Assembly: GCF_007833215.1 (NCBI RefSeq)
Contig: NZ_CP042239.1
Span: 124,001 to 188,000 of the forward strand
From: Sphingomonas suaedae
GTDB lineage: Bacteria > Pseudomonadota > Alphaproteobacteria > Sphingomonadales > Sphingomonadaceae
DNA: 64,000 nt
Reading direction: 5' to 3'
Below the pieces are notes generated by a model that saw only the letters and a program-made list of their open reading frames with translations, had not been told where the DNA came from and made no database searches. Positions 1 through 64,000 of the stretch are shown here, in pieces. The stretch's first letter is position 1, and the number at the start of each line of letters is the position of its first letter. The position numbers were made by a program, and so were the translations under genes.

Positions 1-815
1 TCCTGCGCGATCGAATCGGGACGGCTGAAATAGACCCATTCGAAGATGCACGGGCGCGGTGCGATCGCGGTGAACGGACGGATCGAGCGCAGCTCGCCAT
101 CCTTGACGATCACCAGTTCGCCCGGCTCGACATCGCGGACATAGCTCGCGCCGACCACGTCTAGCGCGACCGTCTCGGACGCGAAGATATAGCTGTCTTC
201 CAGCTTGCCCATCACCAGCGGCCGGATGCCCAGCGGGTCGCGGCACGCGATCATCCCCTCGGGCGTCATGCAGATCAGCGAATAGGCGCCCTCGACCTGT
301 TTCAGCGCATCGATGAACCGGTCGAGCAGGTCGCGATAGCCGCTCGTCGCAACCAGATGGATGATCGTCTCGGTGTCCGACGTCGACTGGAAGATCGAGC
401 CCCGCCGGATCAGCTCGCGGCGCAGATGCATCGCGTTGGAGATGTTGCCGTTGTGCGCGATCGCGAAGCCGCCATTCGCCAATTCGGCATAGAGCGGCTG
501 CACGTTGCGCAGCGCGGTCTCGCCCGTCGTCGAGTAACGGACATGCCCACACGCGACCGTGCCCGCCAGCGCGCGGATCACCTCGTCGCGGTCGAAATTG
601 CCCGCGACATGGCCCATTGCGCGATGGGTGTGGAAGTTGTGACCGTCCCAGCTGGTGATGCCGGCGGCCTCCTGCCCGCGATGCTGGAGTGCATGGAGTC
701 CCAGCGCGACGAGCGCGGCTGCGCCCTCCGCACCGGAAACACCGAAAACGCCGCACTCTTCGCGCAGCTTGTCCCCAAACTCGTCTGGGGTGTCGAATGG
801 ATGTGTGGTCAGCAT
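1..815 (-). CDS. purF: Amidophosphoribosyltransferase, N-terminal part (partial)
   Basis: First step of purine synthesis: transfers ammonia from glutamine to PRPP. The gene starts with ATG at 815 on the minus strand, preceded by AAGGG, and runs off the left edge, so about 271 residues are visible. Translation gives a short propeptide ending REE, then Cys21-GVFGV, the mature N-terminal nucleophile of the class II glutamine amidotransferase domain. Further family signatures follow: GLHALQHRGQEAAGI, HVRYSTTGE, IAHNGNISN and SDTETIIHL. The propeptide before Cys is what the Bacillus-type PurF class shows; whether an Fe-S cluster is present depends on the missing C-terminus. Identity is not in doubt. 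Confidence 0.95.
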   Translation of the reverse strand, partial: MLTTHPFDTPDEFGDKLREECGVFGVSGAEGAAALVALGLHALQHRGQEAAGITSWDGHNFHTHRAMGHVAGNFDRDEVIRALAGTVACGHVRYSTTGETALRNVQPLYAELANGGFAIAHNGNISNAMHLRRELIRRGSIFQSTSDTETIIHLVATSGYRDLLDRFIDALKQVEGAYSLICMTPEGMIACRDPLGIRPLVMGKLEDSYIFASETVALDVVGASYVRDVEPGELVIVKDGELRSIRPFTAIAPRPCIFEWVYFSRPDSIAQ

Positions 816-957
816 CGGCCCTTCGGGGGAGTCGTTGGTCGATGGCCGCGCATATAGGGAGCCGATCCGGCTTTGTCGCCTGTTTGTAACATCAAATCGG
901 GGATCATTGTGTTTCCCCGTAGGTTGATGGGTCGGAAACCAGGCAAGGAGACCCCTG

Positions 958-1206
958 ATGGCAAAGGACCACGGACCCCAGGTCAAGGACGATGAAATGT
1001 ACGAAATGCTGCGCGATGCGGGCGCTTCGAAGGAGAAAGCGGCGCGCATCGCCAATGCCCAGGCGAACCATTCGCTCGATCGCAACAGCACGCATCTCGA
1101 AAACCGGACCAAGGACGAACTGTACGACGAAGCCCGCGATATCGGCATCGAAGGGCGCTCGGACATGACCAAGGACGAGTTGATCAAGGCGATCCGGGAA
1201 CGGTGA
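958..1206 (+). CDS. Small Rho-N/SAP-like domain protein
   Basis: An 82-residue charged protein with a good ribosome-binding site (AAGGAG, 7-8 nt before ATG). Residues about 50-82 (TKDELYDEARDIGIEGRS...TKDELIKAIRE) match the helix-extension-helix pattern of the Rho termination factor N-terminal/SAP-like domain, which usually binds nucleic acid. The N-terminal half (DDEMYEMLRDAGASKEKAARIANA) is the pattern seen in small conserved proteins named DUF7218 or Rho-N family. It stands alone between purF and katG and is transcribed away from purF. The exact role is unknown; binding RNA or DNA is an inference from the fold. Confidence 0.8.
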   Translation: MAKDHGPQVKDDEMYEMLRDAGASKEKAARIANAQANHSLDRNSTHLENRTKDELYDEARDIGIEGRSDMTKDELIKAIRER

Positions 1207-1216
1207 GGCAGGCTAT

Positions 1217-1326
1217 AGCCCCTCCCCTTCAGGGGAGGGGTTGGGGTGGGGCCTATCCTCTGGGCGTGTCGGCTCGGTGAGACCCCGAGGCCCCACCCCC
1301 AACCCCTCCCCTGAAGGGGAGGGGCT
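1217..1326. repeat. Palindromic intergenic element, family A, copy 1
   Basis: Two long arms in inverted orientation (about 1217-1252 and 1289-1326), each itself containing a short palindrome of the form CCCCTCCCCT-TC-AGGGGAGGGG. The same arms occur at 11217-11336 with a different spacer. It can form a strong hairpin after the upstream gene and may also act as a terminator. The rest of the gap up to katG (1327-1486) must hold the katG promoter, but I see no clear consensus in it. Confidence 0.85.
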
Positions 1327-1468
1327 TTATCCACCCCAATCCCCACCCTGTTCGTAACAATCGATGACACATCGATGACTTGATCGATTTCCTCACTCGC
1401 ACTGACCTGTTTATCTCGTTTCAGCGCGCTGCACGGCTCCGATAGCTTCTGCACCACACCAACGATGA

Positions 1469-3688
<2,220 letters not shown>

Positions 3689-3701
3689 GCGAACGTAAAA
3701 G

Positions 3702-3725
3702 CCCTCTCCCCTTAAGGGGAGAGGG
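3702..3725. terminator. Perfect 24-bp palindrome after katG
   Basis: CCCTCTCCCCTT followed by its exact reverse complement, 13 bp after the katG stop, continuing as GTTGGGAGAGGGG. It looks like a single arm of the family A repeat (T/A variants) and would fold into a strong hairpin, so it may end katG transcription. There is no T-tract. Confidence 0.5.
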
Positions 3726-3838
3726 TTGGGAGAGGGGCAGAAAAAGCCTCGCAGAGACACGGCCGCGACGGACACCCCAGTCGCGGCCGTATCCGCTCAA
3801 ACAGTTGCGTCCCCGAAACGCCCCCCTAAACTCCCGAT

Positions 3839-5425
3839 ATGGAATCGATCGGCGGCGACCTCAACACCATGGCCCCACGGCCATTTCCCGGCTCCCAGCT
3901 GGACGCGATCCGAGCCATCTCCACCACCCGCCACTATCAGCCCGGCGATATCGTGTTGGCAGCCGGCGCGCCGCAGGACCGCTTCGTGCTGGTCGAGGAA
4001 GGTGAGATCGAGGTCGCCGATCCGGTCACCGGCGGTCGGCTGATGCCCGGCACGATCGGCCCCGGACAGTTCATGGGCGAACTCGCCTTTCTCAACGGCG
4101 GCCCGCTTACGCTGACCATGCGCGCCTGTGCTCCCACGCGCACGCTCGAAGCGCTGCGCCCCGACATGCTCCGCCTGATGAGCGCGATCCCCGAAATCGG
4201 CGACCATATCCTCACCGTATTCTCCGCACGCCGCCGCCGCATCTTCGAAGCCGGCGACAGCAGCCTCGTCGTGCGCGGAGCCGAGCGCGACCCCGCCGTC
4301 GCGCGCGTCGCCAGCTTCCTCCACCGCAACCGCATCCCGTTCCATGAGGAGGCGGACGGCGAACCGCAGGTCCTCTGGTCGGGCAACCCGATCCCCGATC
4401 CCACGCCCCGCGCGGTCGCCCGCCATCTCGGCCTCGACCTCAAGGCCCGCTCCGCCGAGCTGTTCGACCTTATCATCGTCGGCGCGGGCCCGGCCGGGGT
4501 CGCCGCCGCAGTCTATGCCGGGTCGGAAGGGCTGCGCGCGCTGGTAATCGAGGATACCGCGATCGGTGGACAGGCGGGCACCAGTTCGCGCATCGAAAAC
4601 TATATGGGCTTTCCCACCGGCATCTCCGGCGCGGACCTGACCTTTCGCGGACAGGTTCAGGCGATGAAGTTCGGCACCTGCTTCGCCATGCCGCGCCGGG
4701 TCGAAGCGCTGGCGCGGCGCGATACCGACTTCTGCGTCACGCTCGACGGCGGCGAGGAACTTTGCGCCCGCGCGGTGCTCGTCGCCACCGGCGTGCAATA
4801 TCGCCGCCTGCCGCTCGACCGGCTCGAAACGTTCGAAGGCGCCGGCATCTACTACGCCGCAACCGAGATGGAAGCACGCCTGTGCGCCCGGACCGAGGCG
4901 GTGGTCGTCGGCGGCGGCAACAGCGCGGGGCAGGCGGCCATGTACCTCTCGCGCGTCGCCAAGCGCGTCCATGTCGTGGTGCGCGGCGCCAGCCTTGCCG
5001 ACACGATGAGCGCCTATCTGCGCGACCGGCTGGAGGCCGACCCGCGCATCACCATCCACACCCACAGCCAGCTCAAGCAGCTCGACGGCGACGCCCATCT
5101 CGAACGCGTCGTGTTTACTAGCCCATCGGGCAGCCACGACGTCGATTGCCGCGCATTGTTCATCATGATCGGCGCAGCGCCCAACACCGGCTGGCTCTCG
5201 GGCCTGGTCGAACTCGACCAGCACGGCTTCGTCCGCACCGGAAGGGATGTCGGCGGATCGTCCAGCTACGCCACCTCCTGCCCCGGCATCTTCGCGGTCG
5301 GCGACGTCCGCTCCGGCTCGGTCAAGCGCGTCGCCAGCAGCGTCGGCGAAGGCTCGGTGGTGGTCAGCGCGATCTGGACCCACGTCAACGCACCCCCGCC
5401 GGGCGAGGTCGGGATCGGGGGGTAA
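3839..5425 (+). CDS. Cyclic-nucleotide-binding domain fused to thioredoxin-reductase-like FAD oxidoreductase
   Basis: 528 residues in three parts. Residues about 15-135 are a CRP/cNMP-type beta-barrel (YQPGDIVLAAG, GEIEVAD, FMGELAFLNGG). Residues about 140-205 look like a small thioredoxin-like linker (VASFLHRNRIPFHEE). From about 210 there is a two-dinucleotide-fold flavoprotein: FAD site IVGAGPAGVAAAVYAGSEG, then IGGQAGTSSRIENYMGFP, NADPH site VVGGGNSAGQAAMYLS, and C-terminal FAD motif GIFAVGDV. The CxxC dithiol of true thioredoxin reductases is missing: the equivalent stretch reads GIYYAATEMEA. Thus it is a TrxR-fold oxidoreductase that cannot reduce thioredoxin by the classical route. Such fusions are known, with function unsettled. 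It lies 3' of katG, compatible with an oxidative-stress role (inference). No convincing ribosome site precedes the ATG. Confidence 0.85.
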   Translation: MESIGGDLNTMAPRPFPGSQLDAIRAISTTRHYQPGDIVLAAGAPQDRFVLVEEGEIEVADPVTGGRLMPGTIGPGQFMGELAFLNGGPLTLTMRACAPTRTLEALRPDMLRLMSAIPEIGDHILTVFSARRRRIFEAGDSSLVVRGAERDPAVARVASFLHRNRIPFHEEADGEPQVLWSGNPIPDPTPRAVARHLGLDLKARSAELFDLIIVGAGPAGVAAAVYAGSEGLRALVIEDTAIGGQAGTSSRIENYMGFPTGISGADLTFRGQVQAMKFGTCFAMPRRVEALARRDTDFCVTLDGGEELCARAVLVATGVQYRRLPLDRLETFEGAGIYYAATEMEARLCARTEAVVVGGGNSAGQAAMYLSRVAKRVHVVVRGASLADTMSAYLRDRLEADPRITIHTHSQLKQLDGDAHLERVVFTSPSGSHDVDCRALFIMIGAAPNTGWLSGLVELDQHGFVRTGRDVGGSSSYATSCPGIFAVGDVRSGSVKRVASSVGEGSVVVSAIWTHVNAPPPGEVGIGG

Positions 5426-5440
5426 AGGGGAGGAACGGGC

Positions 5441-6874
5441 TCACCGCTGAAACCCGATCTCCCGCACCCGCACCCGCTGCGTCGTTACCGCCCGACCCGC
5501 AACAAACTCCCGCAATATCGGCTGCAGAACAGCATTCCCGAACAGGTCGAACTGGTGCGCGGCATTCTCCACCACGACGATCTGCGCATGCGAAAGCCCG
5601 CGCGCGATCTCTCGCGCATTCTCCACCGGCGTGCGCGCGTCTAGGTCGCCGACCAGGATCAGCGTTGGCACCGCACTGCGCACCCGCTTGCGATAGGCCG
5701 CACCCAGATCGACGGCGGGCCAGGCATCGCGCAGCGCCATCAGCGGAAAGTTGATCGCATTGCCGAGCAGCGCGGTCCGCGCCTGCCGCTCGATCCGCCG
5801 CAACCGCGCCGGGCTGCCATGCGAGGCGAGGTCCATCATGTATTTCATCCCCGACCCCAGCCGCCACTGGCTGCGCGCCGCCAGCGCCACCGCGCCCATG
5901 CGGCGAAAATCCCCCCCTGCCATTTCGCGATAGGCGGCAGGCAGGGTGGCGAGCGTGCGCGGATCGCCCAGCGCCTGCGCGGTCAGCCACTGCACGTCGA
6001 ACGCGCCGATGGTGACGCGCTGCGCCGCGCCGTCCGGCCCCGCCACCTCGACCGTCACCGGTTCGCGCAGCAACCGCGTAATCACCGTCCGCATCGTCGC
6101 GGGCAGCTCCGGCGTTCCCGCTCGCTCGGCGATGCGCGCAATCACCACATCGGTCTGCGCGGGCAGCTTGTAGGTATGATCGGGACCTTCGGGACTGACC
6201 AGAATCAGCCGCGCGACGCTGCCCGGATGCCGCCGCACCGTCGCCAGCGCGAGGTGCGATCCATAGCTGCGCCCCCACAGATGCATCGTCGCATAGCCGA
6301 ACGCGCGTCGCACCGCGTCGACATCATCGGCATTCTCCGCGCTGGTATAGGATGCCAGCCGCACCCCGCGCGCCGCGAACTGCCGCGCTGCCGCGCGCGC
6401 CGCATCCGCCATCACCGGCAACCACAGGGCAGGGGAGCCCTCGGCCTCCAGCGGCAGCGGTACGCGCTCGGGCAGGGCAAGGCTCGGCCGCGACCGCCCG
6501 CTCCCGCGCTGGTCGAACGCGATCACGTCTCCGCCCATCAGGTCGAGCAACCCCGCCGCGCGTGCGGCGGAGAGGCCCCTCAGCAACCCGGTGCCGGAAT
6601 CGCCCGGTCCGCCCGCCAGCACCATATTGACGATCCGGCTCGGTGCGTCCGCCCAGCGCAGCCGCATCACCGCCAGTTCGATCACCCCTTCCGGCGCAGC
6701 GCGGTGGCGGCGCTCGGGGACACGCACAAACCCGCGCTCGACCGCCATCGCTCGCCCGTCGGGGGCAACCAGTCGCTCGGTCCGCGCTTCGCCCAGTTGC
6801 GGCGCGATCAGCGCGGCGCTGGCGGTGGCCGCGCTGGCCAGCAGCGCCAGCCCGGTCAGCAGCAGGCGGATCAT
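5441..6874 (-). CDS. Exported alpha/beta hydrolase, S33 peptidase type
   Basis: 477 residues with a Sec signal peptide (residues 1-20, ending ATASA). Oxyanion motif GGPGDSG at about 88-94, GSGRS at about 124-128, nucleophile elbow G-R-S203-Y-G, acid in GDLDARTP and histidine in ENAAHQFD: the layout of proline iminopeptidase/tripeptidyl aminopeptidase-like S33 enzymes, which release N-terminal residues from peptides in the periplasm. It is the last gene of a three-gene minus-strand operon; its ATG overlaps the stop of the upstream membrane protein by 4 bp, which itself overlaps an ECF sigma factor. Substrate unknown. Confidence 0.85.
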   Translation of the reverse strand: MIRLLLTGLALLASAATASAALIAPQLGEARTERLVAPDGRAMAVERGFVRVPERRHRAAPEGVIELAVMRLRWADAPSRIVNMVLAGGPGDSGTGLLRGLSAARAAGLLDLMGGDVIAFDQRGSGRSRPSLALPERVPLPLEAEGSPALWLPVMADAARAAARQFAARGVRLASYTSAENADDVDAVRRAFGYATMHLWGRSYGSHLALATVRRHPGSVARLILVSPEGPDHTYKLPAQTDVVIARIAERAGTPELPATMRTVITRLLREPVTVEVAGPDGAAQRVTIGAFDVQWLTAQALGDPRTLATLPAAYREMAGGDFRRMGAVALAARSQWRLGSGMKYMMDLASHGSPARLRRIERQARTALLGNAINFPLMALRDAWPAVDLGAAYRKRVRSAVPTLILVGDLDARTPVENAREIARGLSHAQIVVVENAAHQFDLFGNAVLQPILREFVAGRAVTTQRVRVREIGFQR

Positions 6875-7362
6875 CGCACCCCCTCCGCCATCTGCGTCTC
6901 CAGCGCCCGCCGCTTGGCGGTCAGCGCCGTCAGCCGCCGCCGCGCCCGGCTCAGCAGCAGCAGCGCGGCCCCGACCATCGCCCCTCCCATTGCCGCTGCG
7001 GCGAACCCAACGGGCATCCCCGATCCGATCCCGATCGCCAACGCGCCCAGTGTGAACACCGATGTAAAGCTAACCGCCATCCAGCCCGCCACGACCTGCT
7101 GGCGCGCATACAGCACGCGACGCCGGGTCAGCACCCACAGCGCATAGCCGGTCCATCCCATCCCGATCAGCGACAGCACCGCAAGTGCGGCGCGCGTGCG
7201 CAGCGGCAGGTCAGGCTCGGTGATGAACAGCGACAGCGTTACCACCGTCCCGCTCAGCGCCGCGGCCAGCAACAGCGCGTGGGCGACGCGGGGGCCGGGG
7301 GATAATTCGGCGCTGACGATCCGCACTTCCGGGGCAGCATCCATCCGGGGGGCAAGGGTCAT
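6871..7362 (-). CDS. Hypothetical membrane protein linked to ECF sigma factor
   Basis: 163 residues with about four hydrophobic segments (around 28-47, 60-78, 92-110 and 118-138), a charged N-terminus and a basic C-terminal tail (RARRRLTALTAKRRALE) that resembles a short cytoplasmic helix. It overlaps the upstream sigma gene and the downstream peptidase gene by 4 bp each, so the three are co-translated. The position suggests an anti-sigma or sensory partner, but no anti-sigma domain or HxxxCxxC motif is visible; that role is only inferred from position. Confidence 0.75.
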   Translation of the reverse strand: MTLAPRMDAAPEVRIVSAELSPGPRVAHALLLAAALSGTVVTLSLFITEPDLPLRTRAALAVLSLIGMGWTGYALWVLTRRRVLYARQQVVAGWMAVSFTSVFTLGALAIGIGSGMPVGFAAAAMGGAMVGAALLLLSRARRRLTALTAKRRALETQMAEGVR

Positions 7363-7916
7363 TGGGTGTCTCCATGCGATTCAAGCGCGCGCCGCAATTG
7401 CTTGCGGGCGCGGTGCAGCCGTGACTTGACGGTTCCGGTCGGGATCGACAGCGCGGTGGCGACCTCGTCGATCGCCAGTTCCTCCAGGTAGAAGAGCGTC
7501 AGGATCTCGCGTTCGACCGGCGCCAGTCGCGCCAGCCCGCGCTCGACCGCTTCGACGTCGAACGCCGCCTCACTCTCGCCCGCGTCGACATCGTCCTCGG
7601 CGGGCAGCGGCATCGCGGCGCGGTATTTGCGGCGCAGCTGGTCGGCAAAGGCGCGATGGGCGATGCCGAACAGCCACGACCGGAACCGGCTTGTGTCCTC
7701 GATCCGCCCGATCCCGCGCACCACGCGCAGCCAGACGTCCTGCGTCAGCTCGGCGGCGCCGTCGGCGTCGCCGGTCACACGCCCGGCATAGCCGCTGATC
7801 GGCCCGGCCCATCGCCGCACCAGCGCATCGAACGCATCGCGCTCGCCGAGCTGGCAGCGGACGACCAGCAGCTCGTCGGCGAGTCTTGACGCGTGTTGGC
7901 TATCGTCCCGCTGCAT
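7359..7916 (-). CDS. ECF-type RNA polymerase sigma factor
   Basis: 185 residues. Region 2 is clear (ELTQDVWLRVVRGIGRIEDTSRFRSWLFGIAHRAFADQLRR), followed by an acidic linker and region 4 (LARLAPVEREILTLFYLEELAIDEVATALSIPTGTVKSRLHRARKQLRRAL) with its helix-turn-helix for the -35 element. First gene of the operon with a membrane protein and an S33 peptidase. A possible ECF-like promoter lies 24-50 bp upstream (separate entry), so autoregulation is plausible. Confidence 0.92.
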   Translation of the reverse strand: MQRDDSQHASRLADELLVVRCQLGERDAFDALVRRWAGPISGYAGRVTGDADGAAELTQDVWLRVVRGIGRIEDTSRFRSWLFGIAHRAFADQLRRKYRAAMPLPAEDDVDAGESEAAFDVEAVERGLARLAPVEREILTLFYLEELAIDEVATALSIPTGTVKSRLHRARKQLRRALESHGDTQ

Positions 7917-7939
7917 CGCTCACCTCATCCATGCACCTG

Positions 7940-7966
7940 TAGTCGGCACATCGCGGAAAAGGTTCA
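7940..7966 (-). promoter_or_regulatory. Possible ECF-type promoter of the sigma operon
   Basis: On the minus strand, TGAACC (7966-7961), a 16-bp spacer and GACTA (7944-7940), ending 24 bp before the sigma-factor ATG. GAACC-type -35 elements with about 16-bp spacers are usual for ECF sigmas. Seen by eye only. Confidence 0.3.
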
Positions 7967-7978
7967 CGCAACTGGTGA

Positions 7979-8764
7979 TCAGGCGGTGGCGCCCTCCGCC
8001 GCGCCGGGTGCGCCTGCGACCAGATCGATACCACCCCGCGCCGCCGCCCGCCGCGCCACTACAAACGCCGCGGCCACCATCACCACCCCCAGATACCCGA
8101 CCAGCAGCGAATCCAGCCCCATCATCGCCCACACTATCCACGGGGCCTTGCCCACCGCCACAAATGCCAGCGCATAATGCGCGACCATCAGCGGCAGCAT
8201 CGCCAGCAGCGACACGATCACCGCATAGGGATAGATGCCGCCGGTCAGCCGGATCGACCGCACAAAGCCGATGCCGGGATTGCCCGCCGCTGCCGCAGTC
8301 TTCCACGCCGACAGCAACGGCTCGAACAACAGGCTGACCAACAGGCTCACGATCAGTACGCCCGCCGCGACATTGCCTTCGATTCCCGCCGCATCGGCGA
8401 TCAACGGCCCGTCCTGTACCGCGATCAGCCAGAACAGGCTCCACGCCATCACCGGCACGAACAATCGCACCGCCACCGGGTCGATCCGCCGTGCCGCAAG
8501 CGGATCGTCGCCGAACACCAGGAAGCGGGCGGCCCAATATCCGGTCAGGAACAGCGCGATCACCTTCACATGGCCGATGGTCAGGCGGAGCGCGTCGCCC
8601 TCCGCCGCCTTCAGCCCGGCAAGATCGACATACATCCCGGCGCGGATCTCGACGACATGCTGCACCATCTCGACCGCGACAGGGATCAGGAACAGCAACG
8701 GGCAGAGCCGCGCATAGCGGCCCGATCGCACGAAAACCTCAATCAGATCGTGGCCCATCGTCAT
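7979..8764 (-). CDS. Hypothetical multi-pass membrane protein
   Basis: 261 residues, about six hydrophobic segments (PLLFLIPVAVEMV, VIALFLTGYWAARFLVF, FVPVMAWSLFWLIAV, VLIVSLLVSLLFEPLL, YAVIVSLLAMLPLMVAHYALAFVAV, LLVGYLGVVMVAAAFVVA). I do not recognise a named family. Its ATG overlaps the stop of the upstream HTH gene (ATGA), making it the third gene of an operon DUF2975 protein - HTH regulator - this protein. In that context it is probably the regulated or effector membrane component (inference). Confidence 0.75.
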   Translation of the reverse strand: MTMGHDLIEVFVRSGRYARLCPLLFLIPVAVEMVQHVVEIRAGMYVDLAGLKAAEGDALRLTIGHVKVIALFLTGYWAARFLVFGDDPLAARRIDPVAVRLFVPVMAWSLFWLIAVQDGPLIADAAGIEGNVAAGVLIVSLLVSLLFEPLLSAWKTAAAAGNPGIGFVRSIRLTGGIYPYAVIVSLLAMLPLMVAHYALAFVAVGKAPWIVWAMMGLDSLLVGYLGVVMVAAAFVVARRAAARGGIDLVAGAPGAAEGATA

Positions 8765-8970
8765 TCCCCTTCGTCATAAGTCAGGATGTCGCCCGGCTGG
8801 CATTCCAGCGCGCGGCAGATTGCCTCCAGCGTCGAAAATCGGATCGCCTTGGCCTTGCCGGTCTTCAGGATCGACAGGTTGGCGAGCGTGATATCGACCC
8901 GTTCGGCCAGTTCGGTCAGGGTCATGCGCCGCGCGTGCAGCACATCGTCCAGCGTCACGCGGACCGCCAT
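8761..8970 (-). CDS. Small XRE/YozG-type helix-turn-helix regulator
   Basis: 69 residues from the ATG at 8970. MTLTELAERVDITLANLSILKTGKAKAIRFSTLEAICRALECQPGDIL is the YozG/HTH_26 pattern: a single-domain DNA-binding protein with no ligand domain. It overlaps the upstream DUF2975 gene by 1 bp (TGATG) and the downstream membrane gene by 4 bp. DUF2975 proteins are very often paired with this type of regulator. Palindromes upstream of the operon are likely its operators. Confidence 0.9.
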   Translation of the reverse strand: MAVRVTLDDVLHARRMTLTELAERVDITLANLSILKTGKAKAIRFSTLEAICRALECQPGDILTYDEGE

Positions 8971-9470
8971 CAGACCGTTCCCTCGATCTCGTCCTGCATC
9001 GCCGCGCCCTGCTGAAACACCCGCGCCAGCACGAACAGCAGCAGCACCGCGAGCCAGCCGGTGACCGAAAATTGCCACGGCATGACCTCGCCGGTCGCTT
9101 CGCTCAGTTGCGTCGCGAACCAGCCATAGCCCAGGTCGACGACCTGCAGCGCCAGCATCGCCCAGGCGTTCTGCCGCAGCCGCTCGGCATTGACCGGCGC
9201 GAACGGGGTGCCGGCCCGCACCGTGTCGATCATCGCGATGATGCGGGTGAAGATCACATGCGCCGGCACCGCCGCCGCAATCCCCACCGCCATCACGCCG
9301 ACCAGTCCCAGCCGGACCGTCTCGCCGTTCGGGCCGAAACCCTTGGCCAGCTTTTCGGCCATGAATTCGGGCATCGCCAGCAACGCGCCGCCGAACAGCA
9401 CGAACCCCGCGACCGCGACCCAGTTGAGGACCAGCAGGGTCAGCAGGATGCGCCGGGTGAGGATGAGCAT
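8970..9470 (-). CDS. DUF2975 family membrane protein
   Basis: 166 residues with four hydrophobic segments: 8-30, 53-72, 107-121 and 137-152. The stretch FTRIIAMIDTVRAGTPFAPVNAERLRQNAWAMLALQVVD between helices 2 and 3 is the DUF2975 signature. First gene of the operon; its product may control the activity of the small HTH protein encoded next (inference from the recurrent pairing). Ribosome site AGGAGA precedes the ATG. Confidence 0.88.
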   Translation of the reverse strand: MLILTRRILLTLLVLNWVAVAGFVLFGGALLAMPEFMAEKLAKGFGPNGETVRLGLVGVMAVGIAAAVPAHVIFTRIIAMIDTVRAGTPFAPVNAERLRQNAWAMLALQVVDLGYGWFATQLSEATGEVMPWQFSVTGWLAVLLLFVLARVFQQGAAMQDEIEGTV

Positions 9471-9490
9471 GTCGAGTCTCCTGATTATTG

Positions 9491-9546
9491 TTATTCGATA
9501 AGATACGTATCGAATAACGGCAAGGCAATTTATCGTTTTGCGATAA
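9491..9546. promoter_or_regulatory. Two palindromic operator candidates upstream of the DUF2975/HTH operon
   Basis: Site 1 (9491-9517) has 9-bp arms TTATTCGAT / ATCGAATAA around a 9-bp spacer. Site 2 (9530-9546) is TTATCG-N5-CGATAA. Both contain CGATAAGATRCGT, so they also form a direct repeat. They lie 21-76 bp before the first ATG of the operon and are AT-rich against the background, as expected for promoter plus operators bound by the co-transcribed HTH protein. Confidence 0.6.
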
Positions 9547-9604
9547 GATGCGTGAGATCGACCGCATGGATGACGTTCGCCCTGCGCTCGGCTAACACCG
9601 GCCC

Positions 9605-9964
9605 ATGACCGATCCCCGTGATTCCACGCTCGACCTGAACCCGAATTACGACGCCAACGGGCTGATCACCGCCGTCGCCACGCACGCCGCGACAGGGGAA
9701 CTGCTGATGCTCGCGCATATGAACGCCGATGCGCTGGCCAGGACGCTGGAGACCGGCGAAGCCTGGTTCTGGTCGCGCAGCCGCCAGCGCCTGTGGAAAA
9801 AGGGCGAGAGCAGCGGCCATGTCCTGCGCGTGGTCGAGGCGCGGATCGACTGCGATCAGGACGCTTTGTGGCTGAAAGTCGACCCCGCCGGCCCCGCCTG
9901 CCACACCGGCGAGCCCAGCTGCTTCTTCCGCCGCATTGAGGGCGGCAAGCTGGTGCGCGGGTGA
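9605..9964 (+). CDS. hisI: Phosphoribosyl-AMP cyclohydrolase
   Basis: Third step of histidine biosynthesis, opening the adenine ring of PR-AMP. 119 residues, the size of stand-alone HisI without the HisE domain. Family motifs: [32 protein letters not shown] (metal-binding aspartates) and [13 protein letters not shown] (zinc cysteine/histidine). Stands alone and is divergent from the DUF2975 operon. Confidence 0.95.
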
Positions 9965-9981
9965 GGGGAGGGGCATCCCAA

Positions 9982-10134
9982 ATTCCTCCCCTGCCCCGCA
10001 GGGGAGGTGGCAGCGAAGCTGACGGAGGGGCCGCCCCGCAGAGGGCGGAATTTTGCCTAGTTGTCCGCCGCCGTCTGCGCGGCGGCCCCTCCGTCAGCGC
10101 TGCGCGCTGCCACCTCCCCCGTGGGGGGAGGAAT
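9982..10134. repeat. Palindromic intergenic element, family B, copy 1
   Basis: Long inverted repeat starting ATTCCTCCCCTG and ending GGGGGAGGAAT, with inner arms GGAGGTGGCAGCG...ACGGAGGGGCCGCC and their complements, and a centre containing CAGAGGGCGGAATTTTG. A related copy is at 16497-16669 (shared ATTCCTCCCC ends and GGGCRGAATTTTG centre). Its right end abuts the start codon of the next gene. Confidence 0.85.
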
Positions 10135-10632
10135 GTGTCGACCCTTGCCGCCGCCGTCCTTCTCGCCGCCTGCTCCGGCAGCGGGCCGCAACCCGGGGCA
10201 TCCCCCACGCCCCCCAGCCTCGAAACCGCCGCGATCGAACGCGGCATTGTCCGCGACCCCGCCAACACCGACGTCACCGGCCTCTACGCCCGCGACACCG
10301 ACCGGGTCTGCGTCGTGCCCCAGGGCAATGCCTATCGTATCGGCGCGTTCGTCGATTATGGCGACGGATTGAGCTGCACCGGCCGCGGCACCGCCGCGCG
10401 CTCCGGCTCCAGCCTTGCGGTCGAGCTCAAGGGCAAGGGCGGCGCCACCTGCGCCTTCACCGCGAAGTTCGACGGCGATCGCATCACTTTCCCCGCCAAC
10501 GTCCCTGACGAATGCGCCAAACTCTGCGGCCCGCGTGCCAGCTTCGCCGCGCTCGAAGTCGAGCGGTTGAGCGAGTCAGCGGCGGAAGCAGAAGCGCTCC
10601 GCAGCGCTGAGGGAACGCGTTTGTGCGGTTGA
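10135..10632 (+). CDS. Small lipoprotein, hypothetical
   Basis: 165 residues from the GTG at 10135. The N-terminus STLAAAVLLAAC-SGSG is a short lipoprotein signal with lipobox LAAC, so the mature protein is probably membrane-anchored. The body has six further cysteines (VCVVPQG, LSCTGRG, ATCAFTAKF, DECAKLCGP, RLCG), which could form disulfides, and beta-rich stretches (GLYARDTDRVCVV, IGAFVDYGDG). I do not recognise the family. The reading frame is open upstream, but that part is repeat DNA; the Shine-Dalgarno-like GGGGGAGG is provided by the end of the family B repeat. An ATG at 10133 is out of frame. Confidence 0.75.
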   Translation: MSTLAAAVLLAACSGSGPQPGASPTPPSLETAAIERGIVRDPANTDVTGLYARDTDRVCVVPQGNAYRIGAFVDYGDGLSCTGRGTAARSGSSLAVELKGKGGATCAFTAKFDGDRITFPANVPDECAKLCGPRASFAALEVERLSESAAEAEALRSAEGTRLCG

Positions 10633-10635
10633 AGC

Positions 10636-10713
10636 GGCGCCAGCCCGCTCCTCCACCCGGCCACCCATAAAATACTGTCGCTGGGTGGCCGGGTGGGGGA
10701 GCGGGCTGGCGCC
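10636..10713. repeat. Long inverted repeat, 32-bp arms
   Basis: Arms 10636-10667 and 10682-10713 pair with one mismatch around a 14-bp AT-rich loop (TAAAATACTG). Located 4 bp after the lipoprotein stop. Without a T-tract it is an imperfect terminator candidate; it could also be another dispersed palindromic element. Confidence 0.8.
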
Positions 10714-10743
10714 GCCATCCGGCGTAAGCTGGATCAAACAAAG

Positions 10744-10761
10744 TTGACGTTAACGTCAACC
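10744..10761. promoter_or_regulatory. Perfect palindromic operator of the MerR-family gene
   Basis: GTTGACGTTAACGTCAAC, an 18-bp perfect palindrome 17 bp before the MerR-family ATG. It contains TTGACG as a possible -35 and overlaps the spacer to TAAATT (10768-10773), the usual MerR arrangement. Its form resembles sites described for LiuR-type regulators of branched-chain amino acid and fatty acid degradation. Confidence 0.7.
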
Positions 10762-10778
10762 TGTCCTAAATTCCCCCC

Positions 10779-11210
10779 ATGGCAACGAAACTGAAGGCCG
10801 TGGCCAGCTTCGCCCCGATCGAAGCCCGCCCGGACAAGGAGAGCTTCTCGATCTCGGACCTGTGCGCCGAGTTCGAGGTGACCGCGCGCGCATTGCGCTT
10901 CTACGAGGATGAAGGGCTGATCAGCCCCGAGCGCCGCGGGCTCCAGCGCATCTACTCGCACCGCGACCGCGCCCGCCTCGCCTGGATCCTGCGCGGCAAG
11001 CGCGTCGGCTTCAGCCTCGCCGAGATCCGCGAGATGATCGACCTCTACGACGTCGGCGACGAACGCCGCACCCAGCATCAGGTCACGCTCGACAAATGCC
11101 GCGCGCGCATCGAGCTGCTCCAGCGGCAAAAGGTCGATATCGACGCCGCCATTGCCGAACTCGACGATTTCATCGCGGTCCTCGAAGGCCGCGCCACGCC
11201 CATCAAGTGA
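10779..11210 (+). CDS. MerR-family transcriptional regulator of acyl-CoA catabolism (LiuR-like)
   Basis: 143 residues. MerR winged HTH at about 24-90 (ISDLCAEFEVTARALRFYEDEGLISPERRGLQRIYSHRDRARLAWILRGKRVGFSLAEIREMI), then a coiled-coil dimerisation helix (TLDKCRARIELLQRQKVDIDAAIAELDDFIAVLEG). No cysteine cluster for metal binding. It is directly upstream of an acyl-CoA dehydrogenase and has a perfect palindrome in its promoter, which supports autoregulation and control of fatty acid or branched-chain acyl-CoA oxidation. The specific effector is inferred from the LiuR group. Confidence 0.85.
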   Translation: MATKLKAVASFAPIEARPDKESFSISDLCAEFEVTARALRFYEDEGLISPERRGLQRIYSHRDRARLAWILRGKRVGFSLAEIREMIDLYDVGDERRTQHQVTLDKCRARIELLQRQKVDIDAAIAELDDFIAVLEGRATPIK

Positions 11211-11216
11211 ACCAAT

Positions 11217-11336
11217 AGCCCCTCCCCTTCAGGGGAGGGGTTGGGGTGGGGCAGTCAATGTCTCACCGAGACCGAGACCGAGACCGACATGCTTGGGGCG
11301 AGGCCCCACCAACCCCTCCCCTGAAGGGGAGGGGCT
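11217..11336. repeat. Palindromic intergenic element, family A, copy 2
   Basis: Arms 11217-11251 and about 11300-11336 are near identical to those of copy 1 (1217-1326); the spacer is different and contains a short ACCGAG tandem (about four units). It separates the MerR gene from the acyl-CoA dehydrogenase and leaves the start codon of the latter 16 bp beyond its right end. Confidence 0.85.
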
Positions 11337-11352
11337 CAAGAAGGAAGAGAAG

Positions 11353-13164
11353 ATGCCCCGCTACAACCCGCCCGTCCGCGACACCCGCTTCATCCTCGAT
11401 CGCGTGCTAAAGATCGACAACTACGCCGACCTTCCCGGCTTCGCCAACGCGACGCCCGACACCGTCACCGCGGTGCTGGAGGAGGGCGGCAGGTTCGTCG
11501 CCGAAGTCCTGTTCCCGATCAACCATAGCGGCGACCAGCAGGGCTGCACCCGCCACCCCGACGGCTCGGTGACCACCCCCGACGGCTTCAAGGAAGCCTA
11601 CCAGCAGTTCGTAGAATCCGGCTGGGGCACCCTCAGCGCGCCGGAGCAGTTCGGCGGCCAGGCCATGCCGCACGTCGTCTCCACCGCGTTCCAGGAGTAT
11701 ATGATCTCCGCCAACATGGCCTTCGCCATGTACCCCGGCCTGACCCACGGCGCGATCGAAGCCCTCCTCGCCAAGGGGTCGCCCGAGCAGCAGGAGAAAT
11801 ACGTCCCCAAGATGGTCAGCGGCGAATGGGGCGGCACGATGAACCTGACCGAACCGCATTGCGGCACCGATCTCGGCCTCATCAAGACCCGCGCCACCCC
11901 CAATGCCGACGGCAGCTGGTCGATCACGGGGACCAAGATCTTCATCTCCTCCGGCGAGCACGACCTCACCAGCAACATCATCCACCTCGTCCTCGCCAAG
12001 ACCCCCGGCGCGCCGGAGAGCAGCAAGGGCATCAGCCTGTTCGTCGTCCCCAAATTCATGGTCAACGACGACGGCACCCTGGGGACACGCAACGCCGTCA
12101 CCTGCGGTTCGATCGAGCACAAGATGGGCATCCACGCCAACTCGACCTGCGTCATGAACTATGACGGCGCGACCGGCTGGCTGGTGGGCGAGGAGATGAA
12201 GGGCCTCGCCGCCATGTTCATCATGATGAACGCCGCCCGCCTCGGCGTCGGGCTTCAGGGCCTCGGCATCGGCGAGGTCGCGTACCAGAACGCCGTCCAG
12301 TACGCCCACGACCGGCGTCAGGGCCGCGCGCTCACCGGCGCTGCCGAGCCGGAGGAAAAGGCCGACACCCTCTTCGTCCACCCCGATGTCCGCCGCATGC
12401 TGATGGAGGCCAAGGCGATGACCGAAGGGCTGCGCGCCCTGTGCCTGTGGGGCGGCCTCCAGGTCGACCTGTCGCACAAGGCGGCGAGCGAGGAGGAGCG
12501 TCAGCTCGCCGACGACCTGATCGGCCTGCTCACCCCCGTGATCAAGGGCGTCGGCACCGACGCCGGCTACCGCATCGCGACCGACAGCCAACAGGTATAT
12601 GGCGGCCATGGCTACATCGCCGAATGGGGCATGGAGCAGTACGTCCGCGATGCCCGCATCGCGATGATCTATGAAGGCACCAACGGCGTGCAGGCGATGG
12701 ATCTGGTCGGCCGCAAGCTCGCCCAGAATGGCGGCCGCGCGGTCCAGACCCTGTTCCGCATCGTCACCGAAGAGGTCGCCGCCGCCAAGGCCGAGCCCGA
12801 ACTGACCCACCTCGCCGAAGCGCTCGAAAAGGCCAATGGCCAGCTTCAGGCCGCGACCATGTGGTTCATGGCCAACGGCATGAAGGACCCCAATCAGGTC
12901 GGCGCCGGCGCGTACAGCTATATGGAGCTGATGGGCACCGTCGCGATCGGCCTGATGTGGCTCCGCATGGCCGACGCCGCGGTCGCGGCACTGGCCGAAG
13001 GCGATGATGAAGCCGAAGGGGGGCGGGCGTTCTACGAAGCCAAGCTGGTCACCGCCCGCTTCTACGCCGACCGCATCATGCCCAACGCCGGCGCGCTCCG
13101 CCGCAAGATCGAAAGCGGCGCGGAGACGATCATGGCGCTGCCGGTGGAGGCGTTTGGGGTTTGA
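11353..13164 (+). CDS. Acyl-CoA dehydrogenase, long (DmdC/FadE-like) subfamily
   Basis: FAD enzyme of acyl-CoA beta-oxidation. 603 residues from the ATG at 11353, preceded by AAGGAAGAG; the frame stays open upstream only through repeat DNA. N-terminal helical part, middle beta domain with MNLTEPHCGTDLGLIKTRA and GTKIFISSGEHDL, C-terminal domain with QVYGGHGYIAEWGMEQYVRDARI followed by MIYEGTNGVQ, which carries the catalytic glutamate. The extra C-terminal region from about 470 places it in the roughly 600-residue group that includes 3-methylmercaptopropionyl-CoA dehydrogenase; actual chain specificity cannot be read. Probably controlled by the MerR protein encoded just upstream. Confidence 0.93.
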   Translation: MPRYNPPVRDTRFILDRVLKIDNYADLPGFANATPDTVTAVLEEGGRFVAEVLFPINHSGDQQGCTRHPDGSVTTPDGFKEAYQQFVESGWGTLSAPEQFGGQAMPHVVSTAFQEYMISANMAFAMYPGLTHGAIEALLAKGSPEQQEKYVPKMVSGEWGGTMNLTEPHCGTDLGLIKTRATPNADGSWSITGTKIFISSGEHDLTSNIIHLVLAKTPGAPESSKGISLFVVPKFMVNDDGTLGTRNAVTCGSIEHKMGIHANSTCVMNYDGATGWLVGEEMKGLAAMFIMMNAARLGVGLQGLGIGEVAYQNAVQYAHDRRQGRALTGAAEPEEKADTLFVHPDVRRMLMEAKAMTEGLRALCLWGGLQVDLSHKAASEEERQLADDLIGLLTPVIKGVGTDAGYRIATDSQQVYGGHGYIAEWGMEQYVRDARIAMIYEGTNGVQAMDLVGRKLAQNGGRAVQTLFRIVTEEVAAAKAEPELTHLAEALEKANGQLQAATMWFMANGMKDPNQVGAGAYSYMELMGTVAIGLMWLRMADAAVAALAEGDDEAEGGRAFYEAKLVTARFYADRIMPNAGALRRKIESGAETIMALPVEAFGV

Positions 13165-13169
13165 GGGGA

Positions 13170-13195
13170 GGGGCGGGCGCTTCGGCGCCCGCCCC
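13170..13195. terminator. Bidirectional hairpin terminator between convergent genes
   Basis: 11-bp perfect arms GGGGCGGGCGC / GCGCCCGCCCC around a TTCG tetraloop, 5 bp after the acyl-CoA dehydrogenase stop and 16 bp from the stop of the convergent methylase gene. No T-tract. Confidence 0.65.
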
Positions 13196-13211
13196 GCCCT
13201 TGACCGCCTGA

Positions 13212-13865
13212 TTATTCCGCTGCTTCAGGCCATTCAGTTGCGGCATCGCGCCTCGAATTGTGCGCGTAGGTTTCCCAGCCAATCTCATAATCGTCGGCCT
13301 GATTGCCCCATGCGGTCCAACCGGGCCGTGCGCCCCGAGCAAACAGTTCCAATCGTTCGCCCGGCGAGCAGGCCTCAACGATATCGTAAAATTCGTCCGG
13401 CTTGCGGCTGTGCTCGCGTTTGCGCGTCCCAAGCAAGTTAACCTGCCGCCGTCCCGGTGCCAGCGTTCGCGCATTCTTTCCGCGAATGCCAAACAGGCAG
13501 AGTTCGGTTACGTTTCGAAAGTAAAAGCCGACGCCGCGTCCGTCTGATCCGCCATCCTTTCGGATTTTATGCCAGACGAGGTTCGACTTATACTCGAAGC
13601 CCCATGCCTTCATCACCGCCAAGCCATCGGGCAGCAGCGCGTTCGGTACCCAAAGGTACAAATGGGCCGTGTCCGCAGCAGCGCCCTCAACCGGAAGGTC
13701 GCAAATCTCTTGTAGACTCATCGTGCCATATCGCGACAGGCGATGATGCTCAGGCGCCATCTTGCCGGTACGGTTGGTAAACCGCCACGGCGGATCAGCC
13801 AAGATTGTCGCGAATTTCCGTCCTCGGATTGCTTTCGCAAAATCCTGTGCGGCGTCGATGCTCAT
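13212..13865 (-). CDS. MT-A70 family DNA adenine-N6 methyltransferase (type II R-M)
   Basis: 217 residues from ATG 13865, which overlaps the stop of the endonuclease gene (ATGA). The catalytic motif ILA-D24-P-P-W27-RF and the following MSLQEICDLPV, HLYLWVPNALLPDGLAVMKAWGFEYKSNLVWHK and FRNVTELCLFGIRG are typical of MT-A70 methylases, which transfer a methyl group from SAM to adenine N6. It is translationally coupled to a BglII/BstYI-like endonuclease gene, so it very probably protects host DNA from that enzyme. Confidence 0.92.
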   Translation of the reverse strand: MSIDAAQDFAKAIRGRKFATILADPPWRFTNRTGKMAPEHHRLSRYGTMSLQEICDLPVEGAAADTAHLYLWVPNALLPDGLAVMKAWGFEYKSNLVWHKIRKDGGSDGRGVGFYFRNVTELCLFGIRGKNARTLAPGRRQVNLLGTRKREHSRKPDEFYDIVEACSPGERLELFARGARPGWTAWGNQADDYEIGWETYAHNSRRDAATEWPEAAE

Positions 13866-14602
13866 ACCGCCTCCTCGATACATTCAGGTTTGATGCCGAT
13901 CGCTAACACGGGGCAGCTCCCGTTGCGCCCAGCGTTTAATCGATAGAGCAGCTTGCCCATCCACGTGGTCGATGCGCCATACTTGGTCATCAAACCCATT
14001 TCCTTGAACACGGAGTTCAACGCGGCGCTGCGTGTCAACAGCACGCCGACATCGATCACGCCACACTGGCTGAACGCGCTCATCGCATAGAGATCGCGAT
14101 CGAACGTCTGGTCCTTGCTATTCCATTCAAGGTCGAACGCGACGCGCCCCTTCACATAATCGACCTTATGCCCGTCCAGAAAACGCGCCTTGGTCAACTC
14201 CCGGCTCATTTTGACGCTGACTGTCTTGCCCTTCGGATTCAAACCGGACTCGCGCCACAAGAGCTTCACCAGCAAGTCGGCCTGGATGGTGGTTTCGTGC
14301 CACCCATTCGGTCTGAGCAACGCGGAAACTGCCTTGGGAATCTGCGATTCATTGCCGCCTGCGGTGGCGATGATGTCACGGGTGAGCTTGAATGCGCGCA
14401 ACGCATCCATCAACTCGTTGAACTCAACCGGATGCGCTTCGGACAGGATCAATGCCGCGTTGCGATACGAGTATACCTCATATTTTTGGAGAATATCGGC
14501 TGGAATATAGCGCGCCACAAATTCAGATGGGTCGCCGATATCGCCCGGTCCTGCGGCGATGTCCGGTTCCGCTTCGGGCGCGTCAGGGGCTTCCTCACTC
14601 AT
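13862..14602 (-). CDS. BglII/BstYI-like type II restriction endonuclease
   Basis: 246 residues from ATG 14602 (AAGAGCAAT before it); the frame stays open further upstream without a credible start. The core (VSVKMSRELTKARFLDGHKVDYVKGRVAFDLEWNSKDQTFDRDLYAMSAF) matches the catalytic region of the BglII/BstYI family, where acidic residues around D..ExN/Q form the metal site; here VD, DLEWN and KDQTFDRDL are visible. C-terminal SVFKEMGLMTKYGASTTWMGKLLYRLNAGRNGSCPVLAIGIKPECI also fits. Members cut RGATCY or AGATCT; the exact site here is unknown. The region is less GC-rich than its surroundings, suggesting acquisition. Confidence 0.85.
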   Translation of the reverse strand: MSEEAPDAPEAEPDIAAGPGDIGDPSEFVARYIPADILQKYEVYSYRNAALILSEAHPVEFNELMDALRAFKLTRDIIATAGGNESQIPKAVSALLRPNGWHETTIQADLLVKLLWRESGLNPKGKTVSVKMSRELTKARFLDGHKVDYVKGRVAFDLEWNSKDQTFDRDLYAMSAFSQCGVIDVGVLLTRSAALNSVFKEMGLMTKYGASTTWMGKLLYRLNAGRNGSCPVLAIGIKPECIEEAV

Positions 14603-14842
14603 ATTGCTCTTGTGTCCACCGGACAAAAATCGGTCAAATCCAATCTGCCTATCCATCCACAGCGTTGGCGTGTGTGGTTGGCGTGTGTGCGAGATTTTCC
14701 TCATATCACGTGGATAGCGAGCCGATAAGAACAAAAATGGAACTCCTGGAGTGTGTGGAGATCGGGTCGGGCATCTCCGCCCTTTCCCCCGACCTCGACT
14801 ATCTATCGACACGCATAAAGACGGAAACTCTGGGCGATCACG

Positions 14843-15061
14843 ATGTCGACTCCCTCCGCGATTGACAGCGACGACTATGGCCGCACCATCGACATGGCCG
14901 CCTTCGGCCACGCCCTCACGCGCCGCCGCGCGGAGATCGAGGCGGAGACCGGGGAGCCTTTCACCGTCCCCCGCAACGAGGGCACCCGTCGCACCGCGTC
15001 AAAGCGCGCCCTGCTCGCGGAAATCGACCAGCTCGCCGCTGCCAAGGGCATCCGCTGGTAA
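14843..15061 (+). CDS. Small conserved hypothetical protein
   Basis: 72 residues, soluble, charged (YGRTIDMAAFGHALTRRRAEIEAETGEPFTVPRNEGTRRTASKRALLAEIDQLAAAKGIRW). The steady GC-rich third positions and the length support a real gene, although the ribosome site (CTGGGCG) is weak. No known domain; no function proposed. The 240 bp upstream (14603-14842), between it and the divergent endonuclease gene, hold no other gene that I can see. Confidence 0.6.
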   Translation: MSTPSAIDSDDYGRTIDMAAFGHALTRRRAEIEAETGEPFTVPRNEGTRRTASKRALLAEIDQLAAAKGIRW

Positions 15062-15068
15062 GAAGAGT

Positions 15069-15310
15069 TTGGTTCACGCGAAGGCGCTAAGACGCGAAGA
15101 AGGTTTTGTTCGCGCAGAGGCGCAGAGGGCGCAGAGATGGCGAACCTCTTGGCGGCGTCAGCCGCCCTTCATTACATCGCGTCTCGACGAACGCGCTCGC
15201 CATAAAGGCCGCTGGCGCGGCACGGCGCCCCTTCTCTCTGCGCCTCTGCGATCTCTGCGCGAACCAAAAAAACCTTCTTCTTCGCGTCTTAGCGCCTTCG
15301 CGTGAACCAA
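15069..15310. repeat. Inverted-repeat element, family C
   Basis: Two arms of about 70-76 bp in inverted orientation (15069-15136 and 15235-15310). They carry tandem-like blocks GGTTCACGCGAAGGCGC, AAGACGCGAAGAAGG and CGCGCAGAGGCGCAGAG, around a unique centre of about 100 bp. It fills most of the gap between the two flanking genes. No transposase inside, so it would be a non-autonomous dispersed element. Confidence 0.85.
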
Positions 15311-15416
15311 CTTCCTTCTTACCCCACGACAAGAACAAAAATAGAACTTTCCTACAGCCCCCGTTCCGGCATACCTGTCCGGTCCTCTGCATCACATCAG
15401 CAAAGGACCGGCCGAC

Positions 15417-16568
15417 ATGAACGCTTTCACCACGCCAGAACCGGCGCCCTACAACCCCGCGACCTTCAACCACGCCGCCTTCCACGACCTCGAACCCGGC
15501 GTGCCCGATGCCCAGCGTTACGACGGCTGGACCCCTGAAAAGCAGAAGCGCTTCCTCACCGCCCTGTCGCGCGGCCATAATGTCACGCAGGCGTGCGCCA
15601 TCGTCGGCATGTCGCGCTCGACCGCCTATGCCCTGCGCGACAGCGCGCGCGGCGCGGCGTTCGCGCTGGGGTGGAAGGCGGCTCAGCTGCGCAGCCGCGA
15701 TTGCCTCGCCGACGAACTGATGGACCGCGCCTTCAACGGCGTGCGTGAATCCGTCACCGGTGACGATGGCCGCATCACCACGCGGCATCGCCACGACAAT
15801 CAGCTGGCGTGGAAGATGCTGAACCGGCTCGACAAGCGCGCCGACGCCGCCTGCACCGATGCCGACGCCGCCGCCGTCCGGCTCGCCGCGGCGGACTTCG
15901 AACAATTTCTCGATCTGGTCGAACACTCGGCGGCACCGGGCCGCGCCGGCCTGTTCCTCGCCGCGCGCTTCGGGGCGGCGGGCGTGGCGAGTGAGGACGA
16001 TCTCGCCCCGATCCGCACGCTCGCCCGCGCCGATCGCTGGCTGCGCACCCATGTCGACGACAGCGCCGCCGTGCCCGCCACCGATCTCGACCCCGCCGAC
16101 CGCGCAAGCTGGACCGACGAACAATGGCGCCGCGCCGAAGCCATCGGCCTCGTCGCCCTCGCATCCGAAACCCCGCCGGAGGAGGAGCCTGACAGCCCGT
16201 CGGAAACCCGCGATTCTTGTCAGGATCGTCCGGACAGCGACGCCGAGATCGCGATCTGGTGGGACGGCGAGGACGAAGCATGGCGCACCAGCTTCCCGCC
16301 ACCCGACGATTTCGAAGGGTATGAAAGCGGCGAACCCGGCACCGAAGACTATAAGCGCGAGCTGACCGAAGAAGAGGAAGCCGCCCTCGAAGCCGAAGAA
16401 GCCGCGCAGCGCGCCCCGCGCCTCGCCGCCGCCAACGCCGCCCGCGACGCCTGGCTCGCTCAACACCGCACCGCGGCGGGGGAGGGGGCACGATCCAATT
16501 CCTCCCCTGAGCCTGCTCAGGGGAGGGGGACCGCCGCCGCAGGCGGTGGTGGAGGGGCTGCCCCGTAG
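15417..16568 (+). CDS. HTH-containing hypothetical protein with acidic C-terminus
   Basis: 383 residues, start ATG 15417 after AAAGGACC. Residues about 40-75 (TPEKQKRFLTALSRGHNVTQACAIVGMSRSTAYALRDSARGAAFALGWKAA) form a homeodomain-like helix-turn-helix of the kind found in small-terminase or phage-like DNA-binding proteins. The middle is helical, and residues about 250-350 are strongly acidic (EEEPDSPSE, EEEEAALEAEEAAQ). The last 23 residues (RSNSSPEPAQGRG..., then poly-Gly) are encoded by a family B repeat, so the original C-terminus was probably different. Function unknown. Confidence 0.75.
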   Translation: MNAFTTPEPAPYNPATFNHAAFHDLEPGVPDAQRYDGWTPEKQKRFLTALSRGHNVTQACAIVGMSRSTAYALRDSARGAAFALGWKAAQLRSRDCLADELMDRAFNGVRESVTGDDGRITTRHRHDNQLAWKMLNRLDKRADAACTDADAAAVRLAAADFEQFLDLVEHSAAPGRAGLFLAARFGAAGVASEDDLAPIRTLARADRWLRTHVDDSAAVPATDLDPADRASWTDEQWRRAEAIGLVALASETPPEEEPDSPSETRDSCQDRPDSDAEIAIWWDGEDEAWRTSFPPPDDFEGYESGEPGTEDYKRELTEEEEAALEAEEAAQRAPRLAAANAARDAWLAQHRTAAGEGARSNSSPEPAQGRGTAAAGGGGGAAP

Positions 16569-16669
16569 AGGGCAGAATTTTGTCGAGCTGTTCACGGCCG
16601 TCTACGCGGCCGCCCCTCCACCACCGCTGCGCGGCGGTCCCCCTCCCCGAGACAAGCTCGGGGAGGAAT
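16497..16669. repeat. Palindromic intergenic element, family B, copy 2
   Basis: Inverted repeat beginning AATTCCTCCCCTGAG and ending CTCGGGGAGGAAT, with inner arms GACCGCCGCCGCAGGCGGTGG and complements and the centre GGGCAGAATTTTG, matching copy 1 at 9982-10134 in ends and centre. It overlaps the 3' end of the preceding gene and supplies its stop codon. Confidence 0.85.
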
Positions 16670-16718
16670 AGTCGCGCCACCCCCTTGAGCCTTTCGTCCC
16701 ACCCGCCATAACGGAGGA

Positions 16719-17204
16719 ATGCTGCTCCCCGAAATCCCGCTCAACCCGCTCGAACGCGGTCACCTCAATGCGATGCGCCTTACCGGGGGGATCTTCTGGA
16801 CCGTCGCGGCGCTGGTTTCGATCGGTCCGTCCTTCGCGATTTCGACCGGCGTGGACTGGTTCCCCCTCTGGGCGCCGCCGGTCGTCATCGCGTTGCTGGG
16901 GCTGTGGACCGTCATCGTCGCCGTGCCGCGCCGCTGGGCGCGCTGGGGCTGGGCCTGGACGGGGCGGGAACTGCACGTCGCATCGGGCTGGCTGGTCCGC
17001 CGCCACACCATCGTCCCCGCCGCGCGCGTCCAGCATATCGACGTGACGCAGGGGCCGGTCGAGCGGATCTTCGGCATCGCCAGCCTCGTGCTGCACACCG
17101 CCGGAACCGCGAACAGCGAAGTCGATCTGCCCGGCATCACAAAGGCGACTGCCGAGGAAATCCGCGACGCGATCCGCGAACAGCTCACGGTCGACCCATG
17201 GTGA
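16719..17204 (+). CDS. Bacterial PH-domain membrane protein (YdbS-like)
   Basis: 161 residues: two hydrophobic segments (about 21-42 and 48-68), then a bacterial PH (bPH2, DUF304) domain (WTGRELHVASGWLVRRHTIVPAARVQHIDVTQGPVERIFGIASLVLHTAG). In Bacillus, YdbS and YdbT act together and influence resistance to a class II lantibiotic-like bacteriocin; the biochemical role is unclear. GGAGGAAT precedes the start. Overlaps the YdbT-like gene by 7 bp, so the two are coupled. Confidence 0.88.
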   Translation: MLLPEIPLNPLERGHLNAMRLTGGIFWTVAALVSIGPSFAISTGVDWFPLWAPPVVIALLGLWTVIVAVPRRWARWGWAWTGRELHVASGWLVRRHTIVPAARVQHIDVTQGPVERIFGIASLVLHTAGTANSEVDLPGITKATAEEIRDAIREQLTVDPW

Positions 17205-18679
17205 CGGAGGAATTGCCCGAAGAATTGGGGGACGACGAACCCCGCCGCGTCCATCCGCTGACGATCCTCATCTGGTTCCTGAAAAAGGCGCCCCAGAATG
17301 TCGTCGGCCTGCCCGCGATCATCGGCTTCACCTCGGGCCGGGGGTTCGGCTGGATCCTGTTGGCGGCGGGGGTGGTCGGGGCGTTGAGCCTGGTGTGGAC
17401 CTGGGTGAACTGGCGTCGCTTCACCTATGCGGTGACGCCGCACGAACTGGTGATCGAACGCGGCATCTTGAGCCGTACCCGCCGCTCGATCCCGCTGGAA
17501 CGCATTCAGGATGTCGGGATCGAACAGGGGCCTCTGTCCCGCATCTTCGGCCTCGCCGAAGTCCGGGTCGAAACCGGGGGAGGGGAGAAGGACGAAGCGG
17601 TGCTGGACAGCGTGTCGCTGTCCGAAGCGGCAAGACTGCGCGGAGCGTTGCGCGGAGCCCCGGTCCGCCGCGCGACGGTGGGGCTGGACGACAATGGCGA
17701 TGTCCTGCCGGAAGAGGACGCGCTGAGCGAAGTCTTCGCCATGTCTCCGCAGCGCGTGTTGCTGCTCGGCCTGTTCAGCTTCTCGCTGGTCTGGATCGCT
17801 GCGCTGGCCGGTGCGATCCAGTTCATCGGGGATGCGATGGGCTTCGGCTGGGACGAGGCAACCGATCTGTGGCGAACCGCACGGGGAGAGGTCGGCAACC
17901 GCTTGAATTATTCCACCGGCTTCGGCCTGTTCGGGGTGGTGGTGCTGCTCGGGGTCATTACCGGCATCGGCCGCACGGTGTTGCGCGACTGGAATTTCAC
18001 GCTGCGCGCCGGGATCGGCAGGTTCCGCCGCACCAGAGGGTTGCTGACCCGCAGCGAGGTGGTGGTGGCGATGCGCCGTATCCAGCTTGCTTTGGTCCAG
18101 CGCGGCCCGTTGCGCGGCGCATTGGGCTGGAATACGCTGAGTTTCCAGACGCTTGGCGGCAGCAACGATCCCAGCGGTCGTCAGGTCATGGCCCCGCTGG
18201 CCCGCGACCATGAAGTCGCCGCGATCATCGACCGGGCGGGCCTGCCCCCCTTCGAAAGGCTCCCCCTCCGCCGCGTCGCCCCCGGCCATGTGGTCCGCGC
18301 CGCCCTCACCGCCATGCCCGTTCCGGTGGCGGTGGTCGCCGGGGCGCTGCTGCTGACCCCACTGGCCTGGCTCGGCCTCGCCGTCGCAGTGCCGATGGTC
18401 GCCATCGCCCTGCTCCAGCGCAGCTTCCACCGCTACGCCGTCCGCGAATCGAGCCTGCAAGTGATGCGCGGCGTCCTGCTCCAGAATGACTGGATCGTCC
18501 CGGTCGAAAATATCCAGGTCGTCACCTTGTCCGAAACGCTGCTTCAGCGTCTGCTGGGCCTGGTGACGGTCCGTGTCGACACCGCCGGAGCCGGCGTCGG
18601 AGCCACTCCCGCCGTCGTCGACCTCGTCGCCGAAGACGCCCGAGCCCTGGCCCGCGACCTCGCCGGGCGGATTACTTAG
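17198..18679 (+). CDS. Bacterial PH-domain membrane protein with repeated domains (YdbT-like)
   Basis: 493 residues from the ATG at 17198. Repeats of bPH2/DUF304 domains alternate with membrane helices: RRFTYAVTPHELVIERGILSRTRRSIPLERIQDVGIEQGPLSRIFGLAEVRVETGGG, then RGLLTRSEVVVAMRRIQLALVQRGPLRGALGW, then SSLQVMRGVLLQNDWIVPVENIQVVTLSETLLQRLLGLVTVRVDTAGAG. Pairs with the YdbS-like gene upstream. The last 8 bp overlap the 3' end of the convergent hydrolase gene. Confidence 0.88.
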   Translation: MVTEELPEELGDDEPRRVHPLTILIWFLKKAPQNVVGLPAIIGFTSGRGFGWILLAAGVVGALSLVWTWVNWRRFTYAVTPHELVIERGILSRTRRSIPLERIQDVGIEQGPLSRIFGLAEVRVETGGGEKDEAVLDSVSLSEAARLRGALRGAPVRRATVGLDDNGDVLPEEDALSEVFAMSPQRVLLLGLFSFSLVWIAALAGAIQFIGDAMGFGWDEATDLWRTARGEVGNRLNYSTGFGLFGVVVLLGVITGIGRTVLRDWNFTLRAGIGRFRRTRGLLTRSEVVVAMRRIQLALVQRGPLRGALGWNTLSFQTLGGSNDPSGRQVMAPLARDHEVAAIIDRAGLPPFERLPLRRVAPGHVVRAALTAMPVPVAVVAGALLLTPLAWLGLAVAVPMVAIALLQRSFHRYAVRESSLQVMRGVLLQNDWIVPVENIQVVTLSETLLQRLLGLVTVRVDTAGAGVGATPAVVDLVAEDARALARDLAGRIT

Positions 18680-20012
18680 CGGCGGGCGTCGGGGTGGGAG
18701 CGGGCGAGATCAGCACCGAAGGCGGCGCGATGACTTCGCCTTTCCGCCGCACCCCGGTCAGCCCGTCGGGTACCGCCCGATCCGGGACCGGTGTCGCCAC
18801 GACCCGCGGAACCAGCGGCAGCCGCGCAGTCGGGTCGATCGGCACCCGCCGCATACATTGGATCGGGCTGGGCCGCTTGAACTCGGCACAATTCCACAGC
18901 GCCTTGCCAAAACCCTGGGTCTTGTCCCGCAAATAGCTGAACGACATCGACTCGAGTTGTGCCGGGGTCAATGTGGCCCCCGCCGGAGGCACCTTGGCCG
19001 GATCGGTCCAGCCCAGGAATTTGCAATAGGGCCGCTCGCCACAGGTCCGGATCGCCAACGCCGCAAAAGCATCGGCACCCAGCGACGGGTCCAGCGCGAC
19101 ATGAAAACTGTCCCCGCCGACTGCGATGGGCTTGGGAATCGCCGACTCCGGGATGGTCGCCGGATCGAGCATCAATGCCGGGTCACTGCCTGCGGCGTCC
19201 GCTGCTCCGGCATGAAACGGCGATAGCCGCGCCATTTTCGCAATCACCGGCTCGGTGCCCGCATAGCCCCGCCGAAAGGCTGGCGGTGTCCCCCACCAGC
19301 CGGTCCAGCGGAAGAACAAGTGGGTGTTGACCTCCGCCACCTTGTCCAGGCTGGCGCTCCAATAGGGCACGACCCAATCGGTATGATAATGCGTCGAATG
19401 CCCGACCTTGGCATAGACCGCCCCGGTCAGCGCGTCGCGAGCGATACCCTGTGCCCGCGCCCAGGCGGCGGGGGAGGGGGTACGCCGCATCGCCCCGTCG
19501 CAGGTGAAGGTGAACTGGCACCCGGTACGCCGCTCCTCCCCCTGAAACACCACGCCGCACACCGATTTGGGAAAGGCGGGGTGGCGCATCCGGTTGAGCA
19601 CCACTTGTGCCACCGCGCGCTGCCCCACTGTATCGTCGCCTGCCTCGTACCAGGTGGCGGCAGCGAGGCAGTCGATCGCCCGGCCCCGATCTTCGGGGGT
19701 GCCTGTCAGTAGAAAGGGGCGCGCCGCAGGGTTGGGCGCGGCCGAGAAGGGTATCGCCGCGTTGAACGCACGCGCTTCCAACAGCGACAGGTCGGCGAGC
19801 AGGACCGGCTCCACGGGGGGTAGCTCCGCCTGGGGCACGACGCGTTTGGGCCGCGCAATCTCCGCGAGCACCGGCGTGGTCACCGTGACGCGCGGCATCG
19901 AGAGGATGACTGCAACCGGTCCCGCAACCGCCGCCAGCGCGATCACAGCGAGCACGACCCAAAGCCCGGGCGCGATTCGGGACGGAGAATCCGAAAACGG
20001 AGAGGGCGTCAC
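18672..20012 (-). CDS. SleB/CwlJ-type cell wall hydrolase
   Basis: 446 residues. One N-terminal transmembrane anchor (about 15-38), a linker, then the Hydrolase_2 (SleB) domain at about 105-240: CLAAATWYE123AGDD, QRAVAQVVLNRMRHPAFPKSVCGVVFQG, GCQFTFTCDGA, ARDALTGAVYAKVGHSTHYHTDWVVPYW. The glutamate in WYEA is the conserved catalytic residue of this lytic-transglycosylase-like family. The C-terminal 200 residues are not recognised. Likely periplasmic peptidoglycan remodelling. Despite the SleB name, no spores are implied in this organism. Confidence 0.88.
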   Translation of the reverse strand: MTPSPFSDSPSRIAPGLWVVLAVIALAAVAGPVAVILSMPRVTVTTPVLAEIARPKRVVPQAELPPVEPVLLADLSLLEARAFNAAIPFSAAPNPAARPFLLTGTPEDRGRAIDCLAAATWYEAGDDTVGQRAVAQVVLNRMRHPAFPKSVCGVVFQGEERRTGCQFTFTCDGAMRRTPSPAAWARAQGIARDALTGAVYAKVGHSTHYHTDWVVPYWSASLDKVAEVNTHLFFRWTGWWGTPPAFRRGYAGTEPVIAKMARLSPFHAGAADAAGSDPALMLDPATIPESAIPKPIAVGGDSFHVALDPSLGADAFAALAIRTCGERPYCKFLGWTDPAKVPPAGATLTPAQLESMSFSYLRDKTQGFGKALWNCAEFKRPSPIQCMRRVPIDPTARLPLVPRVVATPVPDRAVPDGLTGVRRKGEVIAPPSVLISPAPTPTPAAK

Positions 20013-20138
20013 AGGCGCGCAAAATCCTTCAGCGGCGAAAAGCGCCTGCCCTTAGCGCAAAGCGGGGCTGTGGAAAACAGACGACCACAGCCCACCGCGA
20101 TATCCGTCACGGCTCCGTCTAGCTCCGGAGCGCGTACC

Positions 20139-20462
20139 TCAGGGCCAGAAGCCAGTCGCCTCGCACAGGTCCCAATTGTCGGCGACCTTCATGCGACATG
20201 CACTGTTCGTCGGTCCGCACGCTGCATATTCGCGCTCATAGCGTTTGAAGCAGCTTTCCAGAGCCTTGGCTTGCGGCAACGCGGCTGGCCTGACCGTGGT
20301 CCGCACCAGCTTCGCGTTGGCCGTCTTCGCTGTCGGCGCGGTCGCAGCCGCCACCTTGGCACCCGCTGCACGCACTGCACCACTTTTGTCGCTGCCGAAC
20401 ACCATCGGCCACGCCAGAAAAATCGTCAGCATCACGCTGACGCAGATCATTGCATTCCTCAC
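20139..20462 (-). CDS. Small exported or membrane-anchored protein, hypothetical
   Basis: 107 residues with an N-terminal hydrophobic segment (NAMICVSVMLTIFLAWPMVFG) acting as a signal or anchor, an alanine-rich linker, and a C-terminal part with four cysteines (ESCFKRYEREYAACGPTNSACRMKVADNWDLCEATGFW) that could make two disulfides in the periplasm. No family recognised. It stands alone between the hydrolase and cysK. Confidence 0.6.
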   Translation of the reverse strand: MRNAMICVSVMLTIFLAWPMVFGSDKSGAVRAAGAKVAAATAPTAKTANAKLVRTTVRPAALPQAKALESCFKRYEREYAACGPTNSACRMKVADNWDLCEATGFWP

Positions 20463-20530
20463 GATTTCCCCCCGGAATCCGTGTTCCCCGACTCGGACAG
20501 ATTATCCGTTTCGGGACGGAATGCGAGTCA

Positions 20531-21451
20531 TTACGCCTCGGGAAGGAAGTCCGGAACGCTCAGATAGCGCTCACCTGTATCATAATTGAACCCCAGGATC
20601 CGCGAACCCGCCGGAAGGTCGCCCAGTTTCTTCGCGATCGCGGCCAGAGTCGCTCCCGACGAAATGCCGATCAGCATCCCCTCTTCCCGAGCGGCGCGGC
20701 GGGCGAACTCCTTGGCGTCGGCAGCGTCGACCTGGATCGCTCCGTCGATCGAGTCGGTGTGCAGGTTCTTCGGCACGAACCCCGCACCAATGCCCTGAAT
20801 CGGGTGCGGACCTGGCTGGCCGCCCGAGATGACGGGCGAGAGTTCGGGTTCGACCGCATAGACTTTAAGGCCCGGCCAGCTTTTCTTGAGCGTCTCGGCG
20901 ACGCCGGTAATGTGGCCGCCGGTGCCGACCCCGGTCACGATCACGTCGGGCGGGCTGTCGGCGAAGTCGGCCAAGATTTCCTGCGCGGTGGTGCGGACAT
21001 GCACGTCGATATTGGCCGGGTTCTCGAACTGTTGCGGCATCCAGGCGCCGGGCGTCGCTTCGACGATCTCGATCGCGCGCTCGATCGCACCCTTCATGCC
21101 CTTTTCGCGGGGAGTCAGGTCAAAGGTGGCGCCATAGGCCAGCATCAGGCGGCGGCGTTCGATGCTCATGCTCTCGGGCATCACCAGGATCAGCTTATAG
21201 CCCTTGACCGCGGCGACCATCGCCAGGCCGACGCCGGTATTGCCGCTGGTCGGTTCGACGATCGTGCCGCCGGGCTTCAGGCTGCCATCGGCCTCCGCCG
21301 CCTCGACCATCGCCAATGCGATGCGGTCCTTGATCGACCCACCGGGATTGGAGCGTTCGGACTTGATCCATACCTCAGCATCCGGGAACAGCCGCTGGAC
21401 GCGGATATGCGGGGTATTGCCGATCGTTTCGAGGATCGTGTTCGCCTTCAT
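20531..21451 (-). CDS. cysK: Cysteine synthase A (O-acetylserine sulfhydrylase)
   Basis: Makes cysteine from O-acetylserine and sulfide. 306 residues, start ATG 21451. PLP lysine in SNPGGSIK41DR, substrate loop VEPTSGNTG, phosphate-binding VGTGGH, and SSGA near the C-terminus. All are standard for fold-type II CysK/CysM enzymes. The ATG overlaps the stop of the upstream MFS gene (ATGA), so the two are coupled. Confidence 0.95.
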
Positions 21452-22773
21452 GCCTTGATCTCCTCTTGCGGGGAATTGTCGAGCGACGCAGGCGGATCGA
21501 AGGTCCGCGCACGCCGCAATTCGGGGAAGATACGCGCCCAAAGCGCAGTTACCAAGATTGCAGCAAAGCCGCCGCCCACGGTCGCGACCAACGGGCCGAT
21601 CAGCGCGGCGAGAAAGCCGGAGCGCGCCTCCCCAAGTTCGTTCGAGCTGGAAATGAACAAGGTCGAGACCGACCCCACCCGGCCGCGCATCGCATCGGGC
21701 GTGTGCAACTGGATCAGTGAGGAGCGGACATAGACCGAGATCATGTCGAATCCGCCGAGTGCGATCAGCGCGGCGATGGACACCAGCACCGCGGGTGCCA
21801 GTTCGCTTCCGATCATCTCCGGCCCGAACCAGCGGGTCATCAACGGCCCGGTCCAGCCGAACACGACCGTGGCAATGCCGAAGCCGACGACCGACCACAG
21901 CATCTTGACCCCGACATTGGATTTGAGCGGGCGCCAGGACAGAATGACCGCCACGGCCACCGCGCCGATTGCGGGGGCAGCGCGCAGATGGCCGAGCCCG
22001 TCGGCGCCGATCATCAGGATGTCGCGGGCATAGATGGGGAGCATCGCCGTCGCTCCGCCCAGCAATACGGCAAACATGTCGAGCGAGATCGCGCCGAGGA
22101 CCAGACGGTTGCGTCGAACATAGCGGAGGCCATCGACCATCTGGGTGAAGGGGTTGCCCACTTTCGCGATGGCGGTGCGCGGGACCGGAGTCACCAGCAT
22201 CATCATCAGGAAGGAAAGGACGAACAGGCCCGTGGAAACCCAATAGGGAACGGAAGGTCCCGCAGCATAGAGATAGCCTCCCATCGCCGGGCCGCCGATC
22301 GACCCGACCTGCCAGGCAAGCGCGCTGAGCGCGATCGCGGTGGGGAGGGCGGCGGGCGGAACCAGATTGGGCGCCAGCGCCTGTTGCGCGGGGCTGATGA
22401 ACGCGCGGGCAACGCCCAGCAGCGCGGCGATGGCGAACAGCGCGGGCAGGCTGATCGTTTCCGACCAGGTCAGCCAGGCGAGCGAGGCTGCACAGAGAAT
22501 CTCCAGCGCGATCGAACCGCGGATAATCCAGCGCCGGTCGATCCGGTCGGCGACCCAGCCAGTGATGAGGGTGAGGGCGAGCAGTGGTAGGAACTGGGCG
22601 AGACCGACCAGGCCGAGCTGGAGCGCGGCCTGTTTGATCCCCATCGTCTCACGCGCGATATCATAGACCTGCCAGCCGATGACGACGACCATCGACAATC
22701 CCGCCAGCGTCGAGGCGAGGCGGGCGATCCAATAGGCGCGGTAATTGGGGATGCTGAAGGGGTGGGCGGCCAT
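21448..22773 (-). CDS. MFS transporter, EntS/MFS_3 type
   Basis: 441 residues, about 12 transmembrane helices. N-terminal [32 protein letters not shown] and [12 protein letters not shown] (motif A position), later LNPxx-type loop [13 protein letters not shown] and [29 protein letters not shown] are characteristic of the MFS_3 exporters. Its overlap with cysK makes export of a cysteine-related metabolite a possibility, but the substrate is unknown. Confidence 0.88.
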
Positions 22774-22927
22774 GCTGTCCTGTCCGGCCGCCCATCCCGA
22801 TGACCGGCAGCTCAGCGGGCCTGTAGGGGCAGTCTATCGGATGGTGCAATGAAGGATTCATTGCACCGACCGGGTCTCGATTTGCCCCGGCCAGCCATAG
22901 CAGGCGGGCCGGGGCGGAAATGCCAAA

Positions 22928-23419
22928 TCAAGCGAGCGACACGTCGGCAACCTTGTCGGCATAATCGGCCTTGGGATCGGCACCGAGCAGCATCTTGATG
23001 CCGGCGAACAGGCTGTTCTCGTTGAGCCAGATCTGGCCATGTTCGGTGTCGAGACGCAGCAGCTGGAGGTTGGGATCGTCCTTGCCGCCTTCATACCAGG
23101 CTGCGACGAAGGGGTTCCACAGCCGGTCGATCGTCGCGCGATCGTGATCGATCGACAGATTGCCATGGATCGTCGCCCACAGATCATGCCCCTTGGACAC
23201 GAAATGCGCCATTGCGCGATGGCCCTGCGCCAGCGCGGACACCAGGCCATTGTCCTTGGTCGTAAAGAACCAGATCGGTCCGCCTGCGCGATCGGTCTCG
23301 CGCAGCGCGGTCATCGGCTGTGCGTGGCCGTCGCGTGCGCCGTCAAGGCCGAGAAACAGGGTGCGATCGTCATCGAGCGCCTTCCAGAATTTGGTGGCGA
23401 GTTCCTGAGGGGTGGGCAT
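22928..23419 (-). CDS. Pyridoxamine-5'-phosphate-oxidase-fold protein (general stress protein 26-like)
   Basis: 163 residues. ELATKFWKALDDDRTLFLGL, RAGGPIWFFTTKDNGLVSALAQGHRAMAHFVSKGHDLWATIHGNLSIDHDRATIDRLWNPFVAAWYEGGKDDPNLQLLRLDTEHGQIWLNEN follows the PNPOx-like split-barrel stress protein pattern (COG3871). These proteins bind flavin or F420 but usually are not PNP oxidases. Monocistronic, with AGGAGCAGCGC before the ATG. Function in stress is inferred from the family name. Confidence 0.85.
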   Translation of the reverse strand: MPTPQELATKFWKALDDDRTLFLGLDGARDGHAQPMTALRETDRAGGPIWFFTTKDNGLVSALAQGHRAMAHFVSKGHDLWATIHGNLSIDHDRATIDRLWNPFVAAWYEGGKDDPNLQLLRLDTEHGQIWLNENSLFAGIKMLLGADPKADYADKVADVSLA

Positions 23420-23492
23420 TGCGCTGCTCCTTGAAATGAAGGTCGCAGCGGGAACGGGCGGGTAAGGGCAGGGGTTCCGCCGCTCCCCCGGA

Positions 23493-24377
23493 TCAGATGA
23501 GATTTGGGGGCGGCGGGCGCCGACGGATATAGGCAGTTGCGGGCTGTTGCATCGGAAACCCCGTCTGGATCAGACGACCGACCAGCTGGCGCGTGCGATT
23601 GGCGATCGCGATGCGGCATTCGGCTGCGATCTCGTTTTCCTCCACGGGCGCCAGTCCGTCGGAAGTCCGCCGCAAGAGCCCGGCCCCGACCAGCCCCTCG
23701 ATGTTGCGGGATGCGGTGGCGTAGGGAAGGCCCAGGATCCGGGCGGCGACGCTGGTCCGGATCGCTTGCCCGGTGGCAATATTGCCATTGTCGGTGCAAC
23801 GACGACGATCCGCCCATTCGATCGCCAGCAACAAGGCCAGCCGGGTGAGATGATCTTCGCGACGCCCGTGGCATTCCACTGCGGCAAGCATGAGGTCGAG
23901 CGCGATCCCAGCCCCGGAGCGCGGATCGTAGGTCATGTCGGCGCGGGCTGGAGGAAGCGCGAAACCCACGGTGCGGCAATCCTCGATCAGGCGGACGAGC
24001 AGGTCGTGGCCGTAGTCGATCATTCCCGCGACATTGGGGTCGGCAATTGCCTGGACCGAGACGGAAAGCCCGCCGGGTGACCGCGTCAGTATGCCCTGAT
24101 CGATCAACGCGGTCGCATGTCGCCGAACCGTTTCGAACGGGCGATCCAACGACGCGGCGAGGGCGTTGATACTCACCGGGCGCCGCCGCGCGTGCGGCTG
24201 ATCGAACGGGCCACAGGCGCGTGCCGCGGCGGCGAAGATCAATGCGCCGTTGAGATTCCCGAACGTCTCCAACGCGCAGGCCATCGCCGAGGCGGTGAAT
24301 TCAAGGATCAACAGGTCGAATTTGGGGCCATCAAGGGGCTGGTTCGCCTGGTGTTGCGGATCCGGTTCAGCCAGCAT
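23493..24377 (-). CDS. Winged-helix regulator-like protein, hypothetical
   Basis: About 294 residues from the ATG at 24377 (a TTG at 24404 is in frame upstream). Two winged-helix-like segments are visible: SINALAASLDRPFETVRRHATALIDQGILTRSPGGLSV (about 75-115) and IRTSVAARILGLPYATASRNIEGLVGAGLLRRTSDGLAPV (about 210-250). The architecture suggests a duplicated MarR-like DNA-binding protein. No ligand domain or neighbouring target is obvious. The 300 bp from 24378 to 24679 hold no gene that I can support, only a terminator-like hairpin. Confidence 0.65.
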   Translation of the reverse strand: MLAEPDPQHQANQPLDGPKFDLLILEFTASAMACALETFGNLNGALIFAAAARACGPFDQPHARRRPVSINALAASLDRPFETVRRHATALIDQGILTRSPGGLSVSVQAIADPNVAGMIDYGHDLLVRLIEDCRTVGFALPPARADMTYDPRSGAGIALDLMLAAVECHGRREDHLTRLALLLAIEWADRRRCTDNGNIATGQAIRTSVAARILGLPYATASRNIEGLVGAGLLRRTSDGLAPVEENEIAAECRIAIANRTRQLVGRLIQTGFPMQQPATAYIRRRPPPPNLI

Positions 24378-24647
24378 CGTCCCAGACCGCGGCAATGCAA
24401 TCAATGTACGGGCGCAACAAAATCTCTCACTTCCCCCAATAGCGGAGGAGTGAGCGCGAACGCAGAGCGGTGCAACGTGTCAGTTACTCATTTTGCGCGT
24501 GCTGGCGGCGCGATGACCGGAATGAGTAGATTGGAAGCGCTGCAATTGGGTCGGGCGGGACCGCGCGAACATTGCTTGCGTAATCAACTCCAACGTTTGG
24601 ACCCGTCGCTTCGTTACCGGACAAGATTCACGCCGGAGCAGTCCGAA

Positions 24648-24678
24648 GGGGCGCGGTACGTGACCGCGCCCCATTTTT
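24648..24678. terminator. Hairpin with T-tract beside the 24680 gene
   Basis: GGGGCGCGGT (24648-24657), a 5-nt loop, ACCGCGCCCC (24663-24672), then ATTTTTAT. It directly follows the stop codon of the minus-strand membrane protein; read on the plus strand it has a T-tract, read on the minus strand an A-tract precedes it. Confidence 0.45.
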
Positions 24679-24679
24679 A

Positions 24680-25741
24680 TCATGCGAAGGCAGGGCGAAC
24701 CGGCGGGAGCCGCTGCGCCAGGCTTCCGAGCGGCAAGACCGCCAGCCGCCGCATCGGCTGCCAGAAGGCGGACAGGGTGAGCAGGGCCGATCCGATTACC
24801 AGCGCGGTCAGTGCCGCACCCAGTTCGACTGCGCCGGCCGTCTGGAACAATGCGTACATTGCATAGAGGACATAGGCGAGGCTGGAGACCAGCAGCGCGC
24901 GGCGGTCCACCGCCAGCGCGATCCCCGCAAAGCCGATATAGAGCAGCAGCATGATGGCGGCGATTGCGGGCTGAACCGGTCCCTCAAATACGCCGAGCAT
25001 GTGGAAGATCGGGTGCGCGATCATCGGCGCTGCGGCGAGGTGGAGCCAGAATGCGACGTCGGCGCGGCGCGTCTTGCGCTCACGGTCGGACATGTCCCAG
25101 CGCATCGCGAACAGAAACATCAGCACGCCGCCGCCGAGGACGATCGGCATCGCCCAGTCGCGCGCATCGGGCAGGGTGGTCATGATGAGCGCGAACAGCA
25201 CGCCGATAACCGCGACCGCCCCGGCAGCGACGGTGATCGGCACCATGAAACGGCCCCAGTGCAGCCACGCGGCGCCCGCCGTCGCGAGACAGACGATTGC
25301 GGCGATCCCGCTCGCCACCTGACGTGCCAGCGTTTCGTTGTCGCGGCCCACATAGGCTTCTATCGAATCGATATTGTCGGCGACCACACCGACAAGCATC
25401 GCGGCGACGCCGCCGACGAAAGCGAGCAGCAGCAGGATGCTGGGCAGGGCCATGCGGCGCACCCGGGTGAAATATTCGGCGAGGCCCCAGGCGAGTGCGG
25501 CGACCGCGATCCCGCCAAGCCAGGGCTTGATCTCGCCCCCGATCCACGCCGCGGCCACCAGCATCAGCGCAGCGGCGATCGCGACGAAAATATCGTTGAA
25601 CCCGGTCAACAGCCGGAAATGCTCTTCATCCGCGATCGGCGCGGCGTGCATCGTTGCGACATGGTCGCGAAACGCGGCGGCGGACGCGGGGCTCAACACC
25701 CCAGCCTCCACCGCGCTGTTCAGATCGGTTTGGCTATACAT
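24680..25741 (-). CDS. Multi-pass membrane protein, DUF2157/DUF4401-like
   Basis: 353 residues. A soluble N-terminus (residues 1-40: LNSAVEAGVLSPASAAAFRDHVATM) is followed by about ten hydrophobic helices (FVAIAAALMLVAAAWIG, WLGGIAVAALAWGLAEYF, SILLLLAFVGGVAAMLVGVVADNI and so on). The layout resembles DUF2157/DUF4401 proteins of unknown function. Monocistronic. The AT-richer gap to the SDR gene (25742-25809) contains GTATT-N8-AATAC (25777-25794), which may be part of its promoter. Confidence 0.7.
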   Translation of the reverse strand: MYSQTDLNSAVEAGVLSPASAAAFRDHVATMHAAPIADEEHFRLLTGFNDIFVAIAAALMLVAAAWIGGEIKPWLGGIAVAALAWGLAEYFTRVRRMALPSILLLLAFVGGVAAMLVGVVADNIDSIEAYVGRDNETLARQVASGIAAIVCLATAGAAWLHWGRFMVPITVAAGAVAVIGVLFALIMTTLPDARDWAMPIVLGGGVLMFLFAMRWDMSDRERKTRRADVAFWLHLAAAPMIAHPIFHMLGVFEGPVQPAIAAIMLLLYIGFAGIALAVDRRALLVSSLAYVLYAMYALFQTAGAVELGAALTALVIGSALLTLSAFWQPMRRLAVLPLGSLAQRLPPVRPAFA

Positions 25742-25809
25742 GACAGTCCCTCCTGTATCCGGAAGACTGCCATAGGTGTATTAGTGTTGCAATACGGCGA
25801 TTCGGTAGA

Positions 25810-26712
25810 TCAGCCCTGTAGCTTGGCCATGATCGTCATCGCCTGCTCGCCACCCGATTTGGGAACAATCTCCCCCGTTCGGTCGGTGATCTGCGCCCAG
25901 TGCGCGGCGACCCCTTCGGGGCTCAGGTCTTCCCCGGTCAGGCGTGCGCCCTGGGTCAGGGTGAGATAGGCCGCCTGGAACACGCCAGCGCCCGCGCCGA
26001 CAATCGCGTTGCTCGGCGCGTCCTCGCTGACGAGGAACAGCGCCGCCGGGGCGACGCTTTCGGGGGTAAACGCCTTGAACGCGGCTTCGGGGAAGATATC
26101 CTCCGTCATCCGCGTCCCCGCAGTGGGCGCGAGCGTGTTGACGCGAATATTGTACTTGGCACCCTCCAGATACAGCGTCTTGGCAAGTCCCAGCAGGCCG
26201 AGTTTCGCCGCGCCGTAATTGGCCTGGCCGAAATTTCCATAGAGTCCACTTGAGGAGGCCGTCATGAGGATGCGCCCGTAACTTTGTTCGCGCATCGTCG
26301 CCCAGACCGCCTTGGTGGCGTTGGCCGATCCGTTCAGATGCACATCGACAACGAAGCGGAAATCCTCCGGCGACATGTTCGCAAAGCTCTTGTCGCGCAG
26401 CACGCCTGCATTGTTGATCAGGATGTGGACGCCGCCGAACGCCTCGGTCGCGCGGGCCACCATCTCTTCCATCTGCGCATAGTCGGTGACACTGCCGCCA
26501 TTGGCCATCGCCGTACCGCCCGCGGCCTCAATCTCCGCGACCACCGCCGCCGCCGCGTCCGACGTGCCGGTGCCGTCACGCGATGCGCCCAGATCGTTGA
26601 CGACGACGCGCGCGCCGCGTCGTGCGAGTTCGATTGCATAGGCACGACCTAATCCGCCCCCCGCCCCGGTAACGATCGCGACACGTCCTTCGAAGCCGAT
26701 GCTCATATCCAT
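25810..26712 (-). CDS. Short-chain dehydrogenase, (3R)-hydroxyacyl-CoA dehydrogenase-like
   Basis: 300 residues from ATG 26712 (an alternative start is ATG 26706). NAD(P) site [32 protein letters not shown], then the catalytic Ser in [10 protein letters not shown] and Y-G-A-A-K. Residues [11 protein letters not shown] and the C-terminal extension match the dehydrogenase unit of peroxisomal multifunctional enzyme type 2-like proteins, which act on acyl-CoA thioesters. A site resembling the MerR operator at 10744 lies 8-23 bp upstream, consistent with shared control of acyl-CoA degradation (inference). Confidence 0.87.
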
Positions 26713-26719
26713 TCCCGCA

Positions 26720-26735
26720 TTGACGTTTCCGTTAA
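26720..26735. promoter_or_regulatory. Second candidate site for the LiuR-like MerR regulator
   Basis: TTGACGTTTCCGTTAA, 13 of 16 bases identical to TTGACGTTAACGTCAA in the palindrome at 10744-10761. It lies 8 bp upstream of the SDR dehydrogenase start, where bound protein could control transcription of that gene. Confidence 0.45.
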
Positions 26736-26830
26736 GCCATAGGGCCGTTTGCGCGTGCGGCACAAGCAGGCGCAATTTCGTGTCGAATGCGAAATGTGAT
26801 ACGGGATGCGGTTACAAAGTGGGGGAGGAC

Positions 26831-26995
26831 ATGGCTGGAAGGCTGATCGGACTGCTCGGATGCCTCCGTGGGCGTCACTACCGATCGTCGCGAAAGGCGC
26901 GCCGGGCCGGTGAACATTATGAGAGTGTTTGCGAATATTGCGGTGTGCCGATGCTGCGTTTGCGCAAGCGGCACTGGATCGTGAAGCGGGGGTAG
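26831..26995 (+). CDS. Very small conserved protein with CxxC
   Basis: 54 residues from ATG 26831, preceded by an ideal GGGGGAGG. Sequence is very basic (GRHYRSSRKARRAGEHYES) with VCEYCGVPMLRLRKRHW, a CxxC that with His or another Cys could bind zinc, or pair as a dimer. I recall near-identical small proteins in other sphingomonads, but no function. The frame stays open upstream to 26699, but that part overlaps the SDR promoter and has no ribosome site. Confidence 0.7.
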   Translation: MAGRLIGLLGCLRGRHYRSSRKARRAGEHYESVCEYCGVPMLRLRKRHWIVKRG

Positions 26996-27000
26996 GCCTT

Positions 27001-27026
27001 TGGGCGCGGCGCGATCGCCGCGCCCA
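27001..27026. terminator. Hairpin between convergent small genes
   Basis: Perfect 11-bp arms TGGGCGCGGCG / CGCCGCGCCCA with a CGAT loop, 5 bp after one stop codon and 9 bp from the convergent one. Likely a shared transcription terminator, without a T-tract. Confidence 0.6.
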
Positions 27027-27035
27027 GCAGGGAGG

Positions 27036-27332
27036 TCAACCGCCGCGCTGGCGGCAATTGTCATACTGCCCTTTCTTGCAGACGGGATAGTCGGCCATCG
27101 CGGGGGGCGGGGGATAGGCTTCGCTCGGTGACTTCGACGGCTGGAAAATCACCTGCTGCCCGGGCTGGGGCTGCGCCGACATCGCCGGGGCAGTCGGCTG
27201 ATAGCCGCCGGTCGGGTCTTGCGCCGCAGGGGTCGCTTCGGTCGTGGTGGGGGCTGCGGGTGCGGCGGCATCCTGCGCGAGCGCGGCACCGCCGGAAAGG
27301 GCAAGCGCGGCGGCAAGAGCGATCAGTTTCAT
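27036..27332 (-). CDS. Small secreted proline-rich protein, hypothetical
   Basis: 98 residues from ATG 27332 (GGAGATTCCCG before it). Clear signal peptide MKLIALAAALALSGGAALAQ, then a low-complexity Ala/Pro/Thr/Gln region and a C-terminal PVCKKGQYDNCRQRGG with two cysteines. A periplasmic protein is likely. No family recognised. It sits at the 3' side of phoB but is separated from it by 106 bp. Confidence 0.75.
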   Translation of the reverse strand: MKLIALAAALALSGGAALAQDAAAPAAPTTTEATPAAQDPTGGYQPTAPAMSAQPQPGQQVIFQPSKSPSEAYPPPPAMADYPVCKKGQYDNCRQRGG

Positions 27333-27438
27333 CGGGAATCTCCTGACATTCGTTACGCGATCGCGCAACGCGATCGGGGCGTAACGCAATCGGAGCGCAA
27401 TGCTCGGACCGCCAACGCCTCAGGTCCGGATTTTTTCC

Positions 27439-28131
27439 CTAATTCCCCGCGTCGAGCGAATAGCCGGCCGAGCGCACCGTGCGGATGATGTCGGGGCGGT
27501 TGCCGATATTGATCGCCTTGCGCAGCCGACGGATATGAACGTCGACCGTGCGGCTTTCGATGTCGCTGTCATGCCCCCAGACCGCGTCGAGCAGCCGCTC
27601 GCGCGAGAACACCCAGCCCGGATGCTCCAGGAAATGCTTGAGCAGCCGGAACTCGGTCGGGCCGAGCGGTACGACTTCGCCGCCGCGGCGTACCTTATGG
27701 CCGACCGTGTCCATCTCGATGTCGCCATAGGTCAGCGCCTCGCCAGCCAGTGCAGGGCGCACGCGGCGCAGCACCGCGCCGACGCGCGCCACCAGCTCGC
27801 GCGGACTGAACGGCTTGGTGACATAATCGTCGGCGCCGGTTTCGAGACCGCGGACGCGGTCCTCTTCCTCGCCGCGCGCGGTGAGCATGATGATCGGGAC
27901 GTTGGCCGTTTCGCTCATCCGGCGCAGGCGGCGGCAGACCTCGATCCCGGAAAGACTCTCGACCATCCAGTCGAGCAGGACGATGTCGGGCGCGCTTTCC
28001 TTGGCGAGCAACAGCGCTTCTTCGCCGTCCGGCGTGTGGCGCACGTCGAAATCCTCACGCTTGAAATGATAGGTGAGGAGTTCGGCGAGTGCGGCATCGT
28101 CCTCGACCAGCAGCATACGAGCGCGGCTCAT
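27439..28131 (-). CDS. phoB: Phosphate regulon response regulator
   Basis: 230 residues. Receiver domain with acidic pocket E10-D-D, phospho-acceptor D54 (IVLLDWM) and K106 (TKPFSP); OmpR-type winged helix at about 130-228 (LGPTEFRLLKHFLEHPGWVFSRERLLDAVWGHDSDIESRTVDVHIRRLRKAI). Last gene of the phoR-pst-phoU-phoB array, 1 bp after phoU. It activates Pho-box promoters under phosphate limitation. Confidence 0.96.
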   Translation of the reverse strand: MSRARMLLVEDDAALAELLTYHFKREDFDVRHTPDGEEALLLAKESAPDIVLLDWMVESLSGIEVCRRLRRMSETANVPIIMLTARGEEEDRVRGLETGADDYVTKPFSPRELVARVGAVLRRVRPALAGEALTYGDIEMDTVGHKVRRGGEVVPLGPTEFRLLKHFLEHPGWVFSRERLLDAVWGHDSDIESRTVDVHIRRLRKAINIGNRPDIIRTVRSAGYSLDAGN

Positions 28132-28132
28132 C

Positions 28133-28834
28133 TCAGGCCTCCGGCACTTCGATCGTGTCGCGATCGGCCATGTAATTGCCGGTCGCGGCGAAATAGACCA
28201 TTTCGGCGACGTTGGTCGCGTGGTCGCCGATCCGCTCGATATTCTTGGCGACGAACAGCAGGTGTGCGACTTCGCTGATCGTGCGGGGATTTTCGACCAT
28301 ATAGGTCACGAGCGTGCGGAAGATACTGTCGTAGAAGTCGTCCAACCGGTTGTCGCGCTCGCACACGCGGATTGCGGCCTCGGCATCGCGGGCGGAGAAG
28401 GCGTCGAGCACGTCGTGCACCATCTCGCTCGCCATGTTCGCCATGGCGGGCAGCAGCGAAATCGCCTCGATCCGTTCCGCGCCGGGTGTGTGGACCAGCG
28501 GCACGCGCTTGGCGATATTCTTGGCATAGTCGCCGATCCGCTCGACCACGGCGGCAATCTTGAGCGCGGCCACGACCTCCCGCAGATCGTCGGCCATCGG
28601 CGCGCGCAGCGCGATCACGCGGACGGCGAGCTTCTCGACCTCCGCCTCGATTGCGTCGATCGCCTTGTCCTTCTTGCGGACATCCTTGGCCAGCGCGGTA
28701 TCGTTGCGTTCCAGCGCCAGCATGGCATCGCCGATCGCCTGTTCGGCAAGCCCGCCCATCTGCGAGATCAATGCGCGCAGATGCTTGATATCCTCGTCGA
28801 ACGCTTTGACCGTATGTTCGTGGCCGGTCACCAT
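28133..28834 (-). CDS. phoU: Phosphate transport regulator PhoU
   Basis: 233 residues, all-helical with two PhoU repeats (HTVKAFDEDIKHLRALISQMGGLAEQAIGDAMLALERND and the second at about 115-215; EVAHLLFVAKNIERIGDHATNVAEMVYF is the repeated metal-binding ExxxD motif). PhoU represses the PhoR/PhoB pathway when phosphate is plentiful and tunes Pst activity. It starts within the last base of pstB. Confidence 0.96.
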   Translation of the reverse strand: MVTGHEHTVKAFDEDIKHLRALISQMGGLAEQAIGDAMLALERNDTALAKDVRKKDKAIDAIEAEVEKLAVRVIALRAPMADDLREVVAALKIAAVVERIGDYAKNIAKRVPLVHTPGAERIEAISLLPAMANMASEMVHDVLDAFSARDAEAAIRVCERDNRLDDFYDSIFRTLVTYMVENPRTISEVAHLLFVAKNIERIGDHATNVAEMVYFAATGNYMADRDTIEVPEA

Positions 28835-29652
28835 TATCCGTACCTTCCGGTAATATAGTCTTTGGTGCGCTCCTGACGGGGCGCCGTGAATATCTGGTCC
28901 GTTTCGCCATATTCGACAAGCGTGCCGAGGTGGAAGAACGCGGTGCGCTGGCTGACGCGCGCGGCCTGCTGCATGTTATGCGTGACGATCACGATCGCGT
29001 ATTTGCCGCGCAGCTCGTGGATCAGCTCCTCGATCTTCGCCGTCGCGATCGGATCGAGCGCGGAGCAGGGCTCGTCCATCAGGATGACCTCGGGGTCGAC
29101 CGCGATGGCGCGTGCGATGCACAGCCGCTGTTGCTGCCCGCCCGACAGCGCGGTACCGCTGTCCTGCAGCCGGTCCTTCACTTCCTCGAACAACCCCGCG
29201 CGGCGCAGCGACCGCTCGACGATCTGGTCCATGTCGCTCTTGGATCGCGCCAGCCCGTGGATGCGGGGACCATAGGCGACATTCTCGTAGATCGATTTCG
29301 GGAAGGGGTTCGGCTTCTGGAACACCATGCCGACGCGCGCACGCAGCTGCACTACGTCCATCGACTTGTCGTAGATGTCCTCGCCATCGAGCGTGATCTT
29401 GCCCTCGACCCGCGCGCTGGCGACGGTGTCGTTCATGCGGTTGAGCGTGCGGAGGAATGTCGACTTGCCGCAGCCCGACGGCCCGATGAATGCGGTGACA
29501 TTGTCCATATCGACGTCGATCGACACGTCGTTGATGGCCTGTTTCTCACCATAATAGACGTTGACGCCACGCGCCGACATCTTGGGTGTGCTGCCATTCT
29601 GCGCCGGTGCGGCGCTGTCGATGGCGGTGTGTGCATAATCGGCTTGGGTCAT
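28834..29652 (-). CDS. pstB: Phosphate ABC transporter ATPase
   Basis: 272 residues with a Walker A GPSGCGKS, signature [15 protein letters not shown], Walker [14 protein letters not shown] and the H-loop [12 protein letters not shown]. An N-terminal extension of about 25 residues precedes the nucleotide-binding fold. Its end and that of pstA each overlap the next start by 1 bp, so expression is coupled. Confidence 0.97.
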
Positions 29653-30953
29653 TACCAGCGGGTCTCGAATCGGTTGCGAAGATAGATGGCGACGGCATTC
29701 ATCGCGAGCAGGAAGATCAGCAGGACGATGATCGCGGCGCTGGTCTTTTCGACAAAGCCGCGGCTGACCTGATCGGACCAGAGGAAAATCTGCACCGGCA
29801 GCACCGTCGCGGGATCGAACACGCCGCCCGGCGGGGTGACGATGAAGGCGCGCATTCCGATCAGCAGCAGCGGCGCGGTCTCGCCCAGCGCACGCGCCAT
29901 GCCGATGATCGTGCCGGTCAGGATGCCCGGCAGCGCGAGCGGGAGAACGTGGTGGAACACCACCTGGATTCGGCTCGCGCCGATACCGAGCGCTGCGTCG
30001 CGGATCGATGGTGGCACCGCCTTGATCGCGTTGCGCCCGGCGATCACGATAACCGGCATGATCATCAGCGCCAGCGTCATTCCGCCGACCAGCGGTGCGG
30101 AGCGGGGGAGGTGCAGGAAATTGAGGAACACGGCGAGGCCGAGCAGACCGAAGATGATCGACGGGACCGCGGCCAGATTGTTGATCGAAACCTCGATCAG
30201 GTCGGTCCAGCGGTTTCGCGGGGCATATTCCTCAAGATAGATCGCCGAGAACACGCCGATCGGAAATGCGATCATCAGCGTGATGAACATCGTCAGCAGC
30301 GAACCCTTGAGTGCGCCCCAGATGCCCACTCCGGTGGGATCGGTGGCGTCCGATCCGGTCAGGAAATCGATGTTGAACCCTTGAGTCAGCGTCCCCTCGT
30401 CCCGCAGCCGCGTCGCGACGCGGGTGACCGCCGGATCGTTGCCGTCGCCCTTGGCAGCCAGCGCAATCGGCGAGGAGGCGGGGACGTCGATCGATGCGCG
30501 CCCCTGTAGCAGTTCCGGCCGCGCCTTGAGTTCGTCGCGCACCGTCACCCATGCGCTTTCGGAGATATAGTCGGGGCCGTCAGGACCGAACGCTGCAACG
30601 GCGGCGTTGGCCACGACATCGTTCAGCCCGGCGCTGGCGAGCGCGAGATCGGCGCCCTTGCCGCGCAATTGCTCGGGCGTCACTTCGAGTGCGGCAGCTT
30701 TGAAATCGATCGGCAGCGCGATTTCCGCACGCTGGAATCCGCCAATGCCCTGCCACAGCATCGTGACGAGCAAGAAGGCGAGGAAACCGGCCGATCCGAT
30801 GACCGCCGCCAGCCCCCACATGCGGAAGCGACGCTCCCGGGCATAGCGGGCGCGGATACGCTTCTGCATCGAATCGCTCTTCCAGCCGGTCGGCGCCGCG
30901 GATGCGGGCTCCTCGGGGCGGGTGGGGAGCTGCGGAACGAGGGTCTCACTCAT
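29652..30953 (-). CDS. pstA: Phosphate ABC transporter permease PstA
   Basis: 433 residues, longer than the E. coli protein because of a periplasmic insertion of about 150 residues after the first helix (about 65-210), the DUF3333 region that is usual in alphaproteobacterial PstA. C-terminal half has the permease core with the EAA-like loop ([41 protein letters not shown]). Overlaps pstC by 8 bp. Confidence 0.95.
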
Positions 30954-32325
30954 AGGCTTCGCGATACTTTTTGACGACGCGCAGCGCGACGATGTTGAGG
31001 ACGAAGGTAATCATGAACAGCGTCAGGCCCAGCGCGAATGCGGCAAGCGTCTTGGGGCTGTCGAACGCGGTCTCGCCGGTCAGCAGATCGACGATCTGTT
31101 TGGTGACGGTGGTCGCGCCTTCGAACGGATTGAGCGTGATATTGGCGGCGCCGGACGCTGCCATCACCACGATCATCGTCTCGCCGATCGCACGGCTGAC
31201 CGCGAGCAGGATGCCCGCGACCACGCCGGGCAGTGCGGCGGGGATCAGCACGCGCTTGATCGTCTCGCTGGTCGTCGCGCCCATCGCCAGGCTGCCGTCG
31301 CGCATCGCGGTCGGCACCGCCGCGATCGAATCGTCCGCCATCGACGAGACGAACGGGATGATCATGATTCCCATGACGAGGCCCGCCGACAGCGCGCTTT
31401 CCGCCGAGGCGAACTGGAAGCCCAGCATCACCGCGAAATCGCGGATCAGCGGCCCCACGGTCAGCGCGGCGAAATAGCCGTACACGACCGTCGGCACGCC
31501 GGCGAGGATCTCGAGGATCGGCTTCATCCAGGCGCGGAAGCTGCGCGGCGCATATTGGGTGAGGTAGATCGCGCTCATCAGTCCGAAGGGGATGGCGATC
31601 AACATCGCGATGACTGCGCCGATGAAGAAGGTGCCCCAAAATAGTGGGAGCGCGCCCAGATTCGCGCCGGGATCGTCGGCGCGGATGACCTGGGGGCTCC
31701 AGTTCAGGCCGAACAGGAAATCGGTGACGGGGACGATCGAGAAGAAGCGGACGCTCTCGAAGATCAGCGAGAGGAAGATGCCGAGCGTGGTCAGGATCGC
31801 GATCAGCGACGCGACCAGAAGCAGCAGCATCACCGCGCGTTCGAACCGGGTGCGCGCGCGGAAATCGGGCTTCACACGGGTGAAGGCGAGCGCCCCGAAC
31901 GCAAAGGCGAGGATCAGCGCAATCGCGGTGCCGATCCAGTTATAGCGGGTGATCGCCTCCGCATAAGCGGGCGCAAGCTGTTCCGCGACGGGATAGAAGG
32001 CGCCCTGGCTGCTCCCCTGGGCGAGGCTATAGGCTTCGTTGAGGATCGTCTCCCGTTCGAAGCCGAAACCCGGAAGCTGCGCCGCAGCGGGGCTGGCCAG
32101 CACCGATTCTGTGATCAGCCCCGGGCTGATATTGGCCCACACGACGATGAAGATCAGCGCCGGGACGACCGCCCAGGTGGCGACGTACCAGCCATGTTGG
32201 CTGGGCAGACTGTGCAGCCGCCGCGCTGCGATACCGCGGGACAGTCGCGCCGCGCGGGCACGCGCCGTCAGCCAGGCGATCAGGCCAAGGCCGAGGACAA
32301 GGAACAGGAGAGCGAAAACGTTCAC
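30946..32325 (-). CDS. pstC: Phosphate ABC transporter permease PstC
   Basis: 459 residues. An N-terminal extension with two or three extra helices precedes the permease core, which carries MGATTSETIKRVLIPAALPGVVAGILLAVSRAIGETMIVVMA, the coupling-loop motif. Extension length is typical of the sphingomonad proteins. With PstA it forms the channel for phosphate. Confidence 0.95.
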   Translation of the reverse strand: MNVFALLFLVLGLGLIAWLTARARAARLSRGIAARRLHSLPSQHGWYVATWAVVPALIFIVVWANISPGLITESVLASPAAAQLPGFGFERETILNEAYSLAQGSSQGAFYPVAEQLAPAYAEAITRYNWIGTAIALILAFAFGALAFTRVKPDFRARTRFERAVMLLLLVASLIAILTTLGIFLSLIFESVRFFSIVPVTDFLFGLNWSPQVIRADDPGANLGALPLFWGTFFIGAVIAMLIAIPFGLMSAIYLTQYAPRSFRAWMKPILEILAGVPTVVYGYFAALTVGPLIRDFAVMLGFQFASAESALSAGLVMGIMIIPFVSSMADDSIAAVPTAMRDGSLAMGATTSETIKRVLIPAALPGVVAGILLAVSRAIGETMIVVMAASGAANITLNPFEGATTVTKQIVDLLTGETAFDSPKTLAAFALGLTLFMITFVLNIVALRVVKKYREAYE

Positions 32326-32376
32326 CGGTCGAAGCCGCCTATCTGGTGACGAGGGGTCAAGCGAAGAGGCGCGGGA

Positions 32377-33411
32377 CTATTCAAGGTCGCTGCGCTGCAT
32401 CGGCGTGCCCTGTGCGATCGTCTCGCTCGCCTTGGCGCGCGCCGCGTCGGACGAGGCGATCATGCCGCGCTTGGTCAGCGGGCCTTCGGGATCCCACATC
32501 TTGGTGTACTGAGCCAGGAATTCGTTGATCCCCGGAACGGCCTTCAGATGCTGTTTCTTGACATAGATGAACATCGCGCGCGCGCCGGGATACCGGCCCG
32601 ACGAGATCGCTTCGTAGCTCGGCTCGACGCCGTTGACGGGTACGCCCTTCAGGCGACCCGCATTTTCCTCAAGATAGGAATAGCCGAACACGCCGATGGC
32701 GTTTGGATTGGCGGCCAGCTTCTGGACGATCAGATTGTCGTTCTCCCCCGAATCGACATAGGCGCCGTCCTCGCGGACGCGGGTGCAAAGCTCGGTGGCC
32801 TTGTCCTTGTCCGTCTTCTCGATCTCCTTGACCTCGGGATAGGCTTCTTCGCAGCCGGGGTGCATGATGAGTTCGTGCAGCGAATCGCGGGTGCCGCTGG
32901 TCGCGGGCGGGCCCATGATCGAGATCGGCACGGCGGGCAGCGCCGGGTTGATGTCCGACCACAGCTTGGCGGTGTTGGGCTTGCCCATCGGGTTGGCGGC
33001 GAGTGCGCGATAGGCTTCGGCGAGCGTCAGCTTGATCTTCGGCCCGTCAACCGACTCGGCAAAGGCAATGCCGTCCATTCCGACCTGAACCTCGAGGATA
33101 TCGGTCACGCCGTTGCGCTGGCACAGGTCGAATTCGGATGCCGTCATCCGGCGCGAGGCGTTGGTCATGTCCGGGTGCTGCGGGCCGACGCCCGCGCAGA
33201 ACAGCTTCATGCCGCCGCCGGTGCCGGTCGACTCGATCACCGGCGCCTTGAAGCTGCCCGAGTTGACGAACTGCTCGGCAACCATCGTGGTGAACGGATA
33301 GACGGTCGAGGAGCCGACGATCTTGATCTGGTCGCGCGACGCCTGGCCACCCCCTCCGCCGCAAGCAGAGAGCGAGAGCGCAGAAAGCGCGATCAGGGTA
33401 AGGCGGCGCAT
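32377..33411 (-). CDS. pstS: Phosphate-binding lipoprotein PstS
   Basis: 344 residues. Lipoprotein signal with lipobox LSAC (residues 14-17), so it is anchored rather than free periplasmic. Then IKIVGSSTVYPFTTMVAEQF, the phosphate-loop SSTV motif, and ESTGTGGGMKLFC and PATSGTRDSLHE, which ligate phosphate in the family. First gene downstream of the candidate Pho box. Confidence 0.95.
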   Translation of the reverse strand: MRRLTLIALSALSLSACGGGGGQASRDQIKIVGSSTVYPFTTMVAEQFVNSGSFKAPVIESTGTGGGMKLFCAGVGPQHPDMTNASRRMTASEFDLCQRNGVTDILEVQVGMDGIAFAESVDGPKIKLTLAEAYRALAANPMGKPNTAKLWSDINPALPAVPISIMGPPATSGTRDSLHELIMHPGCEEAYPEVKEIEKTDKDKATELCTRVREDGAYVDSGENDNLIVQKLAANPNAIGVFGYSYLEENAGRLKGVPVNGVEPSYEAISSGRYPGARAMFIYVKKQHLKAVPGINEFLAQYTKMWDPEGPLTKRGMIASSDAARAKASETIAQGTPMQRSDLE

Positions 33412-33489
33412 GTGAAGATCCCCAAGGATGACGTTCGATTCGGTGAGACCGGCTATCGGCCCCGCTCGCGCGGCCTCTGTTGCAAATCC

Positions 33490-33507
33490 GTGACGTTATG
33501 ATGACAC
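33490..33507 (-). promoter_or_regulatory. Candidate Pho box upstream of pstS
   Basis: Read on the minus strand: GTGTCAT-CATA-ACGTCAC, two 7-bp half sites with a 4-bp spacer, close to the CTGTCAT-N4-CTGTCAT consensus. It lies 79 bp before the pstS ATG and overlaps the stop codon of phoR, so PhoB could activate pst-phoU-phoB independently of phoR. Confidence 0.6.
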
Positions 33508-34725
33508 AGGCCCGGGAATCGGGCCAGAAACAGGGGCGGTTGGAAGCAAAATGGTGACCGTCGTCCCGTCCCCGACCGTGCTGGCGATGTCGAGACGCCC
33601 CCGGTGGCGCTCGACGATATGCTTGACGATGGCAAGACCCAGACCCGTGCCGCCCGCCGCGCGGCTGCGGCTCGAATCGACGCGATAAAAGCGTTCGGTG
33701 AGGCGGGGAAGGTGCTCGGGCGCAATCCCTTCGCCCTCGTCGCGCACCGAAAGCCGCACCATCGCGGTCCCGGCCCGGCGCAGACCGACCGTGACGGGAT
33801 GGCCGGGGCGCCCATATTTCATCGCATTGCCGATGATGTTGTGGAGCAGCTGGGACAGCTGGACCTGATCGCCGCGCACGGGGGGAACCGTCTCGATCTC
33901 GAGCGCGATGTCGGCGGCGCGATCGGGGGCGAGCGCGGCAAGCTCGTCCTTCACCTGGCCGATCAATTGGGCGAGATCGACCGAATGGTCGGGCGCGCGA
34001 TATTTCTCCGCCTCGATCCGCGACAGCGACATGAGGTCGTCGATCAGCCGCTGCATCCGGCGCGCCTCGGTATCCATCACCTTGAGAAAGCGCGAGCGCG
34101 TTTCCGGATCGTCGGCGGCATCCTCCAACGTTTCGATGAAGCCGAGGATCGAGGCCAGCGGGGTACGCAATTCGTGGCTGGCATTGGCGACGAAATCGAC
34201 CCGGATGCGATCGGCGGCATGGGCGCCGGTCCGGTCGCTCAGATGCACGATCCGTGTCGCGGGGGACAGAGCACGGACGCGCATTTCCCAACGCTGATCG
34301 TGCGTTCCCAGGCCGACCAGATGGATCGGTCCGCCCGGAGCGCCGTCATCGGGACTGAGCAGCCGTTCGGCAGCGGCGGGATGGCGGATCGCGACGCGCA
34401 CATCCTCCCCCAATATATGCTCGCCCAGCAGCGCGCGCGCCGCCCGGTTCGCGCTCGCGACCCGTTGCGCCTCGACCAGCAGCATCGGTTCGAACACCGC
34501 CTCGATCGCGTCGGCGATGCGGACCGGGGCGGCCGGTCCGACGGTGTCGGGCGACAGCGGAGCGCTCGTTTCCTCGGGCGCGGGCGACGCGATCAGCGCC
34601 GCGAGCGCCGAGCCGACCAGCGCGATCGCTCCCGCCTCCGCGCCAGCGGCGAGCCATGCGGTGATCGCGGTTGCGAGGATCGCGACAAGGGCGAAGGAGG
34701 TGCGTGGTTGGGTCAAGCTCGGCAT
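33496..34725 (-). CDS. phoR: Phosphate regulon sensor histidine kinase
   Basis: 409 residues. Two N-terminal hydrophobic segments (about 10-27 and 32-46), a PAS-like region at about 72-165, H-box FVANASH184ELRTPL, N-box HNIIGNAMKYGRPG, G1 DEGEGI and G2 GGTGLGLAIVKHIV. It phosphorylates PhoB when phosphate is scarce; signal comes through PstSCAB-PhoU, all encoded immediately downstream. Confidence 0.95.
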   Translation of the reverse strand: MPSLTQPRTSFALVAILATAITAWLAAGAEAGAIALVGSALAALIASPAPEETSAPLSPDTVGPAAPVRIADAIEAVFEPMLLVEAQRVASANRAARALLGEHILGEDVRVAIRHPAAAERLLSPDDGAPGGPIHLVGLGTHDQRWEMRVRALSPATRIVHLSDRTGAHAADRIRVDFVANASHELRTPLASILGFIETLEDAADDPETRSRFLKVMDTEARRMQRLIDDLMSLSRIEAEKYRAPDHSVDLAQLIGQVKDELAALAPDRAADIALEIETVPPVRGDQVQLSQLLHNIIGNAMKYGRPGHPVTVGLRRAGTAMVRLSVRDEGEGIAPEHLPRLTERFYRVDSSRSRAAGGTGLGLAIVKHIVERHRGRLDIASTVGDGTTVTILLPTAPVSGPIPGPVSS

Positions 34726-34815
34726 GATCCCGCTCTAACCGATCCCGACGAACGCTGCGAGCGCTTGCGCCGGATTCACCTTTATGAAAGGCACATGTGC
34801 GAGGGAAGGAACATC

Positions 34816-35202
34816 ATGGCCGAAACCACGCCTCCCAAGGGACCCAGCCGCCGCGCACTCATGCTCGGTGCCGCGAGCGCGTCGGCGATCGTGTCGATCA
34901 AGCCGGCGCTCGCCCAGAGCGCGGGATCGGTGCTCAATTGCGAAATTCCGGTTCCCGATGCCGGGCGTGCGGGCAATTACATCGCCGCCGACGGATCATT
35001 GGTTCCTGCGGGAACGCAGGGCGCGTTTCCGCCGGCGGGCCGCGCGTTTCGGGGAGAAGAGGTGAAACAGGCGCTGAACGGCGCGAACCTGCCCGGCACG
35101 ACCTATGACCAGAGCCGTGCCTATACCAATTACATCCGCCGCCTTCAGCGCGGGACGAGCGGCTTCACCTGTTTCGCGTCGCTCCAGATGCCGCGCGGGT
35201 AA
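34816..35202 (+). CDS. Tat-exported small protein, hypothetical
   Basis: 128 residues from ATG 34816 (AAGGAACATC before it). Twin-arginine signal: P-S-R12-R13-A-L-M-L, hydrophobic core, cleavage at ALA-Q around 33. The mature part of about 95 residues has two cysteines (LNCEIPVP, GFTCFASL) and no domain that I recognise. It is divergent from phoR and precedes a PqqD/HprK-like/nucleotidyltransferase cassette, separated by a repeat. It could be a client of that cassette, but this is only proximity. Confidence 0.75.
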   Translation: MAETTPPKGPSRRALMLGAASASAIVSIKPALAQSAGSVLNCEIPVPDAGRAGNYIAADGSLVPAGTQGAFPPAGRAFRGEEVKQALNGANLPGTTYDQSRAYTNYIRRLQRGTSGFTCFASLQMPRG

Positions 35203-35227
35203 TCCCCGCTGTGCGATCTCCCTCAAC

Positions 35228-35338
35228 CGTCATCCCCGCGAAAGCGGGAGCCCATCTCCCCGGCCTTTTAGGCGACCCACGGCTGTGGTCTCGTTGGGCG
35301 ACGACAGAAGATGGGTCCCCGCGTTCGCGGGGATGACG
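35228..35338. repeat. Inverted-repeat element, family D
   Basis: Begins CGTCATCCCCGCGAAAGCGG and ends CGCGTTCGCGGGGATGACG, in inverted orientation, about 111 bp; GAGCCCATCT and AGATGGGTCC are the inner parts of the arms. This is a very common alphaproteobacterial intergenic element. Its right end provides GGGGATGACGAT immediately before the next start codon. Confidence 0.85.
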
Positions 35339-35340
35339 AT

Positions 35341-35622
35341 ATGGGAACAGCCATAACCCGATACCGCGCCGCGTCCGTAGCGACGCTGCGGATCGAGCCG
35401 CTCGATGCGCTCACCCTGATCTATCACCGCGCGTCGGGCATCACCCATCTGGTCGATTCGCCGGTGCCGGAGCTGCTCGCCGTGCTTCAGGCCGCGCCGT
35501 TGACGCTCGACGCGACACTGGCGGCGCTGACGCAGGCGCACGACCTGATCGATCCCGACCGCAACGCCTTGGCCGCGCGGCTCGACGAGCTGGTCGATGC
35601 CGGACTGGTGGAGCGGCTGTGA
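35341..35622 (+). CDS. PqqD-like (RRE-fold) protein of an HprK-related kinase cassette
   Basis: 93 residues from ATG 35341. Winged-helix PqqD-type pattern: LDALTLIYHRASGITHLVDSPVPELLAVLQAAPLTLDATLAALTQAHDLIDPDRNALAARLDELVDAGLVERL. PqqD folds bind peptide leaders in RiPP pathways. NCBI uses the name HPr-rel-A system PqqD family for such genes next to HprK-related kinase A (from memory). The next gene starts at the stop codon (GTGATG overlap), so translation is coupled. Confidence 0.8.
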   Translation: MGTAITRYRAASVATLRIEPLDALTLIYHRASGITHLVDSPVPELLAVLQAAPLTLDATLAALTQAHDLIDPDRNALAARLDELVDAGLVERL

Positions 35623-36485
35623 TGCGTCACCACGCGATGCTGCGAATCGGGCCGGTGGGTTTTCGCATCGGCAGCGACTGGCGCGCGCCGATCGCCGCGC
35701 TGAACGAGCTGTATCGAGACTATCCGCCACCGCAGGACGGCATCCCCGATTTCACCGTGCGGCTGTTCGCCGCGCGACCCTGGCGCCGCTGGCTGCGCCC
35801 GGCGGTGCATCTGGGAGGCGATTTCGTGATTCCGGAGGCTGCGCCACTGCCGCTGGCGCAAGGGATATTGGCCGGCGAAATGGCGATGAACCTGCAAATG
35901 GCGCTCGGCCAGCGACGCTATCTGCTGATTCACGCATCGGCAGTGGAGAAGGACGGGCGCGCGCTGCTGATGACCGGTGAGAGCGGGGCGGGCAAATCGA
36001 CGCTGGCTGCGCTGCTGATGGCGCGCGGGTGGCGGCTGATGGGCGACGAGTTCGCGTTGCTCGACCCGGCAACCGGGATGCTGCACGGCTTTCCGCGGCT
36101 GATCAGCCTCAAGAATGAGGCGATCGGGGTGATGGAAGCGGCGTTGCCCGATGCGCGCTGGGGGCCGTTGCTGGCAGGGACGCCGAAGGGCGATATCCGC
36201 CATCTCGTCCCTGATTCCCGTGCAATCGCGGCAATGGACGCGCCGGCAAAGCCCGCGCTGATCCTGTTCCCCGCGTTCGGCCATGCTGTCGCCGAACGCG
36301 TCTTGGAGCCGAGCGAGTGCTTCGTGCGGCTGACGCAAGCCTCGACCAACTATGTCGCGCTGGGAGAGGCGGGGTTCGACGCGCTGACCGGGCTGGTGCG
36401 CGGCGTGCCGGCGCGGGCGATCGACTATCCCGATACCGCTGGCGCAATTGCGCTGGTCGAGCAGTTGTGGGGGGAGCGGGCGTGA
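35619..36485 (+). CDS. HprK-related kinase A
   Basis: 288 residues (GTG 35619, or ATG 35622). The HPr kinase fold: YLLIHASAVEKDGRALLMTGESGAGKSTLAALLMARGWRLMGDEFALLD, with Walker A at 120-128 and the acidic residues of the catalytic loop after it. Such kinases are found in lasso peptide and related RiPP clusters, where they phosphorylate peptide serine residues, but also in a small conserved cassette with PqqD-like protein and nucleotidyltransferase like this one. Target unknown. Confidence 0.85.
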   Translation: MMRHHAMLRIGPVGFRIGSDWRAPIAALNELYRDYPPPQDGIPDFTVRLFAARPWRRWLRPAVHLGGDFVIPEAAPLPLAQGILAGEMAMNLQMALGQRRYLLIHASAVEKDGRALLMTGESGAGKSTLAALLMARGWRLMGDEFALLDPATGMLHGFPRLISLKNEAIGVMEAALPDARWGPLLAGTPKGDIRHLVPDSRAIAAMDAPAKPALILFPAFGHAVAERVLEPSECFVRLTQASTNYVALGEAGFDALTGLVRGVPARAIDYPDTAGAIALVEQLWGERA

Positions 36486-37486
36486 GCGGCGCGATGGTCG
36501 CCCGCGCACTGCGCGATCCGGCGTCGGTGCTGGCGCTTGACGCCCAAGGCTGGACCGAGCTTCTGTGCGCGGCGCGGGCGGAGACGTTGATCGGGACCCT
36601 GGCGCACCGCGTCGAGGGGCTGGCGATCCCGCCAGCGGCGGCGCGGGTGCTGGCAGACGCGCGGGCGGCGGCAGAGCACGGGCGGCTGGCAGCGCTATGG
36701 GAGGCGGAGATGGCGCGGCGTGCGCTGGCGTCGTCCGGCATACCTGTCGTGCTGCTCAAGGGTACTGCCTTTGTCGCGGCGGGGCTGTCGGCAGGGCAGG
36801 GGCGACAGATTGGCGATCTCGACATCCTGGTTCCGCGCGAGCGGATCGAGGAGGCGGAGGCGTTGCTGCTGGCGGCAGGCTGGGAATGGGTGAAGCCCGA
36901 TCCCTATGACGCCACCTATTATCGCCGCTGGATGCACGAGCTGCCGCCGCTGATCCATCGCGAACGCGACCGGATGATCGACGTCCACCACACGATCCTT
37001 CCGCTCACTGCGCGGGTGACGCCCGACGCGACGGCGCTGATCGCCAGCGCGGTGCCGTTGGGCAATGGTCTGTCGGTTTTGCCGCCCGAGGGGATGATCG
37101 TGCATGGCGCGGCGCATCTGCTGGCCGATGGCGATGTGCAGGGGGGGCTGCGCAATCTGTGGGATATCCGCTGCCTGCTCGACGAGTTCGGCGGCGACGG
37201 GTTCGATCTCAAGCTCGCCGCCTGTGCCGCGCACCATGGGCTGACGCGCGAAGTCGAGCGCGCAGTGCGGCTATCGACATATCTGTTCGGAGAGGGCACC
37301 GCGCCCGCGCTTGCCGACCGTCCCTATATCCGCCGCCTGCTCGCCCGCGATGGATGGGGACGGCGTACGCGCAAGCTGACCGAGCTGGCTTTCTACCTGC
37401 GCGGTCATTGGCTGCGGATGCCGCCGCTCATGCTGGCGCGGCATTTGTGGACGAAGTGGCGCTCCGGCTATCGCCCAGCCGGATAA
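36482..37486 (+). CDS. NTP_transf_5-type nucleotidyltransferase
   Basis: 334 residues from GTG 36482, overlapping the kinase stop (GTGA). The signature VVLLKGTAFVAAG...RQIGD112LD114ILVPRERIEEAEALLLAAGW is the NTP_transf_5 pattern with the metal-binding DxD. C-terminal HGAAHLLADGDVQGGLRNLWDIRCLLDEF. Family members occur in RiPP clusters and in this HprK-A cassette; the nucleotide target is not known. The last 59 bp overlap the 3' end of the convergent gph gene. Confidence 0.85.
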   Translation: MSGAMVARALRDPASVLALDAQGWTELLCAARAETLIGTLAHRVEGLAIPPAAARVLADARAAAEHGRLAALWEAEMARRALASSGIPVVLLKGTAFVAAGLSAGQGRQIGDLDILVPRERIEEAEALLLAAGWEWVKPDPYDATYYRRWMHELPPLIHRERDRMIDVHHTILPLTARVTPDATALIASAVPLGNGLSVLPPEGMIVHGAAHLLADGDVQGGLRNLWDIRCLLDEFGGDGFDLKLAACAAHHGLTREVERAVRLSTYLFGEGTAPALADRPYIRRLLARDGWGRRTRKLTELAFYLRGHWLRMPPLMLARHLWTKWRSGYRPAG

Positions 37487-38141
37487 GCGCGGGCACCAGT
37501 TCGTCATAGCCGTCGATCACCGCATCGGCGCCGAGTTCTTCTACGGGCTGCAGCAGGAAGCCGAAGCTGACGGCGATGTTGGGAATGCCCGCATTTTTCG
37601 CGGCCATGATGTCATAGATCGAATCGCCGACAAACGCCGCACGTCCGCCCCCACAGCGCGCTACCATTTCATGGATCGGGGCGGGGGAGGGTTTTGAATT
37701 GCCTTTGCCCATCGTGTCGCCGCCGATCACGCACGCAAAGCGCTGGTGCAGCGCCATTTCGCGCACCAGCCGTGTCGCAAACCGTTCGAACTTGTTGGTA
37801 ACGATGGCGAGCCTGACCCCGCGCGCCTCCAGATCGTCCAGTGCCTGTTCGAGTCCCGCAAACGGCACCGTGCCGTGGGAGAGATTGTCGCCATAGAATT
37901 CCAGCAGCGCCGGATAGGCTTTCGCCATCACCGCTTCGTCATAGCCGCCCGACTCTGTCAGCCCTTGCTTCAGCATATTCTTCGCCCCGCCGCCGATCAT
38001 CGTCTTGATGCGGTCGGGCGACAGGGTGGGGCGATCCACCGATGCCAGCGCATGGTTGGTAGCCGCGAGCAAATCGGCGCTGGTGTCGAGCAAGGTGCCG
38101 TCGAGGTCGAATCCGACGATATTGAAGGGGAAATCGGTCAT
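37428..38141 (-). CDS. gph: Phosphoglycolate phosphatase-like HAD hydrolase
   Basis: 237 residues. HAD motif I GFD12-L-D14-GTL, motif II IVTNK, motif III KPSPAP, motif IV VGDSIYDIMAAKNAG. Removes 2-phosphoglycolate formed in DNA repair; the exact substrate is inferred from the overall match to Gph. The C-terminus is encoded within the convergent nucleotidyltransferase gene; the last ~20 residues (RSATSSTNAAPA) look non-conserved. Confidence 0.87.
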   Translation of the reverse strand: MTDFPFNIVGFDLDGTLLDTSADLLAATNHALASVDRPTLSPDRIKTMIGGGAKNMLKQGLTESGGYDEAVMAKAYPALLEFYGDNLSHGTVPFAGLEQALDDLEARGVRLAIVTNKFERFATRLVREMALHQRFACVIGGDTMGKGNSKPSPAPIHEMVARCGGGRAAFVGDSIYDIMAAKNAGIPNIAVSFGFLLQPVEELGADAVIDGYDELVPALIRLGDSRSATSSTNAAPA

Positions 38142-38220
38142 CGCCGGTCAAATGCCTGTACCGCTATGGAAATTGCAACATCTTCATGGCAGGGGCGCGG
38201 GCCAGGGGAGTATTGCACCT

Positions 38221-39576
38221 ATGACGACGCGCCCGATCGCCGCGATCATCCTTGCCGCCGGAAGCGGGACGCGGATGAAGTCCGATACGCACAAGGTGCT
38301 GCATCCGATCGCCGGAAAGCCGATGCTGCTGCACCTGACCGATGCGTTCACGGCGGCAGGCGCGGCGGAGAAGGTCGTCGTGGTCGGCGCACGGCGCGAG
38401 CAGGTCGAGGCGGCGGTCGCCTCGCTCGGCGTGCGGATCGCGCATCAGGCCGAACAGCTCGGCACGGCGCACGCGACGCTGATGGCACGTGAAGCGCTGG
38501 CGGGGTTTGACGGCACCGTGATCGTCGCGTTCGGCGACACGCCCTTCCTGTCGGCCCAGACGATCGCGGCGATGGCCGCGCGGCTCGATGCGGCCGACGC
38601 GCCGCGCGTCGCGGTGCTCGGCTTTCGCCCCGACGATGCCAAGGCCTATGGCCGGATCATTGCCGACGGCGACGGCGTGATCGCCAAGATGGTCGAGTTC
38701 AAGGACGCCACGCCAGATGAGCGCGCGGTCGATCTGTGCAACTCCGGCGTCACGGCGGTGCGCGCCGCCGATCTGTGGCCGCTGCTCGACCGGGTGGGCA
38801 ACGACAATGCGGCGGGGGAATATTATCTGCCCGACATCGTCATGCTCGCGCTGGCCGATGGCGATCGTGCGGTGGTGGTCGAGACCGTTGCCGATGAGGT
38901 GATCGGGATCAACAGCCGCGCCGAACTGGCCTATGCCGAGGACCGCTGGCAGGCGGCGCGGCGGGCGCAGGCGATGGCCGATGGCGCGACGCTGACCGCG
39001 CCGGAGACGGTGTGGTTCGCGCACGATACGGTGCTGGGCCGCGATGTGACGGTTGAGCCGAACGTGGTGTTCGGGCCTGGCGTGAGCGTCGCGGACGGCG
39101 TCATCATCCGTGCCTTTTGCCATATCGAGGGCGCGAGCATCGCGACCGGCGCGGAAGTCGGCCCCTATGCCCGGCTGCGCCCCGGCACGGTGCTGGGCGA
39201 GAAGAGCAAGATCGGCAATTTCGTCGAGACCAAGAAAGCTGTGCTGGGCAAGGGCGCCAAGGCCAATCACCTGACCTATCTGGGCGATGCGCAGGTGGGC
39301 GAGGGCGCGAATATCGGCGCGGGCACGATCACCTGCAACTATGACGGCTTCTTCAAATATCCGACCGTGATCGGGGCAGGGGCGTTCGTCGGGTCGAACA
39401 GCGCGCTGGTCGCCCCGGTGACAATTGGGGAGGGCGCGATCGTCGGCGCGGGGAGCGTGGTGACCAAGGATGTCGAGGCCGATGCGCTCGCGCTGGTCCG
39501 CCCGGAACAGACCGGCCTGCCCGGCTGGGCCAAGCGGTTCCGTGCGGCGATGGCTGCACGAAAGGCAGCGAAATGA
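38221..39576 (+). CDS. glmU: Bifunctional N-acetylglucosamine-1-phosphate uridyltransferase / GlcN-1-P acetyltransferase
   Basis: Makes UDP-GlcNAc for peptidoglycan and lipopolysaccharide. 451 residues from ATG 38221. Pyrophosphorylase domain with LAAGSGTRMKSDTHKVLHPIAGKPML, QLGTAHA and FGDTPFL; C-terminal left-handed beta-helix from about 255 (hexapeptide repeats, IGNFVETKKA, CNYDGFFKYPTVIGAGAFVGSNSALVAPV). Overlaps the next small gene by 4 bp. Confidence 0.97.
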   Translation: MTTRPIAAIILAAGSGTRMKSDTHKVLHPIAGKPMLLHLTDAFTAAGAAEKVVVVGARREQVEAAVASLGVRIAHQAEQLGTAHATLMAREALAGFDGTVIVAFGDTPFLSAQTIAAMAARLDAADAPRVAVLGFRPDDAKAYGRIIADGDGVIAKMVEFKDATPDERAVDLCNSGVTAVRAADLWPLLDRVGNDNAAGEYYLPDIVMLALADGDRAVVVETVADEVIGINSRAELAYAEDRWQAARRAQAMADGATLTAPETVWFAHDTVLGRDVTVEPNVVFGPGVSVADGVIIRAFCHIEGASIATGAEVGPYARLRPGTVLGEKSKIGNFVETKKAVLGKGAKANHLTYLGDAQVGEGANIGAGTITCNYDGFFKYPTVIGAGAFVGSNSALVAPVTIGEGAIVGAGSVVTKDVEADALALVRPEQTGLPGWAKRFRAAMAARKAAK

Positions 39577-39884
39577 CCGATATCTACGAAGGAAAACCGT
39601 TCCTGAAGCTGCTCGACGCCTATGTGCTTGATGCGATCGGCGCGCTCGATGCGGACAGCGATGCGGCGCTGACCGCGATGGAGCCCAAGTTTCGTGAACT
39701 GTTCGGCGGGACTGGTGACTGGCGCAGCATCGTCGTTCAACGGATGCAGTTTCCCGAGGGCATGGCCGGCGCGATCAACGAGGTCTGGACCAAGGGCCGG
39801 GTGAAGTTCATCGCCGCACAGGGGCATGAGCCGGACCCACTCGAATTCATGCGGAGCTTTGTCGATACCAACTTCCCGCATTGA
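39573..39884 (+). CDS. Conserved hypothetical protein coupled to glmU
   Basis: 103 residues, acidic, helical, with no membrane segment (YEGKPFLKLLDAYVLDAIGALDADSDAALTAMEPKFRELFGGTGDWRSIVVQRMQFPEGMAGAINEVWTKGRVKFIAAQGHEPDPLEFMRSFVDTNFPH). Its ATG overlaps the glmU stop (ATGA). I recall similar unnamed proteins in sphingomonads. No function proposed. Confidence 0.75.
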   Translation: MTDIYEGKPFLKLLDAYVLDAIGALDADSDAALTAMEPKFRELFGGTGDWRSIVVQRMQFPEGMAGAINEVWTKGRVKFIAAQGHEPDPLEFMRSFVDTNFPH

Positions 39885-39885
39885 C

Positions 39886-39908
39886 ATGATATCATTATAT
39901 GATATCAG
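39886..39908. promoter_or_regulatory. Operator-promoter of the vapBC genes
   Basis: Two copies of TGATATCA (39887-39894 and 39900-39907), each self-complementary, separated by 5 bp, in very AT-rich sequence just before the antitoxin ATG at 39916. TTGACA at 39881 and TATGAT at 39898 may be promoter parts. Fits binding by a ribbon-helix-helix antitoxin dimer. Confidence 0.6.
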
Positions 39909-39915
39909 GCGGTCA

Positions 39916-40152
39916 ATGACTCGCATCCTTGCCGATCTTCCCGATGAGGACATCAAGTGGCTCGACGCTCAGGCGGCCGAGCAGGGCAAATCGCGTGCCG
40001 CAGTGGTCCGTGAAGCCATCTCGGCCTATCGCGCCGAAGCGAGCAAGGACTGGATCGCGCGCGGCGCTGGTTATTGGAAGCACCGAAAGGATATTGGCGA
40101 TGCGGTCGAGTATCAGCGAGAGATGCGGCAAGATCGCGATCCGCACTCGTGA
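39916..40152 (+). CDS. Ribbon-helix-helix antitoxin (VapB/CopG type)
   Basis: 78 residues from ATG 39916. RILADLPDEDIKWLDAQAAEQGKSRAAVVREAISAYRAE is a classic ribbon-helix-helix DNA-binding segment; the C-terminal part (SKDWIARGAGYWKHRKDIGDAVEYQREMRQDRD) would bind the toxin. Overlaps vapC by 4 bp. Palindromic operator upstream. Confidence 0.88.
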   Translation: MTRILADLPDEDIKWLDAQAAEQGKSRAAVVREAISAYRAEASKDWIARGAGYWKHRKDIGDAVEYQREMRQDRDPHS

Positions 40153-40514
40153 GCGATCCGTTTTTTGACACGAATATCCTGATCGACTGGCTGCTCGATC
40201 GACCGCAAGCATCGCTCGAACTGTCGCGCTATCCGCGCCACCGGATCAGCCGCATCGTCTGGACCGAAGTGCTGGCCGGTGAGCCCGCAGCGACGCGGGA
40301 GGAGGTCCGCGCCTTGCTCCAACCGTTTGAAATCGTGGAGCTGGATCAACGCACTGCGATGGTCGCAGCCGATATCCGTTTCAAGAGCCGGATGAAATTA
40401 CTGGACGCCATGATTCTGGCTGCGGCTCAGGTCAATGGCGCCATCCTCGTCACCCGCAACACCAAGGATTTCCCGGCGAACATGCCGGGCATCCGCGTTC
40501 CCTATACCCTCTAG
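40149..40514 (+). CDS. vapC: PIN-domain toxin VapC
   Basis: 121 residues from GTG 40149. PIN residues: D7 (FFDTNILID), E40 (VWTEVLAG), D86 (LLDAMILAAA) and D107 (TRNTKDF), all four acidic positions present, so it should be an active metal-dependent RNase. The type II toxin-antitoxin pair sits between the glmU-coupled small gene and glmS, 17 bp before the glmS ATG. Confidence 0.9.
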   Translation: MSDPFFDTNILIDWLLDRPQASLELSRYPRHRISRIVWTEVLAGEPAATREEVRALLQPFEIVELDQRTAMVAADIRFKSRMKLLDAMILAAAQVNGAILVTRNTKDFPANMPGIRVPYTL

Positions 40515-40531
40515 AGTCGAGAGCAGACCCC

Positions 40532-42355
40532 ATGTGTGGAATCGTTGGAATCCTGGGCAATGACGCTGTTGCCGACCGGCTGCTCGACGGCCTGAAGCGG
40601 CTGGAGTATCGCGGCTATGACTCGGCGGGCATCGCCACGATCGTTGATAGCGGCATCGCGCGTCGCCGCGCATCGGGCAAGCTCGTCAACCTCGGCAAGG
40701 TGCTGGCCGAGGACCCGCTGCCCGGCAATGTCGGCATCGCCCATACCCGCTGGGCCACCCATGGTGGTCCTACCACCAACAATGCCCACCCGCACGCCAC
40801 CGGCGAGGTCGCTTTGGTGCACAACGGCATTATCGAGAATTTCAAGCCGCTACGCGAAGAACTGCTGGCGCGCGGCCGCGTGTTCGAGAGCGAGACCGAT
40901 ACCGAGATCGTCGCGCATCTGGTGAGCGAGCAGGTCGAGGCCGGGCTGGACCCGGTCGCGGCGGTCAAGGCGGTGCTCCCCCGCCTGCACGGCGCCTTCG
41001 CGCTCGCCATCCTGTTCCGCAGCCATCCCGACATGCTGATCGGCGCGCGGCTCGGTTCGCCTTTGGTGGTGGGCTATGGCGAGGGAGAAACCTATCTCGG
41101 TTCCGACGCGCTCGCGCTCGCGCCGCTGACCCAGCGTATCTCCTATCTGGAGGAGGGCGACTGGGTCGTCCTCACCCGCGACGGCACGCAGGTCTATGAC
41201 GTCGAGAACAACCCCGTCGAGCGCCCGATCGTCAATTCGGGCGCCTCGGGCCAGCTGATCGACAAGGGCAACCACCGCCATTTCATGGCGAAGGAGATTT
41301 ACGAGCAGCCCATCGTCGTCGCGCAGACGCTGCGCGGCTACCTCCAGCGGCTCGAAGAGGAAGTGACACTTCCGATCCCCGAATTCGACCTGTCGGCGAT
41401 CCGGCGCGTCACCATCGTTGCCTGCGGAACCAGCTATTATGCCGGCATGGTCGCCAAATACTGGTTCGAGCAGTTTGCGCGCGTTGCGGTCGACATCGAT
41501 GTTGCCAGCGAGTTCCGCTACCGCGCGCCGGTGATGGAGCCGGGCGGCTTGATGATCGTCATCAGCCAGTCGGGGGAGACCGCGGACACGCTCGCCGCCC
41601 TGCGCCACGCCAAGGCGGAGGGGCAGACGATTGCGGCCGTCGTCAACGTGCCGACCAGCACGATGGCGCGTGAGGCCGACCTGCTGCTGCCCACCCATGC
41701 CGGGCCGGAGATCGGCGTTGCCTCGACCAAGGCGTTCACCTGCCAGCTCGCCGTCCTCGCCGCGCTCGCCGCCAACCTCGCCAAGGCGAAGGGGCGGATG
41801 ACGCGGGAGGAGGAGAAGGAAATCGTCCTTCACCTCGCCGAAGCCCCCGCCGCGCTCAACGATGCGCTGAGCCGGGATGAGGCGATTGAGGCGATGGCCG
41901 GCAGCGTCGCGGGTGCGCGGGACGTGCTCTATCTTGGCCGTGGCACCGACTATCCGCTTGCGATGGAAGGCGCGCTGAAGCTCAAAGAGATCAGCTATAT
42001 CCACGCCGAGGGTTATGCGGCGGGCGAGATGAAGCACGGCCCGATCGCGCTGATCGACGAGAATGTGCCGGTCATCGTCATCGCGCCTAGTGGCCCGTTG
42101 TTCGAAAAGACGGTCAGCAACATGCAGGAGGTGCAGGCGCGGGGCGGCAAGGTGGTGCTGATCTCCGACGCCGAGGGGATCGCCGCGGCGGGCGACAATT
42201 GCCTCGCGACCATCGAGATGCCGCGCGTCCACCCGCTGATCGCCCCGATCGTCTACGCGGTGCCGGTACAGTTGCTCGCCTATCACGTGGCCGTGGCCAA
42301 GGGCACCGATGTCGATCAGCCCCGCAACCTCGCGAAGTCGGTGACGGTCGAATGA
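40532..42355 (+). CDS. glmS: Glutamine-fructose-6-phosphate aminotransferase (isomerizing)
   Basis: First step of amino-sugar synthesis. 607 residues, N-terminal nucleophile Cys2 (MCGIVGILG), EYRGYDSAG, HTRWATHG, HNGIIEN of the glutaminase; two SIS domains (CGTSYYAG, SQSGETADT, STKAFTCQL, GRGTDYPLAMEGALKLKEISYIHAEGYAAGEMKHGP) and terminal KSVTVE. No glmS ribozyme is expected in Proteobacteria, and none is seen. Confidence 0.97.
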   Translation: MCGIVGILGNDAVADRLLDGLKRLEYRGYDSAGIATIVDSGIARRRASGKLVNLGKVLAEDPLPGNVGIAHTRWATHGGPTTNNAHPHATGEVALVHNGIIENFKPLREELLARGRVFESETDTEIVAHLVSEQVEAGLDPVAAVKAVLPRLHGAFALAILFRSHPDMLIGARLGSPLVVGYGEGETYLGSDALALAPLTQRISYLEEGDWVVLTRDGTQVYDVENNPVERPIVNSGASGQLIDKGNHRHFMAKEIYEQPIVVAQTLRGYLQRLEEEVTLPIPEFDLSAIRRVTIVACGTSYYAGMVAKYWFEQFARVAVDIDVASEFRYRAPVMEPGGLMIVISQSGETADTLAALRHAKAEGQTIAAVVNVPTSTMAREADLLLPTHAGPEIGVASTKAFTCQLAVLAALAANLAKAKGRMTREEEKEIVLHLAEAPAALNDALSRDEAIEAMAGSVAGARDVLYLGRGTDYPLAMEGALKLKEISYIHAEGYAAGEMKHGPIALIDENVPVIVIAPSGPLFEKTVSNMQEVQARGGKVVLISDAEGIAAAGDNCLATIEMPRVHPLIAPIVYAVPVQLLAYHVAVAKGTDVDQPRNLAKSVTVE

Positions 42356-42428
42356 CCTGAACCGCTTGCGTCGCGCTTGACCGGGGGCGGCTGACGGGCG
42401 AGGCTGCGCAGTGCAATTGGAGACAGAT

Positions 42429-43613
42429 GTGACCGCGTACCTCATCTCGCTGATCGCCGCGCTCGCGGCCGCGCCGGTCCAGGACAAGCCTGCGCCGGAC
42501 GATACTCCCACGATCGTCATCACCGGACAGGTCGACAGTGCCCGGCGCGACTACGAAGCGTGCCTGGCGCGCAAATGTCCGCCGCTTCAGGATATGGCTG
42601 CCTCGCTCCGCTATGCCGAGGCGCTGTTCGTCGAGGGCGCATATCAGGATGCGCGCGGCGTGCTCCGCGGTGCCACGGGGCGCAATCGTCGTCATGCGGA
42701 GGCGCATCCGCGGGAAGTGTCGGCACTCTATCGCGCCGCATCGCGCATTGCCGCGCATCTGGGCGAAGGCAAGGAATATGAGCGCCGCGCGCACGGCATG
42801 GTCCGCGCGCTCAAGGCCGGATTGCCCGCCGAGGCGCCCGAAGTCCTGCTCGCCCAGATCGAGGTCGCGCGGACCCAGACCAGCCTTGGCAATATTCCGG
42901 CCGCAATCACGGTGCTGGAGGCGGCGCATGACGCGGCCGAGCGGTCGGGGCAGAAAGCCGTACAGGGGATCGCGGCAGTACGGCTCGCTGCGCTCGTGCA
43001 TCTTCGCGGAGGGCGCGGCGATGCGCGGCGGCTGCTCGCGCCGCTGCTCGAATGGGACGAACCGGCGATGGCCCAGATCCGGCTGGCCGCGCGCATCCTG
43101 TCCGCGCGGTTCGACCGGGCCGAGGGCAAGCCCGACAATGTCGATGCGCTGATCGCGACGTTGCGGACCCAGCCGGGCCAGGCGCCGATGCTGTTGAAGA
43201 TGGAGCCGCTCACCATCGACTGGTACGATCCGCGCGGCGGCGCCCGGCAGGGAATTGGCGAGACCACCACGGTCCGCGCCGAACATTGGAACGAGCCGAA
43301 GGTCGATAAACGCTGGGCGGATATCGGCTTCTGGGTTCGTCCCGATGGCAGCGTCGACGATATCGAAGTGCTGCGCGACAGCAATGCGTCGAAGGACTGG
43401 ATCGATCCGGTCGTCGCGCAGATCAAGAGCCGCGTCTATGCGAAGTCCAGCGCGGCAGACGGGCCGGGCATGTACCGCGTGGAGCGTTTCACCCTTACCG
43501 CGCTGTGGGGCACGGTGACAGGCACCCATCGTCGCGTTCGGGAACCCCGCTTCCGGGTCGAACGGCTCGATATGACCACAGAACCCGCACCAACCGGGGA
43601 TTCGAGCGGGTAG
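42429..43613 (+). CDS. Exported TPR-like protein, hypothetical
   Basis: About 394 residues from GTG 42429, chosen because GGAGACAGAT precedes it; a GTG at 42411 is also possible. Signal peptide TAYLISLIAALAAAPVQ. Residues about 40-240 contain helical repeats of TPR type (AEALFVEGAYQDARGVLRGA, RTQTSLGNIPAAITVLEAAHDAAERSGQKAVQGIAAVRLAALVHLRGGRGDARRLLAPLL). The C-terminal 120 residues (IGFWVRPDGSVDDIEVLRDSNASKDWIDPVVAQIKSRVYA) resemble the TonB C-terminal domain of periplasmic TonB-like proteins. Function unknown. Confidence 0.75.
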   Translation: MTAYLISLIAALAAAPVQDKPAPDDTPTIVITGQVDSARRDYEACLARKCPPLQDMAASLRYAEALFVEGAYQDARGVLRGATGRNRRHAEAHPREVSALYRAASRIAAHLGEGKEYERRAHGMVRALKAGLPAEAPEVLLAQIEVARTQTSLGNIPAAITVLEAAHDAAERSGQKAVQGIAAVRLAALVHLRGGRGDARRLLAPLLEWDEPAMAQIRLAARILSARFDRAEGKPDNVDALIATLRTQPGQAPMLLKMEPLTIDWYDPRGGARQGIGETTTVRAEHWNEPKVDKRWADIGFWVRPDGSVDDIEVLRDSNASKDWIDPVVAQIKSRVYAKSSAADGPGMYRVERFTLTALWGTVTGTHRRVREPRFRVERLDMTTEPAPTGDSSG

Positions 43614-43698
43614 GTGCCCGCTTGCCCGGGGCGGTCAATCCGGTCATAGCTTCCAGACAGTGATTTCCGCCGTTTCGGCGCCCAACGCGGAGGACCGA

Positions 43699-44376
43699 GT
43701 GACCCTGATCCCCGACGTCGCACTGGCGGACAATACCAGCCAGCGATTGCCCTGCGTCGTGATCCTGGACGGCTCGTCGTCGATGGCGGAGGGTGGCGCG
43801 ATCGATGCGCTGAACGAGGGGCTCCGGCTGCTCGAATCCGATCTGAAGGCCGATGATGTCGCGCGGCAGCGCGTCCGCATCCTCGTGCTGCGGATCGGCG
43901 CCCCCAACGATGTTCAGGTCGTGACCGACTGGGTCGATGCGATCGATTTCGAAGCGCCGGAGATCGAGGCGAACGGCACCACCCCGCTCGGCCTCGGCGT
44001 GCATCGCGCGCTTGAGGAGATCGAGGCGGAGAAGGAACGGTATCGCGACAACGGCATCCCCTATAACCGGCCCTGGCTGTTCATCCTGACCGATGGCGAG
44101 CCGACGGACCTGGGCTGGGAACGCGCCGCCGCCGAATGCCGTGCCGCCGAAGAGGCAGGGCGGGTCAGTGTGTTCGGTGTCGGCGTCGGAGATGCCGGTC
44201 TGGACAAGCTCGCACGCTTCTCGACGCGCCAGCCGTTGCGGCTCAAGGGCCTCGCCTTTCGCGAATTTTTCCTCTGGCTCAGCCGCAGCGCGCGGGTGGG
44301 ATCGCAGGCGGCGCCGTCAGATGCGATCCAGATGGCGCCCCCGTCCGATTGGGCGGTGGTCCCGGGACGGAGCTGA
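43699..44376 (+). CDS. von Willebrand factor A domain protein (TerY-like)
   Basis: 225 residues from GTG 43699, set by GGAGG 6 nt upstream. vWA fold with MIDAS residues D24-G-S26-S-S28, then GTTPLG and LTDGEPTD, so it should bind Mg. C-terminal FREFFLWLSRSARVGSQ is the TerY pattern. First of three adjacent genes with PP2C phosphatase and kinase: the TerY-P phosphorylation triad as named by Anantharaman, Iyer and Aravind. No terD-like gene is in the window. Confidence 0.88.
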   Translation: MTLIPDVALADNTSQRLPCVVILDGSSSMAEGGAIDALNEGLRLLESDLKADDVARQRVRILVLRIGAPNDVQVVTDWVDAIDFEAPEIEANGTTPLGLGVHRALEEIEAEKERYRDNGIPYNRPWLFILTDGEPTDLGWERAAAECRAAEEAGRVSVFGVGVGDAGLDKLARFSTRQPLRLKGLAFREFFLWLSRSARVGSQAAPSDAIQMAPPSDWAVVPGRS

Positions 44377-44385
44377 GCGGGTCCT

Positions 44386-45168
44386 ATGAAACCGCACTGG
44401 CGCTTTGTCGGAACGTCAGTTGCCGGGCCCAGCCATGCCGCAGCGGGTCAGCCGTGTCAGGACAGCCATCGGGTCAAGACCACCCCCAACGGCGCGCTGA
44501 TCGCGGTGGTGTCCGACGGGGCGGGGTCGGCGCTTTACGGTGGCGAGGGCGCGGCGACGATTTGCGAGCGCGTGATCGCGCATCTCGAACCCGCGCTGGA
44601 CTGGGGAATGATGTGCCGCAGCCCGTTCGGACAGCTGGCGGCCGCGTGCCGGGCGGTACGCGACGCGGTGATCGACGCGCGGATGCATCTCGCCATGGCC
44701 GCGCAGGATAGCGGCGTGGGGATCAACCATTTTCACGCGACGCTGGTCGGGGTCGCGCTGGTGCCGGGGCAGGGGGGATTGTCCTTTCATATCGGCGACG
44801 GCGCCGCGCTCGCGCTCGCCGATGACTGGCGCTGGCGGCTGTCGGCTCCGGCAAACGGCGAATATGCCGACACCACCTATTTCTTCACCGAGCCCGATTG
44901 GCGCTCCCGTCTGCGCTTTGCGCGGATTGAGCCGGGGTTCGAAACCATATTCGTGATGACCGATGGCGTCACCGACATCGCGCTCCAGCAGCGCGGCGGC
45001 GCGAGCGAACCGCATCGGCCCTTTTTCGAGCCGATCGCGCGGTTCCTGGCGGATGCCAGCGTCGAAGATGGCGAGCGCGCGCTGCACGCGACGCTCGACA
45101 GCCCGGCGGTTCGCAGCCGCACCACCGACGACAAGACGCTGGTCTGGGCCAGTATGCGCGCGGGATGA
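44386..45168 (+). CDS. PP2C-type Ser/Thr phosphatase of the TerY-P triad
   Basis: 260 residues. PP2C metal-binding motifs: IAVVSDGAGSALYGGEGA (DGxG), SFHIGDGAALAL, FVMTDGVTDIAL and the late TTDDKTLVW aspartates. It probably removes phosphate groups added by the kinase encoded next, whose ATG overlaps this stop by 4 bp. Confidence 0.88.
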   Translation: MKPHWRFVGTSVAGPSHAAAGQPCQDSHRVKTTPNGALIAVVSDGAGSALYGGEGAATICERVIAHLEPALDWGMMCRSPFGQLAAACRAVRDAVIDARMHLAMAAQDSGVGINHFHATLVGVALVPGQGGLSFHIGDGAALALADDWRWRLSAPANGEYADTTYFFTEPDWRSRLRFARIEPGFETIFVMTDGVTDIALQQRGGASEPHRPFFEPIARFLADASVEDGERALHATLDSPAVRSRTTDDKTLVWASMRAG

Positions 45169-46853
45169 GCGGGGTGGCCTACTTCATCGGGCGCGAGCCC
45201 GGCGCGGCCCGCATCCGGCTGGGGGAGAGGCTGGGCGAGGGCGCCGCAGGCGCGGTCCATACGGTACGCGGACAAAAGGGCGTCGCCGCCAAACTCTATC
45301 ACCCGGGCAAGGGTCTCGACGCGCTGGAGCGCAAGATCGACGCGATGCTCGCGCGACCTCCCAAGCTGCCCCCGGTGGAGCATGAGGGGGTCGCCTATCC
45401 GCAGATCGCCTGGCCACAGGGGAAACTCTATGACGGACAGGGCAAGTTCGTCGGTTTCCTGATGCCGGAGATCGACTTTTCGCGCTCCACCAGCCTGGTG
45501 AACCTGCTCCAGCGGTCCAGCCGCCGTGCGGAGAAGCTGTCCGACTATTATGGCTATCGGGTCCTGGTCGCCCGCAATCTCGCATCGGTATTCGCGCAAC
45601 TGCATGGCGCGGGGCATCACATGATCGACATGAAGCCCGCCAATCTGCGCTTCTATCCCGCGCTCAGCTGGATGGCGGTCGTCGATGCCGACGGGTTCAG
45701 CATCGCGGGCCGCAATCGCCGCCTGCCCGCCGATCAGGTCAGCGACGAATATATCGCCCCGGAAAGCTGGCGGCGACAACCGGCCGAACTGGGCGAGCCG
45801 CAGGACCTGTTCGGCCTGGCGGTCATCATCTTTCAACTGCTGAACAACGGAATGCACCCGTTTGCGGGCAGCGGCGATGCCGGGCAGGCCAGCGATCTGC
45901 AAAGCCGGGTCCTGGCGGGCCTGTATGGCTACGGCCTCACAAAGATCGACGGCGCACGTCCCGGCGCGGCGAGCATTCACAAGACCTTTCGCCGGTCGAC
46001 CCGAATGTTGTTTGATCGCGCCTTTACCACGACCGACGATCGTCCGACCGCTGCGGAATGGCGCGACCATCTCGACGGGCTGGTCGGGATGCTGATCCCG
46101 TGCGAGGCAAAGCCGCTGGAACATGCGCATTTCGGGTCGGGGTGCGGCTTTTGCGCGCATGAGGCGCGGTTGCAGTCCGCAGCACAGGTGCATCGCGAGC
46201 GGGAGCAGAGGCGTGCCCGTCGCGCCAGCGCACAGGCACGCGCCCGTCGCCCGGTGCCGCTTCACGGTTCGGGCGTCCCCGGGGTGCCCTGGCCCGGCAC
46301 GATCGCACAATCACGGCGGGCGAATGCAGTGCCGCTATGGCAGTCGCGACCGGGCCTTGCCGGCACGGCCGGGTCCCGGCCCGGATCGCGCACGGCGGCG
46401 CTGGTCGCAATCCTGCTGCCGCTGCTCGCCCTGGGCGGGGCGATTGGCGGCGCGGCAAGTTTCTCGCGACAAGACCAGCGGACGGAAACCGATTTGTGGA
46501 ACGCCGCCTTCATCGTCGATGCGCGGTCCATGAAGGACGTGGATAGCGACCCGGCATCCATGGAGGAAACCGCCAACGACGCCGGCTCCGGGCCATGCGC
46601 GTCGCTATCCGGCTGGATCGAGAAACGCCTGTGCGAACGCCCGCAGCTGGCGGCGGCGGAACGGCAGGTCACGGCGCAATTCGAACGCACCGCCGCGCGT
46701 CACAGCGGCTGGGCGCGCCAGGCCCTCACCGACGAACATCTGCGCTGGCTCGAACGCCAGGGCCGCTGCGTGCTGATGCCGGATCCTGACCCCTGTCTTG
46801 CGGAAAGCTATGCGGACCGCCTCGCTGCACTGGAGAAGCGCGACGCCAGTTGA
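45165..46853 (+). CDS. Ser/Thr kinase with zinc ribbon, TM helix and LprI-like domain
   Basis: 562 residues, in four parts. Kinase 15-305: Gly-rich LGEGAAGAVH, K43, catalytic loop HHMID155MK157PANL, Mg loop VVD174ADGF, APE at 198-200. Zinc ribbon about 310-331: C313, H320/H322, C327-x2-C330, as in TerY-P kinases. Basic linker, then a hydrophobic segment at about 412-435. C-terminal about 470-560 is an LprI/DUF1311-like domain (CASLSGWIEKRLCERPQLAAAERQVTAQFERT...ERQGRC), which would lie in the periplasm. Third gene of the triad; the LprI tail is an unusual extra. Confidence 0.85.
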   Translation: MSGVAYFIGREPGAARIRLGERLGEGAAGAVHTVRGQKGVAAKLYHPGKGLDALERKIDAMLARPPKLPPVEHEGVAYPQIAWPQGKLYDGQGKFVGFLMPEIDFSRSTSLVNLLQRSSRRAEKLSDYYGYRVLVARNLASVFAQLHGAGHHMIDMKPANLRFYPALSWMAVVDADGFSIAGRNRRLPADQVSDEYIAPESWRRQPAELGEPQDLFGLAVIIFQLLNNGMHPFAGSGDAGQASDLQSRVLAGLYGYGLTKIDGARPGAASIHKTFRRSTRMLFDRAFTTTDDRPTAAEWRDHLDGLVGMLIPCEAKPLEHAHFGSGCGFCAHEARLQSAAQVHREREQRRARRASAQARARRPVPLHGSGVPGVPWPGTIAQSRRANAVPLWQSRPGLAGTAGSRPGSRTAALVAILLPLLALGGAIGGAASFSRQDQRTETDLWNAAFIVDARSMKDVDSDPASMEETANDAGSGPCASLSGWIEKRLCERPQLAAAERQVTAQFERTAARHSGWARQALTDEHLRWLERQGRCVLMPDPDPCLAESYADRLAALEKRDAS

Positions 46854-46865
46854 GGGGAGAGGGAC

Positions 46866-46939
46866 TGGAGCGGGTGAAGGGAATCGAACCCTCGTCGTGA
46901 GCTTGGGAAGCTCCTGCTCTACCATTGAGCTACACCCGC
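46866..46939 (-). tRNA. tRNA-Gly (anticodon CCC)
   Basis: Read on the minus strand: acceptor GCGGGTG pairs with CACCCGC, discriminator T, encoded CCA (46868-46866), D arm GCTC...GAGC, anticodon loop TTCCCAA (anticodon CCC) and T arm with GGTTCGATT. The gene is intact. Its 5' half (46901-46939) is duplicated at 55630-55668, marking the tRNA as an island integration site. Confidence 0.92.
46901..46939. repeat. Left attachment-site repeat (5' half of tRNA-Gly)
   Basis: GCTTGGGAAGCTCCTGCTCT (46901-46920) and the rest of the 39 bp cover the anticodon loop to the first acceptor base of the tRNA. Matches 55630-55668 except one base (ACCATT here, ACTATT there). The 300 bp to the right (46940-47242) contain no gene, only a terminator hairpin. 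Confidence 0.85.
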
Positions 46940-47074
46940 AATCTCAGTGCCTTAGCTGCCCTTCGGGTCCGATTTGGCTCTTTTCTGGCTCCGAAACCCC
47001 GAAGTTTCTATCTATCGGCGCGCGCCCGTTAGCAAGGCATTTTTGGATGCTGCATAGCTATCATGAAAATTAAA

Positions 47075-47096
47075 GCCCCCAGCTTTGGCTGGGGGC
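47075..47096 (-). terminator. Rho-independent terminator, leftward
   Basis: GCCCCCAGC-TTTG-GCTGGGGGC with TTTAATTTT following on the minus strand. It ends leftward transcripts from the island before the tRNA. No intact gene ends there. Confidence 0.75.
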
Positions 47097-47242
47097 AGGA
47101 TCATTCATTCGCAGCTCGTAGCCTCGTAACCGAACGCTCGTTGCTAATCCGGCTTCCAGCTGTCGCGCGGCTAAGCAGACTTACGCACAGCATGTTGAGA
47201 CTCACGCCTTGGATATCTGCAAGCCACATGAGGCGGTGGTGC

Positions 47243-47925
47243 TCAGGGCGCAAATATGCCGCGACAACGCAGCATGATTTCGCCTTTTCACGCCTCATCA
47301 AATGTGCGGGATGCGGGGCGGTCCCTGATCGGTGAGCGGCAAAAGGGCCACGTCTACTCCCGCTGCCATTCCGTCCCGTGTCGCGGCACATCGCTTGGCG
47401 AGCTCCAGATACAGGCCGAACTTCGAACCCTTCTCTCGTTGCTGACCTTGGACGACGGGGAGATTGGGGACTTGAGGGACTTATATGAGCATTCCCGCAA
47501 AGGAGATCGTGCGGAACGTGCTGCTGCGGTCGCGCAGGCCAAGCGTGCGCTCGGGCGCTGCAACGATCTACTGCTACGCCTGACCGACGCCTTCTTGGAT
47601 GGGACCGTCGAACCGGAGTTGTTCGAGAGGCGGAAAGCCAAGCTCCTCGCGGAGCGGCGTGACCAGATGACCTGATCGAAGCCCCATCTGCTGAGGGAGA
47701 AACGCTGACCGTACTCAAAAAGGTCGAACTCGGAAGAATGGCTTTGCACAAGGCTGAAATGGGGAACGGAGAGAAAACGCGCGAAGCGGTCTCAATGGTG
47801 ATGTCGAACCTTGTTGCGCAGAGAAAGCAGCTAGGGTTTGCGCTGCTATTTCCTTTCGACCGCCTCCTCGAAGAGCGGATTTGTTCGCATGGTGCTCCGT
47901 ATCGGGCTGAACCTCGAACCACTAC
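47243..47925 (+). pseudogene. Large serine recombinase, C-terminal remnant
   Basis: Only the C-terminal part survives, in pieces. From 47243 one frame reads SGRKYAATTQHDFAFSRLIKCAGCG, the start of the recombinase zinc ribbon; a 1-base insertion in a G run (about 47319) moves it to another frame: RSLIGERQKGHVYSRCHSVPCRGTSL, then ELRTLLSLLTLDDGEIGDLRDLYE and a coiled coil to LLAERRDQM. A second shift near 47670 leads to EAPSAEGETLTVLKKVELGRM...EKTREAVSMVMSNLVAQRKQLGFALLFPFDRLLEERI. The catalytic N-terminal domain is absent. The coordinates are approximate. 47926-48093 hold nothing that I recognise. Confidence 0.8.
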
Positions 47926-48093
47926 CACTTACTTTCGAACTTCCTGCCTCGCTCAAGTGATCGCGCCAAAGACAGCCGGGAGCTTCAAACAATTTCTGGC
48001 ACAGATTGCAAACAGCCGCAGTTCGCACTGACTCAAAAGCGATAACCCGCGCGAGGTGGGTTCGGGTCACTCGTTTTTCCGGCCGGACGAATC

Positions 48094-48318
48094 CTAGTGA
48101 GATGTTTTAAAGTATCGCGATCCAACCTCTTTCACTACTTTTTCAAATTGCGTACGAGCGCTATACATTTCGTCGAGAATTTCCTTCTCTAGATCGTCCC
48201 GCAATGCTTCTGGCGCGTCCGGGACGCGAGCCAACCTTTCATTTGCAGCTGCTAAACGCCTGCGATACGCGTCAGCAGCATCCTGCATGTCACTGTAGGC
48301 TTGCTCGGGGAAAGCCAT
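48094..48318 (-). CDS. Small helical protein at the end of the peptide operon
   Basis: 74 residues from ATG 48318, preceded by GGAGGACGTG; the frame extends to 48360 but those starts overlap the exporter gene. Almost all helical and charged (AFPEQAYSDMQDAADAYRRRLAAANERLARVPDAPEALRDDLEKEILDEMYSARTQFEKVVKEVGSRYF), with heptad-like spacing. It has no leader, no cysteine and no membrane segment, so it is not a fourth precursor. It follows the exporter by 23 bp and probably belongs to the operon. Role unknown: immunity, chaperone or regulator are all possible. Confidence 0.65.
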   Translation of the reverse strand: MAFPEQAYSDMQDAADAYRRRLAAANERLARVPDAPEALRDDLEKEILDEMYSARTQFEKVVKEVGSRYFKTSH

Positions 48319-48341
48319 CACGTCCTCCATGTATCGATCTA

Positions 48342-50522
48342 TCACTTTCCGGGAGCGCACGCCACGTCTGCAGTGTCGGTATCGAATTCAGACACTCCGG
48401 GATTTGGTGTGATGCTCTGGCTTTCAATCGATCCGTCCTCCCGCATAACGTACGTGCGATCCGCGTGCTTCCACACCTCAGGTCGATGCGAGATAACAAC
48501 GAGCGTACGAGAGGCGCGCTTGATACGGTTCAAAATCCTATCTTCCATATCGACACTTAAACTCGCCGTCGCTTCATCCAAAACAAGTATTTTGGGATCA
48601 CCAATGATTGCCCGGGCTAGCAGGATTCTCTGTCTCTGCCCCCCCGACATGCCGACAGTTTTCTCTGAGACCGGGGTGAGAATACCCATCGGCAAACTTT
48701 TTACAAACTCCTGCAGCTCAACTAATTGTAGCGCCTCACCAATGTCCTCATCACTCAAATTATTTCTATAAAAAACTATATTATCGCGAATGGAGCCTGA
48801 AATAAGTCGATCGCTCTGCAACACGGCATCCATTCCAATCGCTGATCCCGTAAATGGCTGCCCATCAACTGTTATCACTCCAGAGTTTGGGCGGTGTAGA
48901 CCAACTAGTATCTTGGCTAGGGTAGACTTGCCACTTCCCGACGCACCGCGAATTAAAACGCACTGACCGGGCTCCGCATCAAGAGAAATCCTATCTAAGA
49001 TTACACGATCGAGGCTACCGTATGAAAATGAAACTGAATTGAGAGAAATGAAACCCTTGTCCACAGACACTGTCGCCGGAGGGTCGCTCGGAGCATGTGG
49101 AATAAGGTCCAGACAGCGCAAGACATGTGTCCGCGCTTCACGTTGTTGAAACTTTAAGTGTATTAGGCTCCCAACGGAACTAGTGAAAAGATCTTTATAG
49201 ACGCCGAGCGCTACAAAGGCGCCTATCGTGTACCTACCCTCCCCCATTAACGCTGCGGCCCAAGATACGAAGATCAAAGTCTCTGCGGATTTGAGTAAGT
49301 TGGTAGTGGCGGCCTTCCAGCCACGAATAACTTGACCTTTGCCCTCGGCCAATGTGGCGCTCTTGCTCAATGCTACAAAGCGGGCCTTGGCTCGCGCAGG
49401 CGAGGCTGACCGGCGAATTGTTGGAATTTGAGCGAGCGTTTCCATTAGAAAGTTTTCACGACGCTGGCTAGTTTCGACGACAGTCGCAAGGTTTGCACGT
49501 TGAAGATCTGAAAACAGTAGGCCGAATAGGCTGATCACCGCTAACGAACATAGGCTAGGTACCGCTAGCCACGGCGATGTAAGAGTGAGGACCAGAACTC
49601 CCGCAACGAATGAAACAATCGCTGTGCCGAAGCTGCGATATGCTTCAACTTGGTTGATTAGATATGAATTCATCGCGCGTACCTTACCAGCAATCGCGGT
49701 GCTCGAATTATTTTCGAACCACGGCGCCGGCTTAGCAATAATCGCTGCGGCGGCGTGACGAGTTCCAAGACCTAGGAGGGTTTTGCGCGCTTTCCAATCC
49801 GTCACCTCCGCGAAGAAGGTAGCGAAGAGGCTGGCGATCGTGATCACTGCATATCCAATAAGGACCTTGTAGCCGAAAGACGCCGCTCCTAGGCTCGCAG
49901 AGTTATCGATCAATTGCATCGAAATAAGCGGCAATGCGAGGGCCATGATTTGAGAGACGCCAAAAAGCGTTAGCAGTCGGGAAACGCTCGCACTGCTCAT
50001 TTTCCAGTGCGCCCCGAGTCGGGGGGCGTGTTGGGTTCGACAGTTCGCGCTGACTTTTGATGGCGCGGATGCATCGACGAGTATTCCGAATCCGTGACTA
50101 AGCCTTTTCAGAGACGCGTGAGTCCTAAATGACCATCCTGTCTGAGGATCATAGACGTTGAACCGACTACCACGTCTGCTCTCAAGAACGACATAATGAC
50201 CCTGCTTTAAAAGAAGAGCTCCAGGTGTTGGATAGCTTTCCGGGCGGGCGGTATCAAAGAATATCACATCAGCCGCGTAGCCAAAGCTCCGAATACCGTC
50301 TCGAACCTGCCTGAGATCAAGGCCACGCGATGTAGTACCAAGGCGATTCTTTATCTCTACCAGCGTCGTTGGGCGTCCAAAACGCGCGAGCACTGCAGAT
50401 ATTGCGACATACCCGCAGTCGGCAAGTTCGCTCTGGGGTTCCACCAGGGGACGACGACGAACAGCAGCAAGCGCCCAGGGGATATTGGCAATTGTACTGC
50501 CAACTCGCTTTAAGCGAACCAT
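48342..50522 (-). CDS. Peptidase-containing ABC exporter (C39, PCAT type)
   Basis: Cleaves double-glycine leaders and exports the peptide. 726 residues. N-terminal C39 peptidase with the full catalytic set: Q30, C36 (ELADCGYVAISAVLARFG), H109 (LKQGHYVVLES) and D125 (VYDPQTGW). Transmembrane domain at about 185-465. ATPase at about 485-700: Walker A GASGSGKST, signature MSGGQRQRILLARAI, Walker B ILVLDEATASL, H-loop ISHRPE. ATG 50522 is 6 bp after the first-listed precursor gene. Codon use is AT-richer than in the host genes. Intact active sites argue that the cluster is functional. Confidence 0.93.
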   Translation of the reverse strand: MVRLKRVGSTIANIPWALAAVRRRPLVEPQSELADCGYVAISAVLARFGRPTTLVEIKNRLGTTSRGLDLRQVRDGIRSFGYAADVIFFDTARPESYPTPGALLLKQGHYVVLESRRGSRFNVYDPQTGWSFRTHASLKRLSHGFGILVDASAPSKVSANCRTQHAPRLGAHWKMSSASVSRLLTLFGVSQIMALALPLISMQLIDNSASLGAASFGYKVLIGYAVITIASLFATFFAEVTDWKARKTLLGLGTRHAAAAIIAKPAPWFENNSSTAIAGKVRAMNSYLINQVEAYRSFGTAIVSFVAGVLVLTLTSPWLAVPSLCSLAVISLFGLLFSDLQRANLATVVETSQRRENFLMETLAQIPTIRRSASPARAKARFVALSKSATLAEGKGQVIRGWKAATTNLLKSAETLIFVSWAAALMGEGRYTIGAFVALGVYKDLFTSSVGSLIHLKFQQREARTHVLRCLDLIPHAPSDPPATVSVDKGFISLNSVSFSYGSLDRVILDRISLDAEPGQCVLIRGASGSGKSTLAKILVGLHRPNSGVITVDGQPFTGSAIGMDAVLQSDRLISGSIRDNIVFYRNNLSDEDIGEALQLVELQEFVKSLPMGILTPVSEKTVGMSGGQRQRILLARAIIGDPKILVLDEATASLSVDMEDRILNRIKRASRTLVVISHRPEVWKHADRTYVMREDGSIESQSITPNPGVSEFDTDTADVACAPGK

Positions 50523-50528
50523 CCGTCG

Positions 50529-50792
50529 TTACACTTCGTGTCCACCACCGCCACCACCGCCACCGGTGCAGGTCCGAAAGTTCGTAGATCCCGCACAAAT
50601 GGTGCTATTGGCGCATGCGGTATTTATTGTGAAAGCACACGACGCATTAACGCACGCCGTCGAATTAGTAGAATTATCACACACCATGTTCGCGCCGCCG
50701 CTCAGCATAATGTCATATCTTGATACATCCTCAATGTCTGCATCAGTCAGAATTACGCGACCATCGCCATCGAGGCATATCTCAAAATGCAT
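50529..50792 (-). CDS. RiPP precursor peptide 1 (six-Cys, Cys-Asn repeat core)
   Basis: 87 residues, AGGAG ribosome site. Leader 1-33 with LDGDGRVILTDADIEDVS and double Gly at 32-33. Core: Cys at 38, 47, 52, 60, 66 and 75 with Asn at 43 (C+5), 49 (C+2), 57 (C+5), 62 (C+2) and 71 (C+5); that is, C-x4-N alternates with C-x-N with a period of 14. After C75 comes T, then eight Gly, then HEV. One more cysteine (6) is in the leader. The product after leader removal is about 54 residues. No similar named peptide comes to mind. Confidence 0.85.
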   Translation of the reverse strand: MHFEICLDGDGRVILTDADIEDVSRYDIMLSGGANMVCDNSTNSTACVNASCAFTINTACANSTICAGSTNFRTCTGGGGGGGGHEV

Positions 50793-50834
50793 GCTTCAAC
50801 TCCTATCTCAACCTTCAAAGACGTCGCGCAAGAG

Positions 50835-51113
50835 CTAATTCTCGTGAGGGCCCCCACCGCCGCCACAGGTGCGATTTTTCGTTCCTGTGCAGTCGAAAGA
50901 ATTGGTGCATGTAGTGAGATTTGTTGAACCCCCACATGAGAATGTATTAGTGCACTGATGGTTAGTCGTACCCGCGCACGAAAGCGAGTTCGCGCCACCT
51001 GCGATAGCCGTCTCAAACTCCCGAACACGCTCAAGATCGCTATCGGAAAGGGTCATTCGCCCCAGAGGATCCAACTGTATCTTCTGAGCGGGATCGCAAT
51101 CCGGTTGCATCAT
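50835..51113 (-). CDS. RiPP precursor peptide 2 (six-Cys, Cys-Asn repeat core)
   Basis: 92 residues, AAAGGTG ribosome site. Leader with LDPLGRMTLSDSDLERVREF and double Gly at 39-40. Core Cys at 46, 54, 60, 69, 75 and 83; Asn at 51 (C+5), 56 (C+2), 65 (C+5), 71 (C+2) and 80 (C+5). The repeat unit reads CAGTTN-HQ-CTN-TFS, CGGSTN-LTT-CTN-SFD, CTGTKN-RT-C. It ends GGGGG-PHEN. Leader cysteine at 6. It is the most regular of the three. Confidence 0.87.
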   Translation of the reverse strand: MMQPDCDPAQKIQLDPLGRMTLSDSDLERVREFETAIAGGANSLSCAGTTNHQCTNTFSCGGSTNLTTCTNSFDCTGTKNRTCGGGGGPHEN

Positions 51114-51144
51114 GCTTCACCTTTCGTGTCATGTCTCTTTTAAA

Positions 51145-51402
51145 TTAGTTTTCATGAGGGCCGCCACCGCCGTCCCGGCATTGGCCGTTCGTTGCACCGC
51201 CACATGCGCCTAAGTTGCTGCAAGCTTGATTAGTCGAGGTGGTACAAGAAAGCGTATTAGAGCAGGACCCGTTGGTGCCATGACACGTCATGTTGGTAGT
51301 CCCGCCCGCCGTCACGCCTGCGCTGATGGATACGTTTTCGAGAATCGTTTCGTCTTCAATGATGTATCGGCCGAGTTCATCAAGGCGCATCAGTTGCTGC
51401 AT
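51145..51402 (-). CDS. RiPP precursor peptide 3 (six-Cys, Cys-Asn repeat core)
   Basis: 85 residues from ATG 51402, chosen because GGAGATAGAC precedes it and because the leader (MRLDELGRYIIEDETILENV) then lines up with the other two; ATG 51420 is in frame but has a poor ribosome site. Double Gly at 33-34. Core Cys at 40, 47, 53, 61, 67 and 75; Asn at 44 (C+4), 49 (C+2), 58 (C+5), 63 (C+2) and 72 (C+5). Ends GGGG-PHEN. First precursor after the radical SAM gene. Confidence 0.86.
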   Translation of the reverse strand: MQQLMRLDELGRYIIEDETILENVSISAGVTAGGTTNMTCHGTNGSCSNTLSCTTSTNQACSNLGACGGATNGQCRDGGGGPHEN

Positions 51403-51440
51403 GTCTATCTCCGCTGTCATGCCACTGCATTTTGAATCAA

Positions 51441-52514
51441 CTACGCGACTGACTCAGCAGAGCGCTGATTGACTAGAGCCTGAGTCATATCGGAGAGCGG
51501 GCAAGCCAAGTCCCTCGGTTCCAGGGTTCCCACCCCGCGAACCCAAGGTTGGAGCTTGCTGTTGTCAATGGACAGGCTGCCGTCGGGATTCACTCGTCCG
51601 ATGGTGTTGCGATCATCATTCAATGCTACGGTACATTTACCGATTCTGCCATCTGCACGGATTAAGAGAGAGTTGGGCTTTGCCGCGTAGCAAATGTAAC
51701 GCGGCGCGGGCGCTGTACTGCCTGAAGGGCTCTCGCCATTCGCTGAGGCGCAATCGAATTCGCCTCGATTAGCCGCTCTGCGACGCAAATCGGACTCAAT
51801 CTCCTTAAGCTCCTTCATCGAAACCGGATTCAGGACCGTTTGGCCCCCTTCACCCCCCAAATCCCTAAGATGCTCGAAATCTAGCGAAAACCTGGAGTCG
51901 TCACCGAAATTGTCAGCAATTTCCTCAACTAACTTCTCAAGCGACGAGCGATTGTCGCGGCGGACATGTATACGAAGGACGATACTGAATTGCTCAGAAA
52001 CGTCCCTCATGGCCAATAGGTTTTGCCAAATACGATCGAATGTGGATTTACCGTTCGCCAGTCTTCGCACAACATCGTGTCCCGCGCCCCAACCGTCCAG
52101 GGTAATCTGAAACGAACGCTGCTCAAGATGAACCAACTCCGTGAACAAGTCCGGCGAAAGAAGAAACGCGTTTGTGGTCATGCCGCTTATCAGCGAAACC
52201 TCGTGTTCATCGCACCGCGCTTTTGCATGGCGCAGAAGCCGAAGGACCACATCCCGTGCGACCAACGGTTCGCCGCCGAACCATTCAATCTTGAGTACTT
52301 TGAGAGATTCGACTCTACGATCGATGTAGCGCTCAAGCGATTTAATTGTCGTTTCAGACATTTTACCGATGGCAAAATCTTCGTAGCAGTATGTGCACCG
52401 AAAATTGCACTGCTCGGTCGGTAATATGAACAGCTCTTGGATGGCAGGAGTTAGGATTGACGCAATCTGCTGCGCGGGGAACTCATCGTTTCCGAGCGAA
52501 AAATTTGCGTTCAT
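51441..52514 (-). CDS. Radical SAM peptide-maturation enzyme with Twitch/SPASM-type domain
   Basis: 357 residues from ATG 52514 (a GTG at 52550 is in frame). Radical SAM cluster motif C36-x3-C40-x2-C43 (EQCNFRCTYCYED), GGEP at 80-83, and the later beta strands of the partial barrel. The C-terminal region has C275-x13-G-x4-C294 and C338, the pattern that begins SPASM/Twitch domains; there are too few cysteines for a full seven-Cys SPASM, so one auxiliary Fe-S cluster is likely. I see no obvious N-terminal RRE (PqqD-like) domain. First gene of the minus-strand operon, next to three Cys/Asn-rich precursors that are its probable substrates. Confidence 0.9.
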   Translation of the reverse strand: MNANFSLGNDEFPAQQIASILTPAIQELFILPTEQCNFRCTYCYEDFAIGKMSETTIKSLERYIDRRVESLKVLKIEWFGGEPLVARDVVLRLLRHAKARCDEHEVSLISGMTTNAFLLSPDLFTELVHLEQRSFQITLDGWGAGHDVVRRLANGKSTFDRIWQNLLAMRDVSEQFSIVLRIHVRRDNRSSLEKLVEEIADNFGDDSRFSLDFEHLRDLGGEGGQTVLNPVSMKELKEIESDLRRRAANRGEFDCASANGESPSGSTAPAPRYICYAAKPNSLLIRADGRIGKCTVALNDDRNTIGRVNPDGSLSIDNSKLQPWVRGVGTLEPRDLACPLSDMTQALVNQRSAESVA

Positions 52515-52794
52515 ACCTGAATTCCCCCTAGCTCGAAACTTGGCCCCCACTCTACATTAAGTAAAAAGTGACAGGGCTAACGGGGGCGGTCAAGTAGATT
52601 GTTCCATACGCTTTTAGCCATTATTTGTGGTCTTATAGGTTATGTGCGACTTGCCGATTGGTGTCGCGCCGCCCAGATTTTGCTGGAGGTCCCGTAGGAG
52701 GTGCGGTGTTTGGCCAGTTGCTGCGGAGCTTGGTGCTCGGTAAGGTGGATATGATCGCAAAGGGGCGCAGCGTGCATACGGCAAATTGGGGCCC
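52515..52794. promoter_or_regulatory. Divergent promoter region of the peptide operon and receptor gene
   Basis: 280 bp between the two divergent start codons, AT-rich around 52551-52650. It must hold promoters for both directions. I cannot point to a convincing -35/-10 pair or Fur-type box by eye, and no regulator gene lies in the island. Confidence 0.4.
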
Positions 52795-54885
52795 ATGAGT
52801 GTAGCTGGTTGGTTCCTTCTCGCGAGCCAGCTGGGCGCGACGCCAGAGGCGAACGCGCAGTCGACTGCGCCATCTCAGAGTGCGCCCGGGCCCGACGATA
52901 GCGAGGTTGTAATCGTTGCAACTAGTGGGGATCAGGTACTTATTGATCGTAATGTGTACGAAATCAGAGATACACCTAGTACTCAGACGAAGGCCGTCAT
53001 TGAAATTCTCAGGATGTTACCCTCCGTATCCGTTGATGCGGGAGGACGCCTACAACTCCTCGGCGACAATAACGTACGGGTGCTGGTTGATGGGCGCCCG
53101 CCGCCAGGCGGTATCGGATATATACGTACACTGCAGGCGAGTCAGATTTCCCGCATCGAAATTATTACCAATCCCTCTGCTCAATTTTCGTCGGAAGGAA
53201 CGGCGGGAGTTATCAATATCATTACCCGGAAGTCCTTTGGTCGAGGGCTGAAGGGGGCTACAAACGTCTCTGGGAGCTCGCTCGGAGGATATGGGGCTCG
53301 GCTGTCTGCGACTTGGGGCGATAGCCTCTGGTCGATATCCGGATCGCTCGTTGCTAGTCACGGGGTCGAAAAGGCCAGCCGTAGTCTCGAACGCACGCCT
53401 CGCGATGGGGTGTCTGGTCCGGCGGTTGATCGAGCAGAGATTGAAACGACTCGTTACAATCAGGATCTGATAAGTGCGCGATCATCCATTCAGCGGAAGT
53501 TCGGAGTTGGCAAGAGTCTCACTCTCGCAGCAACTATATCTCATACCGCAAACAACAGTGCGGGCCGTGCCGATATATCGTCGAATCAAAATTCCTTTAT
53601 CCCGTTCGTTCAGTTCACGAGCGGGGCTGGAACCGCGCGCAGTACTCAACTCGACCTGACCTATAGCGCGGCTGGCCGCGAACCAGGCGAAAGCTTGAAC
53701 GTGTCGATCTCGTACGGCATGAATGTTTTGGACGCCGAAACGATCTTCCAAGACCGGCGCCTCATCGATGGACGCGATTTTTTTCGCGCACAGAGCGCCA
53801 GTTACAGAACTGGCGTCGCGAAAGTGGATTACACGCGTCCAGTTCTATCAAAGGGAGTCTTGTCCGCGGGAGCTGAAGCGTCCCTTAATCATGGGACGAT
53901 GGGAGCGGCTGCGTTCGGGGAATCCTTTACCGCCCCGGCCCGATCCGTGACATCTGAGGTCGCTGCCGATTGGTCAGATGTTGCGGGTTACCTCACGTAC
54001 CAACATACCTTGAAGAAGTGGAAGGTGCTGTTGGGATTGCGCCTTCAGCATCGCGCCTACTATTTTCACGCGCCGCAAAACGGAGCTAATGGCGTTTTTG
54101 TTGCGCCGAGTCTGCATGTGGAGCGGGAGATCGGTTCGAAAATTTCGGTTCGTGGAAGCTACACGCGCCGAGTCGATTGGCCGGAATACAACTACCTCAG
54201 CCCCGCCATTCAACTTTCTAGCTCAGTCACAGGTCGGATTGGGAATCCCGATCTCGAACCGGTGATCACCAGCGCCTACGAATTGAAGGCTTCCCTAACG
54301 GCAGGGCGGCAGATTATCGATGTGACGGGATATAGTAGGCAGGGTAGCGGCGTCTGGTCTGACATTTCAACGCTAGGCGCCGATGGTATTATACTTTCTC
54401 GTCGTGTAAACGCCGGCACGCAACAGCGCTATGGCGGGGAAGTTTCGCTCCGCGGACCCATCTCGAAGAAACTGAAATATACCGTAACCATCGATGCAGC
54501 AAGTGAATCTCGGGAACGCTTTGATTTAAATGCGCTCGTAAGACGTAATGCAATTTTCACATATGGCTCCAATATACAGATTGAATACGCTGACAAAGAT
54601 TCAAATCGCGCTGGATTTGATCAAATATCGTTAGGCATGTCTCTTGTGGGTCCCCAGGGAGATCTTCAATCTAGGGCCGATGCATTTACGTCAGGATATA
54701 TTACTTGGACGCGAAACATCTCAGATAGATTGTCAATGACATTTCATGTCAATAATCCCATTGGCCGTTCTAGGTACTATCTGAAATCAAGCTCAGCAGA
54801 TTATTATGAAAGGCAATATGGATCATCGTTTGCTCCGACTTTTAGATTAACTATAGGCTATCGTATTGAGCCTAGTAAAAAGTAG
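52795..54885 (+). CDS. TonB-dependent outer-membrane receptor
   Basis: 696 residues from ATG 52795 (a TTG lies 9 bp upstream in frame). Short signal peptide ending ANAQ. Plug domain about 35-150 (VYEIRDTPSTQTKAVIEILRMLPSVSVDAGGRLQLLGDNNVRVLVDGRPP, ISRIEIITNPSAQFSSEGTAGVINIITRK), then a 22-strand-type barrel (LDLTYSAAGREPGESLNVSISYGMN, GNPDLEPVITSAYELKASLTAG) ending in an aromatic strand, RLTIGYRIEPSKK. Resembles the outer-membrane beta-barrel_3 type. Divergent from the peptide operon, so it is a candidate importer of the mature peptide, a metal-peptide complex, or a self-protection component. The last 400 bp are strikingly AT-rich. Confidence 0.87.
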   Translation: MSVAGWFLLASQLGATPEANAQSTAPSQSAPGPDDSEVVIVATSGDQVLIDRNVYEIRDTPSTQTKAVIEILRMLPSVSVDAGGRLQLLGDNNVRVLVDGRPPPGGIGYIRTLQASQISRIEIITNPSAQFSSEGTAGVINIITRKSFGRGLKGATNVSGSSLGGYGARLSATWGDSLWSISGSLVASHGVEKASRSLERTPRDGVSGPAVDRAEIETTRYNQDLISARSSIQRKFGVGKSLTLAATISHTANNSAGRADISSNQNSFIPFVQFTSGAGTARSTQLDLTYSAAGREPGESLNVSISYGMNVLDAETIFQDRRLIDGRDFFRAQSASYRTGVAKVDYTRPVLSKGVLSAGAEASLNHGTMGAAAFGESFTAPARSVTSEVAADWSDVAGYLTYQHTLKKWKVLLGLRLQHRAYYFHAPQNGANGVFVAPSLHVEREIGSKISVRGSYTRRVDWPEYNYLSPAIQLSSSVTGRIGNPDLEPVITSAYELKASLTAGRQIIDVTGYSRQGSGVWSDISTLGADGIILSRRVNAGTQQRYGGEVSLRGPISKKLKYTVTIDAASESRERFDLNALVRRNAIFTYGSNIQIEYADKDSNRAGFDQISLGMSLVGPQGDLQSRADAFTSGYITWTRNISDRLSMTFHVNNPIGRSRYYLKSSSADYYERQYGSSFAPTFRLTIGYRIEPSKK

Positions 54886-54959
54886 ATCATCTAATGAAAG
54901 CCGCGCCGGGCAAGGCTCACGCCTCAAAAATTCGAGTAGCCTCAGAGAGCTTCACTTGC

Positions 54960-55488
54960 CTAGCTGAGCGAAGGAATGTGGCGGTGCGGGGAGCGGGTGC
55001 ACCACGTGAAGAAGGTCCGCTCCACCCGATAGACGTGAAGCTGCATGCTCGGCGTCGACGCGAGTTTGTCGAGCACGCGACGGATGTCGCCGTCAGTAAT
55101 CTCCGCGACCTGCTTGTGCTCGATTCTCCCCAAGTGCTTCTTGAGGATGAGTTCGACCTTGTGCGCCCAGCTGTTCGTTGAGGCGGGGTCGTAGTGATTG
55201 GTGAGGAACTCGTCGCGGGCGTCCTTAACGGTTTTGCTCACTGGCTTCGGATCGCTTGTGGGGGCGGCAAGGAGCCGCTTCGCTTCTGCTCGCGTCCGCG
55301 AGCGACATGTCGCCATACTTGCCGGTCGAGATGCGCTCGCGGGTGCGCCCGCGCATCACGGTCCATGTTTTTGATCGTTTGCCGACCCGGACGCCGAAAC
55401 CGGGCGTCGTCGTGTCCCAGTAGGTGGCGTGCTTATCCGAGCCTTTGAGCGCCTTGACCGACAAGTCCGTCAGATGAAGATTTGGCAC
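54960..55488 (-). pseudogene. P4-type tyrosine integrase, N-terminal remnant
   Basis: GTG 55488 starts PNLHLTDLSVKALKGSDKHATYWDTTTPGFGVRVGKRSKTWTVMRGRTRERISTGKYGDMSLADA, the arm-type DNA-binding domain of P4-like integrases. A 2-base deletion in a GCGC stretch (about 55298) shifts the frame to RAEAKRLLAAPTSDPKPVSKTVKDARDEFLTNHYDPASTNSWAHKVELILKKHLG...VERTFFTWC, the SAM-like core-binding domain; it then stops. The catalytic domain with the R-H-R-Y residues is absent. The remnant points towards the right attachment repeat, 140 bp away. Confidence 0.85.
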
Positions 55489-55629
55489 GTTCTGGCTCCG
55501 ATTTGTCTCCGCAATGTGAGGCGTAGGAGCGAGAAAGAATGTGCCAGATGAGAAGGTTAAATGCACGTAAGTTTTTGACTTACTTGCATTTTGAGAAGCT
55601 ATGAGAAAGCTTGCTCAGCTGTGCAGAAT

Positions 55630-55668
55630 GCTTGGGAAGCTCCTGCTCTACTATTGAGCTACACCCGC
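55630..55668. repeat. Right attachment-site repeat (partial tRNA-Gly copy)
   Basis: 39 bp matching the 5' half of the tRNA-Gly (46901-46939) except T for C at 55652. It is truncated in the anticodon loop, so it is not a tRNA gene. It probably represents the 5' half of the original chromosomal tRNA, with the island having supplied the new 5' half to the intact gene. Confidence 0.85.
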
Positions 55669-55718
55669 GAGGCGCGCTGAAATCCCGCATTCGCGCCGGA
55701 TGTCAAGCGCTCTCCGGT

Positions 55719-57056
55719 TCAGTCGATCGTTCGTGCCAGTTCGCGGTTGAGCCACAGGGCGACGAGCGTGCCGACCGCGCCCGACAGCAGATAGGCGCCC
55801 GCCGCGAGCAGTCCGAACTCCGCCGACAGCCACAAGGCTGCGAGCGGCGCGAAGCCGGCGCCGAACAGCCAGGCCAGGTCCGATGTCAGCGCGGAGCCGG
55901 TATAGCGGTGGCGCTGGTGGAAATTGGCCGACAATGCGCCGGAGGACTGGCCGAAGGACAGGCCGAGCAGCACGAAGCCGAGCAGCATGAACGCGGCCTC
56001 GCCCGTCTCGCCCATCTCCAGCAATTGCGGGGCGAAGCCGCTGAACGCCGCGATCGCTGCGGCGGTGGCGGCGAGAACGGTGCGGCGACCGACCCGGTCG
56101 GCGAGATAGCCCGACGCCACGATCGCGCCGACGCCCAGTGCCGCCGCAACCGCCTCGATCAACAGGAAGCGAACCGGTGATTCCTCGGTGAACAGGAACA
56201 CCCACGACAGTGGGAAGACGGTAACCATGTGGAACATCGCGAAGCTCGCCAGCGGAGCGAAGGCGCCGATCAGGATCACCCGCCATTCGGAACGGACGGT
56301 CTCGAGCAGCGGCGCGGGTTGAAGTTCGCGATTCTCGAACAGGCGCGCATAATCGGGCGTCACCACGATGCGGAGCCGCGCGAACAGCGCCACGACGTTG
56401 ATCGCGAACGCGACGAAAAAGGGGTAACGCCAGCCCCAGGCGAGGAAGTCCTGCGCGGGCAGCACCGCGATCAGGAACATGAAGAGCAGGCTGGCGACGA
56501 TCAGGCCGAGCGGCGCCCCCAGCTGCGGGATCATCGCATACCAGCCGCGCTTCCCCTCGGGCGCATTGAGCGCGAGCAGCGAGGCGAGCCCGTCCCACGA
56601 TCCGCCGAGCGCGACGCCCTGGCCCATGCGGAACAAGGCCAGCAGCAGCGCCGAGGAAATGCCGATCGATTCATAGCCGGGCAGGAAAGCGATGGCGGCG
56701 GTCGATCCGCCGAGCAGGAACAGCGCGATGGTGAGTTTCGCACCCCGGCCATAGGCACGGTCGATCGCGGTGAAGATCAGCGTCCCGACCGGCCGCGCCA
56801 TGAACGCGAGTGCGAAGATCGCGAACGACCAGAGCGTACCCTGCAGCGGGTCGAGGTGCGGAAATACCAGCGCCGGGAACACCAGCACGGAGGCGATGGC
56901 ATAGACGAAGAAGTCGAAGAATTCCGACGTGCGCCCGACGATCACCCCGATCGCGATCTCGCCCGGATCGACGCGATGCCCGTCGCCCGGCCCGTCGGCA
57001 TTGACCGCGCGGGCGTCGCGTTCGGCTTCGGTCGTGGGGACGGTATCGGCATTCAT
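55719..57056 (-). CDS. MHS-family (MFS) metabolite transporter
   Basis: 445 residues with about 12 helices. GVIVGRTSEFFDFFVYAIASVLVFPALVFPHLDPLQGTLWSFAIFALAFMARPVGTLIF is the typical N-terminus of metabolite:proton symporters (ProP/KgtP group), followed by DRAYGRGAKLTIALFLLGGSTAAIAFLP (motif A) and RMGQGVALGGSWDG. The substrate is probably a carboxylate or osmolyte, but I cannot be more exact. Divergent from cyoA. Confidence 0.9.
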   Translation of the reverse strand: MNADTVPTTEAERDARAVNADGPGDGHRVDPGEIAIGVIVGRTSEFFDFFVYAIASVLVFPALVFPHLDPLQGTLWSFAIFALAFMARPVGTLIFTAIDRAYGRGAKLTIALFLLGGSTAAIAFLPGYESIGISSALLLALFRMGQGVALGGSWDGLASLLALNAPEGKRGWYAMIPQLGAPLGLIVASLLFMFLIAVLPAQDFLAWGWRYPFFVAFAINVVALFARLRIVVTPDYARLFENRELQPAPLLETVRSEWRVILIGAFAPLASFAMFHMVTVFPLSWVFLFTEESPVRFLLIEAVAAALGVGAIVASGYLADRVGRRTVLAATAAAIAAFSGFAPQLLEMGETGEAAFMLLGFVLLGLSFGQSSGALSANFHQRHRYTGSALTSDLAWLFGAGFAPLAALWLSAEFGLLAAGAYLLSGAVGTLVALWLNRELARTID

Positions 57057-57167
57057 TCCAGTCTTCCCGCGGACAGGGCGCCAAGGCGGCGCGACTCAGT
57101 GGGCAGGGTAAGGCATGGCCTTCCCGGCATAAGAACGCAGTGCGGCATTGATGGGCATCAAGGGATT

Positions 57168-57180
57168 GGACAAAATGTCC
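57168..57180. promoter_or_regulatory. Palindrome upstream of cyoA
   Basis: GGACA-AAA-TGTCC, a 13-bp perfect inverted repeat 38 bp before the cyoA start, in the 162-bp gap to the divergent transporter. A possible operator; the protein that binds is unknown. No Fnr box (TTGAT-N4-ATCAA) is evident. Confidence 0.35.
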
Positions 57181-57218
57181 TATGTCCGGCGCAGGGCGGG
57201 GGCCCTAGGCCGCGACCC

Positions 57219-58403
57219 ATGGCCCAGACTTCCGCCCGATTCCCTGTTGTTGCACGTGCGCTGACCGCGCTCACCCTGCTCCCGCTGCTCGGTGGATGCG
57301 GGATGGTGGTGCTCGATCCGGCGGGCGATGTCGCGCGGCAGCAGGGTAACCTCATCCTCGTCTCGACCGGGCTGATGTTGCTCATCATCCTTCCGGTGAT
57401 GGCGCTGACGGTGTTCTTCGCCTGGCGCTATCGCGCGTCGAACAAGGAAGCGACCTACAAGCCTGACTGGGATCACTCGACCCAGCTCGAGCTGGTGATC
57501 TGGGCCGCGCCGTTGCTCATCATCATCTGCCTTGGCGCCCTGACCTGGGTCGGCACGCATCTGCTCGACCCCTATCGCCCGCTCGCGCGCACCGCGCCGG
57601 GCCAGCCGGTCGCCGCCGATGTGAAGCCTCTGGAGGTCCATGTCGTCGCGCTCGACTGGAAATGGCTGTTCATCTACCCCGAACAGGGCATCGCCAGCGT
57701 CAACGAACTGGCGGTGCCGGTCAATCGCCCGATCCGCTTCCGCATCGCCTCCTCCTCGGTGATGAACAGCTTCTACGTCCCCGCGCTCGCCGGGCAGATT
57801 TATGCGATGCCGGGCATGGAGACCAAGCTGCACGGCGTGTTCGACCAGACCGGCGAGTTTGTCGGCTTTTCCGCCAATTATTCGGGCGCTGGCTTCTCCA
57901 ATATGCGCTTCGGCGTGAAGAGCCTGGAACCCGCCGCGTTCGACCGCTGGGTCGGCGAAGCGCGTGGCAGCGGAAAGCCGCTCGACCGCGCCACCTATCT
58001 CAAGCTCGAACAGCCGAGCGAGAAGGAGCCGGTGCGCCGCTTCGCCCAGGTCGAGCCGAACCTGTTCGAGCGCATCGTCAATCTGTGCGTCGAGCCGGGC
58101 AAGATGTGTATGCACGACATGATGACGATCGACGCCAAGGGCGGGCTCGGCCTTGCCGGCGCCTACAATGTCCGCGATCTCGCCTATGACAAGTTCGCCG
58201 CGCGCGGGACGCTGCCGCCGGGCGACGATCGCTATGTCGCGGCGGTCTGCACCACGCCGATGGTGCCGGTGAACGCGCCCGAGGCCAAGCCTGTCGATCT
58301 CGCCCCGCTGACCGGTGCCGGTCTCTCCCGCGCGCGCCAGTCGGTGCCGCCTGCCCGTACCGCGATGACCGATCCGGTCCCTCCCGTTCTCCCCGAAAGC
58401 TGA
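57219..58403 (+). CDS. cyoA: Cytochrome bo3-type quinol oxidase subunit II
   Basis: 394 residues from ATG 57219. Lipoprotein-type signal ending LLGGC, two transmembrane helices (about 45-65 and 90-110), then a cupredoxin domain ([62 protein letters not shown]). The CuA ligands (CxxxC) of cytochrome c oxidases are absent, which defines it as a quinol oxidase. First gene of cyoABCD-surf1-regB-regA. Confidence 0.95.
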
Positions 58404-58408
58404 ACCCA

Positions 58409-60427
58409 GTGTCCGATCCCACCGCGCATCCCGTCCCGTCGGTCGATCCGATCTTCGGCCGCCTGTCGCTCGACGCGATCCCGATTCACGAGCCGATCCT
58501 GATCGTCACCTTCGCGGTGGTCGCGATCGGCGGCCTCGCGATGCTCGCTCTGCTGACCAAATACCGCCTGTGGGGCTATCTGTGGAAGGAGTGGTTCACC
58601 AGTGTGGATCACAAGAAGATCGGGATCATGTACATGATCCTGGGCCTCGTCATGTTCCTGCGCGGCTTTGCCGATGCGATCATGATGCGGCTGCAACAGG
58701 CGATGGCGTTCGGCGGGTCGGAGGGGTATCTCAACGCCCATCACTACGACCAGATCTTCACCGCGCATGGCGTGATCATGATCTTCTTCGTGGCGATGCC
58801 GTTCATCACCGGCCTTATGAACTATGTCGTCCCGCTCCAGATCGGCGCGCGCGACGTCAGCTTCCCCTTCCTCAACAATTTCAGCTTCTGGATGACCACT
58901 GCGGGCGCGGTCCTGTGCATGATCTCGCTGTTCATCGGCGAGTTCGCGCAGACCGGCTGGCTCGCCTATCCGCCGCTGTCGGGGATCGCCTACAGCCCCA
59001 ATGTCGGCGTCGATTATTATATCTGGTCGCTGCAGATCGCAGGCGTCGGGACGACCTTGTCCGGCATCAACCTGATCGTCACCATCCTCAAGCTGCGCGC
59101 GCCGGGCATGGGACTGATGAAGATGCCGGTCTTCACATGGACCTCGCTGTGCGCCAACATCCTGATCGTCGCCAGCTTCCCGGTGCTGACCGCCGTTCTC
59201 GCGCTGCTCGGGCTCGACCGCTATGCCGGCACCAACTTCTTCACGAACGACTTCGGCGGCTCGTCGATGATGTACGTGAACCTCATCTGGATCTGGGGTC
59301 ATCCTGAGGTCTACATCCTGATCCTGCCGCTGTTCGGCGTGTTCAGCGAAGTCACCTCGACCTTCTCTGGCAAGCGGCTCTTCGGCTACACCTCGATGGT
59401 GTACGCGACGGTGGTCATCACCATCCTGAGCTACATCGTCTGGCTCCACCACTTCTTCACCATGGGGTCGGGTGCGAGTGTTAACAGCTTCTTCGGCATC
59501 ACCACCATGGTGATCTCGATCCCGACGGGGGCGAAGCTCTTCAACTGGCTGTTCACCATGTATCGCGGCCGCATCCGGTTCGAACTGCCGATGATGTGGA
59601 CCATCGCGTTCATGCTGACCTTCGTCGTCGGCGGGATGACCGGCGTGCTGCTCGCGGTGCCGCCTGCGGACTTCGTGCTGCACAATTCGCTGTTCCTGAT
59701 CGCGCACTTCCACAACGTCATCATCGGTGGTGTGCTGTTCGGCCTGTTCGCGGCGATCAATTACTGGTGGCCCAAGGCGTTCGGGTTCAAGCTCGACAAG
59801 AAATGGGGCCTCGTCTCCTTCTGGTGCTGGGTGGTCGGCTTCTGGCTCGCCTTCATGCCGCTCTACATCCTCGGCCTGATGGGCGTGACGCGGCGGATGC
59901 GCGTGTTCGACGATCCCTCGCTGCAGATCTTCTTCATCATCGCCGGGATCGGCGCGGCGGTGATCGCGGTCGGCATCGCTGCGATGCTGGTCCAGTTCGC
60001 GGTGAGCATCTGGAAGCGCGAGGAACTCAAGGAGGAAAGCGGCGATCCCTGGGGTGGCCGCACGCTCGAATGGGCGACAAGCTCGCCCCCGCCCGAGTAC
60101 AACTTCGCCTTCACCCCGCGCATCCACGACCTCGACGCCTGGTACGACATGAAGAGCCGCAATGCCGGTCGTCCGGTCGAGGGCTATCGCGATATCCATA
60201 TGCCGCGTTCGACCGGGGCAGGGGTGATCCTCGCGGGGATCAGCCTGGTGATGGGCTTTGCGCTGGTGTGGCATATCTGGTGGCTGGTGATCGCGGCGTT
60301 CGTCGCGCTGCTCGCGACCGCGATCATCCATACCTTCAACTATGACCGCGACTTCCATATCCCGGCGGCGACCGTCGCCGAGGTGGAAGACGCCCGCACC
60401 CGCCAGCTCGCGGCGCTGGGAGCCTGA
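58409..60427 (+). CDS. cyoB: Cytochrome bo3-type quinol oxidase subunit I
   Basis: 672 residues, GTG start. Haem-copper oxidase core: [15 protein letters not shown] supplies a CuB histidine and the crosslinked tyrosine, [12 protein letters not shown] supplies the two further CuB histidines, and [11 protein letters not shown] the haem ligands. Length and terminal extensions fit CyoB. Reduces O2 with ubiquinol and pumps protons. Confidence 0.97.
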
Positions 60428-60429
60428 AG

Positions 60430-61056
60430 ATGACCAGCGCAACCCTGACCGCCGACGACACGCCGCCCGTCTTCTACGAGCTGGACGAGCATCCCCACCC
60501 CGAGGGGCACAGCACCATGCTGGGCTTCTGGATCTACCTGATGAGCGATTGCCTCATCTTCGCGATCCTGTTCGCTTGCTATGCCGTGCTCGGCGGCAAT
60601 TACGCCGCGGGGCCGGGGCCGAAGGACCTGTTCGACCTCAAGCTGATCGCGCTCAACACCGCGATGCTGCTCTTCTCGTCGATCACCTATGGCTTTGCGA
60701 TGCTGTCGATGCAGTTCGGCAAGGTCCGCGCGACGCAGGGCTGGCTGGCGGTCACCGGGCTGTTCGGCCTCGCCTTTCTCGGGATCGAGCTCTACGAATT
60801 CGCGCACCTGATCCATGAAGGCGCGACGCCGCAGCGCAGCGCCTTCCTCTCGGCCTTCTTCACCCTGGTCGGCACCCACGGCCTCCACGTCACCTTCGGC
60901 CTCGTCTGGCTGGTGACGCTGATGGTGCAGCTGGGGCGCAAGGGGCTGATCCCCGCCAACCAGCGCCGCGTCGCGTGCCTCGGCATGTTCTGGCACTTCC
61001 TCGACGTCATCTGGATCGGCGTCTTCACCATCGTCTATCTCATGGGAATGCTGTGA
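60430..61056 (+). CDS. cyoC: Quinol oxidase subunit III
   Basis: 208 residues, five hydrophobic segments (GFWIYLMSDCLIFAILFACYAVL, NTAMLLFSSITYGFAMLSM, GWLAVTGLFGLAFLGIELYEF, FFTLVGTHGLHVTFGLVWLVTLMVQL, FWHFLDVIWIGVFTIVYLMG), with the conserved HGLHVxxG and WHFxDxxWI of subunit III. Starts 3 bp after cyoB and overlaps cyoD by 1 bp. Confidence 0.96.
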   Translation: MTSATLTADDTPPVFYELDEHPHPEGHSTMLGFWIYLMSDCLIFAILFACYAVLGGNYAAGPGPKDLFDLKLIALNTAMLLFSSITYGFAMLSMQFGKVRATQGWLAVTGLFGLAFLGIELYEFAHLIHEGATPQRSAFLSAFFTLVGTHGLHVTFGLVWLVTLMVQLGRKGLIPANQRRVACLGMFWHFLDVIWIGVFTIVYLMGML

Positions 61057-61424
61057 TGAGCGACCCCCACGGTCCTGACGGCCATCACGCCGTCGCCGAG
61101 CTGCCGCACGCGACATTGCGCGATTATGTGATCGGTTTCGTCCTGTCGGTGATCCTCACCGCGATTCCCTTCTGGCTGGTGATGGCCATGCCGCTCAGCG
61201 CCGGGGTGACCGCTGCGGTGATCATGGGATTCGCCATCGTCCAGATCGTCGTCCACATGGTATTCTTCCTGCACATGACGCCCAAGGCGGAGGGCGGCTG
61301 GTCGCTGACCTCGCTGGTGTTCACGATCATCGTGATCTTCATCATGCTCGCCGGGTCGCTGTGGGTGATGCACCACCTCAACACCAACATGATGCCCCAG
61401 CATATGGAGCAGCAGGTTCCGTGA
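61056..61424 (+). CDS. cyoD: Quinol oxidase subunit IV
   Basis: 122 residues from ATG 61056. Three transmembrane helices (YVIGFVLSVILTAIPFWLVM, TAAVIMGFAIVQIVVHMVFFLHM, TSLVFTIIVIFIMLAGSLWVMHHL) with the conserved QIVVHMVFFLHM. Histidine-rich N-terminus (HGPDGHHAVAELPH). Assists CuB assembly. Overlaps surf1 by 4 bp. Confidence 0.95.
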   Translation: MSDPHGPDGHHAVAELPHATLRDYVIGFVLSVILTAIPFWLVMAMPLSAGVTAAVIMGFAIVQIVVHMVFFLHMTPKAEGGWSLTSLVFTIIVIFIMLAGSLWVMHHLNTNMMPQHMEQQVP

Positions 61425-62122
61425 AGCCGCGTCGCGCCGTCCTCGCGGCGCTGTTGCTGCTGCTCGCCGCCGGGTTCGTCGCGCTGGGCATCTGGCAGGT
61501 CGAGCGCCGGGCGTGGAAGCATGCGCTGATCGACGCGGTCGAAACGCGGAGTATCGCTACGCCGGTTGCGGCGCCGGGGCCGGGCGCCGAGCCGCAAGCC
61601 TATCGCCGGGTGCGTGCGACAGGCCGTTTCCTGCATGACCGCGAGACGCTGGTCCGCGCGGTGAGCGAATTGGGCAGCGGCTATTGGGTCATCACCCCGC
61701 TCGACACCGGCGCCTTCACCGTCCTCGTCAATCGCGGATTCGTGTCCCAAGATCGGCGTGAGGCGGCAACCCGCGTGGCAGGCAACCCGGCAGGGGAGGT
61801 GACCGTCACCGGCCTGCTCCGCATCACAGAGCCGGGCGGCGGCTTTTTGCGAAGCAACGATCCCGCGAACGACCAATGGTATTCACGCGATGTCGCCGCG
61901 ATCGCCGCCGCGCGGGGCCTGTCGAACGTCGCGCCATACTTTATCGACGCCGATGCAACGCCCAATCCCGGCGGCTATCCGGTCGGCGGCCTCACCGTGC
62001 TGCGTTTCCCCGACAATCATCTCGGCTATGCGCTAACCTGGTTCGCGCTCGCCCTGATGTCGGTCGCGGGGGCATGGCTGGTGTTGCGCAATCGCAGCGT
62101 TCCGCCCAACAAGGAGGCGTGA
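61421..62122 (+). CDS. SURF1-family oxidase assembly protein
   Basis: 233 residues from GTG 61421. N-terminal helix (9-27) ending GIWQVERRAWK and a C-terminal helix (about 205-222), with the SURF1 core between: YRRVRATGRFLHDRETLV, GYWVITPL, VLVNRGFVS, FPDNHLGYALTWFALA. SURF1 supports haem insertion into the oxidase; here it is encoded within the cyo operon and overlaps both neighbours. Confidence 0.92.
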   Translation: MKPRRAVLAALLLLLAAGFVALGIWQVERRAWKHALIDAVETRSIATPVAAPGPGAEPQAYRRVRATGRFLHDRETLVRAVSELGSGYWVITPLDTGAFTVLVNRGFVSQDRREAATRVAGNPAGEVTVTGLLRITEPGGGFLRSNDPANDQWYSRDVAAIAAARGLSNVAPYFIDADATPNPGGYPVGGLTVLRFPDNHLGYALTWFALALMSVAGAWLVLRNRSVPPNKEA

Positions 62123-63420
62123 CCCGGCAGATCATCCTGCCGCCCGCCTTTCAACCGGCGGATGCGGGGCGGCGCAACATGCTGCTGCTCACCCAGCTGC
62201 GCTGGCTCGCGGTCGGCGGGCAGCTGGCGACCGTCGCCATGGTCCATTTCGCGCTCGGTATCGATCTGCCGTTGCTCCAGCTGTTGATGTCCACCGCGAC
62301 GCTCGCCGCGCTCAACATCGCCAGCCATGTGCTGATCGCCAGCGGCACGCGGTTCAGCGATGGCGCGCTCGCCGCCGCCTTGTTGTTCGACGTGGTGGCG
62401 CTGACCGTGCAACTCAGCCTCTCGGGCGGCATCACCAATCCCTTCGCGGCGCTGTTCCTGCTTCACATCGTGCTCGGCGCAGTGCTGCTGCGCCCGCCCT
62501 ATCCCTGGGGCATCGTCGTCGCGACGCTCGCCGCGCTCGGCCTGCTGGCGGTCGATCCGACCCCGCTCGTCCTCCCCGCCAACCTTCCGGTCAGCCCGGC
62601 GACGCTCTACCTCACCGGCGGCCTCGTCTGCTTCGTGCTGATCGCGGTGCTGCTGGTGATTTTCATCGGCCAGATCAGCCGCAATCTGCGCACCCATGAC
62701 GCCGCACTCGCCGCCGTCCGTCAGCGCGCGGCGGAGGAGGACCATATCGTCCGCATGGGCCTGCTCGCATCGGGCGCCGCGCATGAGCTGGGAACGCCGC
62801 TGTCGCTGCTCTCGGTCGCGATCGGCGACTGGCGGGCGATGCCGCGCCTCAAGGGCGATGCCGAGCTTCAGGAGGAACTGGCCGAGATGGACGGCGCGGT
62901 GCAGCGCTGCAAGGCGATCGTCAGCGGCATATTGCTGTCCGCAGGCGAAGCGCGCGGCGTCGCACCACAGGTGACGACGATGCGCGCCTTTCTCGACGAT
63001 ATCGTCGCCGACTATAGCGCCAGCCTGGTGCCCGGCGCGCTACGCTATGACGACTGCTTCGGCGAGGACATCGCGATCGTATCCGATCCCGCGCTGCGCC
63101 AGGTGATCGGCACCGTCATCGACAATGCTGCCGAAGTCTCCCCGCGCGCGATCGCGATTACCGCGCGGCGCGAGGGGGAGGCGCTGGCGCTGGAGATCGC
63201 CGATCGTGGCCCCGGCTTCGCACCCGAAATCCTCGACACCTTCGGTCAGCCCTATCGCTCGACCAAGGGGCGGCCCGGCGGCGGGCTGGGCCTGTTCCTG
63301 CTCGTCAACGTGCTGCGCAAGCTGGGCGGGGAGGCGAGCGCGGAGAACCGGCTCGACGGCGGTGCGCGGGTGCGCATCCTCCTCCCGCTCGCCGCGCTGG
63401 CGATGGAGGGCAGGGGATGA
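62119..63420 (+). CDS. regB: Redox-sensing histidine kinase, RegB/PrrB/ActS type
   Basis: 433 residues from GTG 62119. About six N-terminal helices. GGITNPF (103-109) is the RegB quinone-binding heptapeptide, H-box SGAAH222ELGTPL, and C264 in VQRCKAIVSGIL matches the redox-active cysteine of RegB. ATPase motifs IDNAAEVSP, DRGPGFAP, GGGLGLFL. It is thus equipped to sense the quinone pool; encoded immediately downstream of the quinol oxidase that drains it. Confidence 0.93.
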   Translation: MTRQIILPPAFQPADAGRRNMLLLTQLRWLAVGGQLATVAMVHFALGIDLPLLQLLMSTATLAALNIASHVLIASGTRFSDGALAAALLFDVVALTVQLSLSGGITNPFAALFLLHIVLGAVLLRPPYPWGIVVATLAALGLLAVDPTPLVLPANLPVSPATLYLTGGLVCFVLIAVLLVIFIGQISRNLRTHDAALAAVRQRAAEEDHIVRMGLLASGAAHELGTPLSLLSVAIGDWRAMPRLKGDAELQEELAEMDGAVQRCKAIVSGILLSAGEARGVAPQVTTMRAFLDDIVADYSASLVPGALRYDDCFGEDIAIVSDPALRQVIGTVIDNAAEVSPRAIAITARREGEALALEIADRGPGFAPEILDTFGQPYRSTKGRPGGGLGLFLLVNVLRKLGGEASAENRLDGGARVRILLPLAALAMEGRG

Positions 63421-63950
63421 GCGAGACCCGCCTGCTGCTGATCGTCGAGGACGACGCCGCCTTCGCCCGCACGCTCAAACGCTCGTTCGAGCGGCGCGGC
63501 TATGCCGTGCTGTGGGCGGCGAACCATGAGGAGCTTGCCGCGCTGCTTGCCGAGCATCGCCCGGACTATGCGGTGGTCGACCTCAAGCTCGGCGGCGCAT
63601 CGGGCCTCGCCTGCGTCCAGACGCTGCGCACGGGCGATGCCAGGATGAAGATCGTCGTCTTGACTGGGTTCGCCAGCATCGCCACGGCGGTGGAGGCGAT
63701 CAAGCTCGGCGCCAACCATTACCTCGCCAAACCGTCCAATACCGACGATATCGAAGCCGCCTTCTCACGTGCCGAGGGTGATATCGACGCCCCCGTGGAT
63801 GGCCGCACCTCGTCGATCAAGACCGTCGAGTGGGAGCATATCCACCAGACGCTGGTGGAAACCGACTTCAACATCTCCGAAGCCGCCCGCCGCCTCGGGA
63901 TGCATCGTCGCACGCTGGCGCGGAAGCTGGAGAAGCGGCAACTGCGCTGA
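63417..63950 (+). CDS. regA: Redox response regulator, RegA/PrrA/ActR type
   Basis: 177 residues. Receiver with D12, D13, phospho-acceptor D55 (VVDLKLGG), T83 and K105 (LAKPSNTDD), then the RegA linker and a Fis-type HTH (WEHIHQTLVETDFNISEAARRLGMHRRTLARKLEKRQLR) that is nearly invariant in this family. Overlaps regB by 4 bp. Controls respiration and energy genes in response to redox state. 63951-64000 hold no gene that I can identify. Confidence 0.95.
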   Translation: MSETRLLLIVEDDAAFARTLKRSFERRGYAVLWAANHEELAALLAEHRPDYAVVDLKLGGASGLACVQTLRTGDARMKIVVLTGFASIATAVEAIKLGANHYLAKPSNTDDIEAAFSRAEGDIDAPVDGRTSSIKTVEWEHIHQTLVETDFNISEAARRLGMHRRTLARKLEKRQLR

Positions 63951-64000
63951 CCCCGCTCTTGCCGATCGCGCCCCGGAACGGCATGGCGCGGCGAGGAGAG

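Follow-up and report, generated by a model that had tools for sequence, protein, structure and literature searches.

Results

A radical SAM RiPP cluster on a tRNA-Gly island

Six genes form a minus-strand operon (52514 to 48094) in the window, a 64,000-nucleotide stretch of Sphingomonas suaedae DNA: one for a radical SAM enzyme, three for precursors with double-Gly leaders, one for an ABC exporter with a C39 peptidase domain and one for a small orphan protein. A TonB-dependent receptor gene adjoins the operon in divergent orientation (Table 1). A preliminary description of this DNA had proposed a RiPP cluster in which a radical SAM enzyme and its precursors are accompanied by a C39 exporter and a receptor, and all of these genes were located. 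The small helical protein listed with them is also present, but it has no homologue in 18 related loci, and its own record was the sole match in a protein search; this rules it out as a conserved cluster member, and its membership in the system is uncertain. A promoter and terminator scan gave fewer sites than shuffled sequences, and was therefore not used.

The whole cluster is carried on a low-GC island of ~8.7 kb, flanked by a tRNA-Gly gene on one side and a duplicate of that gene's 5' portion on the other. The unit reaches past the interval first described (48094..54885) and is bounded by 39-bp repeats of the tRNA-Gly 5' sequence. Near its far end lies an integrase remnant, in which a Pfam domain scan found no catalytic domain. 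A plasmid origin was rejected, as the matches listed in PLSDB extend over no more than the tRNA stretch, which is 1% of the query. The gene cluster is a horizontally acquired, mobile RiPP cluster on a tRNA-Gly island.

Table 1 Features of the cluster and its island (window positions).
Feature	Position	Strand	Remarks
Radical SAM peptide maturase, 357 aa	51441..52514	-	No RRE domain; three conserved C-terminal Cys (putative auxiliary cluster)
Precursor peptide 1, 91 aa	51145..51420	-	6 core Cys, Asn at -3/-4 of each; tail GGGGPHEN
Precursor peptide 2, 91 aa from ATG at 51110	50835..51110	-	6 core Cys, Asn at -3/-4 of each; tail GGGGGPHEN
Precursor peptide 3, 87 aa	50529..50792	-	6 core Cys, Asn at -3/-4 of each; tail GGGGGGGGHEV
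C39-peptidase ABC exporter, 726 aa	48342..50522	-	Predicted leader removal after GG and export
Small helical protein, orphan	48094..48330	-	78 aa from ATG at 48330; 88 aa from GTG at 48360
TonB-dependent receptor, OMP_b-brl_3 type	52795..54885	+	ATG at 52795; TTG at 52786 gives a longer frame
tRNA-Gly (CCC), integration site	46866..46939	-	
39-bp direct repeat, copy 1 (5' part of tRNA-Gly gene)	46901..46939	.	
39-bp direct repeat, copy 2 (97%), far end of island	55630..55668	.	
Tyrosine-type integrase remnant	54960..55566	-	Arm-DNA-bind_3 domain; two overlapping open frames

The enzyme is closest in profile and fold to a thioether-forming maturase and has no RRE domain

The ATG of the enzyme gene at 52514 lies behind GGGGGAATTCAGGT, with a GTG at 52550 as an alternative start. 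The CX3CX2C motif reported earlier is present as CNFRCTYC, and three further Cys are conserved across 25 aligned relatives (C275 and C294 invariant, C338 in at least 90%). These are arranged as C275-X13-G-X4-C294 plus C338; the SPASM pattern includes CX2CX5CX3C, which is absent here. In an AlphaFold2 model (mean pLDDT 82) the barrel begins at residue 25, with ~24 residues before it and no RRE domain at the N-terminus, and none of nine proteins scanned gave a PqqD-like Pfam match. An N-terminal RRE for leader binding is typical of ranthipeptides, not defining.

The enzyme falls short of the cutoff in all of its 25 best NCBIfam matches. The highest is TIGR04463, a radical SAM/SPASM maturase model (rSAM_vs_C_rich), at 143.4 bits against a curated cutoff of 525, followed among the models considered here by the PapB family NF047865 (92.7 against 340), SCIFF TIGR03974 (59.3 against 425) and the sactipeptide model RumMC (49.7 bits). 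TIGR04463 is also the best match of five distant relatives, all six proteins scoring 124-159 bits, and a literature search found it named in no paper. By both sequence profile and fold, the nearest solved structure is the thioether-forming SCIFF maturase CteB (5wgg/5why), with a profile match to 5wgg at E 1.3e-20, whilst the fold matches reach a TMq of only 0.61-0.62. CteB is longer, at ~450 aa. The epimerase EpeE is also among the fold matches.

Three precursors with tandem Asn-Cys motifs

Each precursor has a leader ending in GG, six core Cys and a Gly-rich tail ending in HEN or HEV, which bears out the earlier account of a double-Gly leader, six core Cys and a poly-Gly-HE[N/V] tail in all three; precursors 2 and 3 have one extra Cys in the leader. 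The leader is conserved approximately as [IV]-x-L-D-x-x-G-R-x-x-[LI]-x-D, as judged by eye from alignments. An Asn stands at -3/-4 of all 18 core Cys in the window, as N-x2-C in nine and N-x3-C in nine.

What defines ranthipeptides is a thioether that a radical SAM enzyme makes between Cys and a carbon other than the alpha-carbon. The gene content here, Cys-rich precursors encoded beside a radical SAM peptide maturase, is that of ranthipeptide clusters, and Asn-x-x-Cys in the core is the motif of the NxxC RaS-RiPP subfamily. The CX3D/E motif of PapB and freyrasin is absent, the conserved partner position being an Asn upstream of Cys. As the triceptide or cyclophane crosslink motif has an aromatic residue, and the core of precursor 1 is without Phe, Trp and Tyr, this chemistry was rejected. 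The precursors had been said to match no RiPP class: this holds in that NCBIfam and Pfam gave no meaningful match, but is too strong, since the NxxC arrangement is known from Streptococcus.

The Asn precedes the Cys across close and distant relatives

We examined the spacing in a main set (A3) of 31 precursors with 180 core Cys, duplicates excluded, against 2000 shuffles; of the 28 precursors that the profile found, two are missing from this set, the upstream precursor of locus L016 and the downstream one of L017. An Asn occupies -3/-4 of 169 of the 180 core Cys (shuffle mean 58.8, sd 5.5, maximum 77 in 2000), leaving 11 that break the rule.

The preliminary description had instead emphasised C-x4-N and C-x-N spacing, so that the same cluster and enzyme class would join each Cys to a downstream Asn. 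This pairing has a signal of its own: Asn stands at +2/+5 of 135 of 180 Cys in multi-repeat precursors (shuffle 55.1, sd 5.6), the first Cys has a downstream Asn in 23 of 31, and columns C59, N64, C68 and N70 are invariant in A3. The ends of the arrays nevertheless speak for the upstream residue. The first Cys has an Asn at -3/-4 in 30 of 31 precursors, lying outside any Cys-Asn pair, and the last Cys has an upstream Asn in 27 of 31 and a downstream one in only four, the other 27 being without it. Moreover, A3 precursors were picked with a C-to-N pattern, so the test was biased toward the downstream pairing.

A second, distant set comprised 66 loci (80 minus 14), in which precursors were chosen by leader pattern, length, strand and position, leaving the core unused. 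This yielded 43 precursors from 38 loci, the leader pattern recognising none in the remaining 28, although motif-bearing ORFs missed by it are present in L032, L037 and L069. Here Asn stands at -3/-4 of 63 of 111 Cys (shuffle 17.2, sd 3.5), with Asn at -3 itself in 56, and the motif occurs in 37 of the 43 precursors (shuffle 15.1); the exceptions are 48 Cys without such an Asn and six precursors without the motif. Asn after the Cys occurs about as often as expected by chance, in 15 cases against 14.0. Because upstream Asn is enriched, downstream Asn is at chance and the last Cys mostly has no Asn after it, we take the unit to be Asn-x2/3-Cys, which, as judged from sequence, is the more general spacing. 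The first- and last-Cys test and the distant relatives together rule out C-x4-N/C-x-N as the main ring-defining spacing, and we consider bonding of each Cys to a downstream Asn decidedly improbable.

Precursors and enzyme are tightly linked, and related clusters occur in several phyla

Precursor homologues without a radical SAM gene nearby were sought, as the preliminary description had suggested, and all 28 precursor-profile matches lie within 3.7 kb of an enzyme gene; they came from 14 of 19 whole genomes carrying the enzyme. Of 385 genomes sampled from the class, only the window's own gave a match to the profile, the other 384 giving none, and a protein search with the profile gave only eight matches, one of them the window's own. 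Among short ORFs, at least two Asn-Cys motifs occur in 54 of the 1601 that lie no more than 1.5 kb from the enzyme gene and in 39 of the 6608 at greater distances; 34 of 80 loci have such an ORF nearby. Enzyme relatives in the tree rows come from Pseudomonadota, Cyanobacteriota, Actinomycetota, Bacillota, Bacteroidota, Planctomycetota, Acidobacteriota and others; of 59 rows, eight show an ORF that fits the leader pattern but lacks the motif, and in 13 no leader-pattern ORF was recognised. The related clusters, found in several bacterial phyla, correspond to none of the named families in the libraries that were searched.

Exporter and receptor

The exporter has Peptidase_C39, ABC_membrane and ABC_tran domains (Pfam). 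Its C39 catalytic residues had been claimed earlier, and the DCG Cys, the GHY His and the Asp are all present; the Cys and His are invariant in seven aligned exporters, whilst the putative-triad Asp is Tyr in L007, L012 and L024.

The receptor has Plug, TonB_dep_Rec_b-barrel and OMP_b-brl_3 domains (Pfam). A relative occurs in three of 18 related loci, all Caulobacterales (L007, L008 and L011) and all of the OMP_b-brl_3 type. The divergent layout, with the receptor facing enzyme-precursor-precursor-exporter, recurs in L008 and L011, whilst the order in L007 is enzyme-precursor-exporter-receptor. It is plausible, from this gene arrangement, that the receptor re-imports the product. It could also be a chance neighbour or unrelated cargo, the product being an antimicrobial or a signal that is exported without being taken back. 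In line with this, the fetched stretch of 15 of 18 related loci has no receptor homologue, and several of these instead carry a different accessory protein of ~300-340 aa. Against a link between receptor and cluster also stand its restriction to a few loci of Alphaproteobacteria and the 25 PF14905 matches in the window's own genome alone. We regard the chance neighbour as a serious possibility, though not the favoured one: each of the three Caulobacterales loci has the same receptor type next to the cluster, as does the small island here, and the window copy is the strongest PF14905 match of its genome (135 bits, the next 74).

Discussion

We posit, with a probability of roughly 60%, that this mobile RiPP cluster uses an RRE-less radical SAM enzyme to make six tandem Asn-Cys thioethers per peptide, which is then cleaved and exported by the C39 exporter and taken up by the receptor. 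The enzyme would bind the short conserved leader without an RRE domain and abstract hydrogen from the Asn side chain, most likely at the beta-carbon, and the thiol of the Cys that follows three or four residues later would be joined to this carbon. Six repeats would yield small rings of 4 and 5 residues in a chain, with linkers that alternate between short (x1) and longer (x3-4). With 2.016 Da lost per ring, the predicted monoisotopic masses of the GG-cleaved peptides would fall from 4946.948 to 4934.854 Da for precursor 1, from 5184.118 to 5172.024 Da for precursor 2 and from 5174.141 to 5162.047 Da for precursor 3 if all six rings form. The exporter would cut after GG and release products of 51 to 54 residues, and the divergent receptor would most likely take back the product or a complex of it.

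The closest precedent by motif is found in the NxxC RaS-RiPPs of Streptococcus orisratti and S. porci (NxxcA/NxxcB), where a radical SAM enzyme likewise acts with its own precursor and the Asn of Asn-x-x-Cys is upstream of Cys; the likeness is one of motif. NxxcB joins Cys23 of NxxcA to the beta-carbon of Asn20 (PMC8326336, PMC13361665), the single bridge of NxxcA (PMC8326336). The cluster in the window differs from NxxcA in its six candidate pairs per peptide, x2 and x3 spacing, C39 export, receptor and island. The earlier suggestion of sactipeptide- or ranthipeptide-like thioethers with Asn as the likely partner thus draws support from the N-x2/3-C motif and the NxxcA precedent, and we infer that the cluster is ranthipeptide-like.

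Freyrasin of Paenibacillus polymyxa offers a precedent for number, with six Cys-acceptor motifs per precursor and a radical SAM maturase, PapB, which installs six Cys-Asp thioethers in one peptide (PMC9413430). There, however, the motif is CX3D with the acceptor downstream, whereas the Asn here is upstream, and the window enzyme falls below the PapB family cutoff and has no RRE-like N-terminal domain.

With the same N-x2/3-C pairing, the thioether could instead go to the alpha-carbon of Asn, which would make the product a sactipeptide. Asn is listed among sactipeptide acceptor residues (PMC8326336), and sequence cannot tell the bond type, yet we find this unlikely: the enzyme scores higher against PapB and SCIFF than against RumMC, and small in-line rings would be closer to NxxcA and freyrasin than to the hairpin that most sactipeptides form (PMC8326336). 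Less probable still is a metal-binding or disulfide-rich product with free or disulfide-bonded Cys, the enzyme acting otherwise on Asn, for instance by epimerisation. Metal uptake would be in keeping with the six Cys of each peptide and with a TonB-dependent receptor, and EpeE is among the fold matches, but the near-fixed Asn-Cys distance, with one Asn per Cys, is unneeded for metal binding or disulfides, and the best fold and sequence matches are to a thioether enzyme.

For a cluster with both an exporter and a receptor there is a parallel in the itf cluster of Bacteroides thetaiotaomicron, which combines radical SAM, YcaO, C39-ABC and TonB-dependent transporter genes. Its precursor and chemistry are different, with a backbone amidine and an Ile-Thr-Phe motif (PMC11002830).

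A tandem Asn-x2/3-Cys family was not described in the portions of the literature searched, which left out most subscription papers and preprints. It may be among the more than 250 clusters of such enzymes mapped in PMC9062424. We put forward only tentatively, as a somewhat doubtful extension, that the relatives form a pan-phylum, unnamed RRE-less radical SAM class sharing one short leader and making Asn(C-beta)-S-Cys rings at N-x2/3-C, and that the window branch would have expanded this to a string of six rings per peptide, in peptides that are exported and re-imported via a dedicated TonB-dependent receptor, from a tRNA-Gly island.

Taken together, the analysis turns three odd peptides into a testable rule, an Asn three or four residues before Cys, which recurs in distant bacteria and predicts ring positions and exact masses ahead of experiment. 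The receptor beside the cluster makes the role of the peptide directly testable by gene deletion. If the proposed chemistry is true, the single-ring NxxC chemistry of streptococci would be extended to tandem arrays by enzymes without the usual leader-binding domain, and such enzymes would be of use in the engineering of stable cyclic peptides.

Gene content of the cluster

A candidate RiPP cluster made up of a radical SAM enzyme, three double-Gly-leader precursors, a C39 exporter and a receptor had been proposed in the preliminary description; it proved real and well supported, with every gene found in the window. None of the three precursors gave a meaningful family match in NCBIfam or Pfam.

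Features of the window and candidate receptor-replacing genes of related loci
Feature	Sequence	Position	Strand	Remarks
tRNA-Gly(CCC) gene	window	46866-46939	minus
Small orphan gene	window	48094-48330	minus
C39-peptidase ABC exporter	window	48342-50522	minus	Peptidase_C39, ABC_membrane, ABC_tran
Precursor gene 3	window	50529-50792	minus
Precursor gene 2	window	50835-51110	minus
Precursor gene 1	window	51145-51420	minus
Radical SAM gene	window	51441-52514	minus	first gene, reading the minus strand from 52514
TonB-dependent receptor gene	window	52795-54885		divergent from enzyme gene; Plug, TonB_dep_Rec_b-barrel, OMP_b-brl_3
Repeat of 39 bases from the tRNA-Gly 5' part	window	55630-55668		97% identical
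~300-340 aa protein beside enzyme	L009	11650-12666		hydrophobic N-terminus by eye
same	L010	9534-10550		same
same	L010	12962-13936		same
same	L014	10338-11246		same
same	L023	3017-4045		same

Precursor cysteines are preceded by asparagine

Homologous precursors adjoin the enzyme gene in related loci, and an initial count of Cys-to-Asn spacings was enriched at +2 and +5. Using 31 non-redundant precursors with 180 core Cys, we performed 2000 shuffles with Cys fixed, counting an upstream Asn only if it lay between a Cys and the preceding Cys. Asn occupied +2 or +5 at 135 of 180 Cys (shuffle mean 55.1), and -3 or -4 (N-x2/3-C) at 169 of 180 (mean 58.8, sd 5.5, maximum 77). We favour the upstream reading because of the ends of the core: the first Cys has an upstream Asn in 30/31 precursors, and the last has one in 27/31 but a downstream Asn in only 4/31. 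As the set had mostly been collected with a Cys-to-Asn pattern, its bias worked against this result. All 18 core Cys of the window keep the upstream rule, with one Asn each (nine N-x2-C and nine N-x3-C).

An independent set came from 66 more distant loci, in which short plus-strand ORFs within 1.5 kb were chosen by leader pattern, ignoring the core. This picked 45 ORFs in 38 loci, of which 43 were analysed after removal of two clearly unrelated ones. Asn was found at -3/-4 of 63 of their 111 Cys (shuffle mean 17.2, sd 3.5, maximum 30), whilst +2/+5 stayed at chance level (15 vs 14.0 expected); at -3 alone there were 56 Asn and 12 Asp. The motif was present in 37/43 precursors (shuffle 15.1). 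In L122 and L123, contigs of a viral collection, a precursor carries five consecutive N-x-x-C. Exceptions are N-x-C in L049 and L026, L025 without Asn before Cys, and 8 of 59 tree rows whose leader-pattern ORF lacks the motif. The earlier view of the kind of system stands, but core ends and distant loci speak against its C-x4-N/C-x-N pairing and for an upstream one.

The leader pattern is commoner near the enzyme (51/1625 short ORFs, vs 29/6018 far from it, in loci >20 kb), as are ORFs with at least two motifs, counted regardless of leader (54/1601 at ≤1.5 kb from its gene vs 39/6608 farther). Separately, gammaproteobacterial L015 holds seven different ORFs of this kind near its enzyme (9718-12784).

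Precursors away from a radical SAM gene, which the preliminary description had named as counter-evidence, were not found: a precursor profile was run against 19 whole genomes, the sources of 19 related loci, and matched 28 times, in 14 of them, with 23 matches within 700 bases of the enzyme gene and the others no farther than 3.7 kb from it. Most of these precursors had served to build the profile and were expected to match; the informative point is that nothing else in those genomes did. The profile had no match in five of the 19, and among 385 sampled genomes of the class it matched in the window's own only.

A wide enzyme family

Searching with the enzyme returned 2964 relatives at E ≤1e-15 among 7996 candidates scored; the 120 matches listed, own record excluded, are 49-61% identical and, where named, are called 'uncharacterized protein' or 'radical (SAM) protein'. 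CX3CX2C, C275-X13-G-X4-C294 and C338 are conserved. The closest solved structure, by profile and by fold (TMq 0.61-0.62), is CteB. Because the barrel of the predicted model (mean pLDDT 82) begins at residue 25, it leaves no room ahead for an RRE domain. None of the enzyme's 25 best NCBIfam matches reached the curated cutoff, and those of five distant relatives likewise fell below it.

The enzyme is rare among sampled species (1/385 genomes of the class and 4/396 of the order, own included). A pattern scan of a genome collection matched at least 595 stretches, 576 of them encoding a relative, from which we retained the best 80. A 59-row tree places the window inside two proteobacterial sets, of 10 and 11 rows, that are both well supported (99/97, 100/97); among its other rows are Cyanobacteriota, Actinomycetota, Bacillota, Bacteroidota, Planctomycetota and Acidobacteriota. 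Behind the window's cluster is a wide family without a name in the libraries searched.

Exporter and receptor in relatives

A C39-ABC relative including the C39 part occurs in 12/18 related loci and is split or cut in L009, L019 and L020. Of seven exporters that we aligned, three (L007, L012, L024) have Tyr in place of the Asp of the putative C39 triad, whereas Cys and His are invariant. In L015 the exporter follows the motif ORFs and lies between two genes whose products (422 and 444 aa) could be its secretion partners. In Massilia sp. CF038 (L012 11157-14931) five precursors surround a single enzyme and exporter, and the enzyme-precursor pair is duplicated in UKL13-2 (L010 7786-12913).

Receptor relatives, each with OMP_b-brl_3, occur in 3/18 loci (L007, L008, L011), the divergent layout recurring in L008 and L011. 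The window receptor tops the 25 PF14905 matches of its genome (135 bits, next 74); its counterparts rank second of 11 (L007), first of 7 (L008) and third of 18 (L011). Several receptor-less loci instead encode a protein of ~300-340 aa. Those of L009, L010, L014 and L023 had no Pfam match; those of L009, L010 and L023 are homologous (L009/L010 28%, L023/L010 22% identical), and this accessory family may substitute for the receptor.

The cluster lies on a probable small island

Between the tRNA-Gly gene and its partial repeat, GC falls to 49-57% (1-kb steps, 47 to 55 kb) vs 61-69% outside, and integrase remnants carrying an Arm-DNA-bind_3 domain adjoin the far repeat on its inner side. In the congeneric genome G015, the same tRNA continues directly into sequence resembling the window beyond that repeat (L159 592-671 vs window 55630-55708, 86% identical). 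G015 is no clean empty site: the transporter gene that both have in common comes only after ~0.8 kb of other sequence, and on the opposite flank G015 does not match the window. The enzyme was found in 0/36 congeneric genomes. Low GC, tRNA repeat, integrase remnants, G015 junction and absence from congeners together make a small integrated island, with an apparently decayed integrase and this cluster as its main cargo, the best reading. Joint occurrence of enzyme and N-x-x-C precursor on viral-collection contigs L122, L123 and L126 suggests mobile carriage.

Three short plus-strand ORFs between tRNA-Gly and cluster (47063-48031), one ending CAGCGAVPDR, look by eye like serine recombinase remnants; a Pfam scan matched none. 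Just outside the island (43660-46853), a VWA-domain protein, a PP2C phosphatase and a protein-kinase match, weak and below cutoff, stand in a row, resembling a phosphorylation triad.

Proposed chemistry

According to PMC8326336 and PMC13361665, NxxcB joins Cys23 of streptococcal NxxcA to the beta-carbon of Asn20, a Cys-Asn bond also given in PMC11002830; PMC9413430 describes six Cys-Asp thioethers formed by PapB within one peptide. The window precursors share the NxxC arrangement of NxxcA, here as a six-fold array, and have six candidate Asn-Cys pairs where the PapB peptide has thioethers to Asp. Since their motif combines both features, we propose that the enzyme would form six in-line Asn-Cys thioethers per peptide. 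The C39 exporter would then cleave after GG and export the peptide, and the product would probably be taken up again through the receptor. Inferred in this scheme are the bond itself, the carbon that carries it, which Asn pairs with which Cys, and the ligand of the receptor. We regard the cluster as a known kind of system in a new form.
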